Shown here: positions 1 to 64,000 of the stretch, piece after piece
Layout: every line of letters starts with the position of its first letter
How positions within the stretch are numbered: the stretch's first letter is position 1
DNA from: Aeoliella mucimassa
GTDB taxonomy: Bacteria; Planctomycetota; Planctomycetia; Pirellulales; Lacipirellulaceae
DNA: 64,000 nt
Reading direction: 5' to 3'
Assembly (NCBI RefSeq): GCF_007748035.1
Contig: NZ_CP036278.1
Location: 3,472,001 to 3,536,000, forward strand
Notes under the pieces: generated by a model
What the model saw: the letters and a program-made list of their open reading frames with translations, nothing else
Databases searched by the model: none
Told to the model about the DNA's origin: nothing
Program-made: the position numbers and the translations under genes

Positions 1-2
1 AA

Positions 3-830
3 CAAGTGTTCAGCAGCAACAAGCGAGTCTTTCAGTACGGTACGCAGCAACGCGAGTCCGTTCATCAGCAACTGGGGCGAGAGATCGTGCGGGCCGGAAA
101 GCTGGGCGAACTGAAAGCCATCGAGGTCAAGATTCCTAATGGGGAACGGGGCGGTTCCACTGCCGAGGAACCTGTGCCGTCGGGGTTTGATTACGACAGG
201 TGGCTTGGCCCCGCTCCGATGGCGACCTATACGAAGGATCGATGCAGAGCCAGCGGGGGGAGCTACTGGTGCTACGACTATTCGATTGGCTACCTCGGTG
301 GCTGGGGCGCGCACCCGCTCGACATCCTGGTGTGGTGCTACGACGGCGACATGGCCGGTCCTTACACCATCGAGGGCTCGGGAGTAGTTCCCACCGATGG
401 CCTATACAATACGGTGGTCGATTGGAACATGACATTGCAGATGAGCGACGGCGTCAAGATTACTATCACCACCGGTGACAACAGCACCAAGTTCATCGGC
501 GTCGAGGGCAAGGTTGAGCTAACCCGCGGTACATTGCGTACATCCCCCCAAGAGTGGAAGCCAGACGGCGTGCCATCTAACAACCATAGTCATAGCACCG
601 CACAGCACGTTGCTAATTTTGCTGATTGCATCCGATCGAGAGAAACCACGCACAGCCATATTCAGGATGCGGTGCGTTCAGACACGATCAGTCACCTGTG
701 TGACATCGCGGTGCGTACAGGCGAACGGATAACCTGGGACCCGATCAAGCAGCAGATCACCGAGGGCAGTAACCAGGCAATGGACATGATAAGTCGACCG
801 CTGCGTGCACCGTGGACTCTCAAGGGCTAG
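3..830 (+). CDS. Gfo/Idh/MocA family oxidoreductase, C-terminal part (5' end outside window)
   Basis: The frame is open to the window edge, and a GTG at 6 is only an internal codon, so the N-terminal NAD(P)-binding Rossmann domain lies upstream and is not visible. What remains is the C-terminal alpha/beta substrate domain. Visible family marks are FDYDRWLGPAP (about residue 61) and the GGWGAHPLDI stretch (about residue 98), both common in planctomycete secreted or sugar-acting members. The family performs NAD(P)-dependent oxidation or reduction of sugars and polyols. A sugar isomerase/epimerase gene follows 54 bases after the stop on the same strand, so the two probably form a sugar-catabolic operon. 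The substrate cannot be read from sequence. Confidence 0.85.
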   Translation, partial: QVFSSNKRVFQYGTQQRESVHQQLGREIVRAGKLGELKAIEVKIPNGERGGSTAEEPVPSGFDYDRWLGPAPMATYTKDRCRASGGSYWCYDYSIGYLGGWGAHPLDILVWCYDGDMAGPYTIEGSGVVPTDGLYNTVVDWNMTLQMSDGVKITITTGDNSTKFIGVEGKVELTRGTLRTSPQEWKPDGVPSNNHSHSTAQHVANFADCIRSRETTHSHIQDAVRSDTISHLCDIAVRTGERITWDPIKQQITEGSNQAMDMISRPLRAPWTLKG

Positions 831-883
831 CAGTCAACTCGAAAAGCACTTGGCATAACAACTGGAACACAAAAGGGTATCAC

Positions 884-1756
884 ATGGGCAAACTCAGTTT
901 AGGCATCAACATGGAGTTTGTTCGCCATCACGACAAGTCGTTTGAATGGGGTGTCGAAAAGGCAGCCGAGCTGGGATACGACTACGTCGAGCCTATGGTT
1001 CATTGGGGACGAGAGCTGCTGAGCGAAGCGGGCTACTTCCATAGTGTTTCGATGCTGGACGACCCGTATCGCATTCGTCGTGCTTGCGAAAAAGCGGGCA
1101 TTGGCATTTCGGGACTGTCGGCTCATGCCCCTTTGTGCAAACCGGAAGCGAGTGTCGAGTACTTGAAGCAAGCGGTTCGCTATGCAGCCGAGTGCGGAGC
1201 ACCCGTCGTCAATACCGACGAAGGCCCCAAGGCTCCCTGGACCACAGAAGACGAAGACTTTGCGCTCATGCGATACTCGTTGCAGGAAGTGGCGCTAGTT
1301 GCCGAAGCCCGAGGTATCAGCATAGGCCTAGAGCCACACCAGCAATATTCGAAACACCCCGCTGGGGTCGACCGAATCTACGCGTTGGTGGATTCGGAAG
1401 CCATTGGCATCAACTTCGATACGGGCAACTCGTACCTTTGTGGGCACGACCCCTACGAGTGGCTAACTTCGGTTGCCTTCCGTCTGGTTCACCTGCACGC
1501 CAAGGATATCTCCGTTCAACACTCCGAAGAGACCCGCGGCAAGGTCACAGGTACTCCCGTGGGTTGCGCCTGCGGCGAAGGTGTGATTGACTGGGAGCGA
1601 ATCCTTGACATTTGCCGAGTTGCCCCCCGCGACATCGTCCTGAGCGTGGAGTGCGGCACGGTAGAGCAAGCCGAGAGCAGCATCAACTACCTGAGTGAAC
1701 TGCTTAATACATACCAAGGCAAGGAACCAAAACTCCACACGGTAAATTCAGCATGA
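884..1756 (+). CDS. Sugar phosphate isomerase/epimerase (TIM-barrel, AP endonuclease 2 superfamily)
   Basis: A 290-residue protein starting MGKLSLGINMEF. The frame is open further upstream to 812, but those 24 residues look nothing like the family and overlap the previous gene, so the ATG at 884 is preferred. The fold is a xylose-isomerase-like TIM barrel. Candidate metal and substrate residues sit in IGLEPHQQ, INFDTGNSY, HLHAKD and SVECGT, in the usual order for the divalent-metal site. Members isomerise or epimerise keto-sugars in the cytoplasm, and no signal peptide is seen. It lies directly behind a Gfo/Idh/MocA oxidoreductase, a common pairing in inositol and rare-sugar breakdown; the exact sugar is unknown. 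Confidence 0.85.
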   Translation: MGKLSLGINMEFVRHHDKSFEWGVEKAAELGYDYVEPMVHWGRELLSEAGYFHSVSMLDDPYRIRRACEKAGIGISGLSAHAPLCKPEASVEYLKQAVRYAAECGAPVVNTDEGPKAPWTTEDEDFALMRYSLQEVALVAEARGISIGLEPHQQYSKHPAGVDRIYALVDSEAIGINFDTGNSYLCGHDPYEWLTSVAFRLVHLHAKDISVQHSEETRGKVTGTPVGCACGEGVIDWERILDICRVAPRDIVLSVECGTVEQAESSINYLSELLNTYQGKEPKLHTVNSA

Positions 1757-1834
1757 GTTTCAGGAAATACTGAGATTCGATGGTTCATTCGGATTGCTAT
1801 AGAAAACCCGAACAATGATCTTCTCACCCTCCTC

Positions 1835-1857
1835 ATTGACAGCTAGCTACTGTCAAT
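1835..1857. promoter_or_regulatory. Perfect 8-bp inverted repeat upstream of the DUF1559 gene
   Basis: ATTGACAG (1835-1842) and CTGTCAAT (1850-1857) are separated by 7 bases, and the right arm ends 17 bases before the chosen ATG at 1875. It could be an operator or a short mRNA hairpin near the ribosome site. No T-run follows, so a terminator is unlikely. If translation began at 1815 instead, the repeat would be coding, which is one reason to prefer the later start. Confidence 0.4.
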
Positions 1858-1874
1858 ATCCCGTAGGTTTATCC

Positions 1875-2900
1875 ATGATGATCAGGCGATCTTTCTCTTT
1901 CAACGCGTTTACCTGTGCCAAGATGCGACGTGCGCGATGGGGGTTTACTCTTGTTGAACTGCTAGTCGTGATAGCAATTATCGGCATCCTGGTTGCCTTG
2001 CTGTTACCTGCTGTCCAATCGGCGCGAGAAGCAGCACGGCGGACCCAATGCTTGAACAATGTCAAACAATTGGCCTTGGCGACTCTCAACTACGAGTCGA
2101 CCTACGAAACTCTTCCGCCGGGTTCAAATTACCGCAGCGATAAGAATGGCAACTGGCTTACCGAGTGTTTGCCGTTTATGGAACATACCAATCTGGTCGA
2201 CTCGCTCGATTTTACCCAGCGGTTTAATGTCTCTCCAAACCGCGACATCATTGCAAACACCATCGTAGGTGACTTCATTTGCCCGAGTGACGAGTACGCG
2301 TCGGAGCCTATCTTCCGGCGTTTCGAAAACTCGAAATGGAATTCCAGTGTAGCAAACCACAGCACCAACCCCTCCGTCGCACAAGGGTTATGGTACACCG
2401 GCTGCATGGGGCCCACGCTCCCAGATCGGTGTGAGTTTGGAGACGATCCTCGGGTCTGCATGGGTCGTAACTTTGGCACCATCTTGCGGCCAACGCTGGG
2501 CTACGTTTCCAGTTGCTTCACTTCTCAGACTTGTCCGGAGAACGATATCTGCGTGGGACTGATCTGCCGCAGCCACAAGGGGGTGCCGCTCAGGCGAGTA
2601 ACGGACGGCGTCTCGAACACCATTTTGCTAGGAGAGTTTCTTCCCAAGGATTGCGGTTGGAACTGTGTATTCTGTGACAATTTCACTGTCAGCTCTACTC
2701 ATATACCAATCAACACTCGCGAATCGGACGACGGGACCGGGGACAACTATTGGAGGACCAGCGGATACAAAAGCCTTCATGCCGGCGGGGTGAACGTCGC
2801 GATGGGAGACGGTAGCGGTACCTTCCTACAGGAGGATATCGACTACTTCGTCTACAACGCCATGGGTTCGCGGGCCTCCGGAGATCTGATCAACAAATAA
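1875..2900 (+). CDS. DUF1559 protein with prepilin-type N-terminal cleavage/methylation signal
   Basis: 341 residues from ATG 1875, with a weak GTAGG ribosome site seven bases upstream. A second ATG at 1878 and one at 1923 (MRRARWG) are alternatives. The type IV pilin-like leader is RWG followed by [14 protein letters not shown], with cleavage expected after Gly; a hydrophobic helix then runs to [18 protein letters not shown]. The middle is the DUF1559 beta-rich domain, and the C terminus carries the family's H-x-GG-V-N-V-x-x-x-DGS tail (SLHAGGVNVAMGDGS). These proteins are expanded in planctomycetes and are thought to be pseudopilin-like envelope components; their role is not established. 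A lipoprotein gene follows at 2954. Confidence 0.9.
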   Translation: MMIRRSFSFNAFTCAKMRRARWGFTLVELLVVIAIIGILVALLLPAVQSAREAARRTQCLNNVKQLALATLNYESTYETLPPGSNYRSDKNGNWLTECLPFMEHTNLVDSLDFTQRFNVSPNRDIIANTIVGDFICPSDEYASEPIFRRFENSKWNSSVANHSTNPSVAQGLWYTGCMGPTLPDRCEFGDDPRVCMGRNFGTILRPTLGYVSSCFTSQTCPENDICVGLICRSHKGVPLRRVTDGVSNTILLGEFLPKDCGWNCVFCDNFTVSSTHIPINTRESDDGTGDNYWRTSGYKSLHAGGVNVAMGDGSGTFLQEDIDYFVYNAMGSRASGDLINK

Positions 2901-2953
2901 CCATGATTGTGCCATGCCTTGGATCGATTAATCGCATAAGAGCGTACAGGAGA

Positions 2954-3376
2954 ATGCACACACAGTATTGTCAACTCCTCGGGGTGATGTTGCTTGGCGT
3001 TGCGGGCTGCTCTGGAAACAACTACCCGACGGTTCCGGTTGGCGGCACCGTAACGTTCGACGGAGGGCCTTGTCCAGGACCAGGCGTCGTGATCTTCCAA
3101 CCCGTGGGCGAAAGCGACTCTGGCCAACGGCCCGGGCGTGGGAAATTCAAGGAGGATGGTTCGTTTCTTGCCTCGACCTACGCCCCAGGCGACGGGCTCT
3201 TGCCGGGCAGCTATTTGATGCAAGTCCAGTGCGACAAAGGGCAACCAAATCCCGCGAGTCCGGATCCCTTTGGAGAGATTACCTGGGTAGACCCTAAATA
3301 CAAGCCACAAGAAATCCAAGTCCAGAAAGGCGCAAAGCTTTTGGACATAAAGATAGACGTGCCGCTGCGCGAGTAA
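2954..3376 (+). CDS. Small lipoprotein with carboxypeptidase-regulatory/transthyretin-like domain
   Basis: 140 residues. The ATG at 2954 is preferred over 2903 because AGGAG lies four bases upstream and the protein then begins with a lipoprotein signal, MHTQYCQLLGVMLLGVAGC, with lipobox GVAGC. The mature part starts VPVGGTVTFDG, the typical first strand of planctomycete carboxypeptidase-regulatory-like lipoproteins, and contains the GD-(G)-LLPGSYLMQV strand pair. It is predicted to be anchored to a membrane facing the periplasm. It is the partner of the DUF1559 gene 53 bases upstream; the same pairing occurs three more times in this window. Function unknown. Confidence 0.8.
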   Translation: MHTQYCQLLGVMLLGVAGCSGNNYPTVPVGGTVTFDGGPCPGPGVVIFQPVGESDSGQRPGRGKFKEDGSFLASTYAPGDGLLPGSYLMQVQCDKGQPNPASPDPFGEITWVDPKYKPQEIQVQKGAKLLDIKIDVPLRE

Positions 3377-3770
3377 GTGCAGCGGTCGACGAGGTCGCTT
3401 TCTACATACGTGTTGCAGGTGCCGACGAAGTACTGCACCACCATGATTGTGCGACCGCCCCTCCTCCCAATACCACATATCGTCCGTCGCAATCTGAGTC
3501 GTCGATCATGCTCGCGGTGCGCAATGCGTCCCCGATTCAGGAGTGCTGTTAGGTGCTACCGAGATATCTTGTTTCGCTTCTTGTCTTTGAAAATTGTACT
3601 TAGGGGATTGCTCCGTGATTCAAACTCTTTTGCGATGGCTTATGTTCCGCGCGACACGAAAGCCGCTAAGAGAAAGCGGCTCTTATGAAGTCGCGCCGGC
3701 AACGAACTCCAGTACCGTGATCTGGAAAGATTCTACCACCACTCGTGCCTTATCGGAGGTTTACCACACT
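3377..3770. other. Intergenic region with one hairpin
   Basis: No convincing gene. A 7-bp inverted repeat, AGCCGCT (3661-3667) and AGCGGCT (3675-3681), has a 7-base loop and is followed by CTTATG rather than a T-run, so termination is doubtful. A strong ribosome site, CGGAGG (3754-3759), belongs to the next gene. Confidence 0.4.
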
Positions 3771-4703
3771 ATGGAACGACACATGCGAAAACAAACACTG
3801 TTTGCCGCTGCACTCGTCGCGGCTTTGGCTGTTGCTTCTCATCAGACTGCCAACGCGGTCATTATTGCCTCGGACGACTTTACTGCCACTGATTCGGGAG
3901 TTGGCTGGGCCACAGGGGACGAGTGGGAATATCTGCAGGCAGAGGAATCACGAGTGTTAGTAGAATACAACCAGGCGAGCTGGCGCGAACTCGCGAGTCC
4001 GGTGGATATTTCAAATCAAGTGACCTACATGCGGATGACCTACCAACGGGTTGTCGGCAACACGAGCTTCTGGGGCGGCGTGTCCCTGTTCGACGGCACA
4101 CAGGAAAGCCCCGGCCGGGAGCTCTTTAAGCTCGGCCGGCCGGCTGGGATGAGCAACTACGGGGCCGATACCCTTGGCGATAAGCTGGACAGTATAGTCC
4201 GCACAAACACCAGCCTGCACGAGCTAATCGTCGAGATCGACACGACCAACCAATCATCCTTCGGCGAGGTCAACTATAAACTGTGGATCGACAACCATAA
4301 CTACGACGCTCCGGCTGATGAGGTTCTGGTTACCGGCATCTCGCCAGAGCATTTCTACAACATGGTGGGGGTGCTTCGCATGCAGGCTCAGACCAATGCG
4401 TTCGATCGGGTCTATGGGCCGCTGACTATTGCAACCGATCCGATTGAAGTTGGCTTGGTTCCTGCTGGCGCCCCGCAGCTCACTATCAACCGCACAACGG
4501 GCGAAGTCTCGCTGAGCAACGTCTCGTCAGTTGATGGCGTGGTGGGTTACACACTTTCTTCCGCCGGCGGATCGTTCAACACGGCGAATTGGACCACTAT
4601 CACCGGTAACTACGACAATTCCCCCGGTGGCGATGGCTCGGTGGACACGGACGACTTGTGGAACGTGGTCAGCGACCTCAGCAATACGGAGCTAAGCGAG
4701 TAA
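3771..4703 (+). CDS. Double PEP-CTERM protein, 5' part, ended by an in-frame TAA (probable nonsense mutation)
   Basis: 310 residues from ATG 3771, which has CGGAGG eleven bases upstream. The signal peptide is MERHMRKQTLFAAALVAALA and ends at TANA, before VIIASDDFTA. The mature part is a beta-rich sandwich domain of the kind seen in PEP-CTERM surface proteins. The frame stops at TAA 4701-4703, but the same frame is open from 4704 to 6029 and continues the homology to the 13989-18065 protein. There the matching place reads FGEYTLVSGGE, against LSE-stop-AISGDGG here, so TAC or TAT to TAA is the simplest explanation. As it stands, the product would lack the dockerin and sorting signal and would be released or degraded. 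Confidence 0.8.
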   Translation: MERHMRKQTLFAAALVAALAVASHQTANAVIIASDDFTATDSGVGWATGDEWEYLQAEESRVLVEYNQASWRELASPVDISNQVTYMRMTYQRVVGNTSFWGGVSLFDGTQESPGRELFKLGRPAGMSNYGADTLGDKLDSIVRTNTSLHELIVEIDTTNQSSFGEVNYKLWIDNHNYDAPADEVLVTGISPEHFYNMVGVLRMQAQTNAFDRVYGPLTIATDPIEVGLVPAGAPQLTINRTTGEVSLSNVSSVDGVVGYTLSSAGGSFNTANWTTITGNYDNSPGGDGSVDTDDLWNVVSDLSNTELSE

Positions 4704-4775
4704 GCGATTTCTGGCGACGGAGGCACCATCGGCACAACCCCGGTTGACCTGGGCACGCCTTGGATCAGGACCCCG

Positions 4776-6029
4776 GTGGAAGATGTGCAAGCCACCCTGA
4801 TGATCGACGTGAATGGCGAATCTATGCCGGTCAGCGTTTCGGTGGAGTACACCGGAGACGTCAAGCTGGGGGACCTCAACGACGATGGCATGATCAACGC
4901 AGCCGACTGGACTCTGTTCAAGTCGGGCCAGGGAGTCGTTAATCCCGGGATGTCCGCAGTCATGGCATACCAGATGGGCGACCTCGATGGCGACGGCTAC
5001 AACCTGCTGCAGGACTACTCACTATTCACGTCTGTGTACGACGCAGAAAATGGGCTGGGAGCCTTCGCCGCATTAACGTCTGCTGTTCCCGAACCGACCA
5101 GCTTGGCACTGCTCGCCTCGGTAGGTGTGCTGCTGCTCGTCCGGAAGTCTCGCTTGTGGCAAGCGACTCTCTGCCTGAGTCTGATCGCACTGTTGCCGGC
5201 GTCGCCTGCGTGTGCCGTTATTCTCAATCCCGGCTTCGAATCACCTGGTACAACCGGCTTCCCCCAAGCAGATGACTGGGCCGTCAAAGCCCAAACCGCC
5301 TTGCACGCGTCTTTCTCAAGGCTTAACAATGAAACGCTCGGTGCGAGCTTTGCGTTTACCGACGCGTCGACTTATCAGACGCTTAGCGAGACTTATTCGC
5401 TTTTCACTGAATATACATTCCAAGGATACGGTGCCAACGACAGAGGCAGGGATCTGAACTTTGCACTCGGATACTTCGACGATTCGAATGGCTACCACAC
5501 GTTAAATGCGGCCAGCTACGACCTGGACGTGTTCGCGCCTAGCGCGTGGGCGTTGTTAGATGGCGTTAGTTACTCCACGGACATTTCGGGGAGTGAGATT
5601 GGAATCGCGCAATACAATACGTGGAAGAGCAACTTTGGGGAGTCGACTACCAGTGCTTGGGAAAGCATTGCAAGTCAAAACCTGGCTGGATTTCCCGTCG
5701 GGGACGGATCGGGCAACGGCTGGGAAGAAGGAGCGGTCCCAGGCTCGATACATGTTGCCGAGTACTACCTCGAAGGCGAATCAACCATCGCCGTTGACGC
5801 GTCTCCAATCTCACTGGGGGATCTCTACGGTGGCGGTGTCGCTGGTCCTGAGGACCTTCTCTTTGAGTACGTCATCTCCGACGGCTCCGTCGTACAGGGC
5901 TGGGTGAACTATGCCACGGAGCCAAACAGCCTAGTCGGAACCAACAATGCGGTTCCCGAACCTTCAACGCTGCTCGTTGCATCGATCATGGGCATCATTG
6001 TTGTTGGAGTGCGTCGCACTCTGGTCTAG
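4776..6029 (+). CDS. Double PEP-CTERM protein, 3' part: dockerin, internal sorting signal, second module, final PEP-CTERM
   Basis: The open frame actually begins at 4704, just after the TAA, in the same frame as the upstream part; ATG 4776 is only the first Met and has no ribosome site. Order: end of module 1 (TPVEDVQATLMIDVNG); type I dockerin-like repeat GDLNDDGMINAADWTLFKSG with a second GDLDGDG; then VPEPTSLALLASVGVLLLV, the basic cluster RKSR, and a signal-peptide-like helix ending PACA before VILNPGFES. Module 2 follows, with a worn dockerin half (YNTWKSNFG) and a GDGSGNGWEEG segment matching module 3 of the 13989 protein. The end is VPEPSTLLVASIMGIIVVGVRR. It is either a pseudogene half or expressed only by readthrough. 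Confidence 0.8.
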   Translation: MEDVQATLMIDVNGESMPVSVSVEYTGDVKLGDLNDDGMINAADWTLFKSGQGVVNPGMSAVMAYQMGDLDGDGYNLLQDYSLFTSVYDAENGLGAFAALTSAVPEPTSLALLASVGVLLLVRKSRLWQATLCLSLIALLPASPACAVILNPGFESPGTTGFPQADDWAVKAQTALHASFSRLNNETLGASFAFTDASTYQTLSETYSLFTEYTFQGYGANDRGRDLNFALGYFDDSNGYHTLNAASYDLDVFAPSAWALLDGVSYSTDISGSEIGIAQYNTWKSNFGESTTSAWESIASQNLAGFPVGDGSGNGWEEGAVPGSIHVAEYYLEGESTIAVDASPISLGDLYGGGVAGPEDLLFEYVISDGSVVQGWVNYATEPNSLVGTNNAVPEPSTLLVASIMGIIVVGVRRTLV

Positions 6030-6044
6030 TGGTGTTTGCGTGCT

Positions 6045-6086
6045 TGGTGGTCGCACAGCAATAAGGGCAGCACTGTGCGGCCACCA
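6045..6086. terminator. Strong hairpin after the PEP-CTERM gene (likely transcription end)
   Basis: A 14-base left arm (TGGTGGTCGCACAG, 6045-6058) pairs with CTGTGCGGCCACCA (6073-6086) with one G-T wobble and a 14-base loop, 15 bases after the stop at 6029. There is no T-run, so it may act as an mRNA 3' stabiliser or a non-canonical terminator. Confidence 0.5.
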
Positions 6087-6975
6087 GCGTTTCGCCTCGA
6101 AAAGCGTTCACAATCGAGTCAAGCGGCAGCACAACAAGGGAATCGTCTATCAAGCGGTTAGTGGGACGGAAAGATACTGAACGGCGTCGCGACGAGGAAT
6201 CTTCAGCGACTCAGTCGGTAAGCAGACTCCAGGGGGCGGCTGGCAAGCATTTGATTGCATATTCCAAAGATTATGTGAAACGATGTCGGATATTGAGACT
6301 TCCTGCTAAGACCCAAAAGGGTAGATCCAATATCGGGTCGGACCACCATGGAATCGCTCCCGACGATCTCGCGTCTAATCCTCTTGCCGCGATACCAACG
6401 CCATCCCATGCTTACTTCATTCCATTCCTAGCCTGCCACCAGCACTGTGCCCCCCGAGTTCGAGCCTCCAACGCCAGTCTAGCCCGCAACCCTTGACGCC
6501 AACGAGAGCTGTTAGCCTCCTTCCGATCCTTTGCCTATTGGTTTCTGCTCGGGAGTGCATCCAACTGCCAACAAGTTGTGAATACCTAAGGACCTAGCGG
6601 CCAGCCTCGGAGTTTGCAGTGGCCATCGCTTGTACCTCATGCACCGTGGATTGTTTCCGTTACGCACGCCGCGTGTTCGCTTTCTTCCCGAACCAAGCGA
6701 ACATCGTTCATCTACAAACGTCCCAGGTAGCAGAGCTCAAGTACCGCGTGTCGCTGTCTAGCCTCGCATCAACTAGACTGGTCATTCTTGCCCGCAAGTC
6801 AGATCCAAGCAGGGGGCTGAGCATTGTGCGATCGACACACATTCGCTGGTGGTACCGGATAATGTGGATCTGTCGCTTCATCAGTCGATAACAGCGAGAC
6901 TTGGCAGGCTTAGATAGCTTAGCTGCGATCACCTAGGTGGCGGAACTGGTGCTGCAACTGAAACGCGAGGGCAGA
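6087..6975. other. Gene-poor region
   Basis: Several short frames are open on both strands, but none has a ribosome site, recognisable domain or plausible composition. I see no gene here. The right end (from about 6919) leads into the IS66 scar and may contain worn orfA-like sequence, which I could not confirm. Confidence 0.5.
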
Positions 6976-6977
6976 TA

Positions 6978-7133
6978 GTGCCAGCGTCGGAAGTGAAATT
7001 GTGGGTGGCGACCACGCCGGTCGACAAGCGGAAGAGTTTTGACATCTTGGCCGCGGTGGTCGAGAAGTCCCTAAGGCACGCCCTGGTGAGCGGCTGTCTG
7101 TTCGAGTTTCGCTACAAGGGGGCACCTGACTAA
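6978..7133 (+). pseudogene. IS66-family orf2 (TnpB) remnant
   Basis: A 51-codon frame from GTG 6978 to TAA 7133. Its product contains VKLWVATTPVDKRKSFDILA followed by AAVVEKSLRHALVSGCLFEF, which matches the start of IS66 TnpB: the usual pattern is V-W-L-A-T-x-P-x-D-M-R-x-S-F-D-G-L-A, then L-x-G-x-L-F-V-F. The family's usual length is about 110-120 residues. After the stop, LWSDCEGW-like sequence continues in the next bases, as in the K-x-L-W-x-D-x-x-G part of the family. The GTG overlaps a TAG stop (TAGTG, 6976-6980), like the orfA/orfB coupling of IS66. No terminal repeats or transposase orf3 were found, so this is a dead scar. Confidence 0.7.
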
Positions 7134-7178
7134 GGGCCTGTGGAGTGACTGCGAGGGCTGGGTAAACTGCTTCACTGG

Positions 7179-8528
7179 CTATTGAAAAGTGTCTTTGGAA
7201 CGGGGCAAAGGAGCCTGGTTAGCGCGGAGCCAATCTTCGAGTTCGCTTTTTAGCGACCGCGCGATTTCGGGATAAGACGTGGCCATGTTGATGGATTCAC
7301 CCGGGTCGTTTTCCAAATCGTACAATTGAGCCTCGTGGGTCTCGTAGCTGTAGATGAGTTTATATCGACTTTGGGTAATGGCACTGTACGGAGTCTGCCA
7401 AACCTGTTTGCTTTGGGGCTGGCCGTTGTAGCAGGGCATGTGGCAGTAGATGGCGTCGCGCACTAAGTCTGTTTCGTGATTCAGCAGCGGCACGAGCGAC
7501 CGTCCGTCAAGTTGGTGATCAGGCTTTCCGGAACCAGTCATATCCAGCAAGGTCGGGTACCAGTCGATGATGTCGATCAACGCATCGGTGCGTTCCGCCC
7601 GAGAATGGCCCGGCCAAAACACCATCGTGGGGACTCGGACACCCCCTTCGTAGCAAGTTCCCTTGTGGCCACGTAGTGGAGTGGAATCGCCGCTCAGTCC
7701 ATTCACTCCGTTGTCGGAAGTGAAAATAATGACCGTGTTCTCGGCAAGCCCCAGTTCTTCAACAGCATGGAGGACTCCTCCAAACGCATCGTCCAATGCC
7801 GCGATCATCGCCGCGTAGGTTGGATTGTACCGAGCCGGCTCCTTGCTCCTTTCCTTGAATCGTTGAATATCCGCTTCGCGGGCCTGCAGTGGCCGGTGAA
7901 CCGAATACGGTGCGTAGCATAAGAAGAATGGCTGTTCTTTGTTTCGTTCAATGAACGCAATCGACTCTTTCATCAGGCGTTCCGGCAGGTACTCGCCCGG
8001 TGGGCCGTCTACAAGCTTTGGGTTCTTGTAAGGACTGAAGTAGCTTGGGGGATGCCCCTTTCCCCATCCTCCGGCGTTTAAGGTGAAACCATTATGGGTC
8101 GGGTCATGCGTAACGTGCCACTTACCAACGTATCCGGTCGCGTAGCCCGCTTCCGCAAGCGAATCTGCCAGCATGGTGATGGGCTGTTGATAATAGAGCT
8201 TTGATTTCACGGGGATAATCCGCCGATCCTGCTCACTGCCTTTGCCACCAAATGCCTCGACGTGGTAGATGCCTGTGTGTGGCGAGTTAAGCCCGGTAAA
8301 CAGACTCGCCCGCGAGGGCGAGCAGGTCGGCATCGCGTACGATCGATTGAAGACCGTTGCCCGCTGCGCGAAAGCGTCGATATTCGGTGTTAGATAGTAG
8401 CTCGCACCGTTGTACCCGACATCCGCCCATCCTAGGTCGTCTACCAGAATCAAGAGGACACTGGGGCGTTCGGCTGCATGGGTTGCGGAAGCCGCCAATA
8501 GCAATAGCGCGGCAAGAAATCTCACCAT
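7179..8528 (-). CDS. Secreted sulfatase (formylglycine-dependent, arylsulfatase type)
   Basis: 449 residues from the ATG at 8528, which gives the clean signal peptide MVRFLAALLLLAASATHA and has a GGGGA ribosome site; the frame is open upstream to 8597, but those residues look non-native. The family starts with VLLILVDDLGWADVGYNG (metal-binding DD). The catalytic core TCSPSRASLFTG has Cys at about residue 69, the C-x-P-S-R signal for conversion to formylglycine. Further marks are GKWHV, FTSDNG and RGHKGTCYEGGVRVP. It hydrolyses sulfate esters, probably on polysaccharide, outside the cytoplasm. It is the last gene of the minus-strand run behind another sulfatase and a GH36 alpha-galactosidase. 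Confidence 0.92.
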   Translation of the reverse strand: MVRFLAALLLLAASATHAAERPSVLLILVDDLGWADVGYNGASYYLTPNIDAFAQRATVFNRSYAMPTCSPSRASLFTGLNSPHTGIYHVEAFGGKGSEQDRRIIPVKSKLYYQQPITMLADSLAEAGYATGYVGKWHVTHDPTHNGFTLNAGGWGKGHPPSYFSPYKNPKLVDGPPGEYLPERLMKESIAFIERNKEQPFFLCYAPYSVHRPLQAREADIQRFKERSKEPARYNPTYAAMIAALDDAFGGVLHAVEELGLAENTVIIFTSDNGVNGLSGDSTPLRGHKGTCYEGGVRVPTMVFWPGHSRAERTDALIDIIDWYPTLLDMTGSGKPDHQLDGRSLVPLLNHETDLVRDAIYCHMPCYNGQPQSKQVWQTPYSAITQSRYKLIYSYETHEAQLYDLENDPGESINMATSYPEIARSLKSELEDWLRANQAPLPRSKDTFQ

Positions 8529-8711
8529 CGGTATCCCCAAAACATGCCTTTGCATGCGAAGGTGTCTCACAAGCTTGGATGAGGGGGATGCAAACATGTT
8601 GATGTGAACGTTGTAGGTGAAGGAGTTGGCCAGGATAACCCGTCGCTGTTAGCCGTGCTGGGTAAATAGGCGGCCCGCCGCTCGGCCCCGCCATCCGATG
8701 CATCACGGCGA

Positions 8712-10096
8712 TTAACGTTGCCCGCTGTTTTCGAGCATCTTGAGAGGCCAGAGTTCGCTTTGTGTGCGACTATCATTCATTCGATTTTCGAGAGACTGGC
8801 GGAGTTCAGGATGTTGCCGGCTGGAGTCGGTTGACTCTTCACCATCCTTACTTAACTCATAGAGTGCAAGTGGGCTTGAGCTCCCTTGGCGAATGGCCTT
8901 GACGTCGTTGGCGACATCCAGCAAGCCTTGCCGTGCAGCCCCCGAACCGTTGCGGAACATGTTGATGAATTCCCAGTAGAGAAAATCGTGAGATTCCTGC
9001 CGTTCTGGCGTGCCATGGAGTGTTGGCACAAGGGAAATACCATCGATGCCGCTGGGGGGTCGACTCCCGCGAGTTCGCAGTACGTGGGCATTATGTCTTG
9101 AAAGCCAGAGACGTGGTCGCTTCGTCCAGGGGAAACAACGCCCGGTTGCCAGGCAATCATCGGCACGCGCACGCCCCCCTCAAAGACATCGCGTTTAATG
9201 CCACGGAGCGGCCCATTGCTATCGAAGAACTTTGTCATGGTGTTTGGCCCTTTTTCATAATTGGATTGGGGGCCGTTGTCGCCGGAGAAGATCACCAAGG
9301 TATTGCTGGCGCGTCCTGTTGTTCGCAGCACATCAAGCAGCTTCCCGATGTCGCTATCCATCCGCGTGATCATCGCAGCGTACTCTCTTGCATGGTTTGG
9401 CCACGAGGTTTTATCGGCGTAGGGACCAAGGTCTGGCGGATTGTATGGGGCGTGAGGGATGGTATACGCCAAGTATAGAAAATAGGGTTGATTATGATCT
9501 CGGGCAACATACTCCAAAGCCAAGTTGGCGAATACATCGTGACTGTACTGTCCTGGAGCAAGCTGCATTTTCCCTTCATCTTCGCAGAGGGTCTTGGGAT
9601 AGTAGTTGTGGGCCGCTACGTGAGTGTCGTACCCCACGAAGCGGTCGAAGCCCTGTCGCGTGGGATATCCTGACTTGCGTTGTGGCCCTAAGCCCCACTT
9701 GCCAAAGCAGGCGGTTTGATACCCCGCCTCGCGGATTTTCTCGGCGATGGTTATGTCTTCGTCGCGGAGGTTCTCGCGGCGCCAGTTGCCGCCGGGATTC
9801 CCTTTGATGTAGCCAATCGACTGGCTTTGGCCCGTCATCAGGCAGGCTCGCGAGGGACCGCAGACGGGGCCGCCCGCGTAGTGCCGGGTGAACGTCAACC
9901 CTTCTGCGGCCATCCGGTCGAGGTGGGGAGTCTGTATTTTCTGCTGCCCGTAACACCCCAAATCGCCATAGCCCAAATCGTCAGCAAGTATGTAGATGAG
10001 ATTCACATGCTCGTCACCCGAACAGACGCCGGCCAAGAGCACTGTGAGAAGCAACACACCGCATTTAACAATGCGGGACAATCCAAGAAGATTCAT
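8712..10096 (-). pseudogene. Secreted sulfatase with a single-base frameshift near the C terminus
   Basis: Starts MNLLGLSRIVKCGVLLLTVLLAG (signal peptide), then NLIYILADDLGYGDLGCYG with the metal-binding DD. The catalytic motif VCGPSRACLMTG has Cys at about residue 79. GKWGLGPQ, FSGDNGPQ and RGIKRDVFEGGVRVP are also present. After AGVDPP the frame runs into unrelated sequence ending at 8852, while the proper sulfatase C terminus (GIDGISLVPTLHGTPER onward, through YELSKDGEE to 8712) is in the next frame. The break is at a run of six G (plus strand 9054-9059); a seventh would restore one 461-residue protein. It starts 4 bases after the GH36 stop, so it is surely co-transcribed. It could be a real mutation, slippage or a sequencing error. 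Confidence 0.88.
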
Positions 10097-10100
10097 GGGA

Positions 10101-12179
10101 CTACTTCGATTCGTACTTGAGGAACAAGAAACCAGGGCTGTCGGGGATGGTCAACTCGATTTCTCCCTCAGGGCCGACGGTTTGTGTCCACGTTTTATTC
10201 GTGAGCAAATCGACGAACTCCAATTGTTTACCATCCAGGAAGTTCAACTGAATCTTCTCCTGAGGCGAGTCATTGAGTCGCTCGCGGAAGATGGTTAGAT
10301 AGCCCTCGCCGGTTTCAGTATTATGGTTCTGAAAACCAGTCCAACTTGCATTGTCGGGCTCGTCGCCGATAGGAAACACATAACCTTGGTACATGGCCTC
10401 GCGGTGTTGCTTGTAAATGGCAAGCAGGTTTCGTATTTCGTCGCGGGCAGCACCTTCGTAGTAATGCGTTTCCTGAAAGAAAATAGGACTCGACATGAGA
10501 GAAATGGCCACTGCGTAGCTATGCGAGTGCAGGCCGGCGTCGGTCGGAGCCCCTTCGCGGACGTTGTCTACGTTTTGCACTGTTACCTGAAACTTGTTCA
10601 GATTCACATACTTTGACAGGTGCCAGGCATCGCGCAAGACGCAATGCGGTACGTATTGCACATCACTCCGGACAGTCGCAGTCTTACGGTTCGCCAGATA
10701 AATATTGCCATATTCGCGACCGGTAAAATAACCCATGCGGGGGGCGGTCTCGGTGACGTCCCAATTCACGCTGGCCAGATATCCCGAGTGCTCGATAAGT
10801 TGCCGAGCTTTGCTGGCGAGGCCATCGTACCGGGCTTTTGTGTCGAGATGGGCAAAATCGAGTTTGAAATACTCGAACCCTCCCGCATCACAATTCGACT
10901 CCAGGGCGTCAATCGGGGCGGTCCAAGCGGCCCATAGCCCAAGTTTCACTCCCAACTCTTTGGCCCGAGTTTGGACACGAGACCACCCCTCGGGGTAAAC
11001 CGGATAGTTTCCAAACCTGTCGGCCGCTTCCTTTCCCCTTTGCACCTGCTTGGCCGTGGCGGCGGTGGTCCATTCCGGCGTTTGCCAGCCATCGTCTATT
11101 TGCAGGACGTCGATGCCAAGGTCGGCTACCGATTCGAGTTCTCGCAGGACGTTCTCTTCCCGTGCTGCATGCAGGCACTCGGGGCGGAGGTCTTCGGTGC
11201 CCCATGTATTTGCCAGGATGTAAATATCGCGGGCGGGATCCACTGGAAATCGGCGGCGGTCAAACTGCTTGATCGCTAACTGAGCGTCAATATCATTCCC
11301 TTCGAACAGCACTAACCAGGTTGCCCAGCAGGTGCAGAAGTCGCTGGTGGATAGGTCGCTAGGAAGATTTCCGGCACCTGTGACTGCCACTTGGTTTCCG
11401 ACAAAATCGAACCCGCCGGTCGCCAGGTCGCTGTTCTCGCTAAGTCGGGTGTGCTTGTTCGATTCTTTGATAAGAATTGCCCCCCCGTCAGCGTTACCCA
11501 TCACGACGCCATTAGCCCAGTTAATGGTGGATGTCAGTGGCGAAATCGACTGCTCTTCAAGTAGTCCTGATCGACTAGTGGTCCTAATCCCCTGCATCAA
11601 GCCAAAAGCAGTCCGGTGTCTCATTAGGGGGGCGGCCGTGAATGTCTCTACAATCTGCGGAGTCCATGGACCGCCGGCGGGTTCGTATCCAGGTAACGCC
11701 TTCAGTTGTAGCTGAGTGCGCAGGCCGGGGGCGTTGGGATAGGCCCACACGACGTAACGCACCGCGACATGGCTAGTGGGATATTCAAACACGGCGACCA
11801 CCTGAAGATGATCATCGGTAAAGCCCTCGTCGTTGTCCTGCTGTGCTGAGAGCGACCTAAGGTGCCCCTCCCCTAGATTGCCTAGCGACCAGTCGCAGTC
11901 TGTTTCGCAGGGTGAGGCCTCTGACCATTGTTTGGCATTGCCATACAGCACACGGGTCGTGGCCAGACCATGGTTGGTAATCTGCCATTCGCGCAACACA
12001 ACTCCCGTGGAGACGGTTAATGTCCTACCATCAAACGCCATCGTTGCCTGACCAAACGCAGCTGAAGCTTCGACATTTCCAGCAATTACTGTCGTTTGTG
12101 TAGACATCACAACGCAACTAATAGCAGCCGCGATGAGCAATTGGTAGGGGCGTATAGACAAATCACACATGAAGTTCAC
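10101..12179 (-). CDS. GH36-type alpha-galactosidase (secreted)
   Basis: 692 residues. A signal-like N terminus (PYQLLIAAAISCVVM) suggests export. An N-terminal beta-sandwich is followed by a TIM-barrel containing ILANTWGTEDLRPE and QIDDGWQTP (about residue 361). EYFKLDF holds the expected nucleophile Asp at about residue 441, in the K-x-D pattern shared by GH27/GH36/GH31. The acid/base residue was not assigned. A C-terminal beta domain ends the chain (FVDLLTNKTWTQ). The enzyme would release terminal alpha-galactose. The gene sits 4 bases upstream of one sulfatase and in series with a second, so a sulfated galactan is a sensible but unproven substrate. An alternative Met lies three residues in. 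Confidence 0.85.
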   Translation of the reverse strand: MNFMCDLSIRPYQLLIAAAISCVVMSTQTTVIAGNVEASAAFGQATMAFDGRTLTVSTGVVLREWQITNHGLATTRVLYGNAKQWSEASPCETDCDWSLGNLGEGHLRSLSAQQDNDEGFTDDHLQVVAVFEYPTSHVAVRYVVWAYPNAPGLRTQLQLKALPGYEPAGGPWTPQIVETFTAAPLMRHRTAFGLMQGIRTTSRSGLLEEQSISPLTSTINWANGVVMGNADGGAILIKESNKHTRLSENSDLATGGFDFVGNQVAVTGAGNLPSDLSTSDFCTCWATWLVLFEGNDIDAQLAIKQFDRRRFPVDPARDIYILANTWGTEDLRPECLHAAREENVLRELESVADLGIDVLQIDDGWQTPEWTTAATAKQVQRGKEAADRFGNYPVYPEGWSRVQTRAKELGVKLGLWAAWTAPIDALESNCDAGGFEYFKLDFAHLDTKARYDGLASKARQLIEHSGYLASVNWDVTETAPRMGYFTGREYGNIYLANRKTATVRSDVQYVPHCVLRDAWHLSKYVNLNKFQVTVQNVDNVREGAPTDAGLHSHSYAVAISLMSSPIFFQETHYYEGAARDEIRNLLAIYKQHREAMYQGYVFPIGDEPDNASWTGFQNHNTETGEGYLTIFRERLNDSPQEKIQLNFLDGKQLEFVDLLTNKTWTQTVGPEGEIELTIPDSPGFLFLKYESK

Positions 12180-12435
12180 TTTCGAAGGAATCTAAGCAAC
12201 ACTTTCGCCTGCATATGCTGCTCCAAGCAACAGCAATCGTGTAAGTGCCAACAATGGACAGCGTCGACGGCTCGGGCGCGGTGGAACCGAGTGTCTCTGG
12301 ACGTTTAGTAGTGTTAAGGGCTTGCTTGGATAGCAGGAAGTCTTGCAGGTCGTTTTGCCGATCACCCGGAAGTTGTCTTCCTCCAGTGATGCGTTCGGTC
12401 AGGTCCGTGTAAGGTCGATGGAGGAAGCAGTTGAC

Positions 12436-12864
12436 TCAGAGTTCATAGTCCAGCTCAGAAGTGTTGTCGGTGATCTTCGCCGTCAATTCGGACTCGGTGT
12501 TGTATCGGCGGGGAATGATCTGTTTGGTCTCTTCCATCATCTGGTCGGGTGCATCGGGGTTCGGGATTTGCCGGCCGGTTGCCTTCTCGGAGTAGATTTC
12601 CACCCGATACTCGCCGATTTGTAAACCCTCCGAAGCGGCTATCTCAAATCGCCCCTCCACGATGTCTGCCACCACTCCTTTTCCTGCTTGTAGTGGGTGA
12701 AGGAAGATCGTGCCGACTGGTAATGGATCGCTGCCCAAGGTGACGCTACCAGTGACGGCTAGGCCAGATGACTCAGACTTGCAGCCAACAACCAACAGCA
12801 TCGCGAGGGGCAGAAGCAGCAAGCGGCGAAAGGTAGCTCCATCAAGATGATTGCGTTTGTTCAT
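12436..12864 (-). CDS. Small lipoprotein paired with DUF1559
   Basis: 142 residues with a lipoprotein signal ending LLVVGC (lipobox VVGC, Cys about residue 28). The mature part begins [21 protein letters not shown], the same first beta-strand pattern as the other three lipoproteins in this window, and has the [11 protein letters not shown] strand of carboxypeptidase-regulatory-like folds. Its ATG overlaps the DUF1559 stop in an ATGA arrangement, so the two are translationally coupled. Predicted to be membrane-anchored on the periplasmic side; function unknown. Confidence 0.8.
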
Positions 12865-13853
12865 AGTGTGTCAGTGACCTCCCCCCTCGACTTGGTCGAG
12901 TAGGCCCGCCAAACGGTCAAGTCGATGTCGTCCGAGATAAACCGAGACGAGCCATCGATGAACGACACCATGACACCACCGGGGTGTAGGCTCCGAGCCG
13001 ACATGTAACCCGTGTTCGCCGCATTGCCGGGGTTACTGGTGCAGGGAATTCCGTCCTCCGCCATCCGCAGCACCTCACTGGCGCTACTCGGGCAGGCGGC
13101 AAAGTCTGGAGTCGTAGAGTTTGGCTCGTAACGAGTCGTTATCTGGTACGAACTGACATCGTCGTTCCAGATCCGGCCGCGACGATCAAAAGTCGGGGTG
13201 CCGGAATCGGTGGTCGGAGCTTGTCGCATTTCCATCATGCACAGCGTATTGGACGTGCCGTCGGTAATGTGGGCGATATTAGCGCCATACTCCAGCCAGA
13301 ACGGTGCGTAAGGCTTGGTCTTGTCAATTACTTGAGTGCGGTCGGTCGGATCGGGCGCTAGCTGTTGGCCGTAGGTCCATTCGCCCCAGTTAATGCCGTA
13401 GTTGCCTTTGGCATCCTGCTTGGTGGGGTAGAGGATTTGCTGATCACTCTGGCAATGCATCACCGCTAACGGACCATGAGTGGCGATATCTTGGCTGTAA
13501 CTGTCCTTGTCGGGGTCCCACAAGTCGGCTCTTTCATTCTGCTCGATAAACGAAAAAATAAACGCAATGAATGGAGTGCGGGGCTGAACTTGGGGGTACG
13601 CGTGGTTCACGTCTTTCGGCGGTCGCCCTAAAGCACCTTCGGGGAGTCGCCCGTACTGTGACTCAAAATTCAAAACAGCGAGCGACAACTGCTTAACGTT
13701 GTTTTGGCAGGCACTTCGCCGCGCGGCTTCTCGAGCCGCCTGAACGGCTGGTAATAGCAGAGCGACCAAGATGCCAATGATTGCAATGACAACTAGAAGC
13801 TCCACTAGCGTGAAAGCGTTCCTCGATCTGAAGTATCGCACGTTTTCCTCCAT
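12861..13853 (-). CDS. DUF1559 protein with prepilin-type N terminus
   Basis: 330 residues from ATG 13853 ([13 protein letters not shown]); the frame is open upstream to 13949, but those residues are unlike a prepilin leader. The leader is RNA followed by [14 protein letters not shown], so the residue before the cleavage site is Ala instead of the usual Gly. The hydrophobic helix ends [19 protein letters not shown]. The DUF1559 domain follows, with the C-terminal [17 protein letters not shown] tail. It sits between the PEP-CTERM polyprotein gene (136 bases upstream) and the lipoprotein it overlaps by 4 bases. Confidence 0.9.
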
Positions 13854-13939
13854 TGATACTTGACACCCAACTCGATGAGCTCTTTTTTTGGGTGTAGCAA
13901 CACCGGTAATATTGAATACTGAAATTGTGATAACGTAGC

Positions 13940-13963
13940 GCTCCCCCACAACAGCAGGGGAGC
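13940..13963. repeat. Hairpin between polyprotein and DUF1559 genes
   Basis: GCTCCCC (13940-13946) and GGGGAGC (13957-13963) form a 7-bp stem with a 10-base loop in the gap between two minus-strand genes. No T-run follows on the minus strand. It may protect the 3' end of the upstream message or reduce read-through. Confidence 0.35.
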
Positions 13964-13988
13964 ACCACGTCAGCTGCCACTGATCTGG

Positions 13989-16900
13989 CTACTTGCCTGA
14001 AGCCCTACGTCGTTCAACCGCACACAAACCACAAAAGAGGCTAATAAGGACGATTGCCGAAGGTTCTGGTACGGCTTGTTGCGCCGCGCTAGCGGAGCTC
14101 GCACTGGCTCCAAAGTTGCTCTTCCACGTGGCGTAATCACTGACACCGATGGGGCCCGTGTTAGCCGGGTCGCGTGTGTCGGTGGCAAACGCAGTCGATG
14201 CGTTGCCACCTAGGTTGTCACGCCACACGGTATAGTCAGCTAAGTTAACCACTCCATCGCCGTTGTAGTCGCCCACAATGTTGGTAGGTGGTGTCACCGT
14301 ACCCACCGAGATATTGCCATATTCGATGATGCCATCGGCAAGCCGGTAGGAAAACGTTAAGTCGCCCACAGGAGAGAATCCCGCCTCGTAGTCGAAAATG
14401 CTCCCCAGGTTGGCAAAGGAGGATCCCATACCGATTAGCGAATCCCCCTGAAGGTAAGCTTCGGCAATTCCGTTGCCACTCGATTGGCCCGCTTCCTCCC
14501 AGCCGTTGCCATCGGTTGACTGGCCATTGCCTTCGATGTCCTGGTCTTGCAGGCTGTTCCACGTTCCCTCTAGTAGCAGCGAGTTGCTGCTGCTGATTTG
14601 GTAATAGTTGATGCTTAGATCGTTTTCTGTTGCCCCATCGATGCGGACATGCCCGTTGGTCATGTCGACGACAAGGTTCAGTTTCAGGGGATCTTGGACT
14701 ACCCCCGCGAAAAACTCGACATTGTCAAACCCAAACAATTGGGCGTTGCCGCCGATGCCGGCGTCGCGGCTGCCCAAACGAACCTCAAGGTCAGTGACCA
14801 CCGACCCGGTAGTGTAGATTACTGAGAAATTATCCAACGGGTCAGCAGAGTCTAGTGGCTTAGAGTCCACTACTGAGAAATCGACCGACGCCACCTCGTT
14901 GCCTCCTGCAAACAGTCCGATGAGCGCCGCGTCTCGCAGGTTGGAGACCCACGTGTCGTCCGTCTGTCCCCTGCCACCTAACCCTGCAGAGAGCGTGTAG
15001 GTGGTGTTCGGCATCAGCGACGCCGCTGGAATGGTCTGTGTGTAGTAGGCGTCGTCGTTGTAACGGATTAGTGCCACCGCGTTTAGGTCGTCGCCGTCGG
15101 ATTGCGATGAGGGATACTCGTTGGATAGGTGGTTGAGAGTAGCTCCTTGCCCGACGTTATTCACTGCGCCCCAGCCGGGTAGCGTTATGACCTCTCCGAC
15201 TGGCAAGCCGGTGGCGGTAGCTCCGTTGGTCCAAGTGATCGGCGCCGAATCCGAGCCCGGGGCGACACCACCGCTCTGGTCTTTGTCTTGCGGACGTGTA
15301 CGCCATTCGCTTGGAATCGTGCCGCTGTAGGTAATCACGAACTCACCGTTGGTGATCAGATTCTGAGCCTGCGCGGACGGGGCAGCGATTGCTCCGGCTA
15401 CGAGGGCTAGCAGCAAAGCAACGCCAGCCCGCAAACGGGCACTACGCCGCCCAATCAAGGCCACACACGAGGCGGCAGCCATCAGCAGCAAGCTGCTCGG
15501 TTCGGGCACGCTACTAACCATTTGTGCAAAGCTACCGGCTCCGTTCTCCAGTTCAAAGGAGGTCCTGAATTCTGCGAAATCGAACACGTTCACTACCCCG
15601 TCGGCGTTGAGATCCCCTTGGAAATAGGCGTCGAAAGTCTCCAGCGAAGAGACATCGGCCAACAGATTGTCACGCAAGATAGCCCAATCGAGTGCATCCA
15701 CGGTGCCGTTCACATCGAAGTCACCCAAGGCAAATGCGTTCCCGCCATTTCCGGTGTACTCGACCACCACGGAAATGTCGTTGCCATCGATATCTTGAAT
15801 CGTGAGCACCACATCCTCGACGGGACTCTTTTGCCAGGCGTTACCAAAGTTGATCTCGCCGCCCGACACAAGCGTGTATTCGCCGAATGTACCTTCGGCA
15901 AGGTCCGACACGCTCTCTGGGGCGGTAAACTTGACCCATGTGTCGTCGGTGTCGAGTCCCTGCGATTCGATAGTCGACCAACCGGCTTGATCAAAGCGGC
16001 CAATGGTCGTCGCAAGGAAGTCGTAAGAGACCATCGAGTAGTCCTCAGCCGTGTCGTTGCGGAGAGTCATGTTTCCGCTATCGCGATCGATAGTCAGTAT
16101 GGGTAGTACTGTCGTTCCGGCGGTCGCGGTGCCCCCCAGGTAGAAGGCCAAGTCCTGACCGGTATTTGCCCCCGACGTCAACACTTCTCCTGTTGCTGCA
16201 TCTTGAGTAACCGCCCATAAATGCCCTGGAACAACTCCTGAGGAGTTTGTGATCTCTAAGCGAACACTCTCGTTGTCCTTCGTTCCCGTAGTGGGATCGA
16301 AGTCGACGAGAAAGGCGTAGGGAACGTTTTGTTGCAGAAAGACAGTCGAATCGAGCGTCAACCGCAAGCGGTCGCCGTCAACTAGGTCCGTCTGAGGAGT
16401 AAGGGTTGGCAGGGTGCCCGTTTGCTGATAGATGATCGTGCCGGGGAGTTGCCCATCGGTCGGGGAAGTTGAAAAATCTGCTGGGTCGGTTGTTGGCCAT
16501 TGGACGATCGTCAAACGCACCCCAAGGTCGCTTGCTGGATACCGGTTGCCGTTGTCATCCCAACGAACCGTGATTTCATCCAGGCTCCACCCGGTATTGG
16601 CGTCACCTGTATCGGGGGCAAAAAACGACGAGCCACGACCTTGTGCCACGTTCGAAGCATCCCCTTCAAAAAATGTGGTATAGGATGACAAGGGAGTAAC
16701 GTTAGTGAAGAAAACGTTGCAGGGATCGTTCTGCCCGTCGTGGGTAATGGTGACCTGTGCCGACGCGGTGGAGCCGGTCATCGCAAGCAGGGCAAGAAAC
16801 AACGCAGCGATTGACCATTTGGCCGAGTTCTTCCGCCACAGGGCCAGGCCGCCCAATGCGATACCAAGAATGCATGCGCTGGCAGGCTCGGGAACGCTAA

Positions 16901-18065
16901 TCGGTAGCGAGAGCTCGGAACCCGTTGCCGCGAGATAAGCCTGCCGAAGGATGAACCAGTCGTCCCGATCGGTGACGCCATCGAGATCGAAGTCGCCAGT
17001 ACCTATCGAAAGGTAGTCGCCAGCTGCTCCGCCATTGCCAGTGACTCTGTCTTCATTCGAGCTAAGCCAGCCATCGAGGAAGGCGTTTACGTCGTCGTCG
17101 TTCACGGTGCCGTCGAAGTTGGCATCGCCGACGATCCATGCTTCTCCAGCACTGTAGCCAGGCGAGCTGGCTGAAGGCAAAAACACCTCGGTGAAGTAGT
17201 CGTTGTCGGTTGCATAGTTAAATTCCGAACTAATGATACCGTTGTCGCCAAGCACGAACATCTCCAATTCATCCACCAAGCCAGCGTAGTAACCTCCCGT
17301 GCCTTCGGCATTCGATCCGACCGTCAGGTAACCACTTGCACTCGACGCATAGCCTCCCGATTGGGTGACGGCTGCAAGGCCATTGATGTACATAATGCTG
17401 CCCGTCTCATAACTTGGGCGCACCTGCATCAGATGAGTCCACTCTGTGGTCGATGCCAAGATTCCGGAGGTTACATAGGAGCCATTGTAGACTGCTACCC
17501 ACTCGCCATCCCCATTGACATTGACCGCATGCCGTCCGCCATCGCTTACCACTTGCTGGTAATTGCCGATGCCGCTGGCGTCGGGCTTGGCCCAGAACTG
17601 GTATCCACGGTCGACAAGGCCATCGTAGTTACCAAGAATCGGGCTAGACGCGTTAACATTTGCTGCCGACGTAGATGGCAGATTGAGCGGATCCCCGGCC
17701 AAGTAAGTATCGACACCGTTAAAGGAGATGGCGAACACGTTTGATGCGTCGGCCGGCAGCGGGCGATCGCTGCTGATGTCGACATAGGTGGGAGTTCCTG
17801 TGGCGGCTAGGTCCTGCAGATCGCCATCGGAAAACACGGTGCCAATGCTGTCGAATGTCAGGGCGACGGTTCCGCCGTTGGAAGCCGCCGTTTCACTGGC
17901 ATCGTCCCCCATACGGTACAGACGGTCGACTTGCGTGTCCGCCAGAACCGAGGTCTCCAACAACACAACAATGCCAATCACACAACAGAAACGGATTGTC
18001 ACCGCTACTGGAGCTGTCAATTGATTAGTCAGCCACCAAGGACACCAGCTTTTCCAAAAAGTCAT
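13989..18065 (-). CDS. Triple PEP-CTERM polyprotein (three surface modules joined by sorting-signal/signal-peptide junctions)
   Basis: 1358 residues from ATG 18065; start uncertain, the frame is open to 18137. Module 1 (to about residue 436): signal helix ending SVLA, LamG-like sandwich (EWTHLMQVRPSYETG), two dockerin-like repeats. Junction 1 (16895-16758): VPEPASACILGIALGGLALW, RKNSAK, new hydrophobic helix ending TASA before QVTITHDG. Module 2: beta-rich domain and two dockerin repeats (GDFDVNGTVDALDW, GDLNADGVVNVFDF). Junction 2 (15509-15366): VPEPSSLLLMAAASCVALIG, RRSARLR, second helix ending AQA before QNLITNGEF. Module 3: NGEF-type domain, GDYNGDGVVNLADYTVWRDN and a second dockerin half, final VPEPSAIVLISLFCGL then ERRR. 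Each junction could be cut by both exosortase and signal peptidase I. Leads the minus-strand run. Confidence 0.85.
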   Translation of the reverse strand: MTFWKSWCPWWLTNQLTAPVAVTIRFCCVIGIVVLLETSVLADTQVDRLYRMGDDASETAASNGGTVALTFDSIGTVFSDGDLQDLAATGTPTYVDISSDRPLPADASNVFAISFNGVDTYLAGDPLNLPSTSAANVNASSPILGNYDGLVDRGYQFWAKPDASGIGNYQQVVSDGGRHAVNVNGDGEWVAVYNGSYVTSGILASTTEWTHLMQVRPSYETGSIMYINGLAAVTQSGGYASSASGYLTVGSNAEGTGGYYAGLVDELEMFVLGDNGIISSEFNYATDNDYFTEVFLPSASSPGYSAGEAWIVGDANFDGTVNDDDVNAFLDGWLSSNEDRVTGNGGAAGDYLSIGTGDFDLDGVTDRDDWFILRQAYLAATGSELSLPISVPEPASACILGIALGGLALWRKNSAKWSIAALFLALLAMTGSTASAQVTITHDGQNDPCNVFFTNVTPLSSYTTFFEGDASNVAQGRGSSFFAPDTGDANTGWSLDEITVRWDDNGNRYPASDLGVRLTIVQWPTTDPADFSTSPTDGQLPGTIIYQQTGTLPTLTPQTDLVDGDRLRLTLDSTVFLQQNVPYAFLVDFDPTTGTKDNESVRLEITNSSGVVPGHLWAVTQDAATGEVLTSGANTGQDLAFYLGGTATAGTTVLPILTIDRDSGNMTLRNDTAEDYSMVSYDFLATTIGRFDQAGWSTIESQGLDTDDTWVKFTAPESVSDLAEGTFGEYTLVSGGEINFGNAWQKSPVEDVVLTIQDIDGNDISVVVEYTGNGGNAFALGDFDVNGTVDALDWAILRDNLLADVSSLETFDAYFQGDLNADGVVNVFDFAEFRTSFELENGAGSFAQMVSSVPEPSSLLLMAAASCVALIGRRSARLRAGVALLLALVAGAIAAPSAQAQNLITNGEFVITYSGTIPSEWRTRPQDKDQSGGVAPGSDSAPITWTNGATATGLPVGEVITLPGWGAVNNVGQGATLNHLSNEYPSSQSDGDDLNAVALIRYNDDAYYTQTIPAASLMPNTTYTLSAGLGGRGQTDDTWVSNLRDAALIGLFAGGNEVASVDFSVVDSKPLDSADPLDNFSVIYTTGSVVTDLEVRLGSRDAGIGGNAQLFGFDNVEFFAGVVQDPLKLNLVVDMTNGHVRIDGATENDLSINYYQISSSNSLLLEGTWNSLQDQDIEGNGQSTDGNGWEEAGQSSGNGIAEAYLQGDSLIGMGSSFANLGSIFDYEAGFSPVGDLTFSYRLADGIIEYGNISVGTVTPPTNIVGDYNGDGVVNLADYTVWRDNLGGNASTAFATDTRDPANTGPIGVSDYATWKSNFGASASSASAAQQAVPEPSAIVLISLFCGLCAVERRRASGK

Positions 18066-18420
18066 GGGAAGTTGTTCCATATGAAGACAATGAAGAGACA
18101 AGAGAACAGGAATAGACCTCGCCTGTGGCCCTACCAACGACCACTCACCGAGAAGGGCGAAAAAGAGACAGAAGTTTCCAAGCTAACCGTCTTGCGGTAC
18201 CTCTATAACCACCTCTTAATCCCTCTCCGTTTCAAGAACACTTGGATTTTCCTGTTTTTGGGTGCTCTCATTTCAGAATGCGATTGAGCCGACAACTTTT
18301 TCCACGTATTGGCGGCTTTCATGAAACGCCAGGCACTGCAAGAGTGGTTTAATAGGTAATGGCGAAGTCTGTAGCTTGGGTACGCCTCGCAGGGCGACTT
18401 TTCACAAATCAGAGTGCGAT
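18066..18420. other. Divergent promoter region between polyprotein and sigma genes
   Basis: No gene. It must hold promoters in both directions, but I recognise no clear -35/-10 pair. An imperfect hairpin, GGCGGC then TTTCATGAAA then CGCC, lies at about 18313-18333. The equivalent region in the second locus is 47945-48499. Confidence 0.4.
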
Positions 18421-18981
18421 ATGGCACAAGAATCACTTCAAAACGAAGAGTGCGACCGCTTGGGAGAGTTGGCAAGACTTTGGATGCGAAGCCAGCCGAT
18501 GATTGCTTCGTTCATTCGAGGTATGGTGACCGACGTGCATGACGTCGACGATCTAGTACAACTGGTGGCCGAAACCTGCGCCCGCAAGTTCGACAAATTC
18601 GACCCTCAAGGGTGCGATCAGTCGTTCTTAAGGTGGTCGCTTTCCATTGCTCGGTTTGAGGTTCTGCGATACTACAAACGGCAAAAGCGCACAGCGGCCT
18701 GCTTCAGTCCCGAAACGATGGACGCCATTGCTGCGGAATTCGAACGGACCGAAAGCCCCCAGGAGGATCGACTCGATGCCCTCCGGAAGTGTTTAGGAAA
18801 CGTGACGGATCGCAACCGTCAACTTGTAGAGATGAGGTATTTCCGCGACTTGCATACCGATCGTATCGCTGACCGGTTGGGGCTAACCTCCAGTGGCGTT
18901 CGCGTAGCGCTTCACCGCACCCGGCAATTCTTGGCCGACTGCGTCCAGCGTAAATTAGAGGGGGCAGAGTATGCCGAGTGA
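18421..18981 (+). CDS. Short sigma-70 family RNA polymerase sigma factor (ECF-like, Rhodopirellula/Verrucomicrobium type)
   Basis: 186 residues from ATG 18421; the frame is open to 18376, but MAQESLQNEE is the better start. Region 2 covers about residues 20-85 (DVDDLVQLVAETCARKFDKF, with WSLSIARFEVLRYYKRQKR). Region 4 covers about residues 115-175 and contains the helix-turn-helix (LHTDRIADRLGLTSSGVRVA). Such factors redirect RNA polymerase to a small regulon. The FecR gene overlaps its end by 11 bases, so the pair is co-translated. The likely targets are the divergent surface-protein genes, as an inference from position. Confidence 0.9.
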   Translation: MAQESLQNEECDRLGELARLWMRSQPMIASFIRGMVTDVHDVDDLVQLVAETCARKFDKFDPQGCDQSFLRWSLSIARFEVLRYYKRQKRTAACFSPETMDAIAAEFERTESPQEDRLDALRKCLGNVTDRNRQLVEMRYFRDLHTDRIADRLGLTSSGVRVALHRTRQFLADCVQRKLEGAEYAE

Positions 18982-20710
18982 TTCGAAACAAGACAAAGTT
19001 GTCGCCGATTTTGTAGACGGCGTTCGTAATGAAGACCACTACCGCTGCGTCGAGCAATGGTTAAAGAACGATAGTGACCACCTGCGAGCCTTTGTCGCTC
19101 AGTTGCGCATCGAGCAGGATTTGCATCAGCTATGCTTAGACGATGATGTCTCGCGGTTCTTATGCACTCCCCTTGTCGATGACCGGAGAAGTTTCAAGAA
19201 ATCGCCTATCACGTGGCTAGCGACGATTGCGGCTTCGATTCTGTTGGCGGTTGCCAGCTATTTTGTACTGCGTGGTGACAATAATCCTGGCACGCCTAAT
19301 CCCCCCCTACAAGCATCAGCTAACCGCCTCCTTCCCGCGACCGAGCCGGGCGGACCGAGGATAAATGCCGCCATCTTGGCAGACGCCAATTCCAGTGTCG
19401 GTACGGTATGGAACGTGGAAAACTGCGTTTGGACTAAGGGGCAAACACCGCTAGAACGCGGGGCCGACCTGGCTGCCGGATCGCGTCTATCGGTGGAGCA
19501 GGGCAATTTGAGCATCGTGTTTGGTAGTGGTGCCCGTGTGACGCTGGCTGGCCCCTGTGATTTAATCCTCAAGGATAGTCGAAGTTGCTTGCTTCGCTTG
19601 GGGAACCTGGCTGCCTCGATTCCTCCGTCGGCCATCGGGTTTTCGGTAACCACTCCCAGTTCGGTAACGATTGACTTGGGGACGGAGTTCGGCGTTTCGG
19701 TCGACGAGCGGGGCTCTTCGGAAGTCCATGTGTTTGATGGGGAGGTCGCCACCCATTCGATAGACCGGAATGGAGTTCCTACGGGGGAAGTCGTCCGCTT
19801 GACTAGCTCAGAAGCAAAACACTTTGAAATCGGGGGCACGACCTTACGGGAATTCGAAGCCAACGAGGCGCGATTTGTACACGCCCCTCATCCTTCGATC
19901 CCGCCCAATGATTTACCCACACTACCGATTGCGGATAATCTTGCCCTGTGGTTGGCTGCCGATAAACAAGTAAGCCTGGACGAGACTGGCCATGTGGCTG
20001 CATGGGAAGATCTGCTGATTGGCGACAATCAAGTGCACGACGACGCTCTGCAACCAACTCTTGATTTCCGTCCCTCCTGGAGTCCGCACGCTCTCAATGG
20101 AAAACCTGGGGTTTGTTTCGAGGGCAATGGGACGTTCCTCTTAACGACTCCGATGGAGACCACCAACGAACAAACCCTATTCTTTGTGGTGTCGGTGGAT
20201 AGGTCCAAGAGACAAATTATGCAGTTAATCAACTACAATGGACCACCCGAACGGCATGTTGTCTATCGCAAAGAGCTTCCCGAATCCGGCGTGCTCCATC
20301 TGCAAGCCTACTTAAACCACCGCCAACCGCCAACTAGCGTCTCCTTCGTGGGCTTTGTCTTTACAGGCCACGACAAGGAAGACCCGATGACGGTCTTCAG
20401 TACCGCCAGGTGTGACAGCATTACACCATTGGGGTGCGACCAGCCGGTTGTGGTGGCTTATCGGTACAGTTTGAAGAACCAACAGGCAACCTTAACCCTG
20501 AATGGTCAGCTTGAACAATCGGTAGTTGCCGATGCACCTATAGCTATTCTCTCGCGCAAAGTCCTTGGCAGGCATCCCAGCGAAGTTCACTATCAAACGT
20601 TTTCTGGAGTGCTTGCAGAAGTACTCATTTACAACAGTGCGCTCTCCGACATGCAGATGCAAAGCATAAGCAAGTTTCTGGCCAACCAGTATAGTATTGA
20701 CGTCGATTAG
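18971..20710 (+). CDS. FecR-domain membrane protein with C-terminal LamG-like domain
   Basis: 579 residues, starting inside the sigma gene. The N-terminal 70 residues are cytoplasmic and resemble an anti-sigma region. One transmembrane helix is at about residues 78-97 (WLATIAASILLAVASYFVL). A FecR domain (about residues 150-290) contains VDLGTEFGVSV-like IDLGTEFGVSVDERG and VHVFDGEVATH. A concanavalin/LamG-like sandwich (about residues 320-575) contains NLALWLAADKQVSLDE, NGKPGVCFEGNGT and VLAEVLIYNSALSD. By analogy with FecR it would sense an outside signal and control the sigma factor across the membrane; a sugar-binding C terminus would suit glycan sensing. That role is inferred. Confidence 0.85.
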   Translation: MPSDSKQDKVVADFVDGVRNEDHYRCVEQWLKNDSDHLRAFVAQLRIEQDLHQLCLDDDVSRFLCTPLVDDRRSFKKSPITWLATIAASILLAVASYFVLRGDNNPGTPNPPLQASANRLLPATEPGGPRINAAILADANSSVGTVWNVENCVWTKGQTPLERGADLAAGSRLSVEQGNLSIVFGSGARVTLAGPCDLILKDSRSCLLRLGNLAASIPPSAIGFSVTTPSSVTIDLGTEFGVSVDERGSSEVHVFDGEVATHSIDRNGVPTGEVVRLTSSEAKHFEIGGTTLREFEANEARFVHAPHPSIPPNDLPTLPIADNLALWLAADKQVSLDETGHVAAWEDLLIGDNQVHDDALQPTLDFRPSWSPHALNGKPGVCFEGNGTFLLTTPMETTNEQTLFFVVSVDRSKRQIMQLINYNGPPERHVVYRKELPESGVLHLQAYLNHRQPPTSVSFVGFVFTGHDKEDPMTVFSTARCDSITPLGCDQPVVVAYRYSLKNQQATLTLNGQLEQSVVADAPIAILSRKVLGRHPSEVHYQTFSGVLAEVLIYNSALSDMQMQSISKFLANQYSIDVD

Positions 20711-21231
20711 CAAGGTTGTAGGATCCCACCGCGAAGGTATAGACGAACCCATTGGCATATAAAACCAAAGCAATGGCTGAGGCCTGGGAACAAATTGCCA
20801 GCGACCATCCCACGGGCATACTTCCCTTTTGCCCCCCAAGGTTTGCGACTTGCGCTATACTCCTTTGTGGGATTGTCGCTAAATAAAACGGCCGACTGGC
20901 CTGTCGGCTTACATTCAGTTTCGGATGCCCCCCCCGGGGGGGGGAGGGGCTAACTCCAAAACACTCGTATCCGACGACCTCGAGGTTATAAGGCCAATCC
21001 CGAGATTTAAACAGATCTTGTTTTGCGGATGGTTTTTGAGTTCACTCCCCCTTTGCACGATTGCAAGCTTATGCACTTTTTGTCAGGGGTCTAGCAACGT
21101 CCACCGGTGAGGGAAAAGCCAAATGGGGAATGTTGGGAACTGCAAAGCGACGATGGAATGATCGAATCTTCCTGTGGATAAGTTCTGCTAGAGCGCTCGC
21201 GCCAGTTCCATGGCTGCTTTAAGCTCATTTG
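20711..21231. other. Intergenic region with hairpins and low-complexity tract
   Basis: No supported gene. GCCGAC (20891-20896) and GTCGGC (20903-20908) form a small stem after AAAAC, 180 bases behind the FecR stop; the bases that follow are only moderately T-rich, so a terminator is possible but weak. A C8G9 tract follows at 20928. Confidence 0.4.
20928..20944. repeat. C8-G9 self-complementary homopolymer tract
   Basis: Eight C followed directly by nine G, then A and GGGG. It is fully self-complementary and prone to slippage and sequencing error. No gene overlaps it. Confidence 0.7.
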
Positions 21232-21256
21232 GAAAGACTCGAATCGAGAGTCTTTC
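21232..21256. terminator. Hairpin at the end of the decayed minus-strand gene
   Basis: GAAAGACTC (21232-21240) and GAGTCTTTC (21248-21256) form a perfect 9-bp stem with a 7-base loop, 11 bases past the natural stop of the remnant that ends at 21268. It would serve transcription arriving from either side; each arm contains a short T or A run. Confidence 0.45.
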
Positions 21257-21267
21257 TATGACGAGCT

Positions 21268-21740
21268 AGTCACCCACAGCGTCAGCTAGGAAGAAAAGGT
21301 CGCCGCCCCGGCTGCCGGCGTTGTAGGCGTCGAGCATGTCGTTGTCGGCTTCGGCGTTGAGCGACCAGGTGACCGAACAAGGCGAACTCCTTCTCGCCGA
21401 CGGTGAAGTCAGCGGTATCCCCCTTGTCTACGAAGTCGAAGATGTTCAGGCCAGGGGCACCGAATGAACGGAAGAGGGACGTTAGAGTCGCGCTGTCCGA
21501 GTTCAGAAACGAGACGAAATCGCTCGAAACGAAAATACTGCTCAACCCGCCCGAGGCTTTCACTGAGTCGTAGAAGCCTTTTAGATAGACTTCGTTGAAC
21601 GAGGTGCCAGACACGGCCGTGAGGGATGCGCCGTCGGTGGCGGTCAAGGTGAAGGTGAAGGTGATTGGATTTACGAGCCGAAGTCGATCTAGAGCAAGAC
21701 CACTGCCCGGGCGTGTGCGGCACAGGCAACAAGCATTGAA
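21268..21740 (-). pseudogene. Decayed secreted-protein fragment
   Basis: Two frames together give one reading: NPITFTFTLTATDGASLTAV onward to GEKEFALFG in one frame (stop of that frame at 21282), then VTWSLNAEADNDMLDAYNAG and RGGDLFFLADAVGD with a stop at 21268-21270 in the next. The shift lies at about 21375-21383. No start codon or signal peptide was found, and the upstream part runs into unrelated sequence. The composition is like the surface proteins nearby, but the family is not recognised. Confidence 0.5.
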
Positions 21741-21789
21741 ACAGTTGCAATAGGAATCTTATGTATGGTTGTGCTTTATTATCAGATGG

Positions 21790-22085
21790 TGAGGAAAATC
21801 GAAGCAGACGAGGCAGCATGGCCGTCATGCCGCCCATTCCCAGCAGCGAGAGGGATGTCGGCTCGGCGATCTCGCTGAACTGCGTGCGAATGTCCAGCCG
21901 ATAGCTGCCGAATAAATTGGAGTCGGGGTTCTGGGGGTCTTGGTTGAGTTCGAAGGTGCTGTCGGGCGTGGCGCGAGAGATGATTTCACCGGAGACTGAC
22001 AGGTCGTTGAACGCTCGCACCCCGACGAGCCTAGCTCGTACGGCTCGTTGGAAACAAACCACATCTGCGGCGCCGTACACCCCGT
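21790..22085 (-). pseudogene. PEP-CTERM protein C-terminal remnant
   Basis: One frame reads VRAFNDLSVSGEIISRATPD, then SNLFGSYRLDIRTQFSEI, then AEPTSLSLLGMGGMTAMLPR, an eroded PEP-CTERM signal (AEPT instead of PEP). A neighbouring frame supplies the upstream piece MWFVSNEPYELG, so at least one frameshift is present. It begins within about 50 bases of the end of the intact PEP-CTERM gene and looks like the tail of a second, deleted PEP-CTERM gene. Confidence 0.5.
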
Positions 22086-23398
22086 CGCCGCATCGTCCAG
22101 CATGAGCCTCCAAGCACGACGGATAGTAGGGCGAGAGCCCCAGGTTCGGGCACCGTGGCAGTGTTGCCCTGGATGATTGCCGCCGACGTCCCCTGTCCGA
22201 AGTTGGACTTCCACGCCTGATAGTCGGCCACATTGACCACATTCAGACCATCCGTGTTGTCCCCGTTTCCTCCCAGCGTCGAGTCGTTTCCCCCCAGGTT
22301 GTCTCGCCACACGGTGTAGTCGGCGAGGTTGACCATGCCATCGGAATTGAAGTCACCCAGGAGGGTCTGCTCGAGGCCGAACTCGAGGTGCAGCACCGCC
22401 GTTGTGGACGGGGTGCGACTCAGGCCGGAGACATCAATCCGGATCTCATCCTCGGTGAAAAGGATGTCGTCCGGCGAGAGCCCGAATGTGCTTGAAGGAT
22501 CGATGCTGACCCCGATGATCGGGGGCAAGTTTTCGGCCGCGTCGGAAAAGACGTAGCCGTTGAAGTCGCGGGTCGAGAATTGCCCGCTGCCGCCTTTCGA
22601 AAAATCAAACACAATCGAGTCGTCACTGGTCACGTCGAAGCTAAGGTTCACGGCGCGCAAGTTGGATTCGCCGTCGGGTTCAAAGAACTGCAGCTCGCTG
22701 ATGTTGTCGAACTCGACTTCGTCGTTGACCACCCGGTCAACCGTCTCGGAGAAGAACTCGTCGACTCCACCCTGATTGACGACTAGCTGAAATCGGACCG
22801 ACTTGCCTTGGAGCAATCCAGCGCGAGAATACGACACATCCAGGGCTTCGTAGATCTCTCCGACAGACGTACCCAAGGGGTCAATGTCGCCGCCGATGAT
22901 GCTGACCCGGTCGTAGGCGTTATCCGATACAAAGCCAAGAAAGCCATCCTCGAACCCAGAGTAGAAGTCCTTGATGGCAATGTCACCATCCGGTGTTGAA
23001 ATCTTGATGCCCAGCCCCGACGCGGCTCCGTCGAAGAACTGACCAAACGCCCGGACCGGCCGGTTGAACACATGGTCGTAGCTGGCGTGTTCGGTCAATG
23101 GGAAGATCTCGCCGTGGAATTGCCCCGCGTCGATGAACGCGTCGTCTGCGTCGCCGCTGTCGACCCCGGTCACTTGGATGCCAAAGTCGTCGTTCACCGG
23201 CAGCAGCCCAGTGGAGGGCTGCAGGTCGAAGGCCGACAGCCCGTCGAAAGTTTCAATAGCTGGTTTCAGACCGATCCCCCGGACGGCTGATTCCCAAGCG
23301 GCTTGGTCAGTGAACACCGTGAACTGGGCGTTTGCTACGCTTGCGAAGGACGTGATCGTCGCAAGCAGCGCGGCGAATCGTGTAGGTATGGAAATCAT
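22031..23398 (-). CDS. PEP-CTERM surface protein with type I dockerin repeat
   Basis: 455 residues. The signal peptide is MISIPTRFAALLATITSFAS to VANA, before QFTVFTDQAAWE. The first domain (about residues 25-210, FTVFTDQAAWESAV, FDGL and DHVFNRPVRAFGQFFDG) resembles the choice-of-anchor type sandwich of PEP-CTERM proteins. A second beta domain is followed by a dockerin pair, GDFNSDGMVNLADYTVWRDN and VVNVADYQAWKSNFG. The sorting signal is VPEPGALALLSVVLGGSCW then RRRG; the natural end may have been near RRRG, because the last 12 residues look like read-through into neighbouring remnant DNA. Probably anchored and trimmed by an exosortase. It follows 23751-24566 on the same strand. Confidence 0.85.
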   Translation of the reverse strand: MISIPTRFAALLATITSFASVANAQFTVFTDQAAWESAVRGIGLKPAIETFDGLSAFDLQPSTGLLPVNDDFGIQVTGVDSGDADDAFIDAGQFHGEIFPLTEHASYDHVFNRPVRAFGQFFDGAASGLGIKISTPDGDIAIKDFYSGFEDGFLGFVSDNAYDRVSIIGGDIDPLGTSVGEIYEALDVSYSRAGLLQGKSVRFQLVVNQGGVDEFFSETVDRVVNDEVEFDNISELQFFEPDGESNLRAVNLSFDVTSDDSIVFDFSKGGSGQFSTRDFNGYVFSDAAENLPPIIGVSIDPSSTFGLSPDDILFTEDEIRIDVSGLSRTPSTTAVLHLEFGLEQTLLGDFNSDGMVNLADYTVWRDNLGGNDSTLGGNGDNTDGLNVVNVADYQAWKSNFGQGTSAAIIQGNTATVPEPGALALLSVVLGGSCWTMRRRGVRRRRCGLFPTSRTS

Positions 23399-23514
23399 TG
23401 CTTACCTTGTTGGAACAGGAACCTGCTAACGCCGTTGGCTAACGCAGCAGTGCGATTGTAATCTCGTGGGTAGCAAAATTGGAGATCGGAGCATGACGAC
23501 TTTTTCCCGGCTCC

Positions 23515-23671
23515 CGACACTCCCAAGTGATACGTCGGCTGCCGGCAAGGCCACCGACAGGCAGAGCATGGCCAGCTAACCCGGCTCGGGAACCGTCTAG
23601 GCTGAGCATGGGGTGGCCACACCAAACAGCGCTAGCACTGCGGTAAGGGCCAATAGAGTGTCGAGACGCAT
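23515..23671 (-). pseudogene. Collapsed PEP-CTERM gene: signal peptide joined to sorting signal
   Basis: ATG 23671 opens the signal peptide MRLDTLLALTAVLALFG, ending PCSA, and the frame stops immediately (TAG, 23597-23599). The same frame continues TVPEPG, a second stop, then LAMLCLSVALPAA. So an intact secretion signal and a PEP-CTERM tail are only one codon apart, with the whole body of the protein missing. The usual basic tail is not seen. The best reading is an internal deletion of a former PEP-CTERM gene, followed by point decay. Confidence 0.65.
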
Positions 23672-23750
23672 TTACTGTTTCAATCGGTGGGCTTACAAAC
23701 GTGCACTGGTGATTAGAGGCGGCGATACAATGGTCGAGTGCCGCTTCCTG

Positions 23751-24566
23751 TTAGTGAGCTCGCAAGCGAATGATCAGCCCCCCCAGCCCCACTAGACTCA
23801 GCAGCGCTACCGACGCCGGCTCGGGCACGGATACGGGGACTGGCTCGCCGAAGATAAAGTCGTCCATGACGACCGAATCGAAAGCTTCCAATCCGCCAAT
23901 GATGGACACGCGGGCGACGATCGCCTCGTCGAACGACGCGCCCAGGAACGACAGTCCGGCGTTGCTGCCGGGGAGCACACTACGCGTCAGCAACACGTTG
24001 TCGTAGGCGTCATAAAACGTCATCGACGTGCTGTCGACGTCCTCGACATCGGTGAAAACGACCCCCAGCCCGGTGCTGAGCGCCGGCGTGCTCGGGTCGG
24101 CCGGGTCGAAGAACAGGACATCGAAGGTCGTGTCGCCGATGGGCGTGAAAAGCCGCTCGGGGCTGAACGTTGTGAAGCCAGCGTCGAATCCGAACTCGAT
24201 AGACTCACCGCTGGCTTCGGTGGCGCTGAGCTGAAAGCCGGTCGTCTCACCGGTTGGTACGAACTCGATGCCGCGGGCCCGCGGGGAGAAGTCTGCATTG
24301 AAGAAGTCACCTGGGAAGAGGTTCGGGTCGCTCACGCTATCGGGCGCGCCGTCCCAGTTGATTTCGCGTCGGCCGCCAATGTTGTTCACCGGGGCCGGCG
24401 AGTTCTGGTCGCCTAGGTCAGCACGGAAAAGGTCGACGGTATCCTGGATGCTAGCGGCGTCGGTGCCATTGATCTCGCGGATCGTCTGGGCCGATCCGAT
24501 TTGAGCCGTGCCGAATAGGGCACACACGCTGGCAAGAAACAAACCTCTTTTGGAGTGCGTACGCAT
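23751..24566 (-). CDS. PEP-CTERM surface protein, probably sigma-54 controlled
   Basis: 271 residues. The signal peptide MRTHSKRGLFLASVCALFG ends IGSA before QTIREINGTD. The mature part is a single beta-rich domain (FNADFSPRARGIEFV, GVVFTDVEDVDSTSMTFYDA, and a VSIIGGLEAFDSVVMDDFIF strand typical of PEP-CTERM sandwiches). The tail is VPEPASVALLSLVGLGGLII then RLRAH. No dockerin is present. The 5' leader holds a sigma-54 promoter (24699-24713) about 120 bases before the ATG, and a palindromic site further upstream. Genes further along the minus strand (collapsed gene, 22031-23398) may share its transcript. Expected to be sorted by an exosortase encoded elsewhere. Confidence 0.85.
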   Translation of the reverse strand: MRTHSKRGLFLASVCALFGTAQIGSAQTIREINGTDAASIQDTVDLFRADLGDQNSPAPVNNIGGRREINWDGAPDSVSDPNLFPGDFFNADFSPRARGIEFVPTGETTGFQLSATEASGESIEFGFDAGFTTFSPERLFTPIGDTTFDVLFFDPADPSTPALSTGLGVVFTDVEDVDSTSMTFYDAYDNVLLTRSVLPGSNAGLSFLGASFDEAIVARVSIIGGLEAFDSVVMDDFIFGEPVPVSVPEPASVALLSLVGLGGLIIRLRAH

Positions 24567-24698
24567 TTCGATTCCTCTCTGGCAGATGGGCTGAACTAGT
24601 GGGGGGAGGGAGTGCTGGGTCCGTTGAGCTGCATGACGGCGCCGACCGGAAAGGCAATACTTGCCCGTAGCTATCGGCCTGCCGTCCTCCCATCAATC

Positions 24699-24713
24699 GC
24701 AAGGCTTGTGCCA
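24699..24713 (-). promoter_or_regulatory. Sigma-54 (-24/-12) promoter
   Basis: On the minus strand the sequence is TGGCACAAGCCTTGC. It matches the consensus TGGCACG-N4-TTGC at every conserved position but one, with exactly ten bases between the -24 GG and the -12 GC. The expected start of transcription is about 24687, giving a leader of roughly 120 bases before the PEP-CTERM gene at 24566. A sigma-54 activator gene lies 0.7 kb upstream. Confidence 0.8.
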
Positions 24714-24821
24714 ATTGCTTTTAGTTGCCTTGAATTACACCGATTGGCTGACATGCCAGGTGTTGTTCGCAAAAAAGACATTTTGCGTGATCGAAGTCTG
24801 CATAAGATTGCCAGGGAACTG

Positions 24822-24852
24822 ACGATATTTCGTAAGCCTTACGAAATATCGT
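24822..24852. promoter_or_regulatory. 31-bp palindrome, probable enhancer (UAS) for the sigma-54 activator
   Basis: Perfect 15-bp arms, ACGATATTTCGTAAG (24822-24836) and CTTACGAAATATCGT (24838-24852), surround one central base. Each arm itself contains ACGA-N4-TCGT (24822-24833 and 24841-24852), centres 19 bases apart, as for two dimers of a Fis-type helix-turn-helix protein. The centre is about 150 bases upstream of the expected transcription start, the normal distance for a sigma-54 enhancer. It could also be a terminator for the STAS gene, but no T-run follows. Confidence 0.65.
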
Positions 24853-24935
24853 GTCGGTGAGGCCGGCTTAATGTGATCAACCGCGGCTGAGTTTCGCTGC
24901 AACGGCGCGCAACACGGGCGGAAACTAGCGGAGGT

Positions 24936-25253
24936 TCACGGAAACTCGGTGTCTAAGAGATTGTCTCCGTCGGTGTCCAGGGCCGTGTCGTCCTGCTGCG
25001 GCGTGATCAGTTCCGCCAGCAGCATCGAGGCCCGCGCGATCGTGTAGTCGACGCCGATGGTTCGACGAAGGTATTCCACTGCAGCCATATCGACCTTGGA
25101 AACGCCTGTCAAATCGAGCTGGATGGCCTTGCTGGCGGCCTGGTGCGTCGCGATGACCCGGGCTAGTTCCTCGAGCCACTCCCCATTGATCGCCCCTTCC
25201 AACTGCAGCACCACGGAGTGCATTGTCGATTCCACTTCAGAAATACGGAGCAT
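24936..25253 (-). CDS. STAS-domain protein
   Basis: 105 residues from ATG 25253 (MLRISEVESTMHS); the frame is open to 25337, but that extension is not STAS-like. The fold elements are VVLQLEGAINGEWLEELARV and the conserved IQLDLTGVSKVDMAAVEYLR loop and helix. In anti-sigma antagonists the phosphorylated Ser/Thr sits at the start of this helix; here the matching stretch is GVSKVDMAA, so Ser is near but the usual D-S/T pair is not intact. It is probably a small signalling partner. It sits between the sigma-54 activator gene (168 bases upstream) and the enhancer-promoter region, suggesting a role in that circuit. Confidence 0.75.
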   Translation of the reverse strand: MLRISEVESTMHSVVLQLEGAINGEWLEELARVIATHQAASKAIQLDLTGVSKVDMAAVEYLRRTIGVDYTIARASMLLAELITPQQDDTALDTDGDNLLDTEFP

Positions 25254-25421
25254 GTCGCTAATCGATTGTTGGCGCTGCGATGGGCTGGAAAGCCCGTTTA
25301 CTGCAGCGAAGCTGATGCATAGTCCTTGCACGAACATCGCAATTTGCGGTGGCGAAAGATCCTCTAGGGCAAAAGCCGTGCCTAGCCGTGGTGTGAGTGG
25401 AAAAGGCGGTGTACCGCCGAG

Positions 25422-27611
25422 CTAATCGGAATCCTGGGCATCGCGCTCGATCCCTAATTTCTTCATCCGCGACTGCAGCGTGGTCGGCTTGAGCCCGAGT
25501 ATGCGTGCGGCACCCCGCTCCCCGCTAACCCGCCACTCAGTCTGCTTGAGCACACTGAGGATGTGTCCCCGCTCAACGTCCTCCAGACGCTTAAGCTTGG
25601 GGCGTTCGGCGCCCCCCAGCTTCGATGGCGGCCATTGAGCCAACTCGAGCTCTTCTCCCTCCGAAAGGATGACCGCTCGCTCGATGACATTCTGGAGTTC
25701 CCGGACATTGCCAGGCCAGCTGTACGACGTCAATGAATGGACCGTATCGCGGGCGATCGACTGGATGCGTTTGCCCGCCTTGGCGGCGAAGTGCATCGCA
25801 AAATAGTTGGCCAGCAGCGGCACATCGCCGGGGCGGTCGCGGAGCGGAGGCGCCTCGAGCGGCACGACATTGAGCCGGTAGTACAAGTCTTCGCGGAACT
25901 TCTCTTCCGCGACGAGATGTTCCAGATCGCGATGAGTGGCGGCGATCACTCGGACGTCTACCCGTATCGTTTCCGTGCCGCCCAGACGTTCGAACTCCCC
26001 CTCTTGTAGCACTCTCAACAGTTTGGCCTGGAGGTCGAGTGGCAGGTCGCCGATCTCGTCGAGGAACAGCGAGCCGCGGTCCGCCATCTCGAAGCGGCCG
26101 ATCTTCCGCGACAGCGCGCCGGTGAAAGCGCCCTTCTCGTGTCCGAAGAGTTCGCTTTCGATCAGGCCAGTAGGGAGCGCCGCGCAGTTGACACTCACCA
26201 AGGCATGGTCGGCCCGATTGCTTTTGCGGTGAATAGCCCGCGCTAACAACTCCTTGCCTGTGCCGGTCTCGCCTAGTATCAGCACGGTGGCGTCGGTGGC
26301 GGCAACTTTTTGCAGCTGGCTCAGCACCTTGCGCATCGTCGGCGAAACGCCAATGATCTCCTCGAACCCGACCGCCGCGTCGCGTTCTTCCTCTAACAGT
26401 TGCTTCTCGAATCGCAATTCGCGAAGTTGCTCCTCGGCCTTCAGGCGTTCGTTGACATCGCGAAGGATAATCGTGCAGAACGTCTCGCCGTGGGCGACGA
26501 ACTGCGATAAGGTTCCCTCGATGGGGAACGAGCTCCCGTCGGCCCGCATTGCCGTCTGCCCCGGGGGGAACCACAGCGCGTCCTTCGCGGCGAGGTCGCT
26601 GCCGCCGTAGTAGTCGTTCAGAATCGCAGCTAGCGAATCCGAGGCGAAGCGGCTAAACGGTAATCCCATCGCCTGCTCGGCGGCGCAGCCAAAGGTCTGC
26701 TCGGCGGCTCCGTTGAACAGTTGAACCACGCGTTGCCCGTCGATCGTGATGATCGCGTCCATCGCCGAATCGAGCAGCTTCTTCAGCCGGACCTCGCTGT
26801 CTCGGACGGCCGACTCGGCGGTCCGCCGGCGGGTGATGTCTCGGAAATACCACACACGCCCGTAGAGGCAGTCGCCCTCCCCGACCATCGGCGAGCTGTA
26901 GCGATCAAAGATGCGACCGTCCTTGAGGTGGATCTCATCGAAGGACGAGTCCATCGGCCGCTCGTAGAGTTCGGCGACGCGGGCGAGGAATTCTTCGGGG
27001 TGCTCAAGTTGATCGAGCACGTGCTCCACGGCCCGTTCGTCCTGACCGGAAGCGAGCACCTCCTGGGGGAGGCCCCACATCTGGACGAAGCGGTCGTTAT
27101 GCGAGACGATCCGCTTCTCGGGATCGACGACCAGGATGCCGTCGAGCGACATTTCCTGCTGAGTCTTGAGAATGGCATTGCGGAACTGGAGTTCCGCGGT
27201 CACTCGGCGTTGCCCGGTGACGTCGACCATCGTCGCGTACGAGCGGATGGGCTCGCCCTGCTGCCCCCGTTCGATGACGGCCGAAACCAAAACATCGATC
27301 ACCTCGCCGTTGCGCTTGACCATTTGGATGGGGTCGTCGCGGACATACCCCTGCTCTAGTGTCTTGGGGATGCCGATCCGTCTGGCGTATTCCCGCGAAG
27401 CCTCGGTAAGGAAGTCGGGCCCGTGGCGGCCGATAACCTCCTCCCGTTTGTAGCCCATCACTTGGAGCCAGTAGTCATTGACGTGCACGAGTACGCCTTT
27501 GGCGCTCATCGAGTGCATCATCACCGGCGTCAGATCGTACACGGCCCGGTAGAAACGATCGCTAATTGAAAGGGCGTCGTCTTCGTCGTGATTTGAATCG
27601 ATTTCACCCAT
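25422..27611 (-). CDS. Sigma-54-dependent transcriptional activator with three PAS domains
   Basis: 729 residues. Three PAS sensor domains cover about residues 18-140, 150-270 and 280-395, each with the DIT/DVN-like exit motif ([18 protein letters not shown]). No response-regulator receiver domain is present. A short coiled linker leads to the AAA+ core: Walker A GETGTGKE (about 447), the sigma-54 contact loop GAFTGA (about 493) and Walker B FLDEIGDL. The C terminus is a Fis-type helix-turn-helix ([20 protein letters not shown]). It would sense a small ligand or redox state in the cytoplasm and open sigma-54 promoters; the promoter at 24699 and the palindrome at 24822 are obvious targets. Confidence 0.93.
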
Positions 27612-28310
27612 ATGAACGTCTCAAGTAGCTTACGGCGTGCATACGATAGGGTCGTGGCACTCGAAGGCCTGGCTATTATTAGTCATTACTCTACACGGCG
27701 ATCTCCGTAAGTCCTCCGCTTACCGATTGAACGAGATTGTTACAGATAGTGGCAGATCTGTCACGAGTTCGTCCCGTCCAGTCCTGTTCAATAACGTTTC
27801 CACACAAAAATGATCCGTCAGTACTGGCCACTCCTTGCAGGCCAATGCCTGTTCAGCGAGCTTGATTGCCTCGAAACGTGTTTCTAACGAGTTCATAGAC
27901 AGTGTGCCGAGCTCCACGAGCGGCAGTTGCAGTCTTACGTCCAACCAAACAAAACACAAATGCGGCACGTAAAGCAGGCCTATGGGGCTCATTTTGCAAT
28001 GGCGAAGATTGGTATTGTCTTCTGCTGGGGTGTTTCACATTGCTCAAGAGGGGGTAGTAAGGATAGGCATTTGTGTTCAAGGAAGACGTTGTTCGATGGA
28101 TTGAAATGGGGATTCTATCGGTAGAAGGGTGTGTGTATTGCTTAGGAATGTGCACAGTTCTCGCGATACGTTTCCACTTCCAAGTGGTGAAGAGCGAAGA
28201 CAATGGTTGGAGTTCTTGGGTGATGACAGGCTATTATGGAAAAGCCTTCTCACTGAGGCATTGCCTAATGATTGGGGCGGGGGCATGCCTATTCTTCAGG
28301 CATGGACTGA
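27612..28310. other. Region upstream of the activator; one doubtful small ORF
   Basis: A 58-codon minus-strand frame at 27720-27896 (MNSLETRFEAIKLAEQALAC) has helical composition but no ribosome site or known family, so I do not call it a gene. A 7-bp hairpin, CATGCCT (28284-28290) and AGGCATG (28298-28304), lies just before the IS200-like end. Nothing else is recognised. Confidence 0.4.
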
Positions 28311-28314
28311 ACTA

Positions 28315-28875
28315 CTACCGGCTAGAAGCCGGTAGGTTTGGAAAGAGTTCGTGAGCTACGGACTGAAGTCCTTCACTCACGAAGGCGTTACGCGGAAGTT
28401 ATCTTCCCCGTCGCTGGGCTCCGTTCCCCGCTGACCCTGGATATACGCGGTGATCGCTTCCTCAGTCACACTTCCGCTAGACGCCACAAAGTACCCGCGG
28501 GCCCACAAATGACGCCCCCAGTACTGCTTTTGCAGATGCTGGAACTCCATCAGAAGCTTTCGCGAACTCTTGCCCTTGAGATACTGCATGATCTTGCTGG
28601 GCGAGAGATTCGGAGGGCATGACAACAAAACATGCACATGATCGGCCGAGACCGCCCCCTGCAGTATCTCAATATCGTTGGTCCGACACACCTCACGCAC
28701 GATTTCACGCACCCGTACCCCGACGTCACCTCTCAGGATCGCCTTGCGGTACTTCGTGACCCACACGAAATGGTATTTCAAATCAAAGCGGCTATGTGCT
28801 CCAATCCGGTAACTATCCATCCAAGTAGTATATGAACCTGAAGGTTTCGCCTGAAGGCGAGGGTTCTAACCCCAT
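28315..28875 (-). mobile_element. IS200/IS605-type element with end hairpins
   Basis: The transposase at 28377-28820 is flanked by subterminal hairpins instead of inverted repeats, as expected for this family. On the 3' side, CTACCGGCT (28315-28323) pairs with AGCCGGTAG (28327-28335), and GTGAG and CTCAC at 28351-28380 form a second stem. On the 5' side (about 28829-28865) there are nested stems around CGCCTGAAGGCG and GAACC/GGTTC. No accessory tnpB gene is present. The exact ends are uncertain by about 20 bases. The GTAG foot on the left hairpin also recalls REP-associated (RAYT) transposases. Confidence 0.7.
28377..28820 (-). CDS. tnpA: IS200/IS605-family Y1 (HUH) transposase
   Basis: 147 residues. 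FDLKYHFVWVTKYRKAIL is the hallmark start; DHVHVLLSCPP contains the HUH pair of histidines that bind the metal; AITAYIQGQ holds the catalytic tyrosine. RHLWARGYFVASSG and SVTEEAI are the usual C-terminal landmarks. The protein cuts and joins single-stranded DNA at the element's hairpin ends. All key residues are present, so the enzyme looks intact. The stop lies inside the downstream end hairpin. Confidence 0.93.
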   Translation of the reverse strand: MDSYRIGAHSRFDLKYHFVWVTKYRKAILRGDVGVRVREIVREVCRTNDIEILQGAVSADHVHVLLSCPPNLSPSKIMQYLKGKSSRKLLMEFQHLQKQYWGRHLWARGYFVASSGSVTEEAITAYIQGQRGTEPSDGEDNFRVTPS

Positions 28876-28893
28876 CGGTTGGATAATAGAGAT

Positions 28894-29178
28894 ATGATCG
28901 ATACTGAAAAAGAGAACATGCTTTCCGTCGGCCAGGCTCAGCTCGTATTTGCTACCCTGCCGAGCAAGCCTACCCTCTGGCGATGGTTGCTTAAGGGGAC
29001 AAGAGGAGTCGCGATAGAAAGCGTTTTCATTGGCGGACGGCGATTTACCAGCCGTGAGGCCTGCAGTCGCTTCATCAATGCTACCTCCGCACCCAAGCCC
29101 AGCCAGAAGCGACCCGCAAGTGAGCAACGTGAGGCCGTTCGTGTTGCACAGAGCATACTGGACCAGTTTGGTATATGA
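28894..29178 (+). CDS. DUF1580 domain protein (helix-turn-helix-like, planctomycete-specific)
   Basis: 94 residues from ATG 28894; the frame is open to a TTG at 28879, but ATG is preferred, and MLSVGQAQ at residue 9 is another option. The pattern LPSKPTLWRWLLKGTRGVAI, then ESVFIGGRRFTSREACSRFI, is the DUF1580 signature, which resembles the MerR/excisionase-type winged helix used in DNA-binding accessory proteins of mobile elements. It lies just outside the IS200-like element on the other strand. It may be left from a mobile element, or act as an excisionase-like regulator. Confidence 0.8.
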   Translation: MIDTEKENMLSVGQAQLVFATLPSKPTLWRWLLKGTRGVAIESVFIGGRRFTSREACSRFINATSAPKPSQKRPASEQREAVRVAQSILDQFGI

Positions 29179-29735
29179 AAGAAAGGCAGCCATGTCTTGG
29201 GAGGTCCACTAATAACGATAAGTCGCGTTGAGGCCAAACTCAGTACGAAAGAACAGCTCCACCTATCCACAAAGCCCTCCACTGGCCGGGCCCACCTCCT
29301 TCAGTTCCCAGAAATCCTCAGCCGCGTCGGTCGATGCAACCGCTGTGAGTTCACCGACTGAGGATTGTAATCGACTAGAAAGCAGACTTTGCTCCCAGGT
29401 TGCTGTTACCACAGGAGAATTCGGGCGGTGAGGGTCCGGATCAAGTCGATTCAGCTCGAGCCAGCCTGAATTGCGGTCGGGAATACTATGGAGCAATGTT
29501 CCTCTCCAAATTAACCCAAGCTGTCCAGATTGCAAATCCACAGAACCAGCAGTTATCTACCACTTACCATCCGGATATAAGTGTTTTACTGGACTGAGCG
29601 GGGCGGGGCGAAGGAGAACGAATGTAGGCATTTGCGGCCGCCTTGGATTAGAATGTGAGTTTATGCGTCCCCACCCCTCAGCGGGTGACAGTGGCCGCTG
29701 GCTAGCATCACGATTTTTTACCAGGGGCCCCGTTC
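29179..29735. other. Gene-poor DNA before the giant protein gene
   Basis: It contains the first copy of a direct repeat (29248-29343). At about 29510-29610 a plus-strand frame reads NPSCPDCKSTEPAVIYHLPS then GYKC, vaguely like the zinc-ribbon start of IS1595-type transposases, but it is too short to call. An AGGGG ribosome-like site precedes ATG 29736. Confidence 0.4.
29248..29343 (+). repeat. Dispersed direct repeat, copy 1
   Basis: About 96 bases starting AAAGAACAGCTCC that match 39197-39292 at roughly three quarters of positions by eye, in the same orientation. Both copies are open in the same frame (KEQLHLSTKPSTGRAHLL here, KEQLRLSTEVSTEGAHLL there), ending in SRVGR. They bracket the 8.8-kb giant gene. 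The source protein is unknown. Confidence 0.6.
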
Positions 29736-32700
29736 ATGGATTGGCGAAGCAATTGGCAGCGGGAGCGGCGTACCGCGAAGCGGGCATCGCGACAACGCAA
29801 ATCGCTCACCGCACTGCGACGACAACTCGGCTTTGAACAGCTAGAAAGCCGCCAGTTGCTGGCCGCCGACTTCGGCGACGCCCCGGCGCCCTACCCCACG
29901 CTGCTGGCGGACGATGGGGCTCGGCACATTACCGACAACTCATCTACCACGCTTTATTTGGGGGCGGGAGTCGATTCGGAGGTCGATGGATCACCAAGTA
30001 TCACTGCGAATGGAGATGACCTCTTTAGTACGCCCGGCGTGGATGACGAGAACGGTGTGTTCGATCCTGATAGAGACTTGGTGTTTACTGTTGGTACAAC
30101 TCCAACTGTGCACGTATATGCTACCAACAAGACGGGGCAAGATGCCATGCTCTATGGTTGGATCGACATTAACCAGGATGGTGGCTTCGATAACGCTACG
30201 GAACGAGCTTCACTTATCGTGCCGAGTTCAGACTCTGCATCGCTCTTAGCGCTTCAGTTTCCTCCACTATCAGCCACGGCCCCGTTTGGAGAGTCATATG
30301 TTAGATTGCGAATCAGCACAGACTTCACTGCTAGTAACCCGCATGGTGAAGCTTCCGACGGCGAGGTTGAAGATTACCGCGTATCAGTTTTGAGAATCAG
30401 TGAATTGGAGACAGGATTTGCAGGCTACGAGAAGCTTGTGTTCGGTCAGTCGGGAGTACCCCTGCCCGAAAATGCACAGTACTTCGGGGCTTCAATCGCC
30501 GCATTGGGGGATGTTGATGGGGATGCAGTTCCCGATATGGCAGTCGGCCATACCAATTACGTCAACGGTGGCACAGCCTACGGTGCAGTTCAAGTGTTGC
30601 TGCTCAACCCGTCTGGAACTGTGCGAGAAAGCACAACAGTTACAATTGGGACACCCAACGGTCCTACTCTCTCGGCAAGCGATAACTTCGGTTCTGCGAT
30701 TGTATCGCTTGGAGACTTAGACGGTGACGGCATCAGCGAACTTGCAGTCGGGGCAAGTGGCGACGATGTCGGAAGCACTGATGCGGGAGCCGTACATATT
30801 CTCTTCATGGATCAGAGTGGCGTGCTGAAGCGATCTCAGAAGATCGCAAGTGAAGTTGGAGGGGGGCCAAGTCTACATAGTGGAGAACGATTTGGGTCAT
30901 CGCTAGCAGCTATTGGTGATCTAGATGGAAATGGCGTGATTGATCTGGCAGTTGGTGCCGCACAACATGGTGAGGGAGACGCTAAGACAGGAGGCTTCTA
31001 CATCTTGTTCATGGCTGCTGACGGCACGGTCACATCCTACACCGAGATTTATAGCGAATCTGATGGAGGTCCTGATCTAACGAACGGCGGTCGCTTTGGA
31101 TCCTCGATTGCGTCTTTGGGTGATATCGACGGAGATGGATTCAGGGAGATCGCCGTGAGTGCAGATCTGGAAGACACCATCGCTCCCTGGCAAGGAAATG
31201 TCTATCTCATTTCACTAAACACTGATGGCACTGTTCGTCAAAGTAGGGCTCTTGTGAGGGATGGCAGTGAAGGGTTTCCGTCACAACCAAACGGCCCGTC
31301 TGGAAGACTGGGACGACTAGGCAGTTCACTGGCTGCTCCTGGTGATCTGGATGGTGATGGAGTGCAAGACTTATTAATAGGTGACTCGTACTACCTAGGT
31401 GCTGTGTATGTCGCGTATCTGCAAACAACAGGTGAGATACGTGAGTTAATAAGAGTTAGCAGTGGCTTTCCTGGTGGGCCAGTTTTTGATTCGGGTGGCT
31501 CTCTTTCGCACCAGTTTGGTAGCGCTGTCTCCTTGCTGGGCGACTTGGATAAGGACGGCGCGCCCGAATTTGCCGTAGGCGCAACTGCTGATGATACCGC
31601 TGGCCTCGCGGACGGAGCTGTATACGTGATTTCGTTGCGGCCGGATGAGCACCCGCCAACGTTGACTTCCATTCGTAGGCTCGAAGGTAGTCGCAACCCA
31701 ACGGCAGCAGACTCGCTATGGTTTCGAGTTGAGTTTTCGGAAGATGTGACAGGTGTTGATGTTAGTGACTTTACAGCAAGTGGTGGCTTATTAGCAGTTG
31801 CTACTAATGTGATCCAGGTCAGCCCCAGGCTATTTGATGTCGAACTCGGAAGGGGCAACTTAGCGGGCTATAATGGTGAAGCAGGTTTGGAATTAGCGAT
31901 GAATGCGCTAATCACTGATCGAAGCGGAAATGCTCTTCCGATTATAGAACCTTCGATTGACGAGACGTTCTTGGTTGTCAATTACACGTCGGCAGACTTT
32001 GGAGATGCTCCAGCCCCCTTTCCAACCGTTTTCAACGAAGGAGCGTGGCATTTCGAATCCTCCATGGATGAACCGAGACTCGGGATGCTGCGCGATAGCG
32101 AACAAGACGGTGTTCAGTCGCTACTCGCCGACGGCGATGGAGAGGACGAGGACGGTGTAACCTTCGGCACTATTCGCGTTGGGCAACTAGCCGCGGCAAT
32201 AACAGTCAATGTCCAGAGCGCTGCCGGCAAACTCGACGCTTGGATCGACTTCAATGGCAACGGATCGTGGGCGGATCCGGGGGAGCGAATCTTCACCAGC
32301 AAAGAAGTCGCGTTGGGTGACAACACTCTCTATTTTGACGTGCCGGTTTCGGCTGTGTCTGGGATCACCTTCGCCCGTTTTCGCCTGAGCACCGCTGGTG
32401 GACTAGGCTTTGCGGGGCCCGCCACCGATGGGGAAGTGGAAGACTACGCCATCGAAATTCAGCCACCTAACGTCGGCAGTGAGTTTGCGCCCTATCAAGA
32501 CTTCTCAAATGATGAAAGCTTTCTTCCCTCCAGCACTCCCATCGACTTAGACAATGATGGTGATCTAGATTTCCTCACTACTAAGCAACTAGCAAGCAAC
32601 CAATATGTGGTAGTGTGGTACGAGTTGACTAGTGACCGGTCCTATGTCGAACATGCAGTGACTCAATCGTCTTCTGAGATCTCGTTGCTCTTGCCGACAG

Positions 32701-35700
32701 ATATCGATTTTGATGGCGACTACGATCTCATCATCTCCGTCTCAAATGAACCGGAGTACAAAGTTCTCTCAAATGTCGCAGGGGAGTTCGTCGAGAACAT
32801 CTGGTTCTCTCCCGAGGACGAACTGCGCTACCTCTCTCCCAATGATGTAGATCAAGACGGAGATATGGATGTGGTGGGATTCGAGTCGGTTACCAATTCG
32901 TTAGTGTGGTATGAGTTTGCGCCGGACTCGGATCCAGCAAAACACACCATCGATGACAGTGTGGGAGGTCCAACTAGTCTCTCCGCTGCCGATATCGATG
33001 GCGATGGTGACCTAGACTTGCTGGCATCTATCTGGTCTGGTCGGATCGTGTGGTATGAGAACGATGGCCAACAGCAGTTTCAAAGCCACTCGATTGGCAA
33101 TCATTACTCAGCTTATTATGTCCACTCCGTCGACATCGATAACGATGGCGACATGGATGTATTGGCATCCGCCTTGTATAAGGATAGTTCTGGCAACTTC
33201 GACAATCTCTTGGTGTGGTACGAGAACGTTGGCGAGCAGCAATTTGTCGCCACTACCATCTATGCGCGCGAGGGGTACTATCGTACCCTCTACGTTCCGG
33301 CTGACATTGACGGGGATGGCGACTTCGACATTGTCGCATGGATTCCCTCTGGACGCTCAACAAATCGAGCTCTTGTTTGGTACCGAAACGACGGAAACCA
33401 AGGGTTTCGGCAGATTACTATCGAAGACCGGGCTGCTTCCGCTTGGCCGATTGTCGCTGACTTGGACAGTGACGGCGATCTTGATATTGCGTTCGCAGGT
33501 GCGGAATATAACCGTTTTGGGTGGTACGAAAATGTCTACTCTGTCCATGCCACCTTTGAACAGAACAGTCTTCAAGAGAGCAATGGGTCGGTACAAATGT
33601 TCCGCTTCGAGATCGAGAGTGAAAGAAACCAGCCATCGACGATTTCCTTCGAGTTGTCAGGATCAGCGTTACACGGGACGGATTACTTTATCTCTGGCCA
33701 CAGCCAACTAGTTGGATCGGTGGGAAGCGTAGTGATTCCCCCTGGCCAGACGTTCGCTGTTGTGACGGTGAACCTAATAGACGACGAACTGCCGGAGCTA
33801 GACGAAGTAATACGCTTAGCTGCAGTGGCCGGAGAGGGCTACCGTCTGCAGGGAGAAGTTACTGCTGAGTGGACGGTGATCAGTGAGGAACTAGGCGGAG
33901 AATATGGCGACGCTCCTCTGATGTACCCCACGCTAGCCGGTGACAATGGCGCCGCTCACAGCCAGGGTGGACCTGACTCGCCCCGCCTGGGAGCTTCGCT
34001 TGATCTGGATTCCGACGGCCACCCCTCTCCCACCGCCGATGGCGACGGGGCCGACGACGATGGCGTGACATTCGATTCCATTCGCGTAGGGCAGCTTACC
34101 AATTCCGTTACTGTCAACGTGCAGAATGGCTCCGGCTTCGTCGACGCCTGGGTCGACTGGAACGGCGATGGCCACTGGGGAAGCCTAGACCAGATACTCG
34201 ACAGTCAGCCTGTTGTCGTTGGTGACAATGAATTCACGTTTCCGGTTCCCCTTACTGCCAAGTCTGGCACCACCTACGCCCGTTTCCGGGTGAGTAGCAC
34301 GGGGGGGCTGGGGGTCACTGGCGTTGCGGCCGATGGCGAAGTGGAGGACTATCAAGTCGAGATCCGCCCGCCAGCTGAGACGACCGGCGTATTTGATTCC
34401 AATACCAAGATTGCCGAGCTCACGAACTCCTCGCTGCCAAGCGTAATGCAAACAGTGGATCTGGATACCGACGGCGATCTGGATATCATCGGCACGAATC
34501 ACAGTGGCTATCTCTGGTGGTTCGAGCACACCGGCGAAGCGGACTTCATTCCGCATGAACTTAGTTTAGAAGGAAGCTCGATCGAACTGGCCGATTTGGA
34601 TCGTGATGGCGATATCGATCTGGTCACCACATACAATTCCACCGTCGCTTGGCTAGAGAACGATGGGCTGGCCAGTTTCACGATTCACAGATTAACCACG
34701 AGTTTATCGGGCGCGATTGCGGCCGCGATTGTTGATCTGAACGGCGATGGCCGACTGGACATTGCTGCCACGGGGACCTACGGAGACATTTTATGGTTCG
34801 AGAACCTAGGTTACGGTGAGTTTTCCCAATCGGTGGTTGGTGATGTGGGCGGCACCACGAATCCGCAACCGAAGGATCTCGTTGCGACCGATGTTGATCT
34901 GGATGGCAAAGACGATCTTGTACTTACGGGGAGCACGACTTTTGCCGATACCTTCTGGTTTCGCAACAACGGCGATGGCACCTTCTCCGAACGCCTTTTG
35001 AATAGCTACAAAGCCCGGGCACTCGCAGTGTCCGACTTCAATGGCGACGGATTAGACGATTTGTTACTATCGTCGACCGGCGAACTAAGGATCTTACTTG
35101 CCGACGGAGATTCCAACTACACAAGTCTAGTACTCGACGACACAAACAATGCGAGGCAGTCGCTTGTGGTAGTCGACTTCGATGGCGATGGCGACATCGA
35201 TGTTGCTGAAGCGTTCAACAATTCCAGTCAACCACTCGTATGGTATCAAAACGATGGATTCTCGAACTTCACGCGACGGGTAATTGCTACTCCCTCGACG
35301 AACGTGTCGTCGATTGTCGCTGGCGACATAGACGCGAATGGTACCATCGATCTCGTTGCCGCGAGCCGATACCCGTACGGGTTATGGAGTTATACCCAAC
35401 CATTGACGATTGGCTACGAACTTGTCTCGCCCGCACTCGTCGAGGAAGGCAGTGAACCGCTGATCGTTCGACTCTCCGTCTCTAGTGCAGTTAATCACCC
35501 ACTCTCGATTCCCTTCCAGATCACCGGCACCGCCACCGCGGATGACTACGTAGTTCAAGGAGCTGATCGCTGGGATGGGGTCCTGGGGGTCGTGACCATC
35601 CCCGCTGGTAGCTCCTACGTGGACCTGATGTTGCAGCCGTTTGCCGACAGCCTGGACGAGGTGGCGGAAACCGTCGTGATTGGTACCGCCATTGGAGCAA

Positions 35701-38555
35701 TCCTTAACTCGACAGCGATTGCCGACTATGGCGACGCTCCCATCCCCTACCCTGTTGGCCCGTTGGTGAATGGCCCCGCCCATATTGCGGTTGGACCGAT
35801 GCTGGGCGTCACTCGCAGCATCGACACTTATGGTTCCCACACCGCTGCGGCTGCAGGTGACTCTGGCGACGATGGAGTGGTGTTCGATATCGTGCAGGTG
35901 GGTAACCTCATCTCGACCGTAACGGTTACTGTATCCAATGCACCAGCAGGAGCACGACTGGATGCCTGGATCGACTTCAACGGCGATGGCTCCTGGAGCG
36001 GACTACAAGAGCAGATTTTCACTAGCCACCCGGTTGTCGAAGGGGAGAACGTGCTGCTGTTCGAAACTCCCGCCTGGGCACTATCGGGGGCAACTCACGC
36101 CCGATTCCGGCTTAGCTCTGAGGGTGGGCTGGGAGTCGCCGGCGCGGCTGCTGATGGCGAGGTGGAAGACTACGAACTTGTCATCTCACCCCCTGGTGCT
36201 GGACCGGGGCATTTCAACGAAGTAGTGCTTTTAGAAACTGGCAACTCGCTATTTGACCTGGTTCCCATTGACTTCGACCGAGACGGTGACTTGGACTTCG
36301 TAGCTGTCGACTACGCAGGGCAATTAATTTGGTTTGAGAATCCGGGAGCCCAGTCGAATGACCTGTGGAAGCAACATATTCTGGCGAGCGATATGGGTAG
36401 CGTTCGTGACTTGAAAGTACTCGACTTCGATCGCGATGGTGATCTCGATGTACTCTACGTGAACTCCACTGTATGGGTTGGCGCGTTGCTAAACGATGGT
36501 GAAAACAACTTCACGTATCAGCTACTCTACACCAGCGACAGGAACATGCTCGAATTGGAGCCAATGGACTTCGATTCCGATGGCGATATCGACATCGTTC
36601 TCCGCGAATCCCAGTCCCCCACTACCACGATCTCGTTACTGGAGAACAGCGACAACCTAACTTTTGTTCGCAAGCAACTCGCTTCTGAACCGATAGCGAT
36701 CTCCGAGTTCGACGTTGTTGACATAAACCAAGATGGATATCTGGACGTACTCGTCGGAGGAGGCGGCGGTTTCTTTCCGCCACGTATCGAGTACATTGCG
36801 ATCTGGATGAATGACTCCACAGGTGGATTTACTCGCACCCTACTCTCCAATACCGATAGCCACTTCTCCGTGGTTGATTTGGATAGAGATGGCGACCTTG
36901 ATGTCATGGCAGCCCGGTCTGGTAGTTCTGGATCGTTGCACTGGCATGAACAGCAAGATACAGGCTTTGTTGAGCATGATCTCGCGTTGGGATTCTACCG
37001 GGCTTACAGTGTTGCCGCGTACGACTTTGATGGAGATGGAGATCTCGATCCAGTCTACGGTGCGAGTGCAAGCAGCCTGTTCGAGAATAAGCTCACTGGC
37101 GATTTCAACAATGATGGTGCGGTCGATCTACAGGACTACGACATCTGGAAAGCGGAATTTGGCCATTCCTCCGAGTCAGAACTGCTTGCAGACGCCAACC
37201 GAGATGGCGCAGTGAACCTTGCCGACTACACTCTCTGGCGGGATAACCTCGGCGGTACGACTCCTTCCTTCATACCCCGCTACATAAATGGATACTTCCC
37301 AACCCTCTTATTTGCAGGGGACATCGACAACGACGGCGATTTAGACATTCTCACCAGCAAAGATTCCTCGATCGTTGCCTACCTGAACGTTCCACAAGTC
37401 ACGATGACTACATCCGGCGACACGCTCGCCGAACAGGATGGAATGGCGTCATTGGTCTTCACCCGCGACGGCGATCTGAATGAAGACTTAACCGTTCAAC
37501 TACGACTTGATGGTATCGCAGTTGCAGGAGTCGACTACCTGCTCGATGGAGCGCAGCTCACGTCGAGTTCCACCGCACTAGTAACGATTCCTGCAGGCGA
37601 GCGATCACTCACCATCCAGGTGACTGCCATAGACGATACGCTTGCTGAACTCGACGAGCCGTTTACGATTACGATGTCAGCAGGCCACTACATGGTCTCC
37701 TCTCCTTCGAAGTTGGATTTCATACTCGTTAGCAATGAAATGGGTGGCGACTTTGGCGATGCCCCTGACACGTACTCCACCTCCAGTGCGAAAGATGGCC
37801 CACGCCATTCGCGAGTCACGGAGAACGATCCCCGCCTGGGAGCGACGCGTGCCGATGAGGATGATGCCACCCCGAGCGACGACGCCAGTAGTTCGACGAG
37901 CGATGATGGAGTATTACTTTCTCCAGTCCAAATCGGCCAGACCGACGCCATGGCAACCGTTAATGTGCAAGGTGCTGATGGTGTGCTGGATGCGTGGATC
38001 GATTTCGACGGCAATGGCGAGTTCGATGCCGTAGCGGAACGAGTTTTCGAGAACGTCCCTGTGACCGTCGGGGACAATACACTGTCATTCGACGTGCCGG
38101 AAACAACAGTCATGGGGAGTACGTTCGCACGTTTTCGCATCAGTTCCAGCGGCGTGGAGCTGCCAGCCGGCATAGCCGCCGACGGCGAAGTGGAGGACTA
38201 CGCAGTAGTGATTGCTCCGGCACCCCCAATTGCGCAATTGGCATCTGACGTCGTCGCGAGGCAGACCTCGCTTCGGATCGCCGATCTGGCATTTGCTTCT
38301 TTGGAGATAGAACAATCGCAGTATTCGGCTGGCACTCTGGCCGCGAGTGAAGCATCAATGCCCGACGAGCCCACCAAGCCCCCGGAAGATGAGCTGCTGC
38401 TATTGCTGTCGCCGGCATACAGGAGGGATTCTGCGCCTGGATACACTCGGTCGCTGCCTATCGCCGACGAAGAACACAACTCAACGGCTCGATCAGAGGT
38501 ACTGGCAAGCGTTCGTCATCGCTGGAGTTGGCGAATGCAACTCGACTCTAACTAA
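29736..38555 (+). CDS. Giant secreted modular protein: LEPR-XLL-like signal, five GEVED blocks, FG-GAP/VCBS repeats, Calx-beta, dockerin
   Basis: 2939 residues. The basic N terminus leads to FEQLESRQLLAADFGDAP (about 33-50), a LEPR-XLL-type signal used by planctomycetes for very large exported proteins. Five blocks each begin F/YGDAP (about residues 45, 753, 1388, 1996 and 2670) with a GEVED domain (WIDFNGDG, then DGEVEDY). Block 1 carries about six integrin-like FG-GAP repeats (FGSSLAAIGDLDGNGVIDLAVG-like). Blocks 2-4 carry VCBS-type DxDxDGDxD repeats ending WYEN. Calx-beta-like domains precede blocks 3-5. A dockerin type I pair lies at about 2454-2505. Very rich in acidic calcium motifs. 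Probably a calcium-stiffened surface adhesin or fibre; no enzyme domain seen. Confidence 0.9.
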   Translation: MDWRSNWQRERRTAKRASRQRKSLTALRRQLGFEQLESRQLLAADFGDAPAPYPTLLADDGARHITDNSSTTLYLGAGVDSEVDGSPSITANGDDLFSTPGVDDENGVFDPDRDLVFTVGTTPTVHVYATNKTGQDAMLYGWIDINQDGGFDNATERASLIVPSSDSASLLALQFPPLSATAPFGESYVRLRISTDFTASNPHGEASDGEVEDYRVSVLRISELETGFAGYEKLVFGQSGVPLPENAQYFGASIAALGDVDGDAVPDMAVGHTNYVNGGTAYGAVQVLLLNPSGTVRESTTVTIGTPNGPTLSASDNFGSAIVSLGDLDGDGISELAVGASGDDVGSTDAGAVHILFMDQSGVLKRSQKIASEVGGGPSLHSGERFGSSLAAIGDLDGNGVIDLAVGAAQHGEGDAKTGGFYILFMAADGTVTSYTEIYSESDGGPDLTNGGRFGSSIASLGDIDGDGFREIAVSADLEDTIAPWQGNVYLISLNTDGTVRQSRALVRDGSEGFPSQPNGPSGRLGRLGSSLAAPGDLDGDGVQDLLIGDSYYLGAVYVAYLQTTGEIRELIRVSSGFPGGPVFDSGGSLSHQFGSAVSLLGDLDKDGAPEFAVGATADDTAGLADGAVYVISLRPDEHPPTLTSIRRLEGSRNPTAADSLWFRVEFSEDVTGVDVSDFTASGGLLAVATNVIQVSPRLFDVELGRGNLAGYNGEAGLELAMNALITDRSGNALPIIEPSIDETFLVVNYTSADFGDAPAPFPTVFNEGAWHFESSMDEPRLGMLRDSEQDGVQSLLADGDGEDEDGVTFGTIRVGQLAAAITVNVQSAAGKLDAWIDFNGNGSWADPGERIFTSKEVALGDNTLYFDVPVSAVSGITFARFRLSTAGGLGFAGPATDGEVEDYAIEIQPPNVGSEFAPYQDFSNDESFLPSSTPIDLDNDGDLDFLTTKQLASNQYVVVWYELTSDRSYVEHAVTQSSSEISLLLPTDIDFDGDYDLIISVSNEPEYKVLSNVAGEFVENIWFSPEDELRYLSPNDVDQDGDMDVVGFESVTNSLVWYEFAPDSDPAKHTIDDSVGGPTSLSAADIDGDGDLDLLASIWSGRIVWYENDGQQQFQSHSIGNHYSAYYVHSVDIDNDGDMDVLASALYKDSSGNFDNLLVWYENVGEQQFVATTIYAREGYYRTLYVPADIDGDGDFDIVAWIPSGRSTNRALVWYRNDGNQGFRQITIEDRAASAWPIVADLDSDGDLDIAFAGAEYNRFGWYENVYSVHATFEQNSLQESNGSVQMFRFEIESERNQPSTISFELSGSALHGTDYFISGHSQLVGSVGSVVIPPGQTFAVVTVNLIDDELPELDEVIRLAAVAGEGYRLQGEVTAEWTVISEELGGEYGDAPLMYPTLAGDNGAAHSQGGPDSPRLGASLDLDSDGHPSPTADGDGADDDGVTFDSIRVGQLTNSVTVNVQNGSGFVDAWVDWNGDGHWGSLDQILDSQPVVVGDNEFTFPVPLTAKSGTTYARFRVSSTGGLGVTGVAADGEVEDYQVEIRPPAETTGVFDSNTKIAELTNSSLPSVMQTVDLDTDGDLDIIGTNHSGYLWWFEHTGEADFIPHELSLEGSSIELADLDRDGDIDLVTTYNSTVAWLENDGLASFTIHRLTTSLSGAIAAAIVDLNGDGRLDIAATGTYGDILWFENLGYGEFSQSVVGDVGGTTNPQPKDLVATDVDLDGKDDLVLTGSTTFADTFWFRNNGDGTFSERLLNSYKARALAVSDFNGDGLDDLLLSSTGELRILLADGDSNYTSLVLDDTNNARQSLVVVDFDGDGDIDVAEAFNNSSQPLVWYQNDGFSNFTRRVIATPSTNVSSIVAGDIDANGTIDLVAASRYPYGLWSYTQPLTIGYELVSPALVEEGSEPLIVRLSVSSAVNHPLSIPFQITGTATADDYVVQGADRWDGVLGVVTIPAGSSYVDLMLQPFADSLDEVAETVVIGTAIGAILNSTAIADYGDAPIPYPVGPLVNGPAHIAVGPMLGVTRSIDTYGSHTAAAAGDSGDDGVVFDIVQVGNLISTVTVTVSNAPAGARLDAWIDFNGDGSWSGLQEQIFTSHPVVEGENVLLFETPAWALSGATHARFRLSSEGGLGVAGAAADGEVEDYELVISPPGAGPGHFNEVVLLETGNSLFDLVPIDFDRDGDLDFVAVDYAGQLIWFENPGAQSNDLWKQHILASDMGSVRDLKVLDFDRDGDLDVLYVNSTVWVGALLNDGENNFTYQLLYTSDRNMLELEPMDFDSDGDIDIVLRESQSPTTTISLLENSDNLTFVRKQLASEPIAISEFDVVDINQDGYLDVLVGGGGGFFPPRIEYIAIWMNDSTGGFTRTLLSNTDSHFSVVDLDRDGDLDVMAARSGSSGSLHWHEQQDTGFVEHDLALGFYRAYSVAAYDFDGDGDLDPVYGASASSLFENKLTGDFNNDGAVDLQDYDIWKAEFGHSSESELLADANRDGAVNLADYTLWRDNLGGTTPSFIPRYINGYFPTLLFAGDIDNDGDLDILTSKDSSIVAYLNVPQVTMTTSGDTLAEQDGMASLVFTRDGDLNEDLTVQLRLDGIAVAGVDYLLDGAQLTSSSTALVTIPAGERSLTIQVTAIDDTLAELDEPFTITMSAGHYMVSSPSKLDFILVSNEMGGDFGDAPDTYSTSSAKDGPRHSRVTENDPRLGATRADEDDATPSDDASSSTSDDGVLLSPVQIGQTDAMATVNVQGADGVLDAWIDFDGNGEFDAVAERVFENVPVTVGDNTLSFDVPETTVMGSTFARFRISSSGVELPAGIAADGEVEDYAVVIAPAPPIAQLASDVVARQTSLRIADLAFASLEIEQSQYSAGTLAASEASMPDEPTKPPEDELLLLLSPAYRRDSAPGYTRSLPIADEEHNSTARSEVLASVRHRWSWRMQLDSN

Positions 38556-38797
38556 TGGAACACGATGCCCGGCACTCGAACAGATTCCTCAAATAGACGA
38601 CGCCTAATGTTCTGGAAATCCCACGCTGGCTATAAGCTGGAAGCCAGCAAGCTGAAGTTGGACCAACCGGCCGCTGGTGTGACTCTCAGCTATCTACGGA
38701 GGTGAAAACAACCTCTGGCTCGTCACCTACGCGTGCAGTGGTCCCTCGAATTCAAATCGAAACGCAGAGGTCGGGTGTTCTCGCCCATTGGTACCAC

Positions 38798-39094
38798 CTA
38801 CCCCAATTGGGCGGCGATCGCCGCCGCCAGAGCTAAGTCCCGCTCGGCAGAGATTTCTGTGACCACCGCATTACTATGTCCCAAAACCGTTTGGGTGGCC
38901 TCTAGGCCAAACTTCTGGCGAATCTCAGTCGCCGCTGTATGGCGGATACGATTCGGTGACCACTTTTCAAGGTCGTGCTTGTCGCAGATACGATGAATTG
39001 CACGGCGGTAGCTACCGGTGGTGTAGGAAGCAGCTGAGCAGCGGCGACCATCTTTCCATGTCTCTTTTGGCGTATTGCCTTGATTCATCGGCAT
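38798..39094 (-). pseudogene. Tyrosine recombinase C-terminal remnant with catalytic residues lost
   Basis: 98 codons. WSPNRIRHTAATEIRQKFGL then ATQTVLGHSNAVVTEI is the catalytic C terminus of planctomycete phage-type integrases, where the family reads P-H-R-L-R-H-x-A-A-T, L-G-H-S and V-T-x-x-Y-A-E-R-D. Here the first His is Asn and the nucleophile Tyr is Ser (EISAERD), each a single-base change. The N-terminal half is absent. It cannot be active. It lies 243 bases behind the giant gene and close to the second direct-repeat copy. Confidence 0.75.
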
Positions 39095-39539
39095 ACTGCC
39101 CCAGTTGGGTCTAACTGTTAAGCACCACCCGCTATGAGAACAGGAATACGAAGCAACCCACGAACGTAGAACGCAAAAACATCTGGAGTCTGTGAGAAAG
39201 AACAGCTCCGCCTATCTACAGAGGTCTCCACTGAAGGGGCACACCTCCTTACATTCCATGACACCCTCAGCCGCGTCGGACGACTCAACCGCCCGCACTA
39301 ATTGGCATCACTCAGCTACAGAAGCGGATGAATTCGATGCCAATTGACGCGACACTCATACCGGGTCTAGCCAATGGAAGTTCACCCCCAATCGACTACT
39401 CAAGCTCCCAAACACCGAAGCTAGGCAATTGAGCTCAGTTCGAGGTGAAAAACGCCTAGCTAGATGACTCGCAGGCTTGCCCGAATCCACGCAGCTACCC
39501 ATTGTGAGAGGGCCATACTTGGCTGAACCTGACAATAAG
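39095..39539. other. Intergenic region with repeat copy 2
   Basis: Apart from the dispersed repeat (39197-39292) I see no gene, hairpin or promoter that can be supported. No more integrase sequence was recognised upstream of the remnant. Confidence 0.4.
39197..39292 (+). repeat. Dispersed direct repeat, copy 2
   Basis: Matches 29248-29343 in the same orientation and reading frame (see that entry). The better-preserved words are AAGAACAGCTCC, CACACCTCCTT-like CACCTCCTT and CCTCAGCCGCGTCGG. It lies about 640 bases after the giant gene. Confidence 0.6.
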
Positions 39540-40781
39540 CTAGCCTGCTTCTTGCTGCTCGTCGGCTTCCGCCTTCTCTTTTTCGTACCGTTTCAGTTGT
39601 CGCATTGTCGATTTGCGGCGGTAGACCAATCTAGCTGTGGTTTTATCCTTATCCTCGACTCCCTCCTCGGCTTGAAGTTCTGCAACGAGTGTGTCGCACT
39701 CTGCTACCGATTTCTTAGTAACTTCGATCGCTGATTTTAGATCTCCGGCGAGGTAGTATAAGTCTCCGCTGTCTTCCAGCCAGATTGCCTTGGATTTACC
39801 TACCGTTGAAGTGGCCGCCTGTTTTTGGCGGAAATCGGCCAAAGCCCGTGCCAATTCGGGCGAAAAGGCTTCTCCCTCTCGCGCGTGTTTCTGCAGACGA
39901 TTTGCGAGCATCGTCACCTCCATGCCGTCTAAATCGCCCGCTTGGAGCTTCGCTATGGTCCCTTCGGGATCCTCCATCCTGTCGTGCAGATCGATGATGG
40001 TGGTTAACTTCCTCACGTGCTCCTCGACCGTAGGTGCGTAGGCTTCGCCCATGTCGATCTGGTTGAGTTTTTCGCGAAGCTCCAGCATTTGGCCATGGTC
40101 GCCGTTTTTGATCGCCGCACGTGTGACGGCAGATAACTTGTTGGAGAGCACCCCCACGTTGAACTTGACGATATACGCGTCGCGGTCCCAACTGTCGCTC
40201 AGCACTTGTTCGATTACGTCGTCCATCTTCGAAGGATGACCGACCCACTCGATCTTGGCGTCCTTGCCTACGATGAATGCACAGGGAATACCGGCCTGAC
40301 CCGCCGCACGAAAATAGGTGTCGTGGGTCGATGCATCGGGGTCGGTGGCCAGGCAATAGGCGCTGGTAAGCTGGCCGTAGGTTTGCGGATTGGCTTCAGC
40401 ATCGGTAGCCGGATGATCGGTACTGGTGCGAACTTCTCGATCGAGAAACGCGTTCACGGTATCAAGATCCTCGCGGCTCACTCCGATTACCATGACGCCC
40501 TGGTCGGCGTATTTCGACTGCACCTCGGCCAGGTGTGGGATTCCTTTTACACAGGGCCCGCACCAAGTCGCCCAGAATTCCAAGACGTAGACTTTGCCTG
40601 GCTCGAATTCGGTAACCGGCTCGAACTTTCCATTGGCGTCGCTTAGCCAGTGCTCGATATCGAGCGGTGGTGCAGGAGAGCCAATCTTAAGCGACGTCTC
40701 GGTCGAACCGGTGGCCGGTTCGTCAGCGTGTGCTACGGTCGCGAATGTCGTCAGTAGGGTCAGCAAGAATGCACGCAGCAT
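39540..40781 (-). CDS. Secreted TlpA-like thioredoxin-domain protein
   Basis: 413 residues from ATG 40781 with GAGG upstream; signal peptide MLRAFLLTLLTTFATVAHA. The frame extends to 40898, but without signal-like sequence. The thioredoxin fold (about residues 30-190) has KVYVLEFWATWCGPCVKGIP with the WCGPC active site at about residues 73-77, and a cis-Pro-like GIPCAFIVG. The long C-terminal helical part (about 200-413) has no recognised domain and ends in a charged K/E-rich tail. TlpA/ResA-type proteins reduce disulfides or assist cytochrome maturation on the outer face of the membrane. It lies downstream of the lipoprotein/DUF1559 pair. Confidence 0.85.
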   Translation of the reverse strand: MLRAFLLTLLTTFATVAHADEPATGSTETSLKIGSPAPPLDIEHWLSDANGKFEPVTEFEPGKVYVLEFWATWCGPCVKGIPHLAEVQSKYADQGVMVIGVSREDLDTVNAFLDREVRTSTDHPATDAEANPQTYGQLTSAYCLATDPDASTHDTYFRAAGQAGIPCAFIVGKDAKIEWVGHPSKMDDVIEQVLSDSWDRDAYIVKFNVGVLSNKLSAVTRAAIKNGDHGQMLELREKLNQIDMGEAYAPTVEEHVRKLTTIIDLHDRMEDPEGTIAKLQAGDLDGMEVTMLANRLQKHAREGEAFSPELARALADFRQKQAATSTVGKSKAIWLEDSGDLYYLAGDLKSAIEVTKKSVAECDTLVAELQAEEGVEDKDKTTARLVYRRKSTMRQLKRYEKEKAEADEQQEAG

Positions 40782-40927
40782 CAGTAGGAATCCTCTTGTT
40801 GAGATGGAGAATGGAGCGGGCTTGGTAGCCCGTCTGAAGGTTCGAAACACCCAATTACAATTCGGCGTCATTTCATGCTCTGCTTCAACGAATGGCATGC
40901 CACCGTCCCATGTCAGAGAGCTTGTAG

Positions 40928-41401
40928 CTAGTCGTTGGACTTCAGCTCGAAGTGGAAATTGTTTTCGCCCGTTGCCATAACCTCGGCAATAAGGTCAGTC
41001 GTCTCGTGGCTTGCAAACTTTGCCGGCAGCAAGTCGCGGTAGGTCGGTAGTGGCGGTGGGGAGCCGGTGCGGGCGAAGTACTCTCGCGACTCGGCCCCCG
41101 TCAATTCGTTGTCCGAATGCTTCTTGCTGACTAGTACGAGGTAGGAACCGGGCACGGCACCATCTTTGGCATCAAAGGTGGAGAGTGTGAAATTGCCCTC
41201 AGCGTCGGTGTTGCCTTGTGCAGCAGGAGTACTACCGTTGCTAGGATAAAACACGACCATTGCTTCGGCGGCCGCTTCTCCATCCAGCAAAACCCGACCG
41301 GAGACAGGCACTCGCTGCGGGCGGCCATCGTTCTTGTTTCCACAGCCGGCGACGCTGCCGAAAATCAGCGTTAATAAGACAAATGTGCGAAATCGAGACA
41401 T
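40928..41401 (-). CDS. Small lipoprotein paired with DUF1559
   Basis: 157 residues. Lipoprotein signal MSRFRTFVLLTLIFGSVAGC, lipobox SVAGC. The mature part starts VPVSGRVLLDGEAAAEAMVV and continues GNFTLSTFDAKDGAVPGSYL, the carboxypeptidase-regulatory-like fold seen in the other three partners. The C-terminal part contains PAKFASHETTDLIAEV, a stretch found in many planctomycete proteins of this type. It begins 69 bases after the DUF1559 stop. Function unknown. Confidence 0.82.
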   Translation of the reverse strand: MSRFRTFVLLTLIFGSVAGCGNKNDGRPQRVPVSGRVLLDGEAAAEAMVVFYPSNGSTPAAQGNTDAEGNFTLSTFDAKDGAVPGSYLVLVSKKHSDNELTGAESREYFARTGSPPPLPTYRDLLPAKFASHETTDLIAEVMATGENNFHFELKSND

Positions 41402-41470
41402 TCTATTTTCTATAGGTTTCTAGCAACCTGCGATGGTGACGGCGAGGCAAGGTCTATAGCCATCGTAGGA

Positions 41471-42562
41471 TCAGCGAGGATCTGTTGGACTACCTGTAGT
41501 GGTGGGTGCGTTGTCGCCCACTTCTTCGCCGGCCTTGGAGCCTAAGGCCCCCCAGACGCCGTAAGGGCTGGGGCCACTGGCAACTTCCTTTGCAGCGAGA
41601 TTACCCGTGTCGATGCCTTCCTCAATGAAATGTACCGACCCATCCACGTATACCGCGTTGACGCCCGACACGTGACCACTGCTTGGCGGGAACAGCCCAG
41701 CATGGCCGTCGAACGATCCTTCCTGGCAGGCGGGAGAATTGGGGGGCAGGACGGTTTGGAACGTGGCGTAATAGGCCATGCCATCGTTCCACCGTTTCCC
41801 CAGCCAATTGCCTGGGTCTTCGATCGAGCTGACACGGTCGAATTTGAACTGACCACCGCTTGCAAACGACAGGCAGATGATCGGGCCTTGCTGCCGCAGG
41901 TTCACATTGAAAGCCAAATCTTGCCGAACATCCTTCGAGTCGTTCAGCACCATACGTTCCGAGACGGCGATGGTATTCGATGTGCCATCGGTGATCTGCC
42001 GAAGGGCAACTTTCGAGCCATTGCTCATGATGCCCCGCGGCTTGTCGCCCAAAGGGGCCTCTGCAATGGTGTCGCCGATGGAGAAACGGTAGTTCGAGTG
42101 TGCAGTTTGGTATTGGATCGACCCCTGGCCGCTTTGATCCGAAGGACATAGCAGGCCGGGTATCTGCACATTGAAGGGGGCAAACGTGCTGTCGTACGGC
42201 GCGGGTATGGGATCGACGCTCATGATCTGGTCGTACAAGGCTTGCTGTTCCATGTAGGGGCAAAGCAACACCCATCCACTCACGCGCGCAGGTGCCGATG
42301 TGTTGGGTCCGACCATCCGGGGGGGCAAAACCCCGTGAGTATCTTCATACCCTAGCAGGGCGAGCCCTGCTTGTTTGAGATTGTTCTGGCACTGAACACG
42401 CCGTGCCGACTCGCGAGCCGACTGCACGGCAGGCAGCAGCAGGCCCACGAGAATGCCAATGATGGCAATCACCACCAGTAGCTCGACGAGCGTAAAGCCG
42501 CGTGAGCGACTTCGGCCGATCCGTCGCAGCCGCGGCGGGTGGACTCGTAGGCTCATAGTCAT
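41471..42562 (-). CDS. DUF1559 protein with prepilin-type N terminus
   Basis: 363 residues from ATG 42562. The start is fixed by a 4-base ATGA overlap with the esterase stop and a GGAAG ribosome site. Leader RSRSRG then [14 protein letters not shown], with the normal Gly before the cleavage site. The helix runs to [19 protein letters not shown]; the domain contains [14 protein letters not shown] and ICLSFASGG, and the tail [16 protein letters not shown] is the H/G-x-N-x-x-x-x-DG signature with His replaced by Val-Ser. It is followed by its lipoprotein partner. Confidence 0.9.
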
Positions 42563-43614
42563 GGCAATTCTTCCGTTCTCGTGCGGCCGCAAGCGGCAGT
42601 TGTGTGGTTACGTCCTTGGCCGCGCATCCAGCGGGCCAGGACCATCGTTGGGATGGCTAGCGCCACTCCCGACGGTTCGGGCACCACTAGCGGTTGCATC
42701 GCGGTGGCAAAGGCATAGCCCAAATCGTGCTGACCGGTGGCACTAAAGTGGAGGAAATCGCCCTGCAGGGCGAAATCGTCGGTATACACGAGCGCAGTTT
42801 TCGGCTCCGAGAACGCGACGGCCGCCTGTGCCGCTCGGATTTGCTCTCGGTACGTGCTGTTCAGGCTCGTTTGATTACTCGATAGTTGGCCAATCACAAT
42901 GGGAAGGTCCGCTCCGTAGGTGGTGCGGACGTCGCTGATAAAATCGCGAAGATTGTCTTCGTAAGCCAGGCTTGCGTCCGCGACGGCGTCGCTCTCGCCC
43001 TGCATCCAGATCATGCCGTCGAGGGATATCTCGATTTGCTCCTCGGCACTCTCTGCGGCGAGAAGACTGGGAGCCACCAGCCGGGGAGCAGGACCGGTGT
43101 CTTGGCCGGGTAGTCCGTTCTGAATTTCAGCAAACCCCGTGGCGACGACATACTGGAACACCTGATAGACTCCACCATCGTCGGTGGTGGTACCGTTGCC
43201 ACCCGCTAGCCAATCGCTGGAGAGAGTGGTGCCACCTTGAGCATGCTTTATGAGAGCGACTTTCTCGCCTCTCGCGGCGTAGTAGTCCGCCATCGCGCGT
43301 CCAAAAGTGACCTCCGGTCCAAAACCGCCGGTCCTCGAACTGCCTGGTCGCAGGAAAGCGTAGTTCAATTCGATATCGTCCGTGTTGGTAACTCCATTGG
43401 CAGCCGCTTCGCCCCAGTAGAAAGGCACATCCAACTGCTGTCCTTGTAGCTCGGCGGGAAGTCCACTGATGGGCGCGCGACCGTCGGCGTTCGACTGTCC
43501 TCCGACCAGGAAAACATGAATCCTCTCGGCAACCGACAGGTCGATTGCAGCAACCGAGATGGCCATGACCATGGTCGCAATCGCGATCGCTCTCTTCCAG
43601 CTAGGTATCGTCAT
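42559..43614 (-). CDS. Sialate O-acetylesterase-like SGNH esterase with PEP-CTERM signal
   Basis: 351 residues from ATG 43614 ([20 protein letters not shown], signal peptide ending SVA). The upstream extension to 43830 overlaps the previous gene and is rejected. Catalytic landmarks of the SASA/DUF303 family: [12 protein letters not shown] (nucleophile Ser), [11 protein letters not shown] and FLHFSATGQ (Asp/His block is present as D-F-L-H-F). The enzyme would remove acetyl groups from sugars. The end is [21 protein letters not shown], a PEP-CTERM signal followed by an unusually long tail of about 20 residues. It is translationally coupled to the DUF1559 gene behind it. Confidence 0.85.
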
Positions 43615-43735
43615 GTACTGTTGCGTATTCTGTTCGGTTTCGATGCCCATGACTCGAGTAACATTTGTCGTCTGTCGAGCGGCGACCGACGAGCGAGCTG
43701 CCCTACGCACGCCGGTCGCCACTCTGACGATGCGT

Positions 43736-46700
43736 CTACTTGCGTGCTCTGGCATAGACCACGCCCAGCAGCAAGGTTGCCAGCATGGCAATCGAGGCGG
43801 GCTCGGGGACAACGCTGCTGTCCGCAGCACTCAATGTACTCAACGTGGCGCCGAAGCTATTTTTCCAGAGCAGGTAGTCTCCCGCGTCAACAACGCTGGA
43901 ATTGTCACCAGTGCCGACCGGCAATACGGACTCGTCGGCACCAAGGTTATCCCGCCAAACCGTGTAGTCGGCCAGGTCGACCATGCCATCATTATTGAAG
44001 TCGCCAGGCAGACCGGCCGCTGCGATGATGGACAGCTCGCCCGTTATAAACAGGTTCGAGGCGTCCCAGGCCAAGCCGGCGGCCAGGGCGGGCAGGTTCA
44101 CCGTGTCGAAGGCCCCGCTGAACGTTTCAAAACCGAGGATCGGGAAGATGTCGCCCGCCACACCCTCGACCACGTCGCCGACGCTGCCGACGTTCAGCGT
44201 GCCGTCGGCGGCCAGATTGCCATATACCTGCACTATGTCGTAGCTGCTGGCGGAGCCAATTCGCATGTTCAGCACCGAGTCGTCGCCAATCAGGTTCAAT
44301 TCATCGTACACATTCAGCCGGTTTGCCTCGGTGGTAAACGTTGTCGGCACCGTAGTCAGCATGGTCGATACCGCGTCAAGGTCGGCGTCGGTCAGGGTGC
44401 CGAAGTTCGCATCGGTGCCGAAGTCGGGGTCGGCAACAAACGCAATCTTGTCGATCACCATACCCCCCTCACGCGTCGCGACATTCAGTTCGAACACCAC
44501 GCCGTTGGCGATGTCGTCGGCGGTGACCGTGATGTGGTCGAAGTACGTGGATGTGGTACGGTACCAGTCGTAGGCCGTGGCGTCGGAGCCGGCGTTACCA
44601 CCTTCCTCGTTGAGGACCGACGTGGTACCCAGGTGCACTGCTTTATTATTGCTAGTGTACGTGGGTCGATCGCCATCGAGATCAATTAGGGGCAGCATGA
44701 AGCCGTCGTCGTTCAGGGTGCCATCGCTGCCGGCGTCTTCGGCACGAGCCCGCACAAAGAACTGGTACTCACCCGGTTCGGCGAACTGCATGGAATAGGT
44801 GACGTAGTTTTGCGCGCTGTTGCTGTTGCTGGTTTCGTTGGCTTCGTCGGGTAGCGCTAGCAGTGCCTGCCCGCCCGATGCGCCCGCGTCGGCCGAAATG
44901 GTCCAGAATGGCGCGGCGGTCTCGTACAGGCCGTCGGATTGGTACTGTTCGGCCTCGAAGGCCATCACGCGGTAGCCGTTGCTGCCGACCGAGAGCGTGC
45001 CGTTCTGTTGCAACACATCTTTCTCTTGAGTGGCGCCCAGCGTGAGGATACCCGAGTTATTCAAGTTATCGGTGCTTAAACCCTCGATTCTAAGTTCGCT
45101 GCCGCTCTCGACGGTCGTAACGCCCTCGATCCTACCTGCGCGGTTGTAGGCAAAAATGACGGGGGCCGCACCGGTGATGTTCAAGTCGCCGTGCGTGCGG
45201 ACAGTGCCAGTACCACTCAGCCGATAAGTCTTGGTGTCGTTCGCGAAGGTGATGCTTCCCGGGTACCTGCTGCCACTCGGGATGGACACCTCGGTACGCT
45301 CGGCGGTATCGTCGAAGGTCACCTGATCTACATCGTAGAATTTGTCGCCCCCCGCCCAGTTGGTCGAGTTGTCGACATCCCATACTGGCGAGGCGTTGGT
45401 GCCGGCCCAGGTGATGGAACCTTCCTCACCGGTGACGACCACCTCGATCTTGCCACTCTGCGTTCCGTCGACAGCTACCGAGAGGCCAGGCCGAGTCGCG
45501 AGCGGTGTTCCAGTAGGGCTCGTGATACGGGCCGTCACACCGTTCATGCCAGTCACGGGGCCACCGTTGTGTGACACAATCGTGTACCGGCCAGCGTCCA
45601 AGTGACCGTTTGCCGGATAGACATTCAGCGTGATGCTCGCGGCACCGCTGGTCGAAAATGTTCCATCGGGAATCGACATCAGGTCGCCGGACGGATCTTC
45701 TGTATTGCCTACGGCGAAATCCCATTCGCCCCCCGAGCCCTCCGAGTTGAGCACCACATTGCCACCCGAGACGGTGAAGGTCTCGATTTCTCCGGGCCCA
45801 CCGCGGCCTTCGATGTGCAAGTCGCCATCGTTGTACATGGTAAGTTGATTGCCGACCTTCATGGTGCCTCCACCCCGAATCACTTGGCCCACCTGCTGCC
45901 GGTACTCATTGAATGCCGAGAGATCGAGCGTGGCGTTATCCTGGATCTCGATATACTGGCTTCGCAACTCGCCGTTATCGAAACCATCGCTGGAGACGAC
46001 CAAGGTTCCTTCCTCTACGTAAGTGGAGCCGAACCAGTAGTCGTCGGCCGAGGTGGTGGCGTAGGCCAGCGTCATGGTGCCGGCGCCGCGCTTGTAGACC
46101 CGCGTGTCTTCGATGCTGCCCGGAATGACGGTGTCGGTATCGACGATAACTTCCGCGTCGCTAATCCGCTCGGTGATCACAAAGTCGCCATCGCCATCGA
46201 AGATAAAGTAGTGATCGTCTTTTTGAGTGTTGCTACCCAGGTCGGCATTGGGGTGGATCGCGCGAAGCGTCAGCGTTCCCGCGTTCGACTCAAAGTAGTG
46301 ATAATTGGCCGAGTTTCCTGACTGGGCGACGACCACACCGTTCCAGGTGTTGTCGCCATTGCTGACCAAGGCTCCCGTGCCGGACGAGGAACCGTTCGAG
46401 CCGATGATCAAGGCCTCATTTTGAACAGTAACCCCGCCGGGGAGCACGACTTTGGCTTCGCTATTAGCGGCCACTTCCGTGCGCGAGGCCTCGGTGCCAC
46501 CGGCGCCGAGGGCGTCGTTGTGACCGACTACCAGCGTCGACGACCCCGATAGCTCGATAGCCCCGCTGAAGCTGGCGTTGCCGCTGCTGAAGGTGGTGGA
46601 CTGCCCCGCCGGAAGATCGAACCCAAGCGTACCGGTACCGGTGAGCTGCGCGGCCAGCGGGCTGGCGGCTCCTTCGACCACCACGCGGCCACCGCTGCCG

Positions 46701-47944
46701 ATGTTTAGCGAGGCACTGTTTTGGTTGTCGATAGCATCGAAGTCGCTCAGCAGCAGCGTGCCTTGCTGCACGTCGGTGTTGCCAGTGTACGACTTGGCGC
46801 CCAGCAGCCGCACGGCGCCGCCGCCGGTCTTCACTAGGCCCGATGTGCCAGCGACATCGGCGGAAACGGTGTGCGTGCCGGCCGAAGCGGCAAGCTCCGC
46901 GCCCCCTGTGAGCGTGAGCGCCGCCGGTCCGGCGAGTTCGTAACTTTCGAGGCTCGCAAACTGCAGTTTGTCGAGCGATACGGCGTTATCAAGCGTGACG
47001 ACGGCCGGCGCATTGGCCGCTGTAAGCGAGCCGGCGAACAACGCGGAGCCGGTGGGCACGGCATTGCCACTCCAATTCGAGTCGGTGTTGAAGCTGCCGC
47101 CGCTGTCGAGTGTCCAGTAGTCGGAAGTCGAGATACCTAACCCTGTAGCGTGCCCCAGCACGTCGAGTGGCGAAAGGACCGAACCGTAGAGCGCCGCCTC
47201 GTCCAAATCGCCGTTATAGGCGAAATCGAGCGTTCCGCGTGCGTTACGCGCGGCAAAGTAGGGGTCGTACTCGTACTCGGCTGCGAAGTTATCGACCAGG
47301 TCTTCTTGCCCGCCGTTGAAGGTCAGGTCCACCGGCAGACCGTCCACATAGACCCGCAGTCGACTCGCGGCCGAGTCACCGGTCATATCGTGAGTCCAGA
47401 CGACGTGGTGGTAGGACCCGTCAAGGATACTCGAGGCATCGAAGTAGCCGCCGATGTCCTGGTTATCTTCATCACGCATGTAGAGTCGCATCACTCCCGG
47501 TGCACCATCGTTAAACGCGATGTGCGAAAAGGTGTTGCTTCCGTCGTTGCCTACACCGTACAGCATGGCAGTGCTGGTGGTGTTGGTCGAACTGAAGACG
47601 AACTCGAAGGAGGAACTGCCGAGCATCGACGAGAACGACCTAGACGCCGCTGGGGCCGCTACATGCTGGCTCGCCCCTGCCGAGAACGAGGCCGCCGTGT
47701 CGCTACCCGCGCCCATGCCGGCCACGCCCAGAGTCGGACCATCGATGTAAGTGCCGTCGAACATGTTCGTACTGGCGTCGTCGGCCACGGTGCCGCTCGC
47801 TTCGTTGAAGCGGTAGTACAAGAATGGATTGTCGCCGAGTACCTCCGACTCGTAGGACGGCGGCGCTGCCCAAGCGGGACTACAAGTCATGATTTGCAGC
47901 AGTGCAAATACACCGAAGATTGCACCTAAGTGATGCCGGCTCAT
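43736..47944 (-). CDS. Large PEP-CTERM surface protein: LamG, autotransporter-type beta repeats, CBM-like domain, dockerin
   Basis: 1402 residues from ATG 47944 (GGAG eight bases upstream); signal peptide MSRHHLGAIFGVFALLQIM ending AWA. Order: LamG sandwich (about 20-270, SYHHVVWTHDMTG, LDEAALYGSVLS); autotransporter-associated beta-strand repeats (about 370, LVKTGGGAVRLLGAKSYTGN; about 610, KRGAGTMTLAYATTS and VEEGTLVVSS); a CBM6-like domain (about 980-1140, VMAFEAEQYQSDG, GEYQFFVRARAED, GGMVIDKIAFV); dockerin pair GDFNNDGMVDLADYTVWRDN and DAGDYLLWKNSFG; and VPEPASIAMLATLLLGVVYA then RARK. Probably a glycan-binding surface protein. Transcribed away from the sigma gene and leading the run to the esterase and DUF1559. 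Confidence 0.88.
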   Translation of the reverse strand: MSRHHLGAIFGVFALLQIMTCSPAWAAPPSYESEVLGDNPFLYYRFNEASGTVADDASTNMFDGTYIDGPTLGVAGMGAGSDTAASFSAGASQHVAAPAASRSFSSMLGSSSFEFVFSSTNTTSTAMLYGVGNDGSNTFSHIAFNDGAPGVMRLYMRDEDNQDIGGYFDASSILDGSYHHVVWTHDMTGDSAASRLRVYVDGLPVDLTFNGGQEDLVDNFAAEYEYDPYFAARNARGTLDFAYNGDLDEAALYGSVLSPLDVLGHATGLGISTSDYWTLDSGGSFNTDSNWSGNAVPTGSALFAGSLTAANAPAVVTLDNAVSLDKLQFASLESYELAGPAALTLTGGAELAASAGTHTVSADVAGTSGLVKTGGGAVRLLGAKSYTGNTDVQQGTLLLSDFDAIDNQNSASLNIGSGGRVVVEGAASPLAAQLTGTGTLGFDLPAGQSTTFSSGNASFSGAIELSGSSTLVVGHNDALGAGGTEASRTEVAANSEAKVVLPGGVTVQNEALIIGSNGSSSGTGALVSNGDNTWNGVVVAQSGNSANYHYFESNAGTLTLRAIHPNADLGSNTQKDDHYFIFDGDGDFVITERISDAEVIVDTDTVIPGSIEDTRVYKRGAGTMTLAYATTSADDYWFGSTYVEEGTLVVSSDGFDNGELRSQYIEIQDNATLDLSAFNEYRQQVGQVIRGGGTMKVGNQLTMYNDGDLHIEGRGGPGEIETFTVSGGNVVLNSEGSGGEWDFAVGNTEDPSGDLMSIPDGTFSTSGAASITLNVYPANGHLDAGRYTIVSHNGGPVTGMNGVTARITSPTGTPLATRPGLSVAVDGTQSGKIEVVVTGEEGSITWAGTNASPVWDVDNSTNWAGGDKFYDVDQVTFDDTAERTEVSIPSGSRYPGSITFANDTKTYRLSGTGTVRTHGDLNITGAAPVIFAYNRAGRIEGVTTVESGSELRIEGLSTDNLNNSGILTLGATQEKDVLQQNGTLSVGSNGYRVMAFEAEQYQSDGLYETAAPFWTISADAGASGGQALLALPDEANETSNSNSAQNYVTYSMQFAEPGEYQFFVRARAEDAGSDGTLNDDGFMLPLIDLDGDRPTYTSNNKAVHLGTTSVLNEEGGNAGSDATAYDWYRTTSTYFDHITVTADDIANGVVFELNVATREGGMVIDKIAFVADPDFGTDANFGTLTDADLDAVSTMLTTVPTTFTTEANRLNVYDELNLIGDDSVLNMRIGSASSYDIVQVYGNLAADGTLNVGSVGDVVEGVAGDIFPILGFETFSGAFDTVNLPALAAGLAWDASNLFITGELSIIAAAGLPGDFNNDGMVDLADYTVWRDNLGADESVLPVGTGDNSSVVDAGDYLLWKNSFGATLSTLSAADSSVVPEPASIAMLATLLLGVVYARARK

Positions 47945-48499
47945 AGATGGACTCCATTGATGCGGGAATGAACTGTACTTATGCGGCCAAGTGCTCGAAG
48001 GTGAAAACAAAAATCACCCAGCACAGATCGCCGTTTGCCAATTACACCGGAGCACTGCCGGCTCGACATAACCTCAGGCCGACTCGCCGGGGGGATTGCT
48101 GTGGCCACCTATCCACAGATCCACAAATGGTAGTGGATGCAATATCCCGGAGCCCGAAACAGAGCAGCCCCAGGTACCTTCCCACGCCAGTGCTCGTACA
48201 GGACTTTGCGGCGAGGCAGGTTTTTTTACCGCCAAAACTGAAAACAAAATCCAATTTTGCCTGCTAGTCTAATTTGCCCCGCCAGTGGTTGGTTTCAGTC
48301 TGCGGACAATCTCAAGCGGCAAAGGAGGCTGCGGGGTACATTTTCGGTTTTTCTGTGGTTTTTTTGGCAAATGTCGGCCCTCTCCCGCAAGTTCATGTAG
48401 GCGGTCTAGCGTAAGGTGGGATTTTCCGGCGAGAGAGCCCTCTCTCGCCGTTTTCGACTGTTGGCTGCCGATGTGGAGTCTGCTTTGAACATAGGAAAT
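47945..48499. other. Divergent promoter region before the second sigma gene
   Basis: No gene. It has A/T-rich tracts (ACTGAAAACAAAATCC, 48237-48252, and a run of seven T at 48220-48226) and a 6-bp stem, CAAAAT-CCA-ATTTTG, at about 48244-48258. A strong terminator-like hairpin lies in the sigma leader (separate entry). I recognise no clear -35/-10 box. Confidence 0.4.
48427..48454 (+). terminator. Terminator-like hairpin in the sigma-factor leader
   Basis: CGGCGAGAGAG (48427-48437) and CTCTCTCGCCG (48440-48450) form a near-perfect GC-rich stem directly followed by TTTT and C. It ends 46 bases before the sigma ATG at 48500, on the sense strand, so it can stop transcripts before the gene. It is either the end of an unseen leader RNA or an attenuator. 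Confidence 0.6.
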
Positions 48500-49024
48500 A
48501 TGTCGTCGAGTGATGACGAATTCGTCGCGATTCTGACGGCGAAGCAGAGTGCGTTGCGAACGTTCATAGTGAGTCTCATCCCACATCAGGTGGATGCGGA
48601 CGACGTGCTGCAAGAGGTCAATATGGCTCTCTGGCGCAAGCGAGAAGTCTACGACCGAAGCCAGCCTTTTATGCCCTGGGCGATTCGATTTGCTTCCATC
48701 CATATCCGCAGCCACCGCAGCCGAGCTGCAAACAGCCGCCTCTGGTTCAGTGAAGAAGCCATGCATCAGCTGACCGAGGACAGCATACGTGGCGACGTTC
48801 AATTGGGAGCCCGAGGCCATTCTTCGCTGCAGGGGTGCGTCGACAGATTGGTTGGACCGCAACGTGAGTTAATCGAGGATCGATATCGAAACGAACTCAC
48901 CGTTAAGCAAATAGCTGCCAAGACACAAAGGCCAGCAAGCACGGTTTACAAGATTCTGGGTAAAAGCTTGCAGCTGTTGCGCGATTGCATCGAGCGTTCC
49001 CAACGACAATTGGATGGGAGGTAG
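48500..49024 (+). CDS. Short sigma-70 family sigma factor (Rhodopirellula/Verrucomicrobium type)
   Basis: 174 residues from ATG 48500 with TAGGAAAT just upstream; the frame extends to 48416 through the hairpin and is not coding there. Region 2: HQVDADDVLQEVNMALWRKR and PWAIRFASIHIRSHR. Region 4: LVGPQRELIEDRYRNELTVK then QIAAKTQRPASTVYKILGKS, the helix-turn-helix. The FecR-type gene starts 4 bases after its stop. It has the same gene order as 18421-20710, and stands divergent to a large PEP-CTERM gene. Confidence 0.9.
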   Translation: MSSSDDEFVAILTAKQSALRTFIVSLIPHQVDADDVLQEVNMALWRKREVYDRSQPFMPWAIRFASIHIRSHRSRAANSRLWFSEEAMHQLTEDSIRGDVQLGARGHSSLQGCVDRLVGPQRELIEDRYRNELTVKQIAAKTQRPASTVYKILGKSLQLLRDCIERSQRQLDGR

Positions 49025-49028
49025 ATAG

Positions 49029-50510
49029 ATGGGAGTGCCATCAACAACACCAGAATTCAACAGCCAGCGTCTGCAGGACTTGACCCTGGCCAAGTGCTAT
49101 GAGTCCTTGTCGGAAGGTGGAGTGCAGGAATTGTCCTCCATTCTCTCGTCGTCGGCTGAGGCTCGCTCAGAATACTATCGGCTCGTCTCTGTGCATTCGG
49201 AACTCGAGATCGGACTGCGAAGCTCCGAAGAGAACTACCACGAGAGTTGCTTCGATTCCTCACTGCTATCAGACATCCGCACGGAGCACCGTGGAGTCTC
49301 GACGAGAAATCTCTGGCAACTGTGCACGGCGGCGTGCTTGCTTGTTGCGATCGGCGGCGCTAGTGTGATGTGGTGGTATCAGGAGCCGGCCAATCTGGCC
49401 AACAACAACTCGATCCCGCCTGACGTCCCGGTGACTCCTGTTGCCTTGGTTTGCAGGATTACACCTTTGACGAAGCAGCCCGAGTGGACCCTAGGCCGCA
49501 TAGGCGTGGCCAATAAGGATGAGGTGCTTCAAGGGGATACGCTCTTCCTTAAGGGGGGAGCCGTGAAGTTGGATTTCACGAGCGGCACGTCGGCTGTTTT
49601 GAACTCGCCCCTCGTAATGCAGATTGTGTCCGTCGATCGCGTGCGACTGATGGAAGGTGGCATGAAGGTGGACGTGCCGAAGGGTGCCGAAGGATTTCGA
49701 GTGGAGTCGGACAGTGCCGAAATAGTCGACCTGGGCACTTCCTTCTCCGTCAATGTGAACGACGGCGACACAAACCTTGTAGTGTTCGACGGCGAGGTCG
49801 ATCTGAAATCAATTAATGCTCATCGCTCAGGCGAGCCAGCAGACGATTGGGTGGTGAAGCGTTTCGTGGCTGGCGAGGCGGTACTGATATCGAAGGAGGG
49901 TACTCTCTCGCGAATCGTCCAAGTGCAGCAGCCCACACTCGACCATGGGGAGGATGGCGCGCCGCTACAGTCGGTGATCACGTCGGTGCGCGACAGCATC
50001 AAGCGAAACGACTTCTTTGGTTTCTACGAGATTATTCCCCGTGGCATGCATGAGGAGGCCTTCGCCTTCGTCGATCGTGTACACGAATGGAACGGAGTGA
50101 CTGCCGACGGTATGCCCTCGTATCTGATTGGCGGCGACCTGGTGAAGACCTTCAACTCCGACAAGCTAACAGACGAGCTGAAGATCATCCTCGAACTGGC
50201 GGAACCTAGCGCTGTCTACATACTATTGGACCCGCGTGTACCAACTCCTGAATGGCTCATGACTACGTTTGAGAATACGGGCGACCTGGTTGGGCTGGAT
50301 GAGAATCGGGATGGCAAGCAGAACGGCATTGGGCCGGGCGACAACATCGACCGTGAATTCTCGGTATGGCGATGCGAGTATCCCAATGCCGGCGCCGTCA
50401 CGCTGGGGCCGAACGGAACCGAGGGTTACATAAGGAATCGAAAACTCGGTCAATGGGCGATGTCGAATATGTACGGAATCGTCGTGGTGCCGTTGGACGA
50501 TGCGAAATGA
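49029..50510 (+). CDS. FecR-domain transmembrane regulator
   Basis: 493 residues. A cytoplasmic N terminus (about 1-95, with LSEGGVQELSSIL) is followed by one transmembrane helix at about 98-118 (LWQLCTAACLLVAIGGASVM). The FecR domain (about 145-290) contains VKLDFTSGTSAVLNSPLV, VDLGTSFSVNVNDGD and LVVFDGEVDLKS. The C-terminal domain (about 310-490) has a beta-rich sequence (PSYLIGGDLVKTFNSDKLTD, YILLDPRVPTPEWL), different from the LamG of the first locus. It probably controls the preceding sigma factor in response to an outside signal. Confidence 0.85.
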   Translation: MGVPSTTPEFNSQRLQDLTLAKCYESLSEGGVQELSSILSSSAEARSEYYRLVSVHSELEIGLRSSEENYHESCFDSSLLSDIRTEHRGVSTRNLWQLCTAACLLVAIGGASVMWWYQEPANLANNNSIPPDVPVTPVALVCRITPLTKQPEWTLGRIGVANKDEVLQGDTLFLKGGAVKLDFTSGTSAVLNSPLVMQIVSVDRVRLMEGGMKVDVPKGAEGFRVESDSAEIVDLGTSFSVNVNDGDTNLVVFDGEVDLKSINAHRSGEPADDWVVKRFVAGEAVLISKEGTLSRIVQVQQPTLDHGEDGAPLQSVITSVRDSIKRNDFFGFYEIIPRGMHEEAFAFVDRVHEWNGVTADGMPSYLIGGDLVKTFNSDKLTDELKIILELAEPSAVYILLDPRVPTPEWLMTTFENTGDLVGLDENRDGKQNGIGPGDNIDREFSVWRCEYPNAGAVTLGPNGTEGYIRNRKLGQWAMSNMYGIVVVPLDDAK

Positions 50511-50585
50511 GACAGGCCGTTACAAAACGTTGGCGGCAGACTGCTTCCTCTCTAGAAAAAGACGAATAGCAAAAGGATTCGAACT

Positions 50586-51572
50586 ATGAATCGGGCTCCT
50601 TCCCGACGCGAGGCTTTCACCTTAGTCGAACTACTTGTGGTGATAGTCATTATTGGGATCCTGGTTGCACTTCTGCTGCCGGCAGTGCAGGCGGCTCGAG
50701 AAGTTGCGCGACGGACTCAGTGCACCAATCAGCTCAAGCAGATCGTACTGGCGATCGACCTCTACGAGTCCTCTCGCAAGCACTACCCGCGAGGCCGAGT
50801 GGGCTGCGACCCAGGCACGCAATCGGCCTCAGCCAAGGCCGGTTTACCCACGGCAAACTGCGAGCTCAACAAGTCGTACAGCGGATTCGTGGAGATCCTG
50901 CCGCAGCTGGAGCTAACAGCGCTTTACGATTCCATCGATTTTGAGAACGGCTTCTGGCACAATCCTGGTCGTCCTGAACTGCTCGGCGAAGATACTCACC
51001 TTCCTGCGAATCGTACGGCGGTGGCAACGCCGGTGGTAACCTACAACTGCCCATCCGACTTCAGGCCCTCAGTAGTCGACTGGAGTAAGGGACCGGAAGC
51101 CGTCGGCAGCTACGCGTTGTGCATGGGCACGACGGGTCCAAGCGGTGGCTTGGATCCCATTGCCGTGAAAGCAGACAATACCGGGATGTTCTTATACGCT
51201 CGGAAGATCAAGCGGAGACAGGTCACCGATGGGATGAGTCGAACCCTATATGTGGGGGAAACTATCGATGGTCACCTGAAGCCAACCTCGAATCGTTGGA
51301 CTGCCGCCGCCCGACACCAAGACAGCCTGAGGTCAACAGAAAACCCTTTGAACACACCCACCGGCTATGGAATCCTCTATGAGGAGTATGGGTACAAGAC
51401 AAATGGTAGTTTTGCCAGCCGTCACCCGGGCGGAGGTTCGTTCGCGTTTGGTGATGGTCACGTAGAGTTCTTGGTCGACGAAATCGATATCTGGACCTAC
51501 CGGACCCTGTCTACGCGTGCCAATGGCGACCTGGAAGGCGTAGTCTACGATTCCACGCCTGCACCGCGCTAG
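50586..51572 (+). CDS. DUF1559 protein with prepilin-type N terminus
   Basis: 328 residues from ATG 50586. Leader MNRAPSRREA then [14 protein letters not shown]; as in the 12861 gene, Ala takes the place of Gly before the predicted cleavage. The helix ends [19 protein letters not shown]. The domain has the PQLELTALYDSIDFENGFWH stretch and the tail SRHPGGGSFAFGDGHVEFLV (H-x-G-G then DGHV). It lies 75 bases after the FecR gene, followed by its lipoprotein partner. Confidence 0.9.
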   Translation: MNRAPSRREAFTLVELLVVIVIIGILVALLLPAVQAAREVARRTQCTNQLKQIVLAIDLYESSRKHYPRGRVGCDPGTQSASAKAGLPTANCELNKSYSGFVEILPQLELTALYDSIDFENGFWHNPGRPELLGEDTHLPANRTAVATPVVTYNCPSDFRPSVVDWSKGPEAVGSYALCMGTTGPSGGLDPIAVKADNTGMFLYARKIKRRQVTDGMSRTLYVGETIDGHLKPTSNRWTAAARHQDSLRSTENPLNTPTGYGILYEEYGYKTNGSFASRHPGGGSFAFGDGHVEFLVDEIDIWTYRTLSTRANGDLEGVVYDSTPAPR

Positions 51573-51626
51573 CCTCGAAGCTCCAATTTGGGGCGGTTCC
51601 AGTTCATCCATCTGAGACTAACTGCT

Positions 51627-52070
51627 ATGTGCACATTCACTCGTCCAACAGGACTTATTGCTTTCTACATCGCCATCTGCGTGGTCTCCGCGGGATGCGG
51701 AAGCGACAAGTCAGGATTGGTGCCTGTCTCCGGACAAGTGCTAATTGACGGCCAGCCCCTATCGCTTGGCTCCTTGCAAGTGATGCCTACTGGGGCGCGT
51801 CCTGCATTCGGAAAACTGGACGAGAACGGACACTTTGAACTGATGACCTACAAAGAGGGCGATGGATGCGTTTCAGGTTCGCACCGGGTGACCATCACAG
51901 CATTTGAAGTAGTGCCCGGTAGGCGTCAGAAGTGGCACGCACCCAAGAAGTATTCCAATCCAAGCACATCGGATGTAGTGATCGAGATTTCTGGGGCCAC
52001 TAAAGACCTAGAAATCAATCTCACCTGGGACGGCGGGAAACCCTTCGTCGAGAGCTTTGCTGGCGGTTAG
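51627..52070 (+). CDS. Small lipoprotein paired with DUF1559
   Basis: 147 residues from ATG 51627, which gives MCTFTRPTGLIAFYIAICVV ending SAGC (lipobox). The mature part opens VPVSGQVLIDGQPLSLGSLQ, the same beta-strand pattern as the other three partners, and has GHFELMTYKEGDGCVSGSHR and the AP-KKYSNP segment seen in planctomycete relatives. The gene starts 54 bases after DUF1559. Ribosome site weak. Function unknown. Confidence 0.8.
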   Translation: MCTFTRPTGLIAFYIAICVVSAGCGSDKSGLVPVSGQVLIDGQPLSLGSLQVMPTGARPAFGKLDENGHFELMTYKEGDGCVSGSHRVTITAFEVVPGRRQKWHAPKKYSNPSTSDVVIEISGATKDLEINLTWDGGKPFVESFAGG

Positions 52071-52118
52071 TCCAGGACTTTTTCATCACTCTATTTGCTT
52101 TAGCCAAAGGCGACTGCT

Positions 52119-53213
52119 TTGCATAAGTCAGCCCTTTCCCGTTCTGTCGGTTTAGATCCTTCAGTGAGGGAAATATCGTGTCGCAGTACGGCGGGATTCA
52201 ACGACCATGAACTGGTTGTCTCCTGCGAGGAGGCGGTGTCTGGACTCCGAGCCTTCATCGCAATTCACAACACGACACACGGCCCAGGGCTGGGCGGGTG
52301 TCGCATGTGGTCGTACGCGAGCGAAGAAGAAGCATTGACAGATGCACTACGGCTGTCTCAGGGGATGAGCTACAAGCATGCTGTCGCGGGTACTCCGTAC
52401 GGTGGTGCAAAAGCAGTCATCCTGGGCAATCCACGGGAAGAAAAGACTGAAGACCTGCTGCGAGCATTCGGTCGTTGTGTCGAATCACTCGGTGGCAGGT
52501 ATGTCACTGCGGAAGACGTTGGCATGTCGGTCAATGACATGGTTTGCATTCGGGACCAGACGCAATATGTCGCTGGGCTACCAACCAGCATGGGAGGCAG
52601 CGGAGATCCCTCTCCGGTAACTGCCTATGGCGTCTTCTGCGGCTTACAGGCAGCAGTTGCCTTCCGTCACGATCGCCCTTATGATCCGTATGCTAAACTG
52701 TTTGGCACAACGGTTGCCGTTCAAGGATTGGGGAATGTTGGTTATGCGCTCTGCCAATACTTGCACAAGGCCGGTGCACAACTCATTGTCACCGACATCA
52801 ATCAACCACGCGTCGAGCAAGCTTGTCGCGAGTTTTCTGCTACTGCCACAGAAGCAGAAGCAATTTATGACACTGATGCCGACGTCTTTGCTCCATGTGC
52901 ACTCGGCGGGGCTCTAAGCTCAGAAACAGTTCCACGCCTCAAGGCATCCATCGTAGCGGGGGCCGCAAACAATCAGCTCGCTGAGCCTGGGATCGCAGCG
53001 ATGCTAGCTCGCCGGGAAGTCCTCTACGCTCCGGATTATGTCATCAACGCGGGGGGAATAATCAATATCTCTTGCGAAGGCGAGAGCTACAGCCTCGAGC
53101 AAGCGATGGCACGTACCGAGCAGATCGGGGGAACTTTGACAGAGATCTTTCACAAATCGAGCGATACGGGAAGGTCAACGGCAGACATTTCCGATGAGAT
53201 CGCCCGACGGTGA
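52119..53213 (+). CDS. Leucine-dehydrogenase-like Glu/Leu/Phe/Val dehydrogenase
   Basis: 364 residues with a TTG start at 52119 (AAAGG eight bases upstream; a GTG at 52164 is an alternative). The N-terminal domain has GLRAFIAIHNTTHGPGLGGC and SYKHAVAGTPYGGAKAV, with the catalytic Lys residues of the family. The Rossmann domain has VAVQGLGNVGYALCQYL and FAPCALGGALSSETV. The closing DYVINAGGIINIS stretch is also typical. Such enzymes interconvert branched-chain or aromatic amino acids and keto acids, using NAD. Cytoplasmic. It follows the sigma-FecR-DUF1559-lipoprotein run but probably belongs to general metabolism. Confidence 0.9.
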   Translation: MHKSALSRSVGLDPSVREISCRSTAGFNDHELVVSCEEAVSGLRAFIAIHNTTHGPGLGGCRMWSYASEEEALTDALRLSQGMSYKHAVAGTPYGGAKAVILGNPREEKTEDLLRAFGRCVESLGGRYVTAEDVGMSVNDMVCIRDQTQYVAGLPTSMGGSGDPSPVTAYGVFCGLQAAVAFRHDRPYDPYAKLFGTTVAVQGLGNVGYALCQYLHKAGAQLIVTDINQPRVEQACREFSATATEAEAIYDTDADVFAPCALGGALSSETVPRLKASIVAGAANNQLAEPGIAAMLARREVLYAPDYVINAGGIINISCEGESYSLEQAMARTEQIGGTLTEIFHKSSDTGRSTADISDEIARR

Positions 53214-54006
53214 ATCGGGGGAGTGCCTGAGCCAAGGTTCAAATAGTCGAGTCATTATGATCCCAGGTACACTGGAATGGTTAGAGCACGAGGAACGTCA
53301 GCGAGTATTTCAGGATCCTAGCCGCTTCAAACCACGCATGGAGAACAAGTCCCACTGTGAGCAGTCGTGCTAGAAGTCCTAACAGAAAACGGTAACGCCT
53401 GTTGCAATGTGGGGTGATCAAATCCACCTAGTGTTCGTCGCCCAGCCATCGCCAGTTCAGGAACGTCGTACTTGACGGCGTTTGGACCCCCCTCACTGAA
53501 TTCCAACCCCTGAAACGGCCAACGGTTGTCACCATCTCAGCAGCGACTGGTTTCGGGAAGCGGCTCCGCTCGCCCGCCTGAGTGGCGGGGCCGCCCTGCT
53601 CAACATGTTGGCGACCAGCCCACCGTCTAAGCGGCCTCGATGCCATCACTCGCAGCTGCTGGTGCGTCCTCGCCTTGCTCGGCCTGTTCTCAAATGACGA
53701 TTCACTGAGTCGCCTCGTCGATCAGCTCACTAAGCTCTCCGACGTTCCGACTCAAGAAGCTCGGCGTGTATATTGCTGTTCGCCATTCCTCCTCCAGCGT
53801 CGAATTCAACATCTTCCGGGACGGAATTGCCACTGAATGGCAAGATCTGAATGCTGTGAGCTCCGTGTGAGTCGAACCAACGACTCTGAGGCAGCTCGTC
53901 TCGCAAGTCATTGGTTAGTGTCGGCGGTTCTAATTCGTCAGCAGTCGTGCAGAACCACGTTTTTACGCCAATTGCGGAACCAACTACCGCACCCGCAGAG
54001 ACCCTT

Positions 54007-54072
54007 AAAGAGGGAGGCAGACGTCGCTGCAAAGAGCCCAAAGAGGGAGGGCGACGTCCCGGGCAAAGGTGT
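54007..54072 (+). repeat. Two tandem copies of a 33-bp unit
   Basis: AAAGAGGGAGGCAGACGTCG (54007 on) recurs as AAAGAGGGAGGGCGACGTCC (54040 on). The period is 33 bases, eleven codons in the plus frame reading KEGGRRRC and KEGGRRPG. No gene is evident around it. Confidence 0.5.
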
Positions 54073-54100
54073 AAACCGTTGCCAGCAAACAACTTAAAAG

Positions 54101-54120
54101 TGGCGGGGGCCGGATTCGAA
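54101..54120 (-). other. tRNA 3'-end fragment (possible attachment-site scar)
   Basis: On the minus strand it reads TTCGAATCCGGCCCCCGCCA: a T-loop (TTCGAAT), five T-stem bases, seven acceptor-stem bases and a discriminator A. The five bases before the loop (GTTTG) do not pair properly with CCGGC, and no matching 5' acceptor strand is present further along. Only the tRNA 3' end is there, as left by integrases that use tRNA T-loops as att sites. Confidence 0.5.
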
Positions 54121-54835
54121 CAAACCGACAGTTTCCCGCAGAAAGAAGCATCTCCTGATCAACGCAACGTAAAATACGACGCAGTTGATTTCCGAAAGAC
54201 TGATACCGACCAACAACTCGTCCAGCTATTGCAAATCTGGCAAACTCTACCAGAGGGAATCAGACATGGAATTATGGCGATTATCGCAGCATCCTCCAGC
54301 AATGAGCAGCAGACTGTTTCTCATCAGACTTAAGGTTCTTCAACGTTTACCAGCAATTTCAGACTGCCAACGGTGTAATGAATTCAGCGCGCAGGATTTT
54401 GCAATTTCTGTGTTGCCTAGACTCTAGCCGCTAAGATTCCCGCCCACTCGCTGCCCCCGGATGCTTGCGCCGCTTCGGATTAGAATGCGTGGCACAGAAC
54501 AACCTGTGCCCACTGCTCTCGTTTCAAAGGACATTTCATGGAAGAGCTCAATCCGAAGAGGTGGCGGCCACCTCGTTCAGTTTGGGGAATGGCCAAGATG
54601 CCGCGGTTGGTCCAACCTCTGCGGATTCGATGAGTTTCAAATTGAACGTGGTACGTGCACCGCTGCAACACAAAGGCTGCTGGTGAACGCTGGGAGCGAC
54701 GTTTCAGTGCTCGCGGAATGCCTACCGCATCCATCGGTCCAGCGATTCTGAGACCGGGTGTTCATTCGGTGCGTCTACTGGCTTACAGCTTGAAGAAAGG
54801 GGCGTGATGTCCATCCGAGCCCGCTACTTGTTGTT

Positions 54836-55282
54836 CTAACCGCAGCCCATGGTCTGGAACCTTCCTCCTTTGAAAAGCTGAATAGTACCGTCGCCCATGG
54901 TCTGGACATGAGGATGCAGCCCTCTGAACAACCACATGAACTTTGTCGAGTGCATCTCTCGCTCATCGGTAATGAGGGCGGCATCTGGATTGCCGTAATC
55001 TTTCAGGTGAAGTACATAGCCTTTTCCGCAGGCCGGACACTTCCAGACATCGTTTGCCCGAAAGCCATCAATCTGAAAATCTTGGTCGGGCAATTTGCCG
55101 TTCTTCTGCAACTCCCATTCAATGGACTGGTAGAGTTTCTTTTGATTCTCCGCACATTCCAAGAGGTTACGGTACTCGGGGCCATCAAGATTCACGGGAA
55201 GTCTCCTGGCCAAGAGCCTGAGGCCCCCGATTGCTACCAAAATAGCTAGAAGGACTACAGCGATTCTCGTATGCCGTTTCAT
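54836..55282 (-). CDS. Hypothetical membrane-anchored protein with CxxC motif
   Basis: 148 residues. One N-terminal helix (IAVVLLAILVAIGGLRLL, residues 8-25) anchors the protein; the rest is outside. A pair of cysteines lies in VWKCPACGKGYVLHL. The end, LHPHVQTMGDGTIQLF, is reminiscent of the H-x-G-x-N-x-x-x-x-DG tail of DUF1559 and other pseudopilins, which may be chance. The family is not recognised. Ribosome site GAGAGGAAT lies just before the ATG. Confidence 0.6.
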   Translation of the reverse strand: MKRHTRIAVVLLAILVAIGGLRLLARRLPVNLDGPEYRNLLECAENQKKLYQSIEWELQKNGKLPDQDFQIDGFRANDVWKCPACGKGYVLHLKDYGNPDAALITDEREMHSTKFMWLFRGLHPHVQTMGDGTIQLFKGGRFQTMGCG

Positions 55283-55409
55283 GCAATTCCTCTCACGGAA
55301 GGCGAAGATAAGCGAACGCTAGCGGTAAGCATCAGATGTGCAGGTAATCGGGCGAGTAATAATAACAACCACGGGTAAAAAACGTTCTACTTTTAGCGAC
55401 TTGTTCGCC

Positions 55410-55646
55410 TCACTCATTGGCCTTCCCCCCTGGGACAACACTGTAGATGAGCATCACTAAGAAACCTGCAGCAGCTCCCATAAGAGCCCCCTTTGCGATG
55501 TCCCCACTGAGCATTGAGACAAATAGAAGATTGCCGATAGCCACTCCTACCGCTAGCCATAGTCCAGGCAGAGGTCGTCTCTTAAGTGAGTTGCTTGCTT
55601 TTGACTTATCTAATTCAGGCAGGGACTGCTGATCCTGGGCTCTCAT
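55410..55646 (-). CDS. Small hypothetical membrane protein (two helices)
   Basis: 78 residues from ATG 55646; the frame is open to 55772, but that part overlaps the M56 gene. A charged N terminus (residues 1-25) is followed by two transmembrane helices: GLWLAVGVAIGNLLFVSML and GALMGAAAGFLVMLIYSVV. It begins 29 bases after the stop of the BlaR1-like gene and is probably on the same transcript. No family recognised. Confidence 0.6.
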   Translation of the reverse strand: MRAQDQQSLPELDKSKASNSLKRRPLPGLWLAVGVAIGNLLFVSMLSGDIAKGALMGAAAGFLVMLIYSVVPGGKANE

Positions 55647-55674
55647 GAGTAATAGCTCTTTGGTCAATGTTTGT

Positions 55675-58600
55675 TCAATGCGCTGCAATCCATGCCTCCA
55701 AGCGTGCGATCGCTTCCCGGTTTTCCGGGGTCCCTGGTCCCCAGCGATGCAGATTGTAGCTCCAGGACTCACCCGTCAGCGACGACATTGCTTGCATTAC
55801 CCAAGCCTTGTACTGTTCGTTCAATTCCTCGCGCTGGAGCGCTTCGAGAATTGCCTGTCCGGCAGCGCGATCTTTCCGCCCCGCGAATCCATGCAGCGCC
55901 TTGAAACGCACTTCGTCTGAATCGTCGTGCAAGAGCGTCAGGAGTTGGTCCCGAACTTCAGCAAAAGCCGCGTCTGGCAGGCTGGAGACGAGTTGGGCGG
56001 CGATAAGCCGTAGCCGTTCATCATCCTCCGTCGCCATCCGCTCTGCCGGCTTGGCGAGTCTGGCGTCGCGGCAATGCTGCAACGCATCGGCAGCGTGAAA
56101 GCGAATCTCAGAATCGGTTGAGCTCAGCAGGTCGAGTAACTTTGGCTCGGCAGCCTTGTCGGCAAGCGGCCCCTGAAACAGCCCGGAGCAACGAGTGATG
56201 AACGAGGGGTCCTGTTCCATTCGTTCAAGCAAGCGATCGATGATTTCAGGATCACGCAGAAACACCAGGGCGTTCCACGCCGGCTGCGCAGCCTCTTCGC
56301 CCTCCAGCCATAGCTCGATAAGTCGCCCACTAAAACCTTGCAGCTGTAGCGAGACGATAATCGCCGCTGCCCGTTCCACTTCATCCTTGCCACCCTTCTG
56401 CAGATCGCTCTCGATCAGCTTGTCCGTCACTTCTGGATGCCGCTCGAGCAGACGCAAGGCTCTTGCTCGTGTCGCCACCCGAATCCAAACGGGGAGTTCC
56501 AACTTATCGGCCACGGCTTTGACACTCATTTCATTGGAGGCCTTTTCCAGCTGCTGCGCCCACTGTCGCGTGTCGCCATCGTACGCGTCCCCGTCCTGGT
56601 GAGGATTGAGGATGTCATGCGGATAACTACTCAAAATCCCCTCAATCATCGGGTTGAGCACTCCCGGCGTTAACTCGGCGTAGAAAGCTGGTAGTCCCTC
56701 CGCTTGCTCGTCGGCGGGCAAGCGCGCGAAACGCTCGATCCACTGGAACTGTTCGGCGGAGGCAGGCTCTGCGACTTCTGGCTCACTTCGATCGTCGGGA
56801 TCATCACTCGTTTCATCCACCAGTTCATTATCTCGGGATTGGTCCCGCAAGTGCTGGATACCGCTGCACACGCCGTTGCGGAACATCACGATCACGCTTT
56901 CCCCACGTGGGGTCGTTAGGGTGTAGTTGGTGGCTTGGCCTTGATTGCTCACCAGAGTTTGAACATCCAGATCATGCCGCGCTATGATTTCTTTGAGCTG
57001 CGTTTCGGGCATGTCGATCCTAAGTTGGGAAAACTCGGGAATGCCGGCAAGAGAACCTAGTTCTTTGACTGCCAGCGGCAGCACACCGCTAACTAGTTCT
57101 ACCGTTTCGCCGTCACACTCGACACGATAAGCCTGCCGTAGAGTGTATAGCCCAGAGGTCAAGCGGTTGGGCAGAGTAAACGAAAGCTTGCCCATCTTTA
57201 CGGACTCACCGGCCGCAAGACTTGTTGAGCGAGCCTCAACGGGAGTATTCACTTCAGGTCCCAGGAAGACTTGCTGTCCCTCGGAGTCACGTAGGTCTGG
57301 AGACCAGCCGAGGAGGGGAAGGTAGTCAGCAACCGTCTGTGCCGTATTGGAGTCGTTATTAAGCCAAAGCTGGTAGGAGATGTAGGCACCTGGCGACCAA
57401 TGCTTCTCTGTCGCCGTGTTCACCAGTTTGACGCCAATCCGGAATCCTGCAACTGCTTCCCCCCAAGCGATCCCTGCGTCGTCAGCTGCTGTATCTTCAC
57501 TTGCAAGCGTGATCATGTCGGAACGGACAAATTCGCCTTTCTTCGTGAAGGTGTAGTAGCGATGCTCCATATTACGATCGGAGGGGGTCGAATTCCACGA
57601 GTAGGCATATCTGACTCGCATCGTAAGCCAGTCGTGTGGTTTGATTTCTTTAGGTGTACCCGAATCAAGCAATTGAAACGACATTTCCGGATACTCGCGA
57701 CGCCATCGAGCCTCTACCCAGCCGAGCATCTGCTCTTGAGTGAAGCCGTCTGCCGGCCCGGCGATGAATACGTCGGGGTAGATCTGCGCATCGGGCGAGA
57801 GCAGTTGTGCGGTGATGTCTCTTCGGAGTACCCGGTAGCGTACTTTGACCGCCTGGTTCTCGTGATCCACTTCTTCGATAGTTAACTGCCCGGCCACGGG
57901 GACACCGTTGGGTAATTGTGCAGCGAACGCAAAGCTAAGCCCCTGAGTGAGGTGGTCGAAAACGTGAAAGACACCCCCATCTTCGTGTACTTTTTTGTGT
58001 CGTTGGATGATTGGCAGGGAGTCTTCGCTACAAGCAATAGACAACCGATGAATGACATCGAAAGCGGTCGCGTTACGGTCGACATTGCACAGCACGAATC
58101 GATCGGCACCGGGGATGGCCAGGGCGACCTTGTCCGCCACGAATTCAGTGACCATTACGGCGTCGCTTCCCGGACCGCGCCACAGTTGCTCGGTCATGGT
58201 GACACTTTGGCGGCGATTGAGGTTGAGCGCGCCGTCCATTTCCCGGGACTCCAAATCGTAAAGAGTCATGCTTAGCCATTCGGTAATGGGCGTAAGTGTT
58301 TTCTCGGAACTCACCAGTTGCCGCAGCGGATCGAGAGGACGAACACCGATGACGTACTCGAACTCGGGCGTCTTCTGCTCCAGGTGCAATACATAGAGTC
58401 GGTCATTTGGGTCAACCGCCAGAAGGAGTCCGTTTTCCGGTACAGTGACGCGGCCTTCGCGTGCTTCGCGTTTCGCAAGCACAAGCAGCTTGGAGTGCGA
58501 CGTCTCGCCTAGCCAATCATGCATGGTGGTGGGGTACGGTGGCCCGTCTTCCCATAATGGCATCGCTTTGAGTCCGTTCAGTAGCACCACTTCTTCGCCG

Positions 58601-60600
58601 TCTAGGGTGAAGCCTGGCCCTTTGGTCTCGGCTTTCATGGCATCCCAGATCGCCGCTTTTCCGGTTTCAGTGTTCGGATCCACCTCAGGAAGTTTCACGT
58701 AGTGGTTCCGCGGCGGATCAACCGAGAAGGTTTTCGGCGTTCCCGGCCCATCGTAGGGGTAGCGGAAGTGCTGTCCTTGCGAATATACGATAGGCGTCGG
58801 CATCGATTCTTCCGACAGGGTTCGTATGGCGTCTATGAACGTGTCGACATACGACTTGACGGTCATCTGTGGAAACTCGCCGCTCGGGGGAGGGGCTAGC
58901 ATCGCGAGTCGCCGCTTTAGCTCAGGCACGGCAGCCGGGTCGCCGATTTGCCGCAATGCACGGGCTAGAATCCACCATTGCTCCATCGGCACGCGATTGA
59001 AGGCGCGAATCAGGTGATCCCTGGCTTCTTCGCCGCCTACCAAGCCAAGAGCCGGCGCCGCAGAAATGGGGTTGTCAGCAAGGAACTTCGCGATGAGGTC
59101 GACGTGCTCACGGCGGCCGCTCTTACCAAGAAGGATCAAGCAACAATGGCGTGTGTTGGGTTTGAAGTGCGGCGGCTGATTTGATAATTCGGTAAGAATC
59201 GCTGCTAGATAGTCCACGACGGTGCGATGGTCCAGAAACTGCTCGATTCCCTTTACCGCCAAGACGTCTTCTGGTGCTGAGCTCATCAGCGGAATTACCC
59301 CGCGTACGGATTGCGAGCCAATTTGTTTTAGCCGCTGGAGGAACTCCTCTTCGGTGAGACCGCCTGCGATAACTTGCTCCGACCATTCATTGATTCGCCT
59401 CTGGTCGAGATGACTAAGAGACGCCAACTCCGACGAAATCTCGCTGAGCGCGTCTTTGGGCGGAGCGGCGGCAAGTACTACGACTGCCGCCAGTCCCACG
59501 GTGAGTAGCAACGCTAACACTAAACGCGAGAGTCCGATGCTTGGCCCCGGCAACGGCATGCCTAGCACACGCAGCACACGGCTATGTAATCGGCTTGGTC
59601 GTCCGCCGCTAGCGGCCAAGGTGGCGGCGCTCGCAACGCCCAGCCCAGCGGATTGCAGTCGGAGTTCCGACACCCGCACTAGCGATTCGGCGTAGTCGCA
59701 CGGCTCGCTTCCCCAGCGGATCGCCAAGTCGTCGCAGCAGTGTTCGCGTTCGACGCTGATCTTATGGCTCAACCACCACACAGCGGGATGGAAAAACAGC
59801 AGCGTTTCGACCACTCGCTGCAGCAGGTTGACGAGATGGTCGTAGCGGCGAATATGGGCCAATTCGTGCAGCAGCAGCGATTCGACCTGCTCCGTGGTCA
59901 AGTTGCTAAAAATTGCAGCGGGCAAGAGGATCGCTGGCTTAACCACACCGACGACGAGCGGGGTGGTGACACGAGCCGAATAGGCGATCAACGGGACTGT
60001 TCTTAGTCGGAGTCGCTCTTTAAGTCGGCCGACCAACTCTCGCAAGATATCGTCGCGGATCGGCTGGGCTGTTGCGCGGATTCGATGGCTACCGTAGAGC
60101 CCGAATAGCAAACGCAAAACCATGGCCGCAAGGCCTGCAATGTATAGAGAGACAAGCCACGCCGACACCCTCTCCCAGGGCGCTGTCTGATCGAGTATCG
60201 GCTGCGAAGATATGGCTACCGGCAACATCGACTCCTCTGTGGGCGATCCCACCACGATGGGGTTGTGAGATGCCTCGGCGGTGGTAGTGTTTCGCAGATA
60301 CTCGGCTTCCACTAGGGGAGGGTTTGAACGAGCCAGCCCTACTTGGGTTCCTTGCCCAACTCCAGACGTTTCATTTCGATTGCTCGGTTCAAGTAGCCAT
60401 AGATTGAGTGGCAGACAAGCGGCGATTAGAAGCATCGCCCCGCAATGCATCCAGTAGCGGGACTGCTCCGACCGATTCCGCAAGACTGCTGTGGCCAAAA
60501 CGGCCAGCCCGGCGACCAGCGTGCCCTGCCAAAGCGTATGGGCAAGCGATTCGACTAACCAGGCGGACGTGTTCGGGTCGAGTAACGTTGGGACTCTCAT
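55675..60600 (-). CDS. Very large M56 (BlaR1-like) membrane metallopeptidase with HEAT-type C terminus
   Basis: 1641 residues, against 400-600 usual for BlaR1/MecR1. Four membrane helices lie at about 18-40, 48-70, 130-155 and 355-378. The M56 site is LLLHELAHIRRYDHL (HELAH at about 245-249) with the family's HPAVWWLSHKISVEREHCCD (Glu ligand in EREHCCDD). Then come a first HEAT-like helical region (about 390-600), a long beta-rich region without a known name (about 620-1320, with NYTLTTPRGESVIVMF), and a second HEAT-like region (about 1340-1640, RFHAADALQHCRDAR, VRFKALHGF). It would sense an outside signal and cleave the BlaI repressor encoded just before it (ATGA overlap). Confidence 0.88.
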   Translation of the reverse strand: MRVPTLLDPNTSAWLVESLAHTLWQGTLVAGLAVLATAVLRNRSEQSRYWMHCGAMLLIAACLPLNLWLLEPSNRNETSGVGQGTQVGLARSNPPLVEAEYLRNTTTAEASHNPIVVGSPTEESMLPVAISSQPILDQTAPWERVSAWLVSLYIAGLAAMVLRLLFGLYGSHRIRATAQPIRDDILRELVGRLKERLRLRTVPLIAYSARVTTPLVVGVVKPAILLPAAIFSNLTTEQVESLLLHELAHIRRYDHLVNLLQRVVETLLFFHPAVWWLSHKISVEREHCCDDLAIRWGSEPCDYAESLVRVSELRLQSAGLGVASAATLAASGGRPSRLHSRVLRVLGMPLPGPSIGLSRLVLALLLTVGLAAVVVLAAAPPKDALSEISSELASLSHLDQRRINEWSEQVIAGGLTEEEFLQRLKQIGSQSVRGVIPLMSSAPEDVLAVKGIEQFLDHRTVVDYLAAILTELSNQPPHFKPNTRHCCLILLGKSGRREHVDLIAKFLADNPISAAPALGLVGGEEARDHLIRAFNRVPMEQWWILARALRQIGDPAAVPELKRRLAMLAPPPSGEFPQMTVKSYVDTFIDAIRTLSEESMPTPIVYSQGQHFRYPYDGPGTPKTFSVDPPRNHYVKLPEVDPNTETGKAAIWDAMKAETKGPGFTLDGEEVVLLNGLKAMPLWEDGPPYPTTMHDWLGETSHSKLLVLAKREAREGRVTVPENGLLLAVDPNDRLYVLHLEQKTPEFEYVIGVRPLDPLRQLVSSEKTLTPITEWLSMTLYDLESREMDGALNLNRRQSVTMTEQLWRGPGSDAVMVTEFVADKVALAIPGADRFVLCNVDRNATAFDVIHRLSIACSEDSLPIIQRHKKVHEDGGVFHVFDHLTQGLSFAFAAQLPNGVPVAGQLTIEEVDHENQAVKVRYRVLRRDITAQLLSPDAQIYPDVFIAGPADGFTQEQMLGWVEARWRREYPEMSFQLLDSGTPKEIKPHDWLTMRVRYAYSWNSTPSDRNMEHRYYTFTKKGEFVRSDMITLASEDTAADDAGIAWGEAVAGFRIGVKLVNTATEKHWSPGAYISYQLWLNNDSNTAQTVADYLPLLGWSPDLRDSEGQQVFLGPEVNTPVEARSTSLAAGESVKMGKLSFTLPNRLTSGLYTLRQAYRVECDGETVELVSGVLPLAVKELGSLAGIPEFSQLRIDMPETQLKEIIARHDLDVQTLVSNQGQATNYTLTTPRGESVIVMFRNGVCSGIQHLRDQSRDNELVDETSDDPDDRSEPEVAEPASAEQFQWIERFARLPADEQAEGLPAFYAELTPGVLNPMIEGILSSYPHDILNPHQDGDAYDGDTRQWAQQLEKASNEMSVKAVADKLELPVWIRVATRARALRLLERHPEVTDKLIESDLQKGGKDEVERAAAIIVSLQLQGFSGRLIELWLEGEEAAQPAWNALVFLRDPEIIDRLLERMEQDPSFITRCSGLFQGPLADKAAEPKLLDLLSSTDSEIRFHAADALQHCRDARLAKPAERMATEDDERLRLIAAQLVSSLPDAAFAEVRDQLLTLLHDDSDEVRFKALHGFAGRKDRAAGQAILEALQREELNEQYKAWVMQAMSSLTGESWSYNLHRWGPGTPENREAIARLEAWIAAH

Positions 60601-60995
60601 TTCTCACCTTCCCGTCGTTTGCGATTAATGAGCCGCCGTAAAGCGCGATGCTCATCCTCATCGACGTGCTCGGACTCTAATAAGTTCAACAGCAGCGCCT
60701 CGGCAGAGCCGTCAAAAACCCGGTCAAGCAGGTCACCAAGCATCCCCTGCGAAACCTCGTCCTGCAAAACGGCCGGCGAGAAGAGGTGCGCGCGGCCCTT
60801 TTGGCGGCGATTCACGAGCCCTTTGTCGACCATCACATTCAAAGTCGTAATAACCGAGGTCCGGGCAATGTCGCGATCCCTTTCCTCTGCAAGCGAATCA
60901 CGCACATCCATTGCGGGGCATTCGCCATCGCGCCACAGGATCTTGAGCACCTGCAGCTCTAATTCAGTTGGATATCGGGAAGCGGGGCGGGCCAT
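60597..60995 (-). CDS. BlaI/MecI/CopY-family transcriptional repressor
   Basis: 132 residues from ATG 60995 with AAGGAG eight bases upstream (a GTG at 60998 is in frame). The winged helix-turn-helix has PTELELQVLKILWRDGECPA and ARTSVITTLNVMVDKGLVNR, the family's signature, followed by the dimerisation and protease-cut region (QKGRAHLFSP). The C terminus overlaps the M56 gene by 4 bases. The family represses its own operon until the M56 protease cleaves it; a palindromic operator lies just upstream. The regulated process need not be beta-lactam resistance, since planctomycetes carry many such pairs. Confidence 0.93.
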   Translation of the reverse strand: MARPASRYPTELELQVLKILWRDGECPAMDVRDSLAEERDRDIARTSVITTLNVMVDKGLVNRRQKGRAHLFSPAVLQDEVSQGMLGDLLDRVFDGSAEALLLNLLESEHVDEDEHRALRRLINRKRREGEK

Positions 60996-61032
60996 CACAT
61001 TGACTCCTTACCAGATTACATGTCGATTTAAC

Positions 61033-61048
61033 TAGACAATACTGTCTA
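61033..61048. promoter_or_regulatory. Palindromic operator upstream of the BlaI-type gene
   Basis: TAGACAATACTGTCTA: six-base arms TAGACA and TGTCTA around ATAC. Its near edge is 38 bases before the ATG at 60995. The TxxACA...TGTxxA arrangement is the type bound by BlaI/MecI dimers, so self-repression is likely. Confidence 0.6.
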
Positions 61049-61355
61049 TTGAACTCGACGTCAATGCCTGCCCGAAAAATATGTAGAGGTAACAAGAAAG
61101 CCGACGATTGCCAGAGTCAGCAGTTCCAGCCGTTGCGTTCTGGTCTACCAAATCTAGCCAAAGCCAGCAGGTCGTTCCCTACCACGATCGATGCGAGAAA
61201 AGTCGTACCCGTGATTCATGACGTACCTGTGGCTAGTGGTGGTAGCCAGCCGCCAAAGACTTAGCATGAATCATCGTGCGAGTGGATTGCTCCTGTCACC
61301 GCTTATTTCGCGGTAGACGAATAGGATTCACGAACAGTTATTGGGAGGCGGTTGC
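61049..61355. other. Intergenic region
   Basis: No gene or clear signal is seen between the operator region and the next minus-strand gene end; short frames here have no ribosome site. Confidence 0.4.
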
Positions 61356-61727
61356 TCATTGTCCTCGGGAAGCCGCAGGTCTTGTCTGGTGGGGGGCACG
61401 CTGGCGAACCCTTGCGGTGATGTAGGGTAGCATCAGGAGGGAGAGCATGACCAAGTGGAAGAAGGTGGCTGTTGCGTTTGCCTCACCAGCGGCAATCAAC
61501 GCACCAACGGTGAAAAGGATCAGTCCCTTGTGTCCCAGTTGCGGTCTGATGAAATATGCCCCTGCGGATAGCGCCATTCCCAAGCAAAGCAGTTGGGGCA
61601 CGGCAGACACGGTGCCTGCATCACCGCGAATGTCAATCGCGGCGTAACGCACAAGTGATATGGAACACAGCACAAGATACAATGCTGCGATCGCTGTAAT
61701 GTACCAGATTCTCTCATTATTGTTCAT
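61356..61727 (-). CDS. Hypothetical four-helix membrane protein
   Basis: 123 residues from ATG 61727 (MNNNERIWYITAIAALYLVL); the frame runs back to 61913, but that part is charged and unlike a membrane protein. About four membrane helices are predicted (IWYITAIAALYLVLCSIS, VPQLLCLGMALSAGAYFI, GLILFTVGALIAAGEA, TFFHLVMLSLLMLPYI), then a basic tail with RQRAPHQTRP. No family recognised. Confidence 0.55.
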   Translation of the reverse strand: MNNNERIWYITAIAALYLVLCSISLVRYAAIDIRGDAGTVSAVPQLLCLGMALSAGAYFIRPQLGHKGLILFTVGALIAAGEANATATFFHLVMLSLLMLPYITARVRQRAPHQTRPAASRGQ

Positions 61728-61876
61728 TAGTGCATACTTACTAGCGAACGCTATGTACTTCAGCGAGACGGTGTGAGCTCTCCGTTTGAATGGCGCTCGA
61801 CTGCGGACAATCAGAGCTTCATTGTGACAGAAGTGGAGCTGCAGCTCCGGTCGAGCATCCAGAACTATAGCTTCAT

Positions 61877-62473
61877 CTATTTCAGGGATAAGGAATACGA
61901 TTTCCCGTCCCACTGATACAGGTTCACGCTCTCGGCACGGTTATATACGCCACCAACATCATGAATGGTTAGGTCATCATCGAGTGTGTAGCTATCTCCT
62001 ACAGTCGCAACTATGTGTCCGTGCGCGCCTCCAACCTTGGGCAACATCATCACACATTGACGCGAATCAACGTGATCGACTAACACGGTTACTTCGGTAA
62101 CGTGGAGATTGGTATTGGGGTCGTATTCGGAATGGCAGCCGTTGCGGTCTCCGTGACCATCCCTTAGCGTCGCAAAATGCTCATCGACACTTTCGACCCG
62201 ATACGCCATTAGCTTCACACGATCGGTATCCAAAACGGACTGTGCGATCACGCGGAACTGACCACGAGGAACTGCCGTGGGCACGTGCGTAGTTTCATAT
62301 CGAGACAAAGACGCCTGTGCCTGTGTCAAATGTTGGTGCTGCACGAACAAGGCCAGCCCCATCGTTATGAATGCTGTCGCAGCAATCATCCCGCGTAGGG
62401 ACAACTTGGGAAGCAGACGCTGCCCCTTGTTCGTGGGATCTGGAGTTTCTGTTGAGGCCAACGGTGTACTCAT
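61877..62473 (-). CDS. Hypothetical membrane-anchored protein
   Basis: 198 residues. A cytoplasmic Thr/Pro-rich start precedes KLSLRGMIAATAFITMGLAL, the S-L-R-x-(hydrophobic) helix seen in many small planctomycete membrane proteins. The rest (about 60-198) is outside and beta-rich, with GQFRVIAQSVLDTDRVKLMA and HVTEVTVLVDHVDSRQCV. No enzyme motif seen. It reads toward 61356-61727, 150 bases away, and may share a transcript. Confidence 0.6.
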   Translation of the reverse strand: MSTPLASTETPDPTNKGQRLLPKLSLRGMIAATAFITMGLALFVQHQHLTQAQASLSRYETTHVPTAVPRGQFRVIAQSVLDTDRVKLMAYRVESVDEHFATLRDGHGDRNGCHSEYDPNTNLHVTEVTVLVDHVDSRQCVMMLPKVGGAHGHIVATVGDSYTLDDDLTIHDVGGVYNRAESVNLYQWDGKSYSLSLK

Positions 62474-63385
62474 GCTTTAACTCCTGGAAGTAGCAGAATC
62501 TACACGCGCGTTATAGGTAATTCGCTTGCCCTAGTTGGATATTGGGGGGTATTGCAGACTTTTGCAAAACGCGGCCAGTACGATTGATTCACTCTTTGAG
62601 GTCGAGTAGTTCGCAGCACCGCTGCTATCGCGTTGCTTTGCCAAAGGCGATGCGAGAAACGCTTCGAGTTCCTTTACTGCTGCAAGGGAAGAATCGACGG
62701 ACGCTTTCTTCGGCGCCTCATGTTTTCTTTGTGCGTTAGGCGGGCAACCGCCCGCCCCTCTCTCGCTTTCGGTAGTGCGAGCCGTCTATTGATCAGCTTC
62801 GTGCTACTGCACAAGAGCATCGATCTCACAGCCCGACCGAATTCAAACAGAGGCGAGCCCTTAGTTCACAGGGCCTGATGGCCCCCCCGAACACACCACA
62901 CATCAACTTGATTGATGAAGTGCCCTGGCTAACGCCGCCAGCCTGCACTTGATCTCCCGGGAACGGGATAGCGTATACGTATCCAATTTACTATGGCTGT
63001 ATTATCGATGCCAATACATGTGGCCGCAAGGGTTGCGATGGTTCCTGCCTCAATGGTCGATTTCATAAGAATCGAACATTTTGCATGTGAAAGCGGCGCC
63101 AACGCACTCTCACGAGGCTCGTCACGACCGCTGGCGTTGGATCCCAATTCGCTCATTTCAACAACTCGCTAATTGATTGAGGTTGCATCGGTCTCAGCAA
63201 GTTCACCCGGTCGCCAACTCGCACACTTTGCACTTTTCCCAGACTAAAATGGGGTCATCTGTGCAGCTGGCGTCAGCTGCCTGACGTCACCCCAGAGTGA
63301 CAGGAGGTTCAGCAGGAGGCCGATTTTGGCCATCGGCTGGCGGAGCCAAGAAGGAAGCATGTGCCGACGGTCTGGAGCTGTCACC
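62474..63385. other. Intergenic region before the right-edge integrase
   Basis: Small frames, e.g. minus 62929-63156, lack a ribosome site and domain and are not called. The hairpin at 63263-63280 is listed separately. Confidence 0.4.
63263..63289. repeat. Hairpin plus palindrome upstream of integrase
   Basis: GCAGCTG (63263-63269) and CAGCTGC (63274-63280) form a 7-bp stem with a 4-base loop, directly followed by the 8-base palindrome TGACGTCA (63282-63289). About 100 bases before the integrase start. It could be a recombinase arm site or a terminator without T-run. Confidence 0.35.
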
Positions 63386-64000
63386 ATGTCTCACAGCTTT
63401 GAACCCGTCGCCGCCAAATACCTGGCCGCCAAGAAGCTCTCGTCCGGCACCTGCAAGGAGTACCGGGGCACCGTCACCAAGTGGGCCTCCTGGGGCAAAG
63501 GAGTCGATGTCGATCAGATCGGCAGGAGCCACCTGCGAGAATTCCTCGACTGGGTCCACGAGAAGGCAACCGCAAACGGCGGATCGAATGCCGGACGCGC
63601 GGCCAACAAGTCCCGCGAGAACTTGCGGGTGATCCTGTCATGGGCCTGGGAGCAGGACTATCTGGAGAAGCTGCCGAGATTCCCAAAGCCGAAGCCGCAG
63701 CGTAACGTCGCCGGACGTCATTATCTTACGACGCCGATCTAAATGCTCTTTACTTTGCGACGTACGAGCTTGAGCGGCCGCGGGGTTGGAAGCAAACGCT
63801 GACAGTCGGCCATTACTGGCGAGCCGCCCTGGCTTTTTCTTCAACTATGGTGTCGACACTGGAACGGTATTTAATACCGCGGCCTTCCACGATCCCATCC
63901 TGTGGCGCCCCGAGCCACCGAACGGCCAAGGCAAAGACTCTCGCTACGGCTGGCTCTACTACCGACGTGTAAAAACGAAGAAGCAGTTCTATCGACCGAT
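63386..64000 (+). pseudogene. Tyrosine-type integrase, N-terminal part with two frameshifts, running off the window
   Basis: Starts MSHSFEPVAAKYLAAKKLSS. The SAM-like core-binding domain (about residues 5-105) contains SGTCKEYRGTVTKWASWGKG, HLREFLDWVHEKA and NLRVILSWAWEQDYLEKLPR, the usual order of phage-type tyrosine recombinases. The frame stops at 63742, but the next frame continues TDADLNALYFATYELERPRG. A single base (a G at about 63730) seems missing. A second loss at the T-run 63834-63838 is needed to reach FFFNYGVDTGTVFNTAAFHD and GWLYYRRVKTKKQFYRP, which runs to the window end. The catalytic box is beyond the edge. Either a pseudogene or two sequencing errors. Confidence 0.7.

Follow-up and report, generated by a model that had tools for sequence, protein, structure and literature searches.

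Putative hairpin polyproteins joining surface-protein units through internal PEP-CTERM and signal-peptide junctions in Lacipirellulaceae

Passages of PMC1569441 place the PEP-CTERM sorting signal near the C terminus "virtually without exception" and suggest that the few atypical placements "may represent non-functional examples." In Aeoliella mucimassa, the 64,000-nucleotide stretch of chromosome analysed here (the window) contains an unbroken 1358-codon ORF on the minus strand (18065-13989) that carries three such signals, which raises the question of whether this gene encodes one surface protein or several made as a single chain. Each of the three stretches comprises a PEP motif, a hydrophobic helix, and a basic cluster, and all three are matched by Pfam PEP-CTERM (whole-protein E 4.6e-9). 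The third signal is terminal, and the two internal ones are followed by 949 and 487 residues, so that the ORF as a whole departs from the near-C-terminal placement, to which each unit alone would conform. The ORF, its parts, and its surroundings are as follows.

7179..10096, minus strand: two sulfatase genes farther downstream, at 8852-10096 and 7179-8597
12861..13850, minus strand: DUF1559 pseudopilin-like protein with N-methylation motif, the next downstream gene
13989..18065, minus strand: polyprotein ORF of 1358 aa, three units in the order L-A-A (ORF reading and homologue survey)
17940..18065, minus strand: putative N-terminal signal peptide, ending V-L-A before D (read by eye)
16884..17939, minus strand: unit 1 (L), concanavalin-A/LamG-like fold and dockerin-like repeats, VPEP end (domain matches, structure model)
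16758..16895, minus strand: junction 1, VPEP and its helix, a basic loop, then the signal helix and TASA before Q
15498..16757, minus strand: unit 2 (A type), variable domain at the N terminus, then the conserved beta-sandwich module, a dockerin-like repeat, and VPEP
15366..15509, minus strand: junction 2, VPEP and its helix, a basic loop, then the signal helix and SAQA before Q
14061..15365, minus strand: unit 3 (A type), HpiC1-like N-terminal domain (E 7.5e-10), conserved module, VPEP
13992..14072, minus strand: terminal PEP-CTERM signal, ending ERRRASGK (ORF reading, Pfam)
18379..18981, plus strand: ECF-type sigma factor, divergent
18971..20710, plus strand: FecR-like protein whose C-terminal stretch is lectin-like, the two Pfam scores being slightly below the cut-offs

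The ORF begins with an ATG at 18065 and stops at 13991-13989, with alternative in-frame starts at 18080 (ATG) and 18137 (TTG); because the upstream TTG was taken as the start, our script found no N-terminal cleavage site in it. After each of the two internal PEP-CTERM signals come a signal-peptide-like helix and an A-x-A site, and the junctions lie where the initial annotation had placed them, from the VPEP at 16895 to the end of TASA at 16758 and from the VPEP at 15509 to the end of AQA at 15366. It had also counted three A-x-A sites; the two internal ones (TASA and SAQA) stand, whereas the N-terminal signal ends V-L-A. The setting of the locus comprises an ECF sigma factor/FecR pair, a DUF1559 pseudopilin, and sulfatases, and the sulfatase genes at 7179..10096 may belong to it. 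For neighbouring proteins of 142 and 692 residues, Pfam gave no match at E ≤ 0.01.

Structure prediction was applied to unit 1 and to the module common to A units, since the alignments of full-length units 2 and 3 were thin (two rows each). The domain Laminin_G_3 was matched in 16 of 28 family members of unit 1, the window member having no match. The best PDB match of the AlphaFold2 model of unit 1 (mean pLDDT 82.7) was to the arabinanase AbnA, domain 4, at E 1.3e-8 and with TM-scores of 0.31 by query and 0.55 by target, and the predicted fold is thus of the jelly-roll lectin (LamG/ConA-like) type. The common A module was modelled as a confident beta-sandwich (mean pLDDT 88.5) with no PDB match at E ≤ 0.001.

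The arrangement recurs throughout the family. Among 78 ORFs with unit-1 (L) homologues in Lacipirellulaceae, 64 are fused in frame to at least one sister unit, 51 of them as A-A-L triples. These 64 ORFs, spread over 21 genomes as counted from the locus tables, contain 123 fused junctions, and 37 of the ORFs are followed within 1.5 kb by a DUF1559 match in the same orientation. The 78 ORFs represent 78 of 80 matches of at least 250 model positions, shorter partial matches being excluded; the two weak matches left out are G016:C175 (845-residue frame) and G004:C99 (409-residue frame). Polyproteins typically have three units, and two, four, and five also occur. A first contig scan with the window protein as query returned no loci, and a second gave 12 loci with named organisms. 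With the junction profile, 36 of 135 matches in A. mucimassa itself cross the junction with no intervening stop and fall in about 26 ORFs (best 150 of 604 candidates; counted by hand, the weakest three or so taken without inspection). Across the family, the profile yielded at least 109 matches at E ≤ 1e-9 in 23 of 43 genomes (best 149 candidates or fewer per genome), and none of the matches listed has a stop. A hand union of the L-unit and junction-profile surveys places such junctions in 25 of 43 genomes. The observation made in the window is confirmed, and homologues with both stop and start codons at the junctions, which the initial annotation had named as evidence against its reading, are the minority (14 of 78).

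Beyond the family, three junctions were confirmed in distant planctomycete families, one of which links a sulfatase to an A unit. The search of the phylum gave three matches in two other genomes that cross the profile without a stop (best 16 candidates per genome); L163 and L164 were confirmed, and G224:C226 is the third. A search of the L163 and L164 groups (9 and 2 genomes) added one further junction, L192, with two units and two PEP signals. For the L unit, A. mucimassa was the sole match among 392 sampled genomes of the phylum at E ≤ 1e-20 (best five candidates per genome).

In the remaining 14 of the 78 ORFs the L unit is a separate gene, and fusion is therefore not needed for the units to exist. 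L118, L131, and L136 encode their A, A, and L units in separate genes, each product having a hydrophobic stretch at its N terminus and a PEP tail, so that the units look like independent proteins; at L122, one separate A gene ends VPES. Separate A genes lying no more than 400 bases from an L-bearing ORF, in the same orientation, number 24, and many of them adjoin ORFs that are already fused.

The junctions themselves are strongly patterned. PEP motif and helix are intact at 144 of 148 boundaries across loci, PEP being lost at two (VPEH in L087, VPEG in L088), and 3 of 149 internal PEP sites lack a signal helix within reach. With PEP itself a search requirement, a V precedes it in 90% of the internal (n = 69), 97% of the terminal (n = 40), and 77% of the single signals (n = 64). 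The loop between the helices has a mean charge of +4.0 and a net charge of at least +2 in 145 of 146 junctions, compared with 4.5% of random segments, and the 15 residues past the junction signal have a mean charge of -2.4. The loop charge fits the membrane hairpin that the initial annotation had proposed at each helix pair, and together with PEP conservation it rules out chance hydrophobic stretches. Internal signals of the polyproteins were recognised by a hydrophobic core and an A-x-A site; the latter is present in 108 of 146 junctions versus 39% of shuffled windows, an approximately two-fold enrichment, whereas the looser [AVSTGLI]-x-A (142 of 146 versus 88%) is uninformative. At the N termini of the polyproteins the script gave no cleavage site for 10 of 41, probably owing to its use of the start of the longest ORF.

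Is the frame across these junctions translated as one chain? The loops contain no stop in the reading frame, which is partly due to selection of the cases, versus 114 and 50 in the two other frames. Third codon positions were the most divergent in 12 of 13 comparisons of orthologous junctions, the exception being junction 1 of L082/L086, where first positions differ slightly more. Pooled differences at the three codon positions were 314/204/427 over 662 codons (p 2.7e-14; the pairs are not all independent, and one further pair was excluded), and the test restricted to loops was weak (p 0.018, 177 codons). Reassignment of a stop codon was set aside, since ordinary stops terminate the polyprotein ORFs and appear in the other frames.

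A rather unlikely alternative accepts the frame as real but has the downstream units made mainly by internal initiation or coupled re-initiation, the lacking stop being incidental or serving a minor product only. Separate-gene versions of the units would agree with this, as would the long junctions (loop of more than 15 residues), 28 of 59 of which have a start codon accompanied by a Shine-Dalgarno-like sequence, in 17 of 59 as ATG; some downstream units may for that reason start internally. An in-frame ATG occurs in 28 of 69 junctions, and 9 of those 28 have a Shine-Dalgarno-like sequence, a rate similar to that at first ATGs (70 of 242) and above that at ATGs inside ORFs (314 of 3784). However, most junctions (87 of 146) are compact, and such starts occur in 2 of these 87, while 21 of the 87 have no start-like codon at all; moreover, the loops have diverged widely and still acquired no stops. 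In the window, junction 1 has no ATG, GTG, or TTG from the end of the PEP helix to the signal helix, with a TTG inside the former and a TTG and an ATG inside the latter, and junction 2 has a single in-frame TTG in the loop (15434), without GGAG, GAGG, or AGGA upstream. Compact junctions thus represent several complete units per ORF without usable starts between them, and about half of the long ones are doubtful. As far as sequence can tell, translation as a single chain with hairpin topology is supported.

We consider it likely that these genes encode membrane-hairpin polyproteins from which signal peptidase I and exosortase, cutting outside the membrane, produce three anchored proteins. One chain would be translated and threaded through the inner membrane, the PEP-CTERM helix of each junction running from outside to inside, the short basic loop lying on the cytoplasmic side, and the following signal-peptide helix running from inside to outside. 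On the outer side, signal peptidase I would then free the N terminus of the following unit, and the preceding unit would be cut by exosortase at its PEP signal. The products would be separate surface proteins in equal amounts that probably act jointly on polysaccharide: one LamG-like L unit and two A units, whose N-terminal domains vary while their beta-sandwich and dockerin-like module is shared. An exosortase is encoded in A. mucimassa and in 42 of 43 family genomes in all, and A. mucimassa also has a Peptidase_S26 gene. Both cuts, the anchoring of each unit, the equal stoichiometry and its purpose, and carbohydrate binding are steps that we infer. The initial interpretation is supported in part (one ORF, conserved junctions, a fitting hairpin topology), with three units being typical and not fixed.

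It is improbable that the chain remains uncut as a single multi-span membrane protein with three ectodomains, its PEP and A-x-A motifs being remnants. Topology alone would permit such a protein, and the degenerate PEP at two boundaries would suit it, but it would need neither the retention of PEP elsewhere nor the enrichment of A-x-A, and the same units stand alone with their own PEP tails in other loci. Very unlikely, in our view, is a chain cut by signal peptidase alone, with upstream units keeping the helix pair as a hairpin anchor; this enzyme requires just an internal signal, and exosortase would have to act on a PEP signal inside the chain, yet the internal PEP signals resemble terminal ones and are kept nearly everywhere, which suggests that the same enzyme reads them. 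A sequencing or assembly artefact, or a neutral fusion without consequence, could explain a finding from one genome but is ruled out for practical purposes by junctions in many genomes, several of them single-contig, and by a frame preserved over deep divergence.

The proposed hairpin polyproteins have partial counterparts. In the flavivirus structural region, a viral secretory polyprotein, transmembrane hairpins with signal-peptidase sites lie between ectodomains, as proposed here; in contrast, the present genes are on bacterial chromosomes and the first helix of each pair is a sorting signal addressed to a second protease. The rhizobial fbcH gene encodes cytochromes b and c1 in one precursor that is cut at an internal signal peptide, and it is likewise a bacterial single-chain precursor for signal peptidase; it has two respiratory subunits, one junction, and no sorting signal, whereas here there are many variable surface polyproteins per genome. 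With PEP-CTERM/exosortase (EpsH) sorting (TIGR02595/PF07589/PF09721), the polyproteins share the motif, the helix, and the basic tail, a segment in each unit that resembles a signal peptide, and the presence of exosortase genes, but internal copies are the rule in this one protein class and are kept as well as terminal ones. No description of bacterial surface polyproteins with internal PEP-CTERM/signal-peptide junctions was found in the PEP-CTERM, exosortase, polyprotein, and planctomycete literature searched, in agreement with the earlier impression that no such system had been described, and the search on internal signal peptides cut by signal peptidase in polyproteins led to viruses.

Some planctomycetes thus seem to produce sets of two to five surface proteins in a single chain. 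If the internal signals work, planctomycete surface proteins annotated as single chains of about 1400 residues are several proteins, and exosortase cuts within a chain; current annotation treats a PEP-CTERM signal as the end of a protein, in line with the passages of PMC1569441 quoted above. Bacteria would thereby gain a simple route to several anchored surface proteins at a fixed ratio, and the occurrence of the same units both fused and as separate genes, at times within one genome, is a natural experiment on the purpose of fusion. More tentatively, virus-style hairpin polyproteins may be a general route by which Lacipirellulaceae build three-part, fixed-ratio surface complexes for glycan binding, combining variable binding domains with constant modules in dozens of cassettes per genome, some under their own ECF/FecR switches, with exosortase acting on internal as well as terminal signals.

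The open reading frame (ORF) analyzed here runs for 1358 codons without a stop and carries three PEP-CTERM signals. The initial annotation had described each internal signal as being followed by a basic loop and then by another hydrophobic helix with an A-x-A site, and this arrangement was confirmed in the window ORF. Such junctions would probably allow the chain to be cut by signal peptidase I and exosortase into separate surface proteins. The ORF and the module shared by two of its units are located as follows:

18065-13989, minus strand: ORF with three PEP-CTERM signals
15498-16211, minus strand: common C-terminal module of the A-type units (copy in unit 2; module also represented by the A-unit alignment A1)

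Unit 1, a LamG-like (L) unit, combines a lectin-like fold with dockerin-like repeats. Units 2 and 3 are of the A type, with differing N-terminal domains, HpiC1-like in unit 3, and a common C-terminal module, for which AlphaFold2 predicts a beta-sandwich with a dockerin-like repeat after it. The module part of the window protein had no Pfam match, and the confident beta-sandwich model had no PDB match at E<=0.001; this module possibly represents an undescribed domain family.

For comparison, 146 distinct junctions were picked by a PEP motif with helix plus a second helix within reach, the latter being absent at 3 of 149 internal PEP sites. The inter-helix loop is 13 residues long at the median; its net charge averages +4.0 and reaches +2 or more in 145/146 junctions, versus 4.5% of random same-length segments from the same ORFs; the 15 residues past the signal average -2.4. 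The loop charge matches the positive-inside pattern that a hairpin would be expected to show. An A-x-A site follows the second helix in 108/146 junctions, compared with 39% of shuffled windows, whereas a looser motif of this type was uninformative (142/146 versus 88%).

The junctions fall into two classes. Many of the 59 long junctions resemble neighboring genes whose stop codon has been lost, and their downstream unit may still be started internally; 28 of the 59 contain a start codon with a Shine-Dalgarno-like sequence. Among the 87 compact junctions (loops of 15 or fewer residues), 2 do, and the compact class cannot easily be explained as stop-less neighbors with internal starts. Both window junctions are compact by loop length; the first lacks a start-like codon between the helices, and the second has a single TTG without a Shine-Dalgarno-like sequence.

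According to the founding PEP-CTERM paper, the signal lies close to the C terminus virtually without exception, and atypical signals are suspected of being non-functional (PMC1569441). The internal signals are undecayed: PEP and helix are kept at 144/148 boundaries, the exceptions being two true losses, reading VPEH and VPEG, and two flagged positions that do not resemble unit boundaries. In 12/13 orthologous junction comparisons the third codon position was the most divergent of the three, a signal that was weak when confined to loops (p 0.018). Among the open-access papers listed by the literature searches, none was seen to describe PEP-CTERM polyproteins or internal junctions of a PEP-CTERM signal with a signal peptide. 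Exosortase sorting and polyproteins cut by signal peptidase are each known, but separately.

In many relatives, a whole-protein search retrieved long ORFs that match two or three of the units, and the 6.6-Mb, single-contig genome of A. mucimassa itself contains many long ORFs in which two or more PEP signals occur. As the first 40 comparison loci were selected for multi-unit matches and hence biased, the bias was reduced by running a profile restricted to the L unit against 43 Lacipirellulaceae genomes, regardless of setting, and 50 further loci were added, chiefly for L matches outside the first set. Matches were found in 24/43 genomes, and 78 of the 80 matches spanning at least 250 model positions were retained, two weak ones being left out. 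Unit order was A-A-L in 51 ORFs, A-L in 8 (two of which, L087 and L088, actually hold three units, one PEP being degenerate), L alone in 14, L-A-A in 2 (the window ORF and locus L071), and A-L-A, four-unit and five-unit in one each. Fused ORFs make up 64/78 of the L-bearing set and come from 21 genomes by hand count; three of these ORFs (L104, L105, L107) start at a contig end. With up to 149 candidates scored per genome, a junction profile detected at least 109 junctions in 23/43 genomes (E<=1e-9), or 25/43 junction-bearing genomes once two (G025, G032) from the L census were added. In A. mucimassa, where 150 of 604 candidates were scored, 36/135 profile matches cross the junction with no intervening stop; by hand count they fall in about 26 ORFs. 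In one five-unit polyprotein of this genome (L059:8255-12793, plus strand), two adjacent in-frame junctions and unit starts are nearly identical, suggesting that whole units were duplicated. Three loci from other families of Planctomycetota also carry junctions: in L163 a PEP-bearing sulfatase (Pfam E 2.2e-24) is fused with an A-type unit (A1 profile E 7.2e-37), in L164 a unit with an F5/8 type C domain is fused with a Laminin_G_3 unit, both ending in PEP signals of their own, and L192 has a third such junction.

Units also occur unfused. Three loci (L118, L131, L136) encode A, A and L as separate genes in unchanged order, each having start codons, a hydrophobic stretch at the N terminus and a PEP tail; L122 does likewise, except that one A gene ends in VPES. 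In five loci (L067, L072, L074, L135, L138) two A units are fused while L is a gene of its own in the same-strand run; a further PEP gene lies between them in L067, L074 and L135. In an L tree from a quick search, with weak support on 22/75 inner branches, the L units of the window ORF and L071 form a sister pair (SH-aLRT 95), which groups with seven separate L genes (SH-aLRT 99); fused and separate states require 8 changes, 4 of them forced by well-supported branches. Judged from these genes and the tree, the units do occur as separate proteins, and their fusion has been gained or lost more than once. In L110, L072 and L138, adjacent units share a frame, a single stop codon parting their stop-free frames; overall, this holds for 7/24 split neighbors, which is not above one third. 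The window itself holds an apparent second double A-A polyprotein (3594-6029, plus strand) with one in-frame stop (4701-4703) inside its first unit, which may be decayed or read through.

For 37/64 fused ORFs, the 1.5 kb that follow on the coding strand contain a gene for the pseudopilin-like protein DUF1559, and 60 of the 64 have that much room; anywhere in the locus, such a gene is present in 56/64. Blastp with the window proteins, which misses divergent copies and met some short loci, matched the window-type ECF sigma factor in 17/64 fused loci and the FecR protein in 11/64. Elsewhere in the window, a 2939-residue ORF (29736-38555, plus strand) carries LESRQLL close to its N terminus. Two sulfatases are encoded downstream of the window ORF, and a role in sulfated-polysaccharide handling is plausible from this setting. 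Fixed stoichiometry and coupled export are obvious candidates for why fusion has been retained in most loci.
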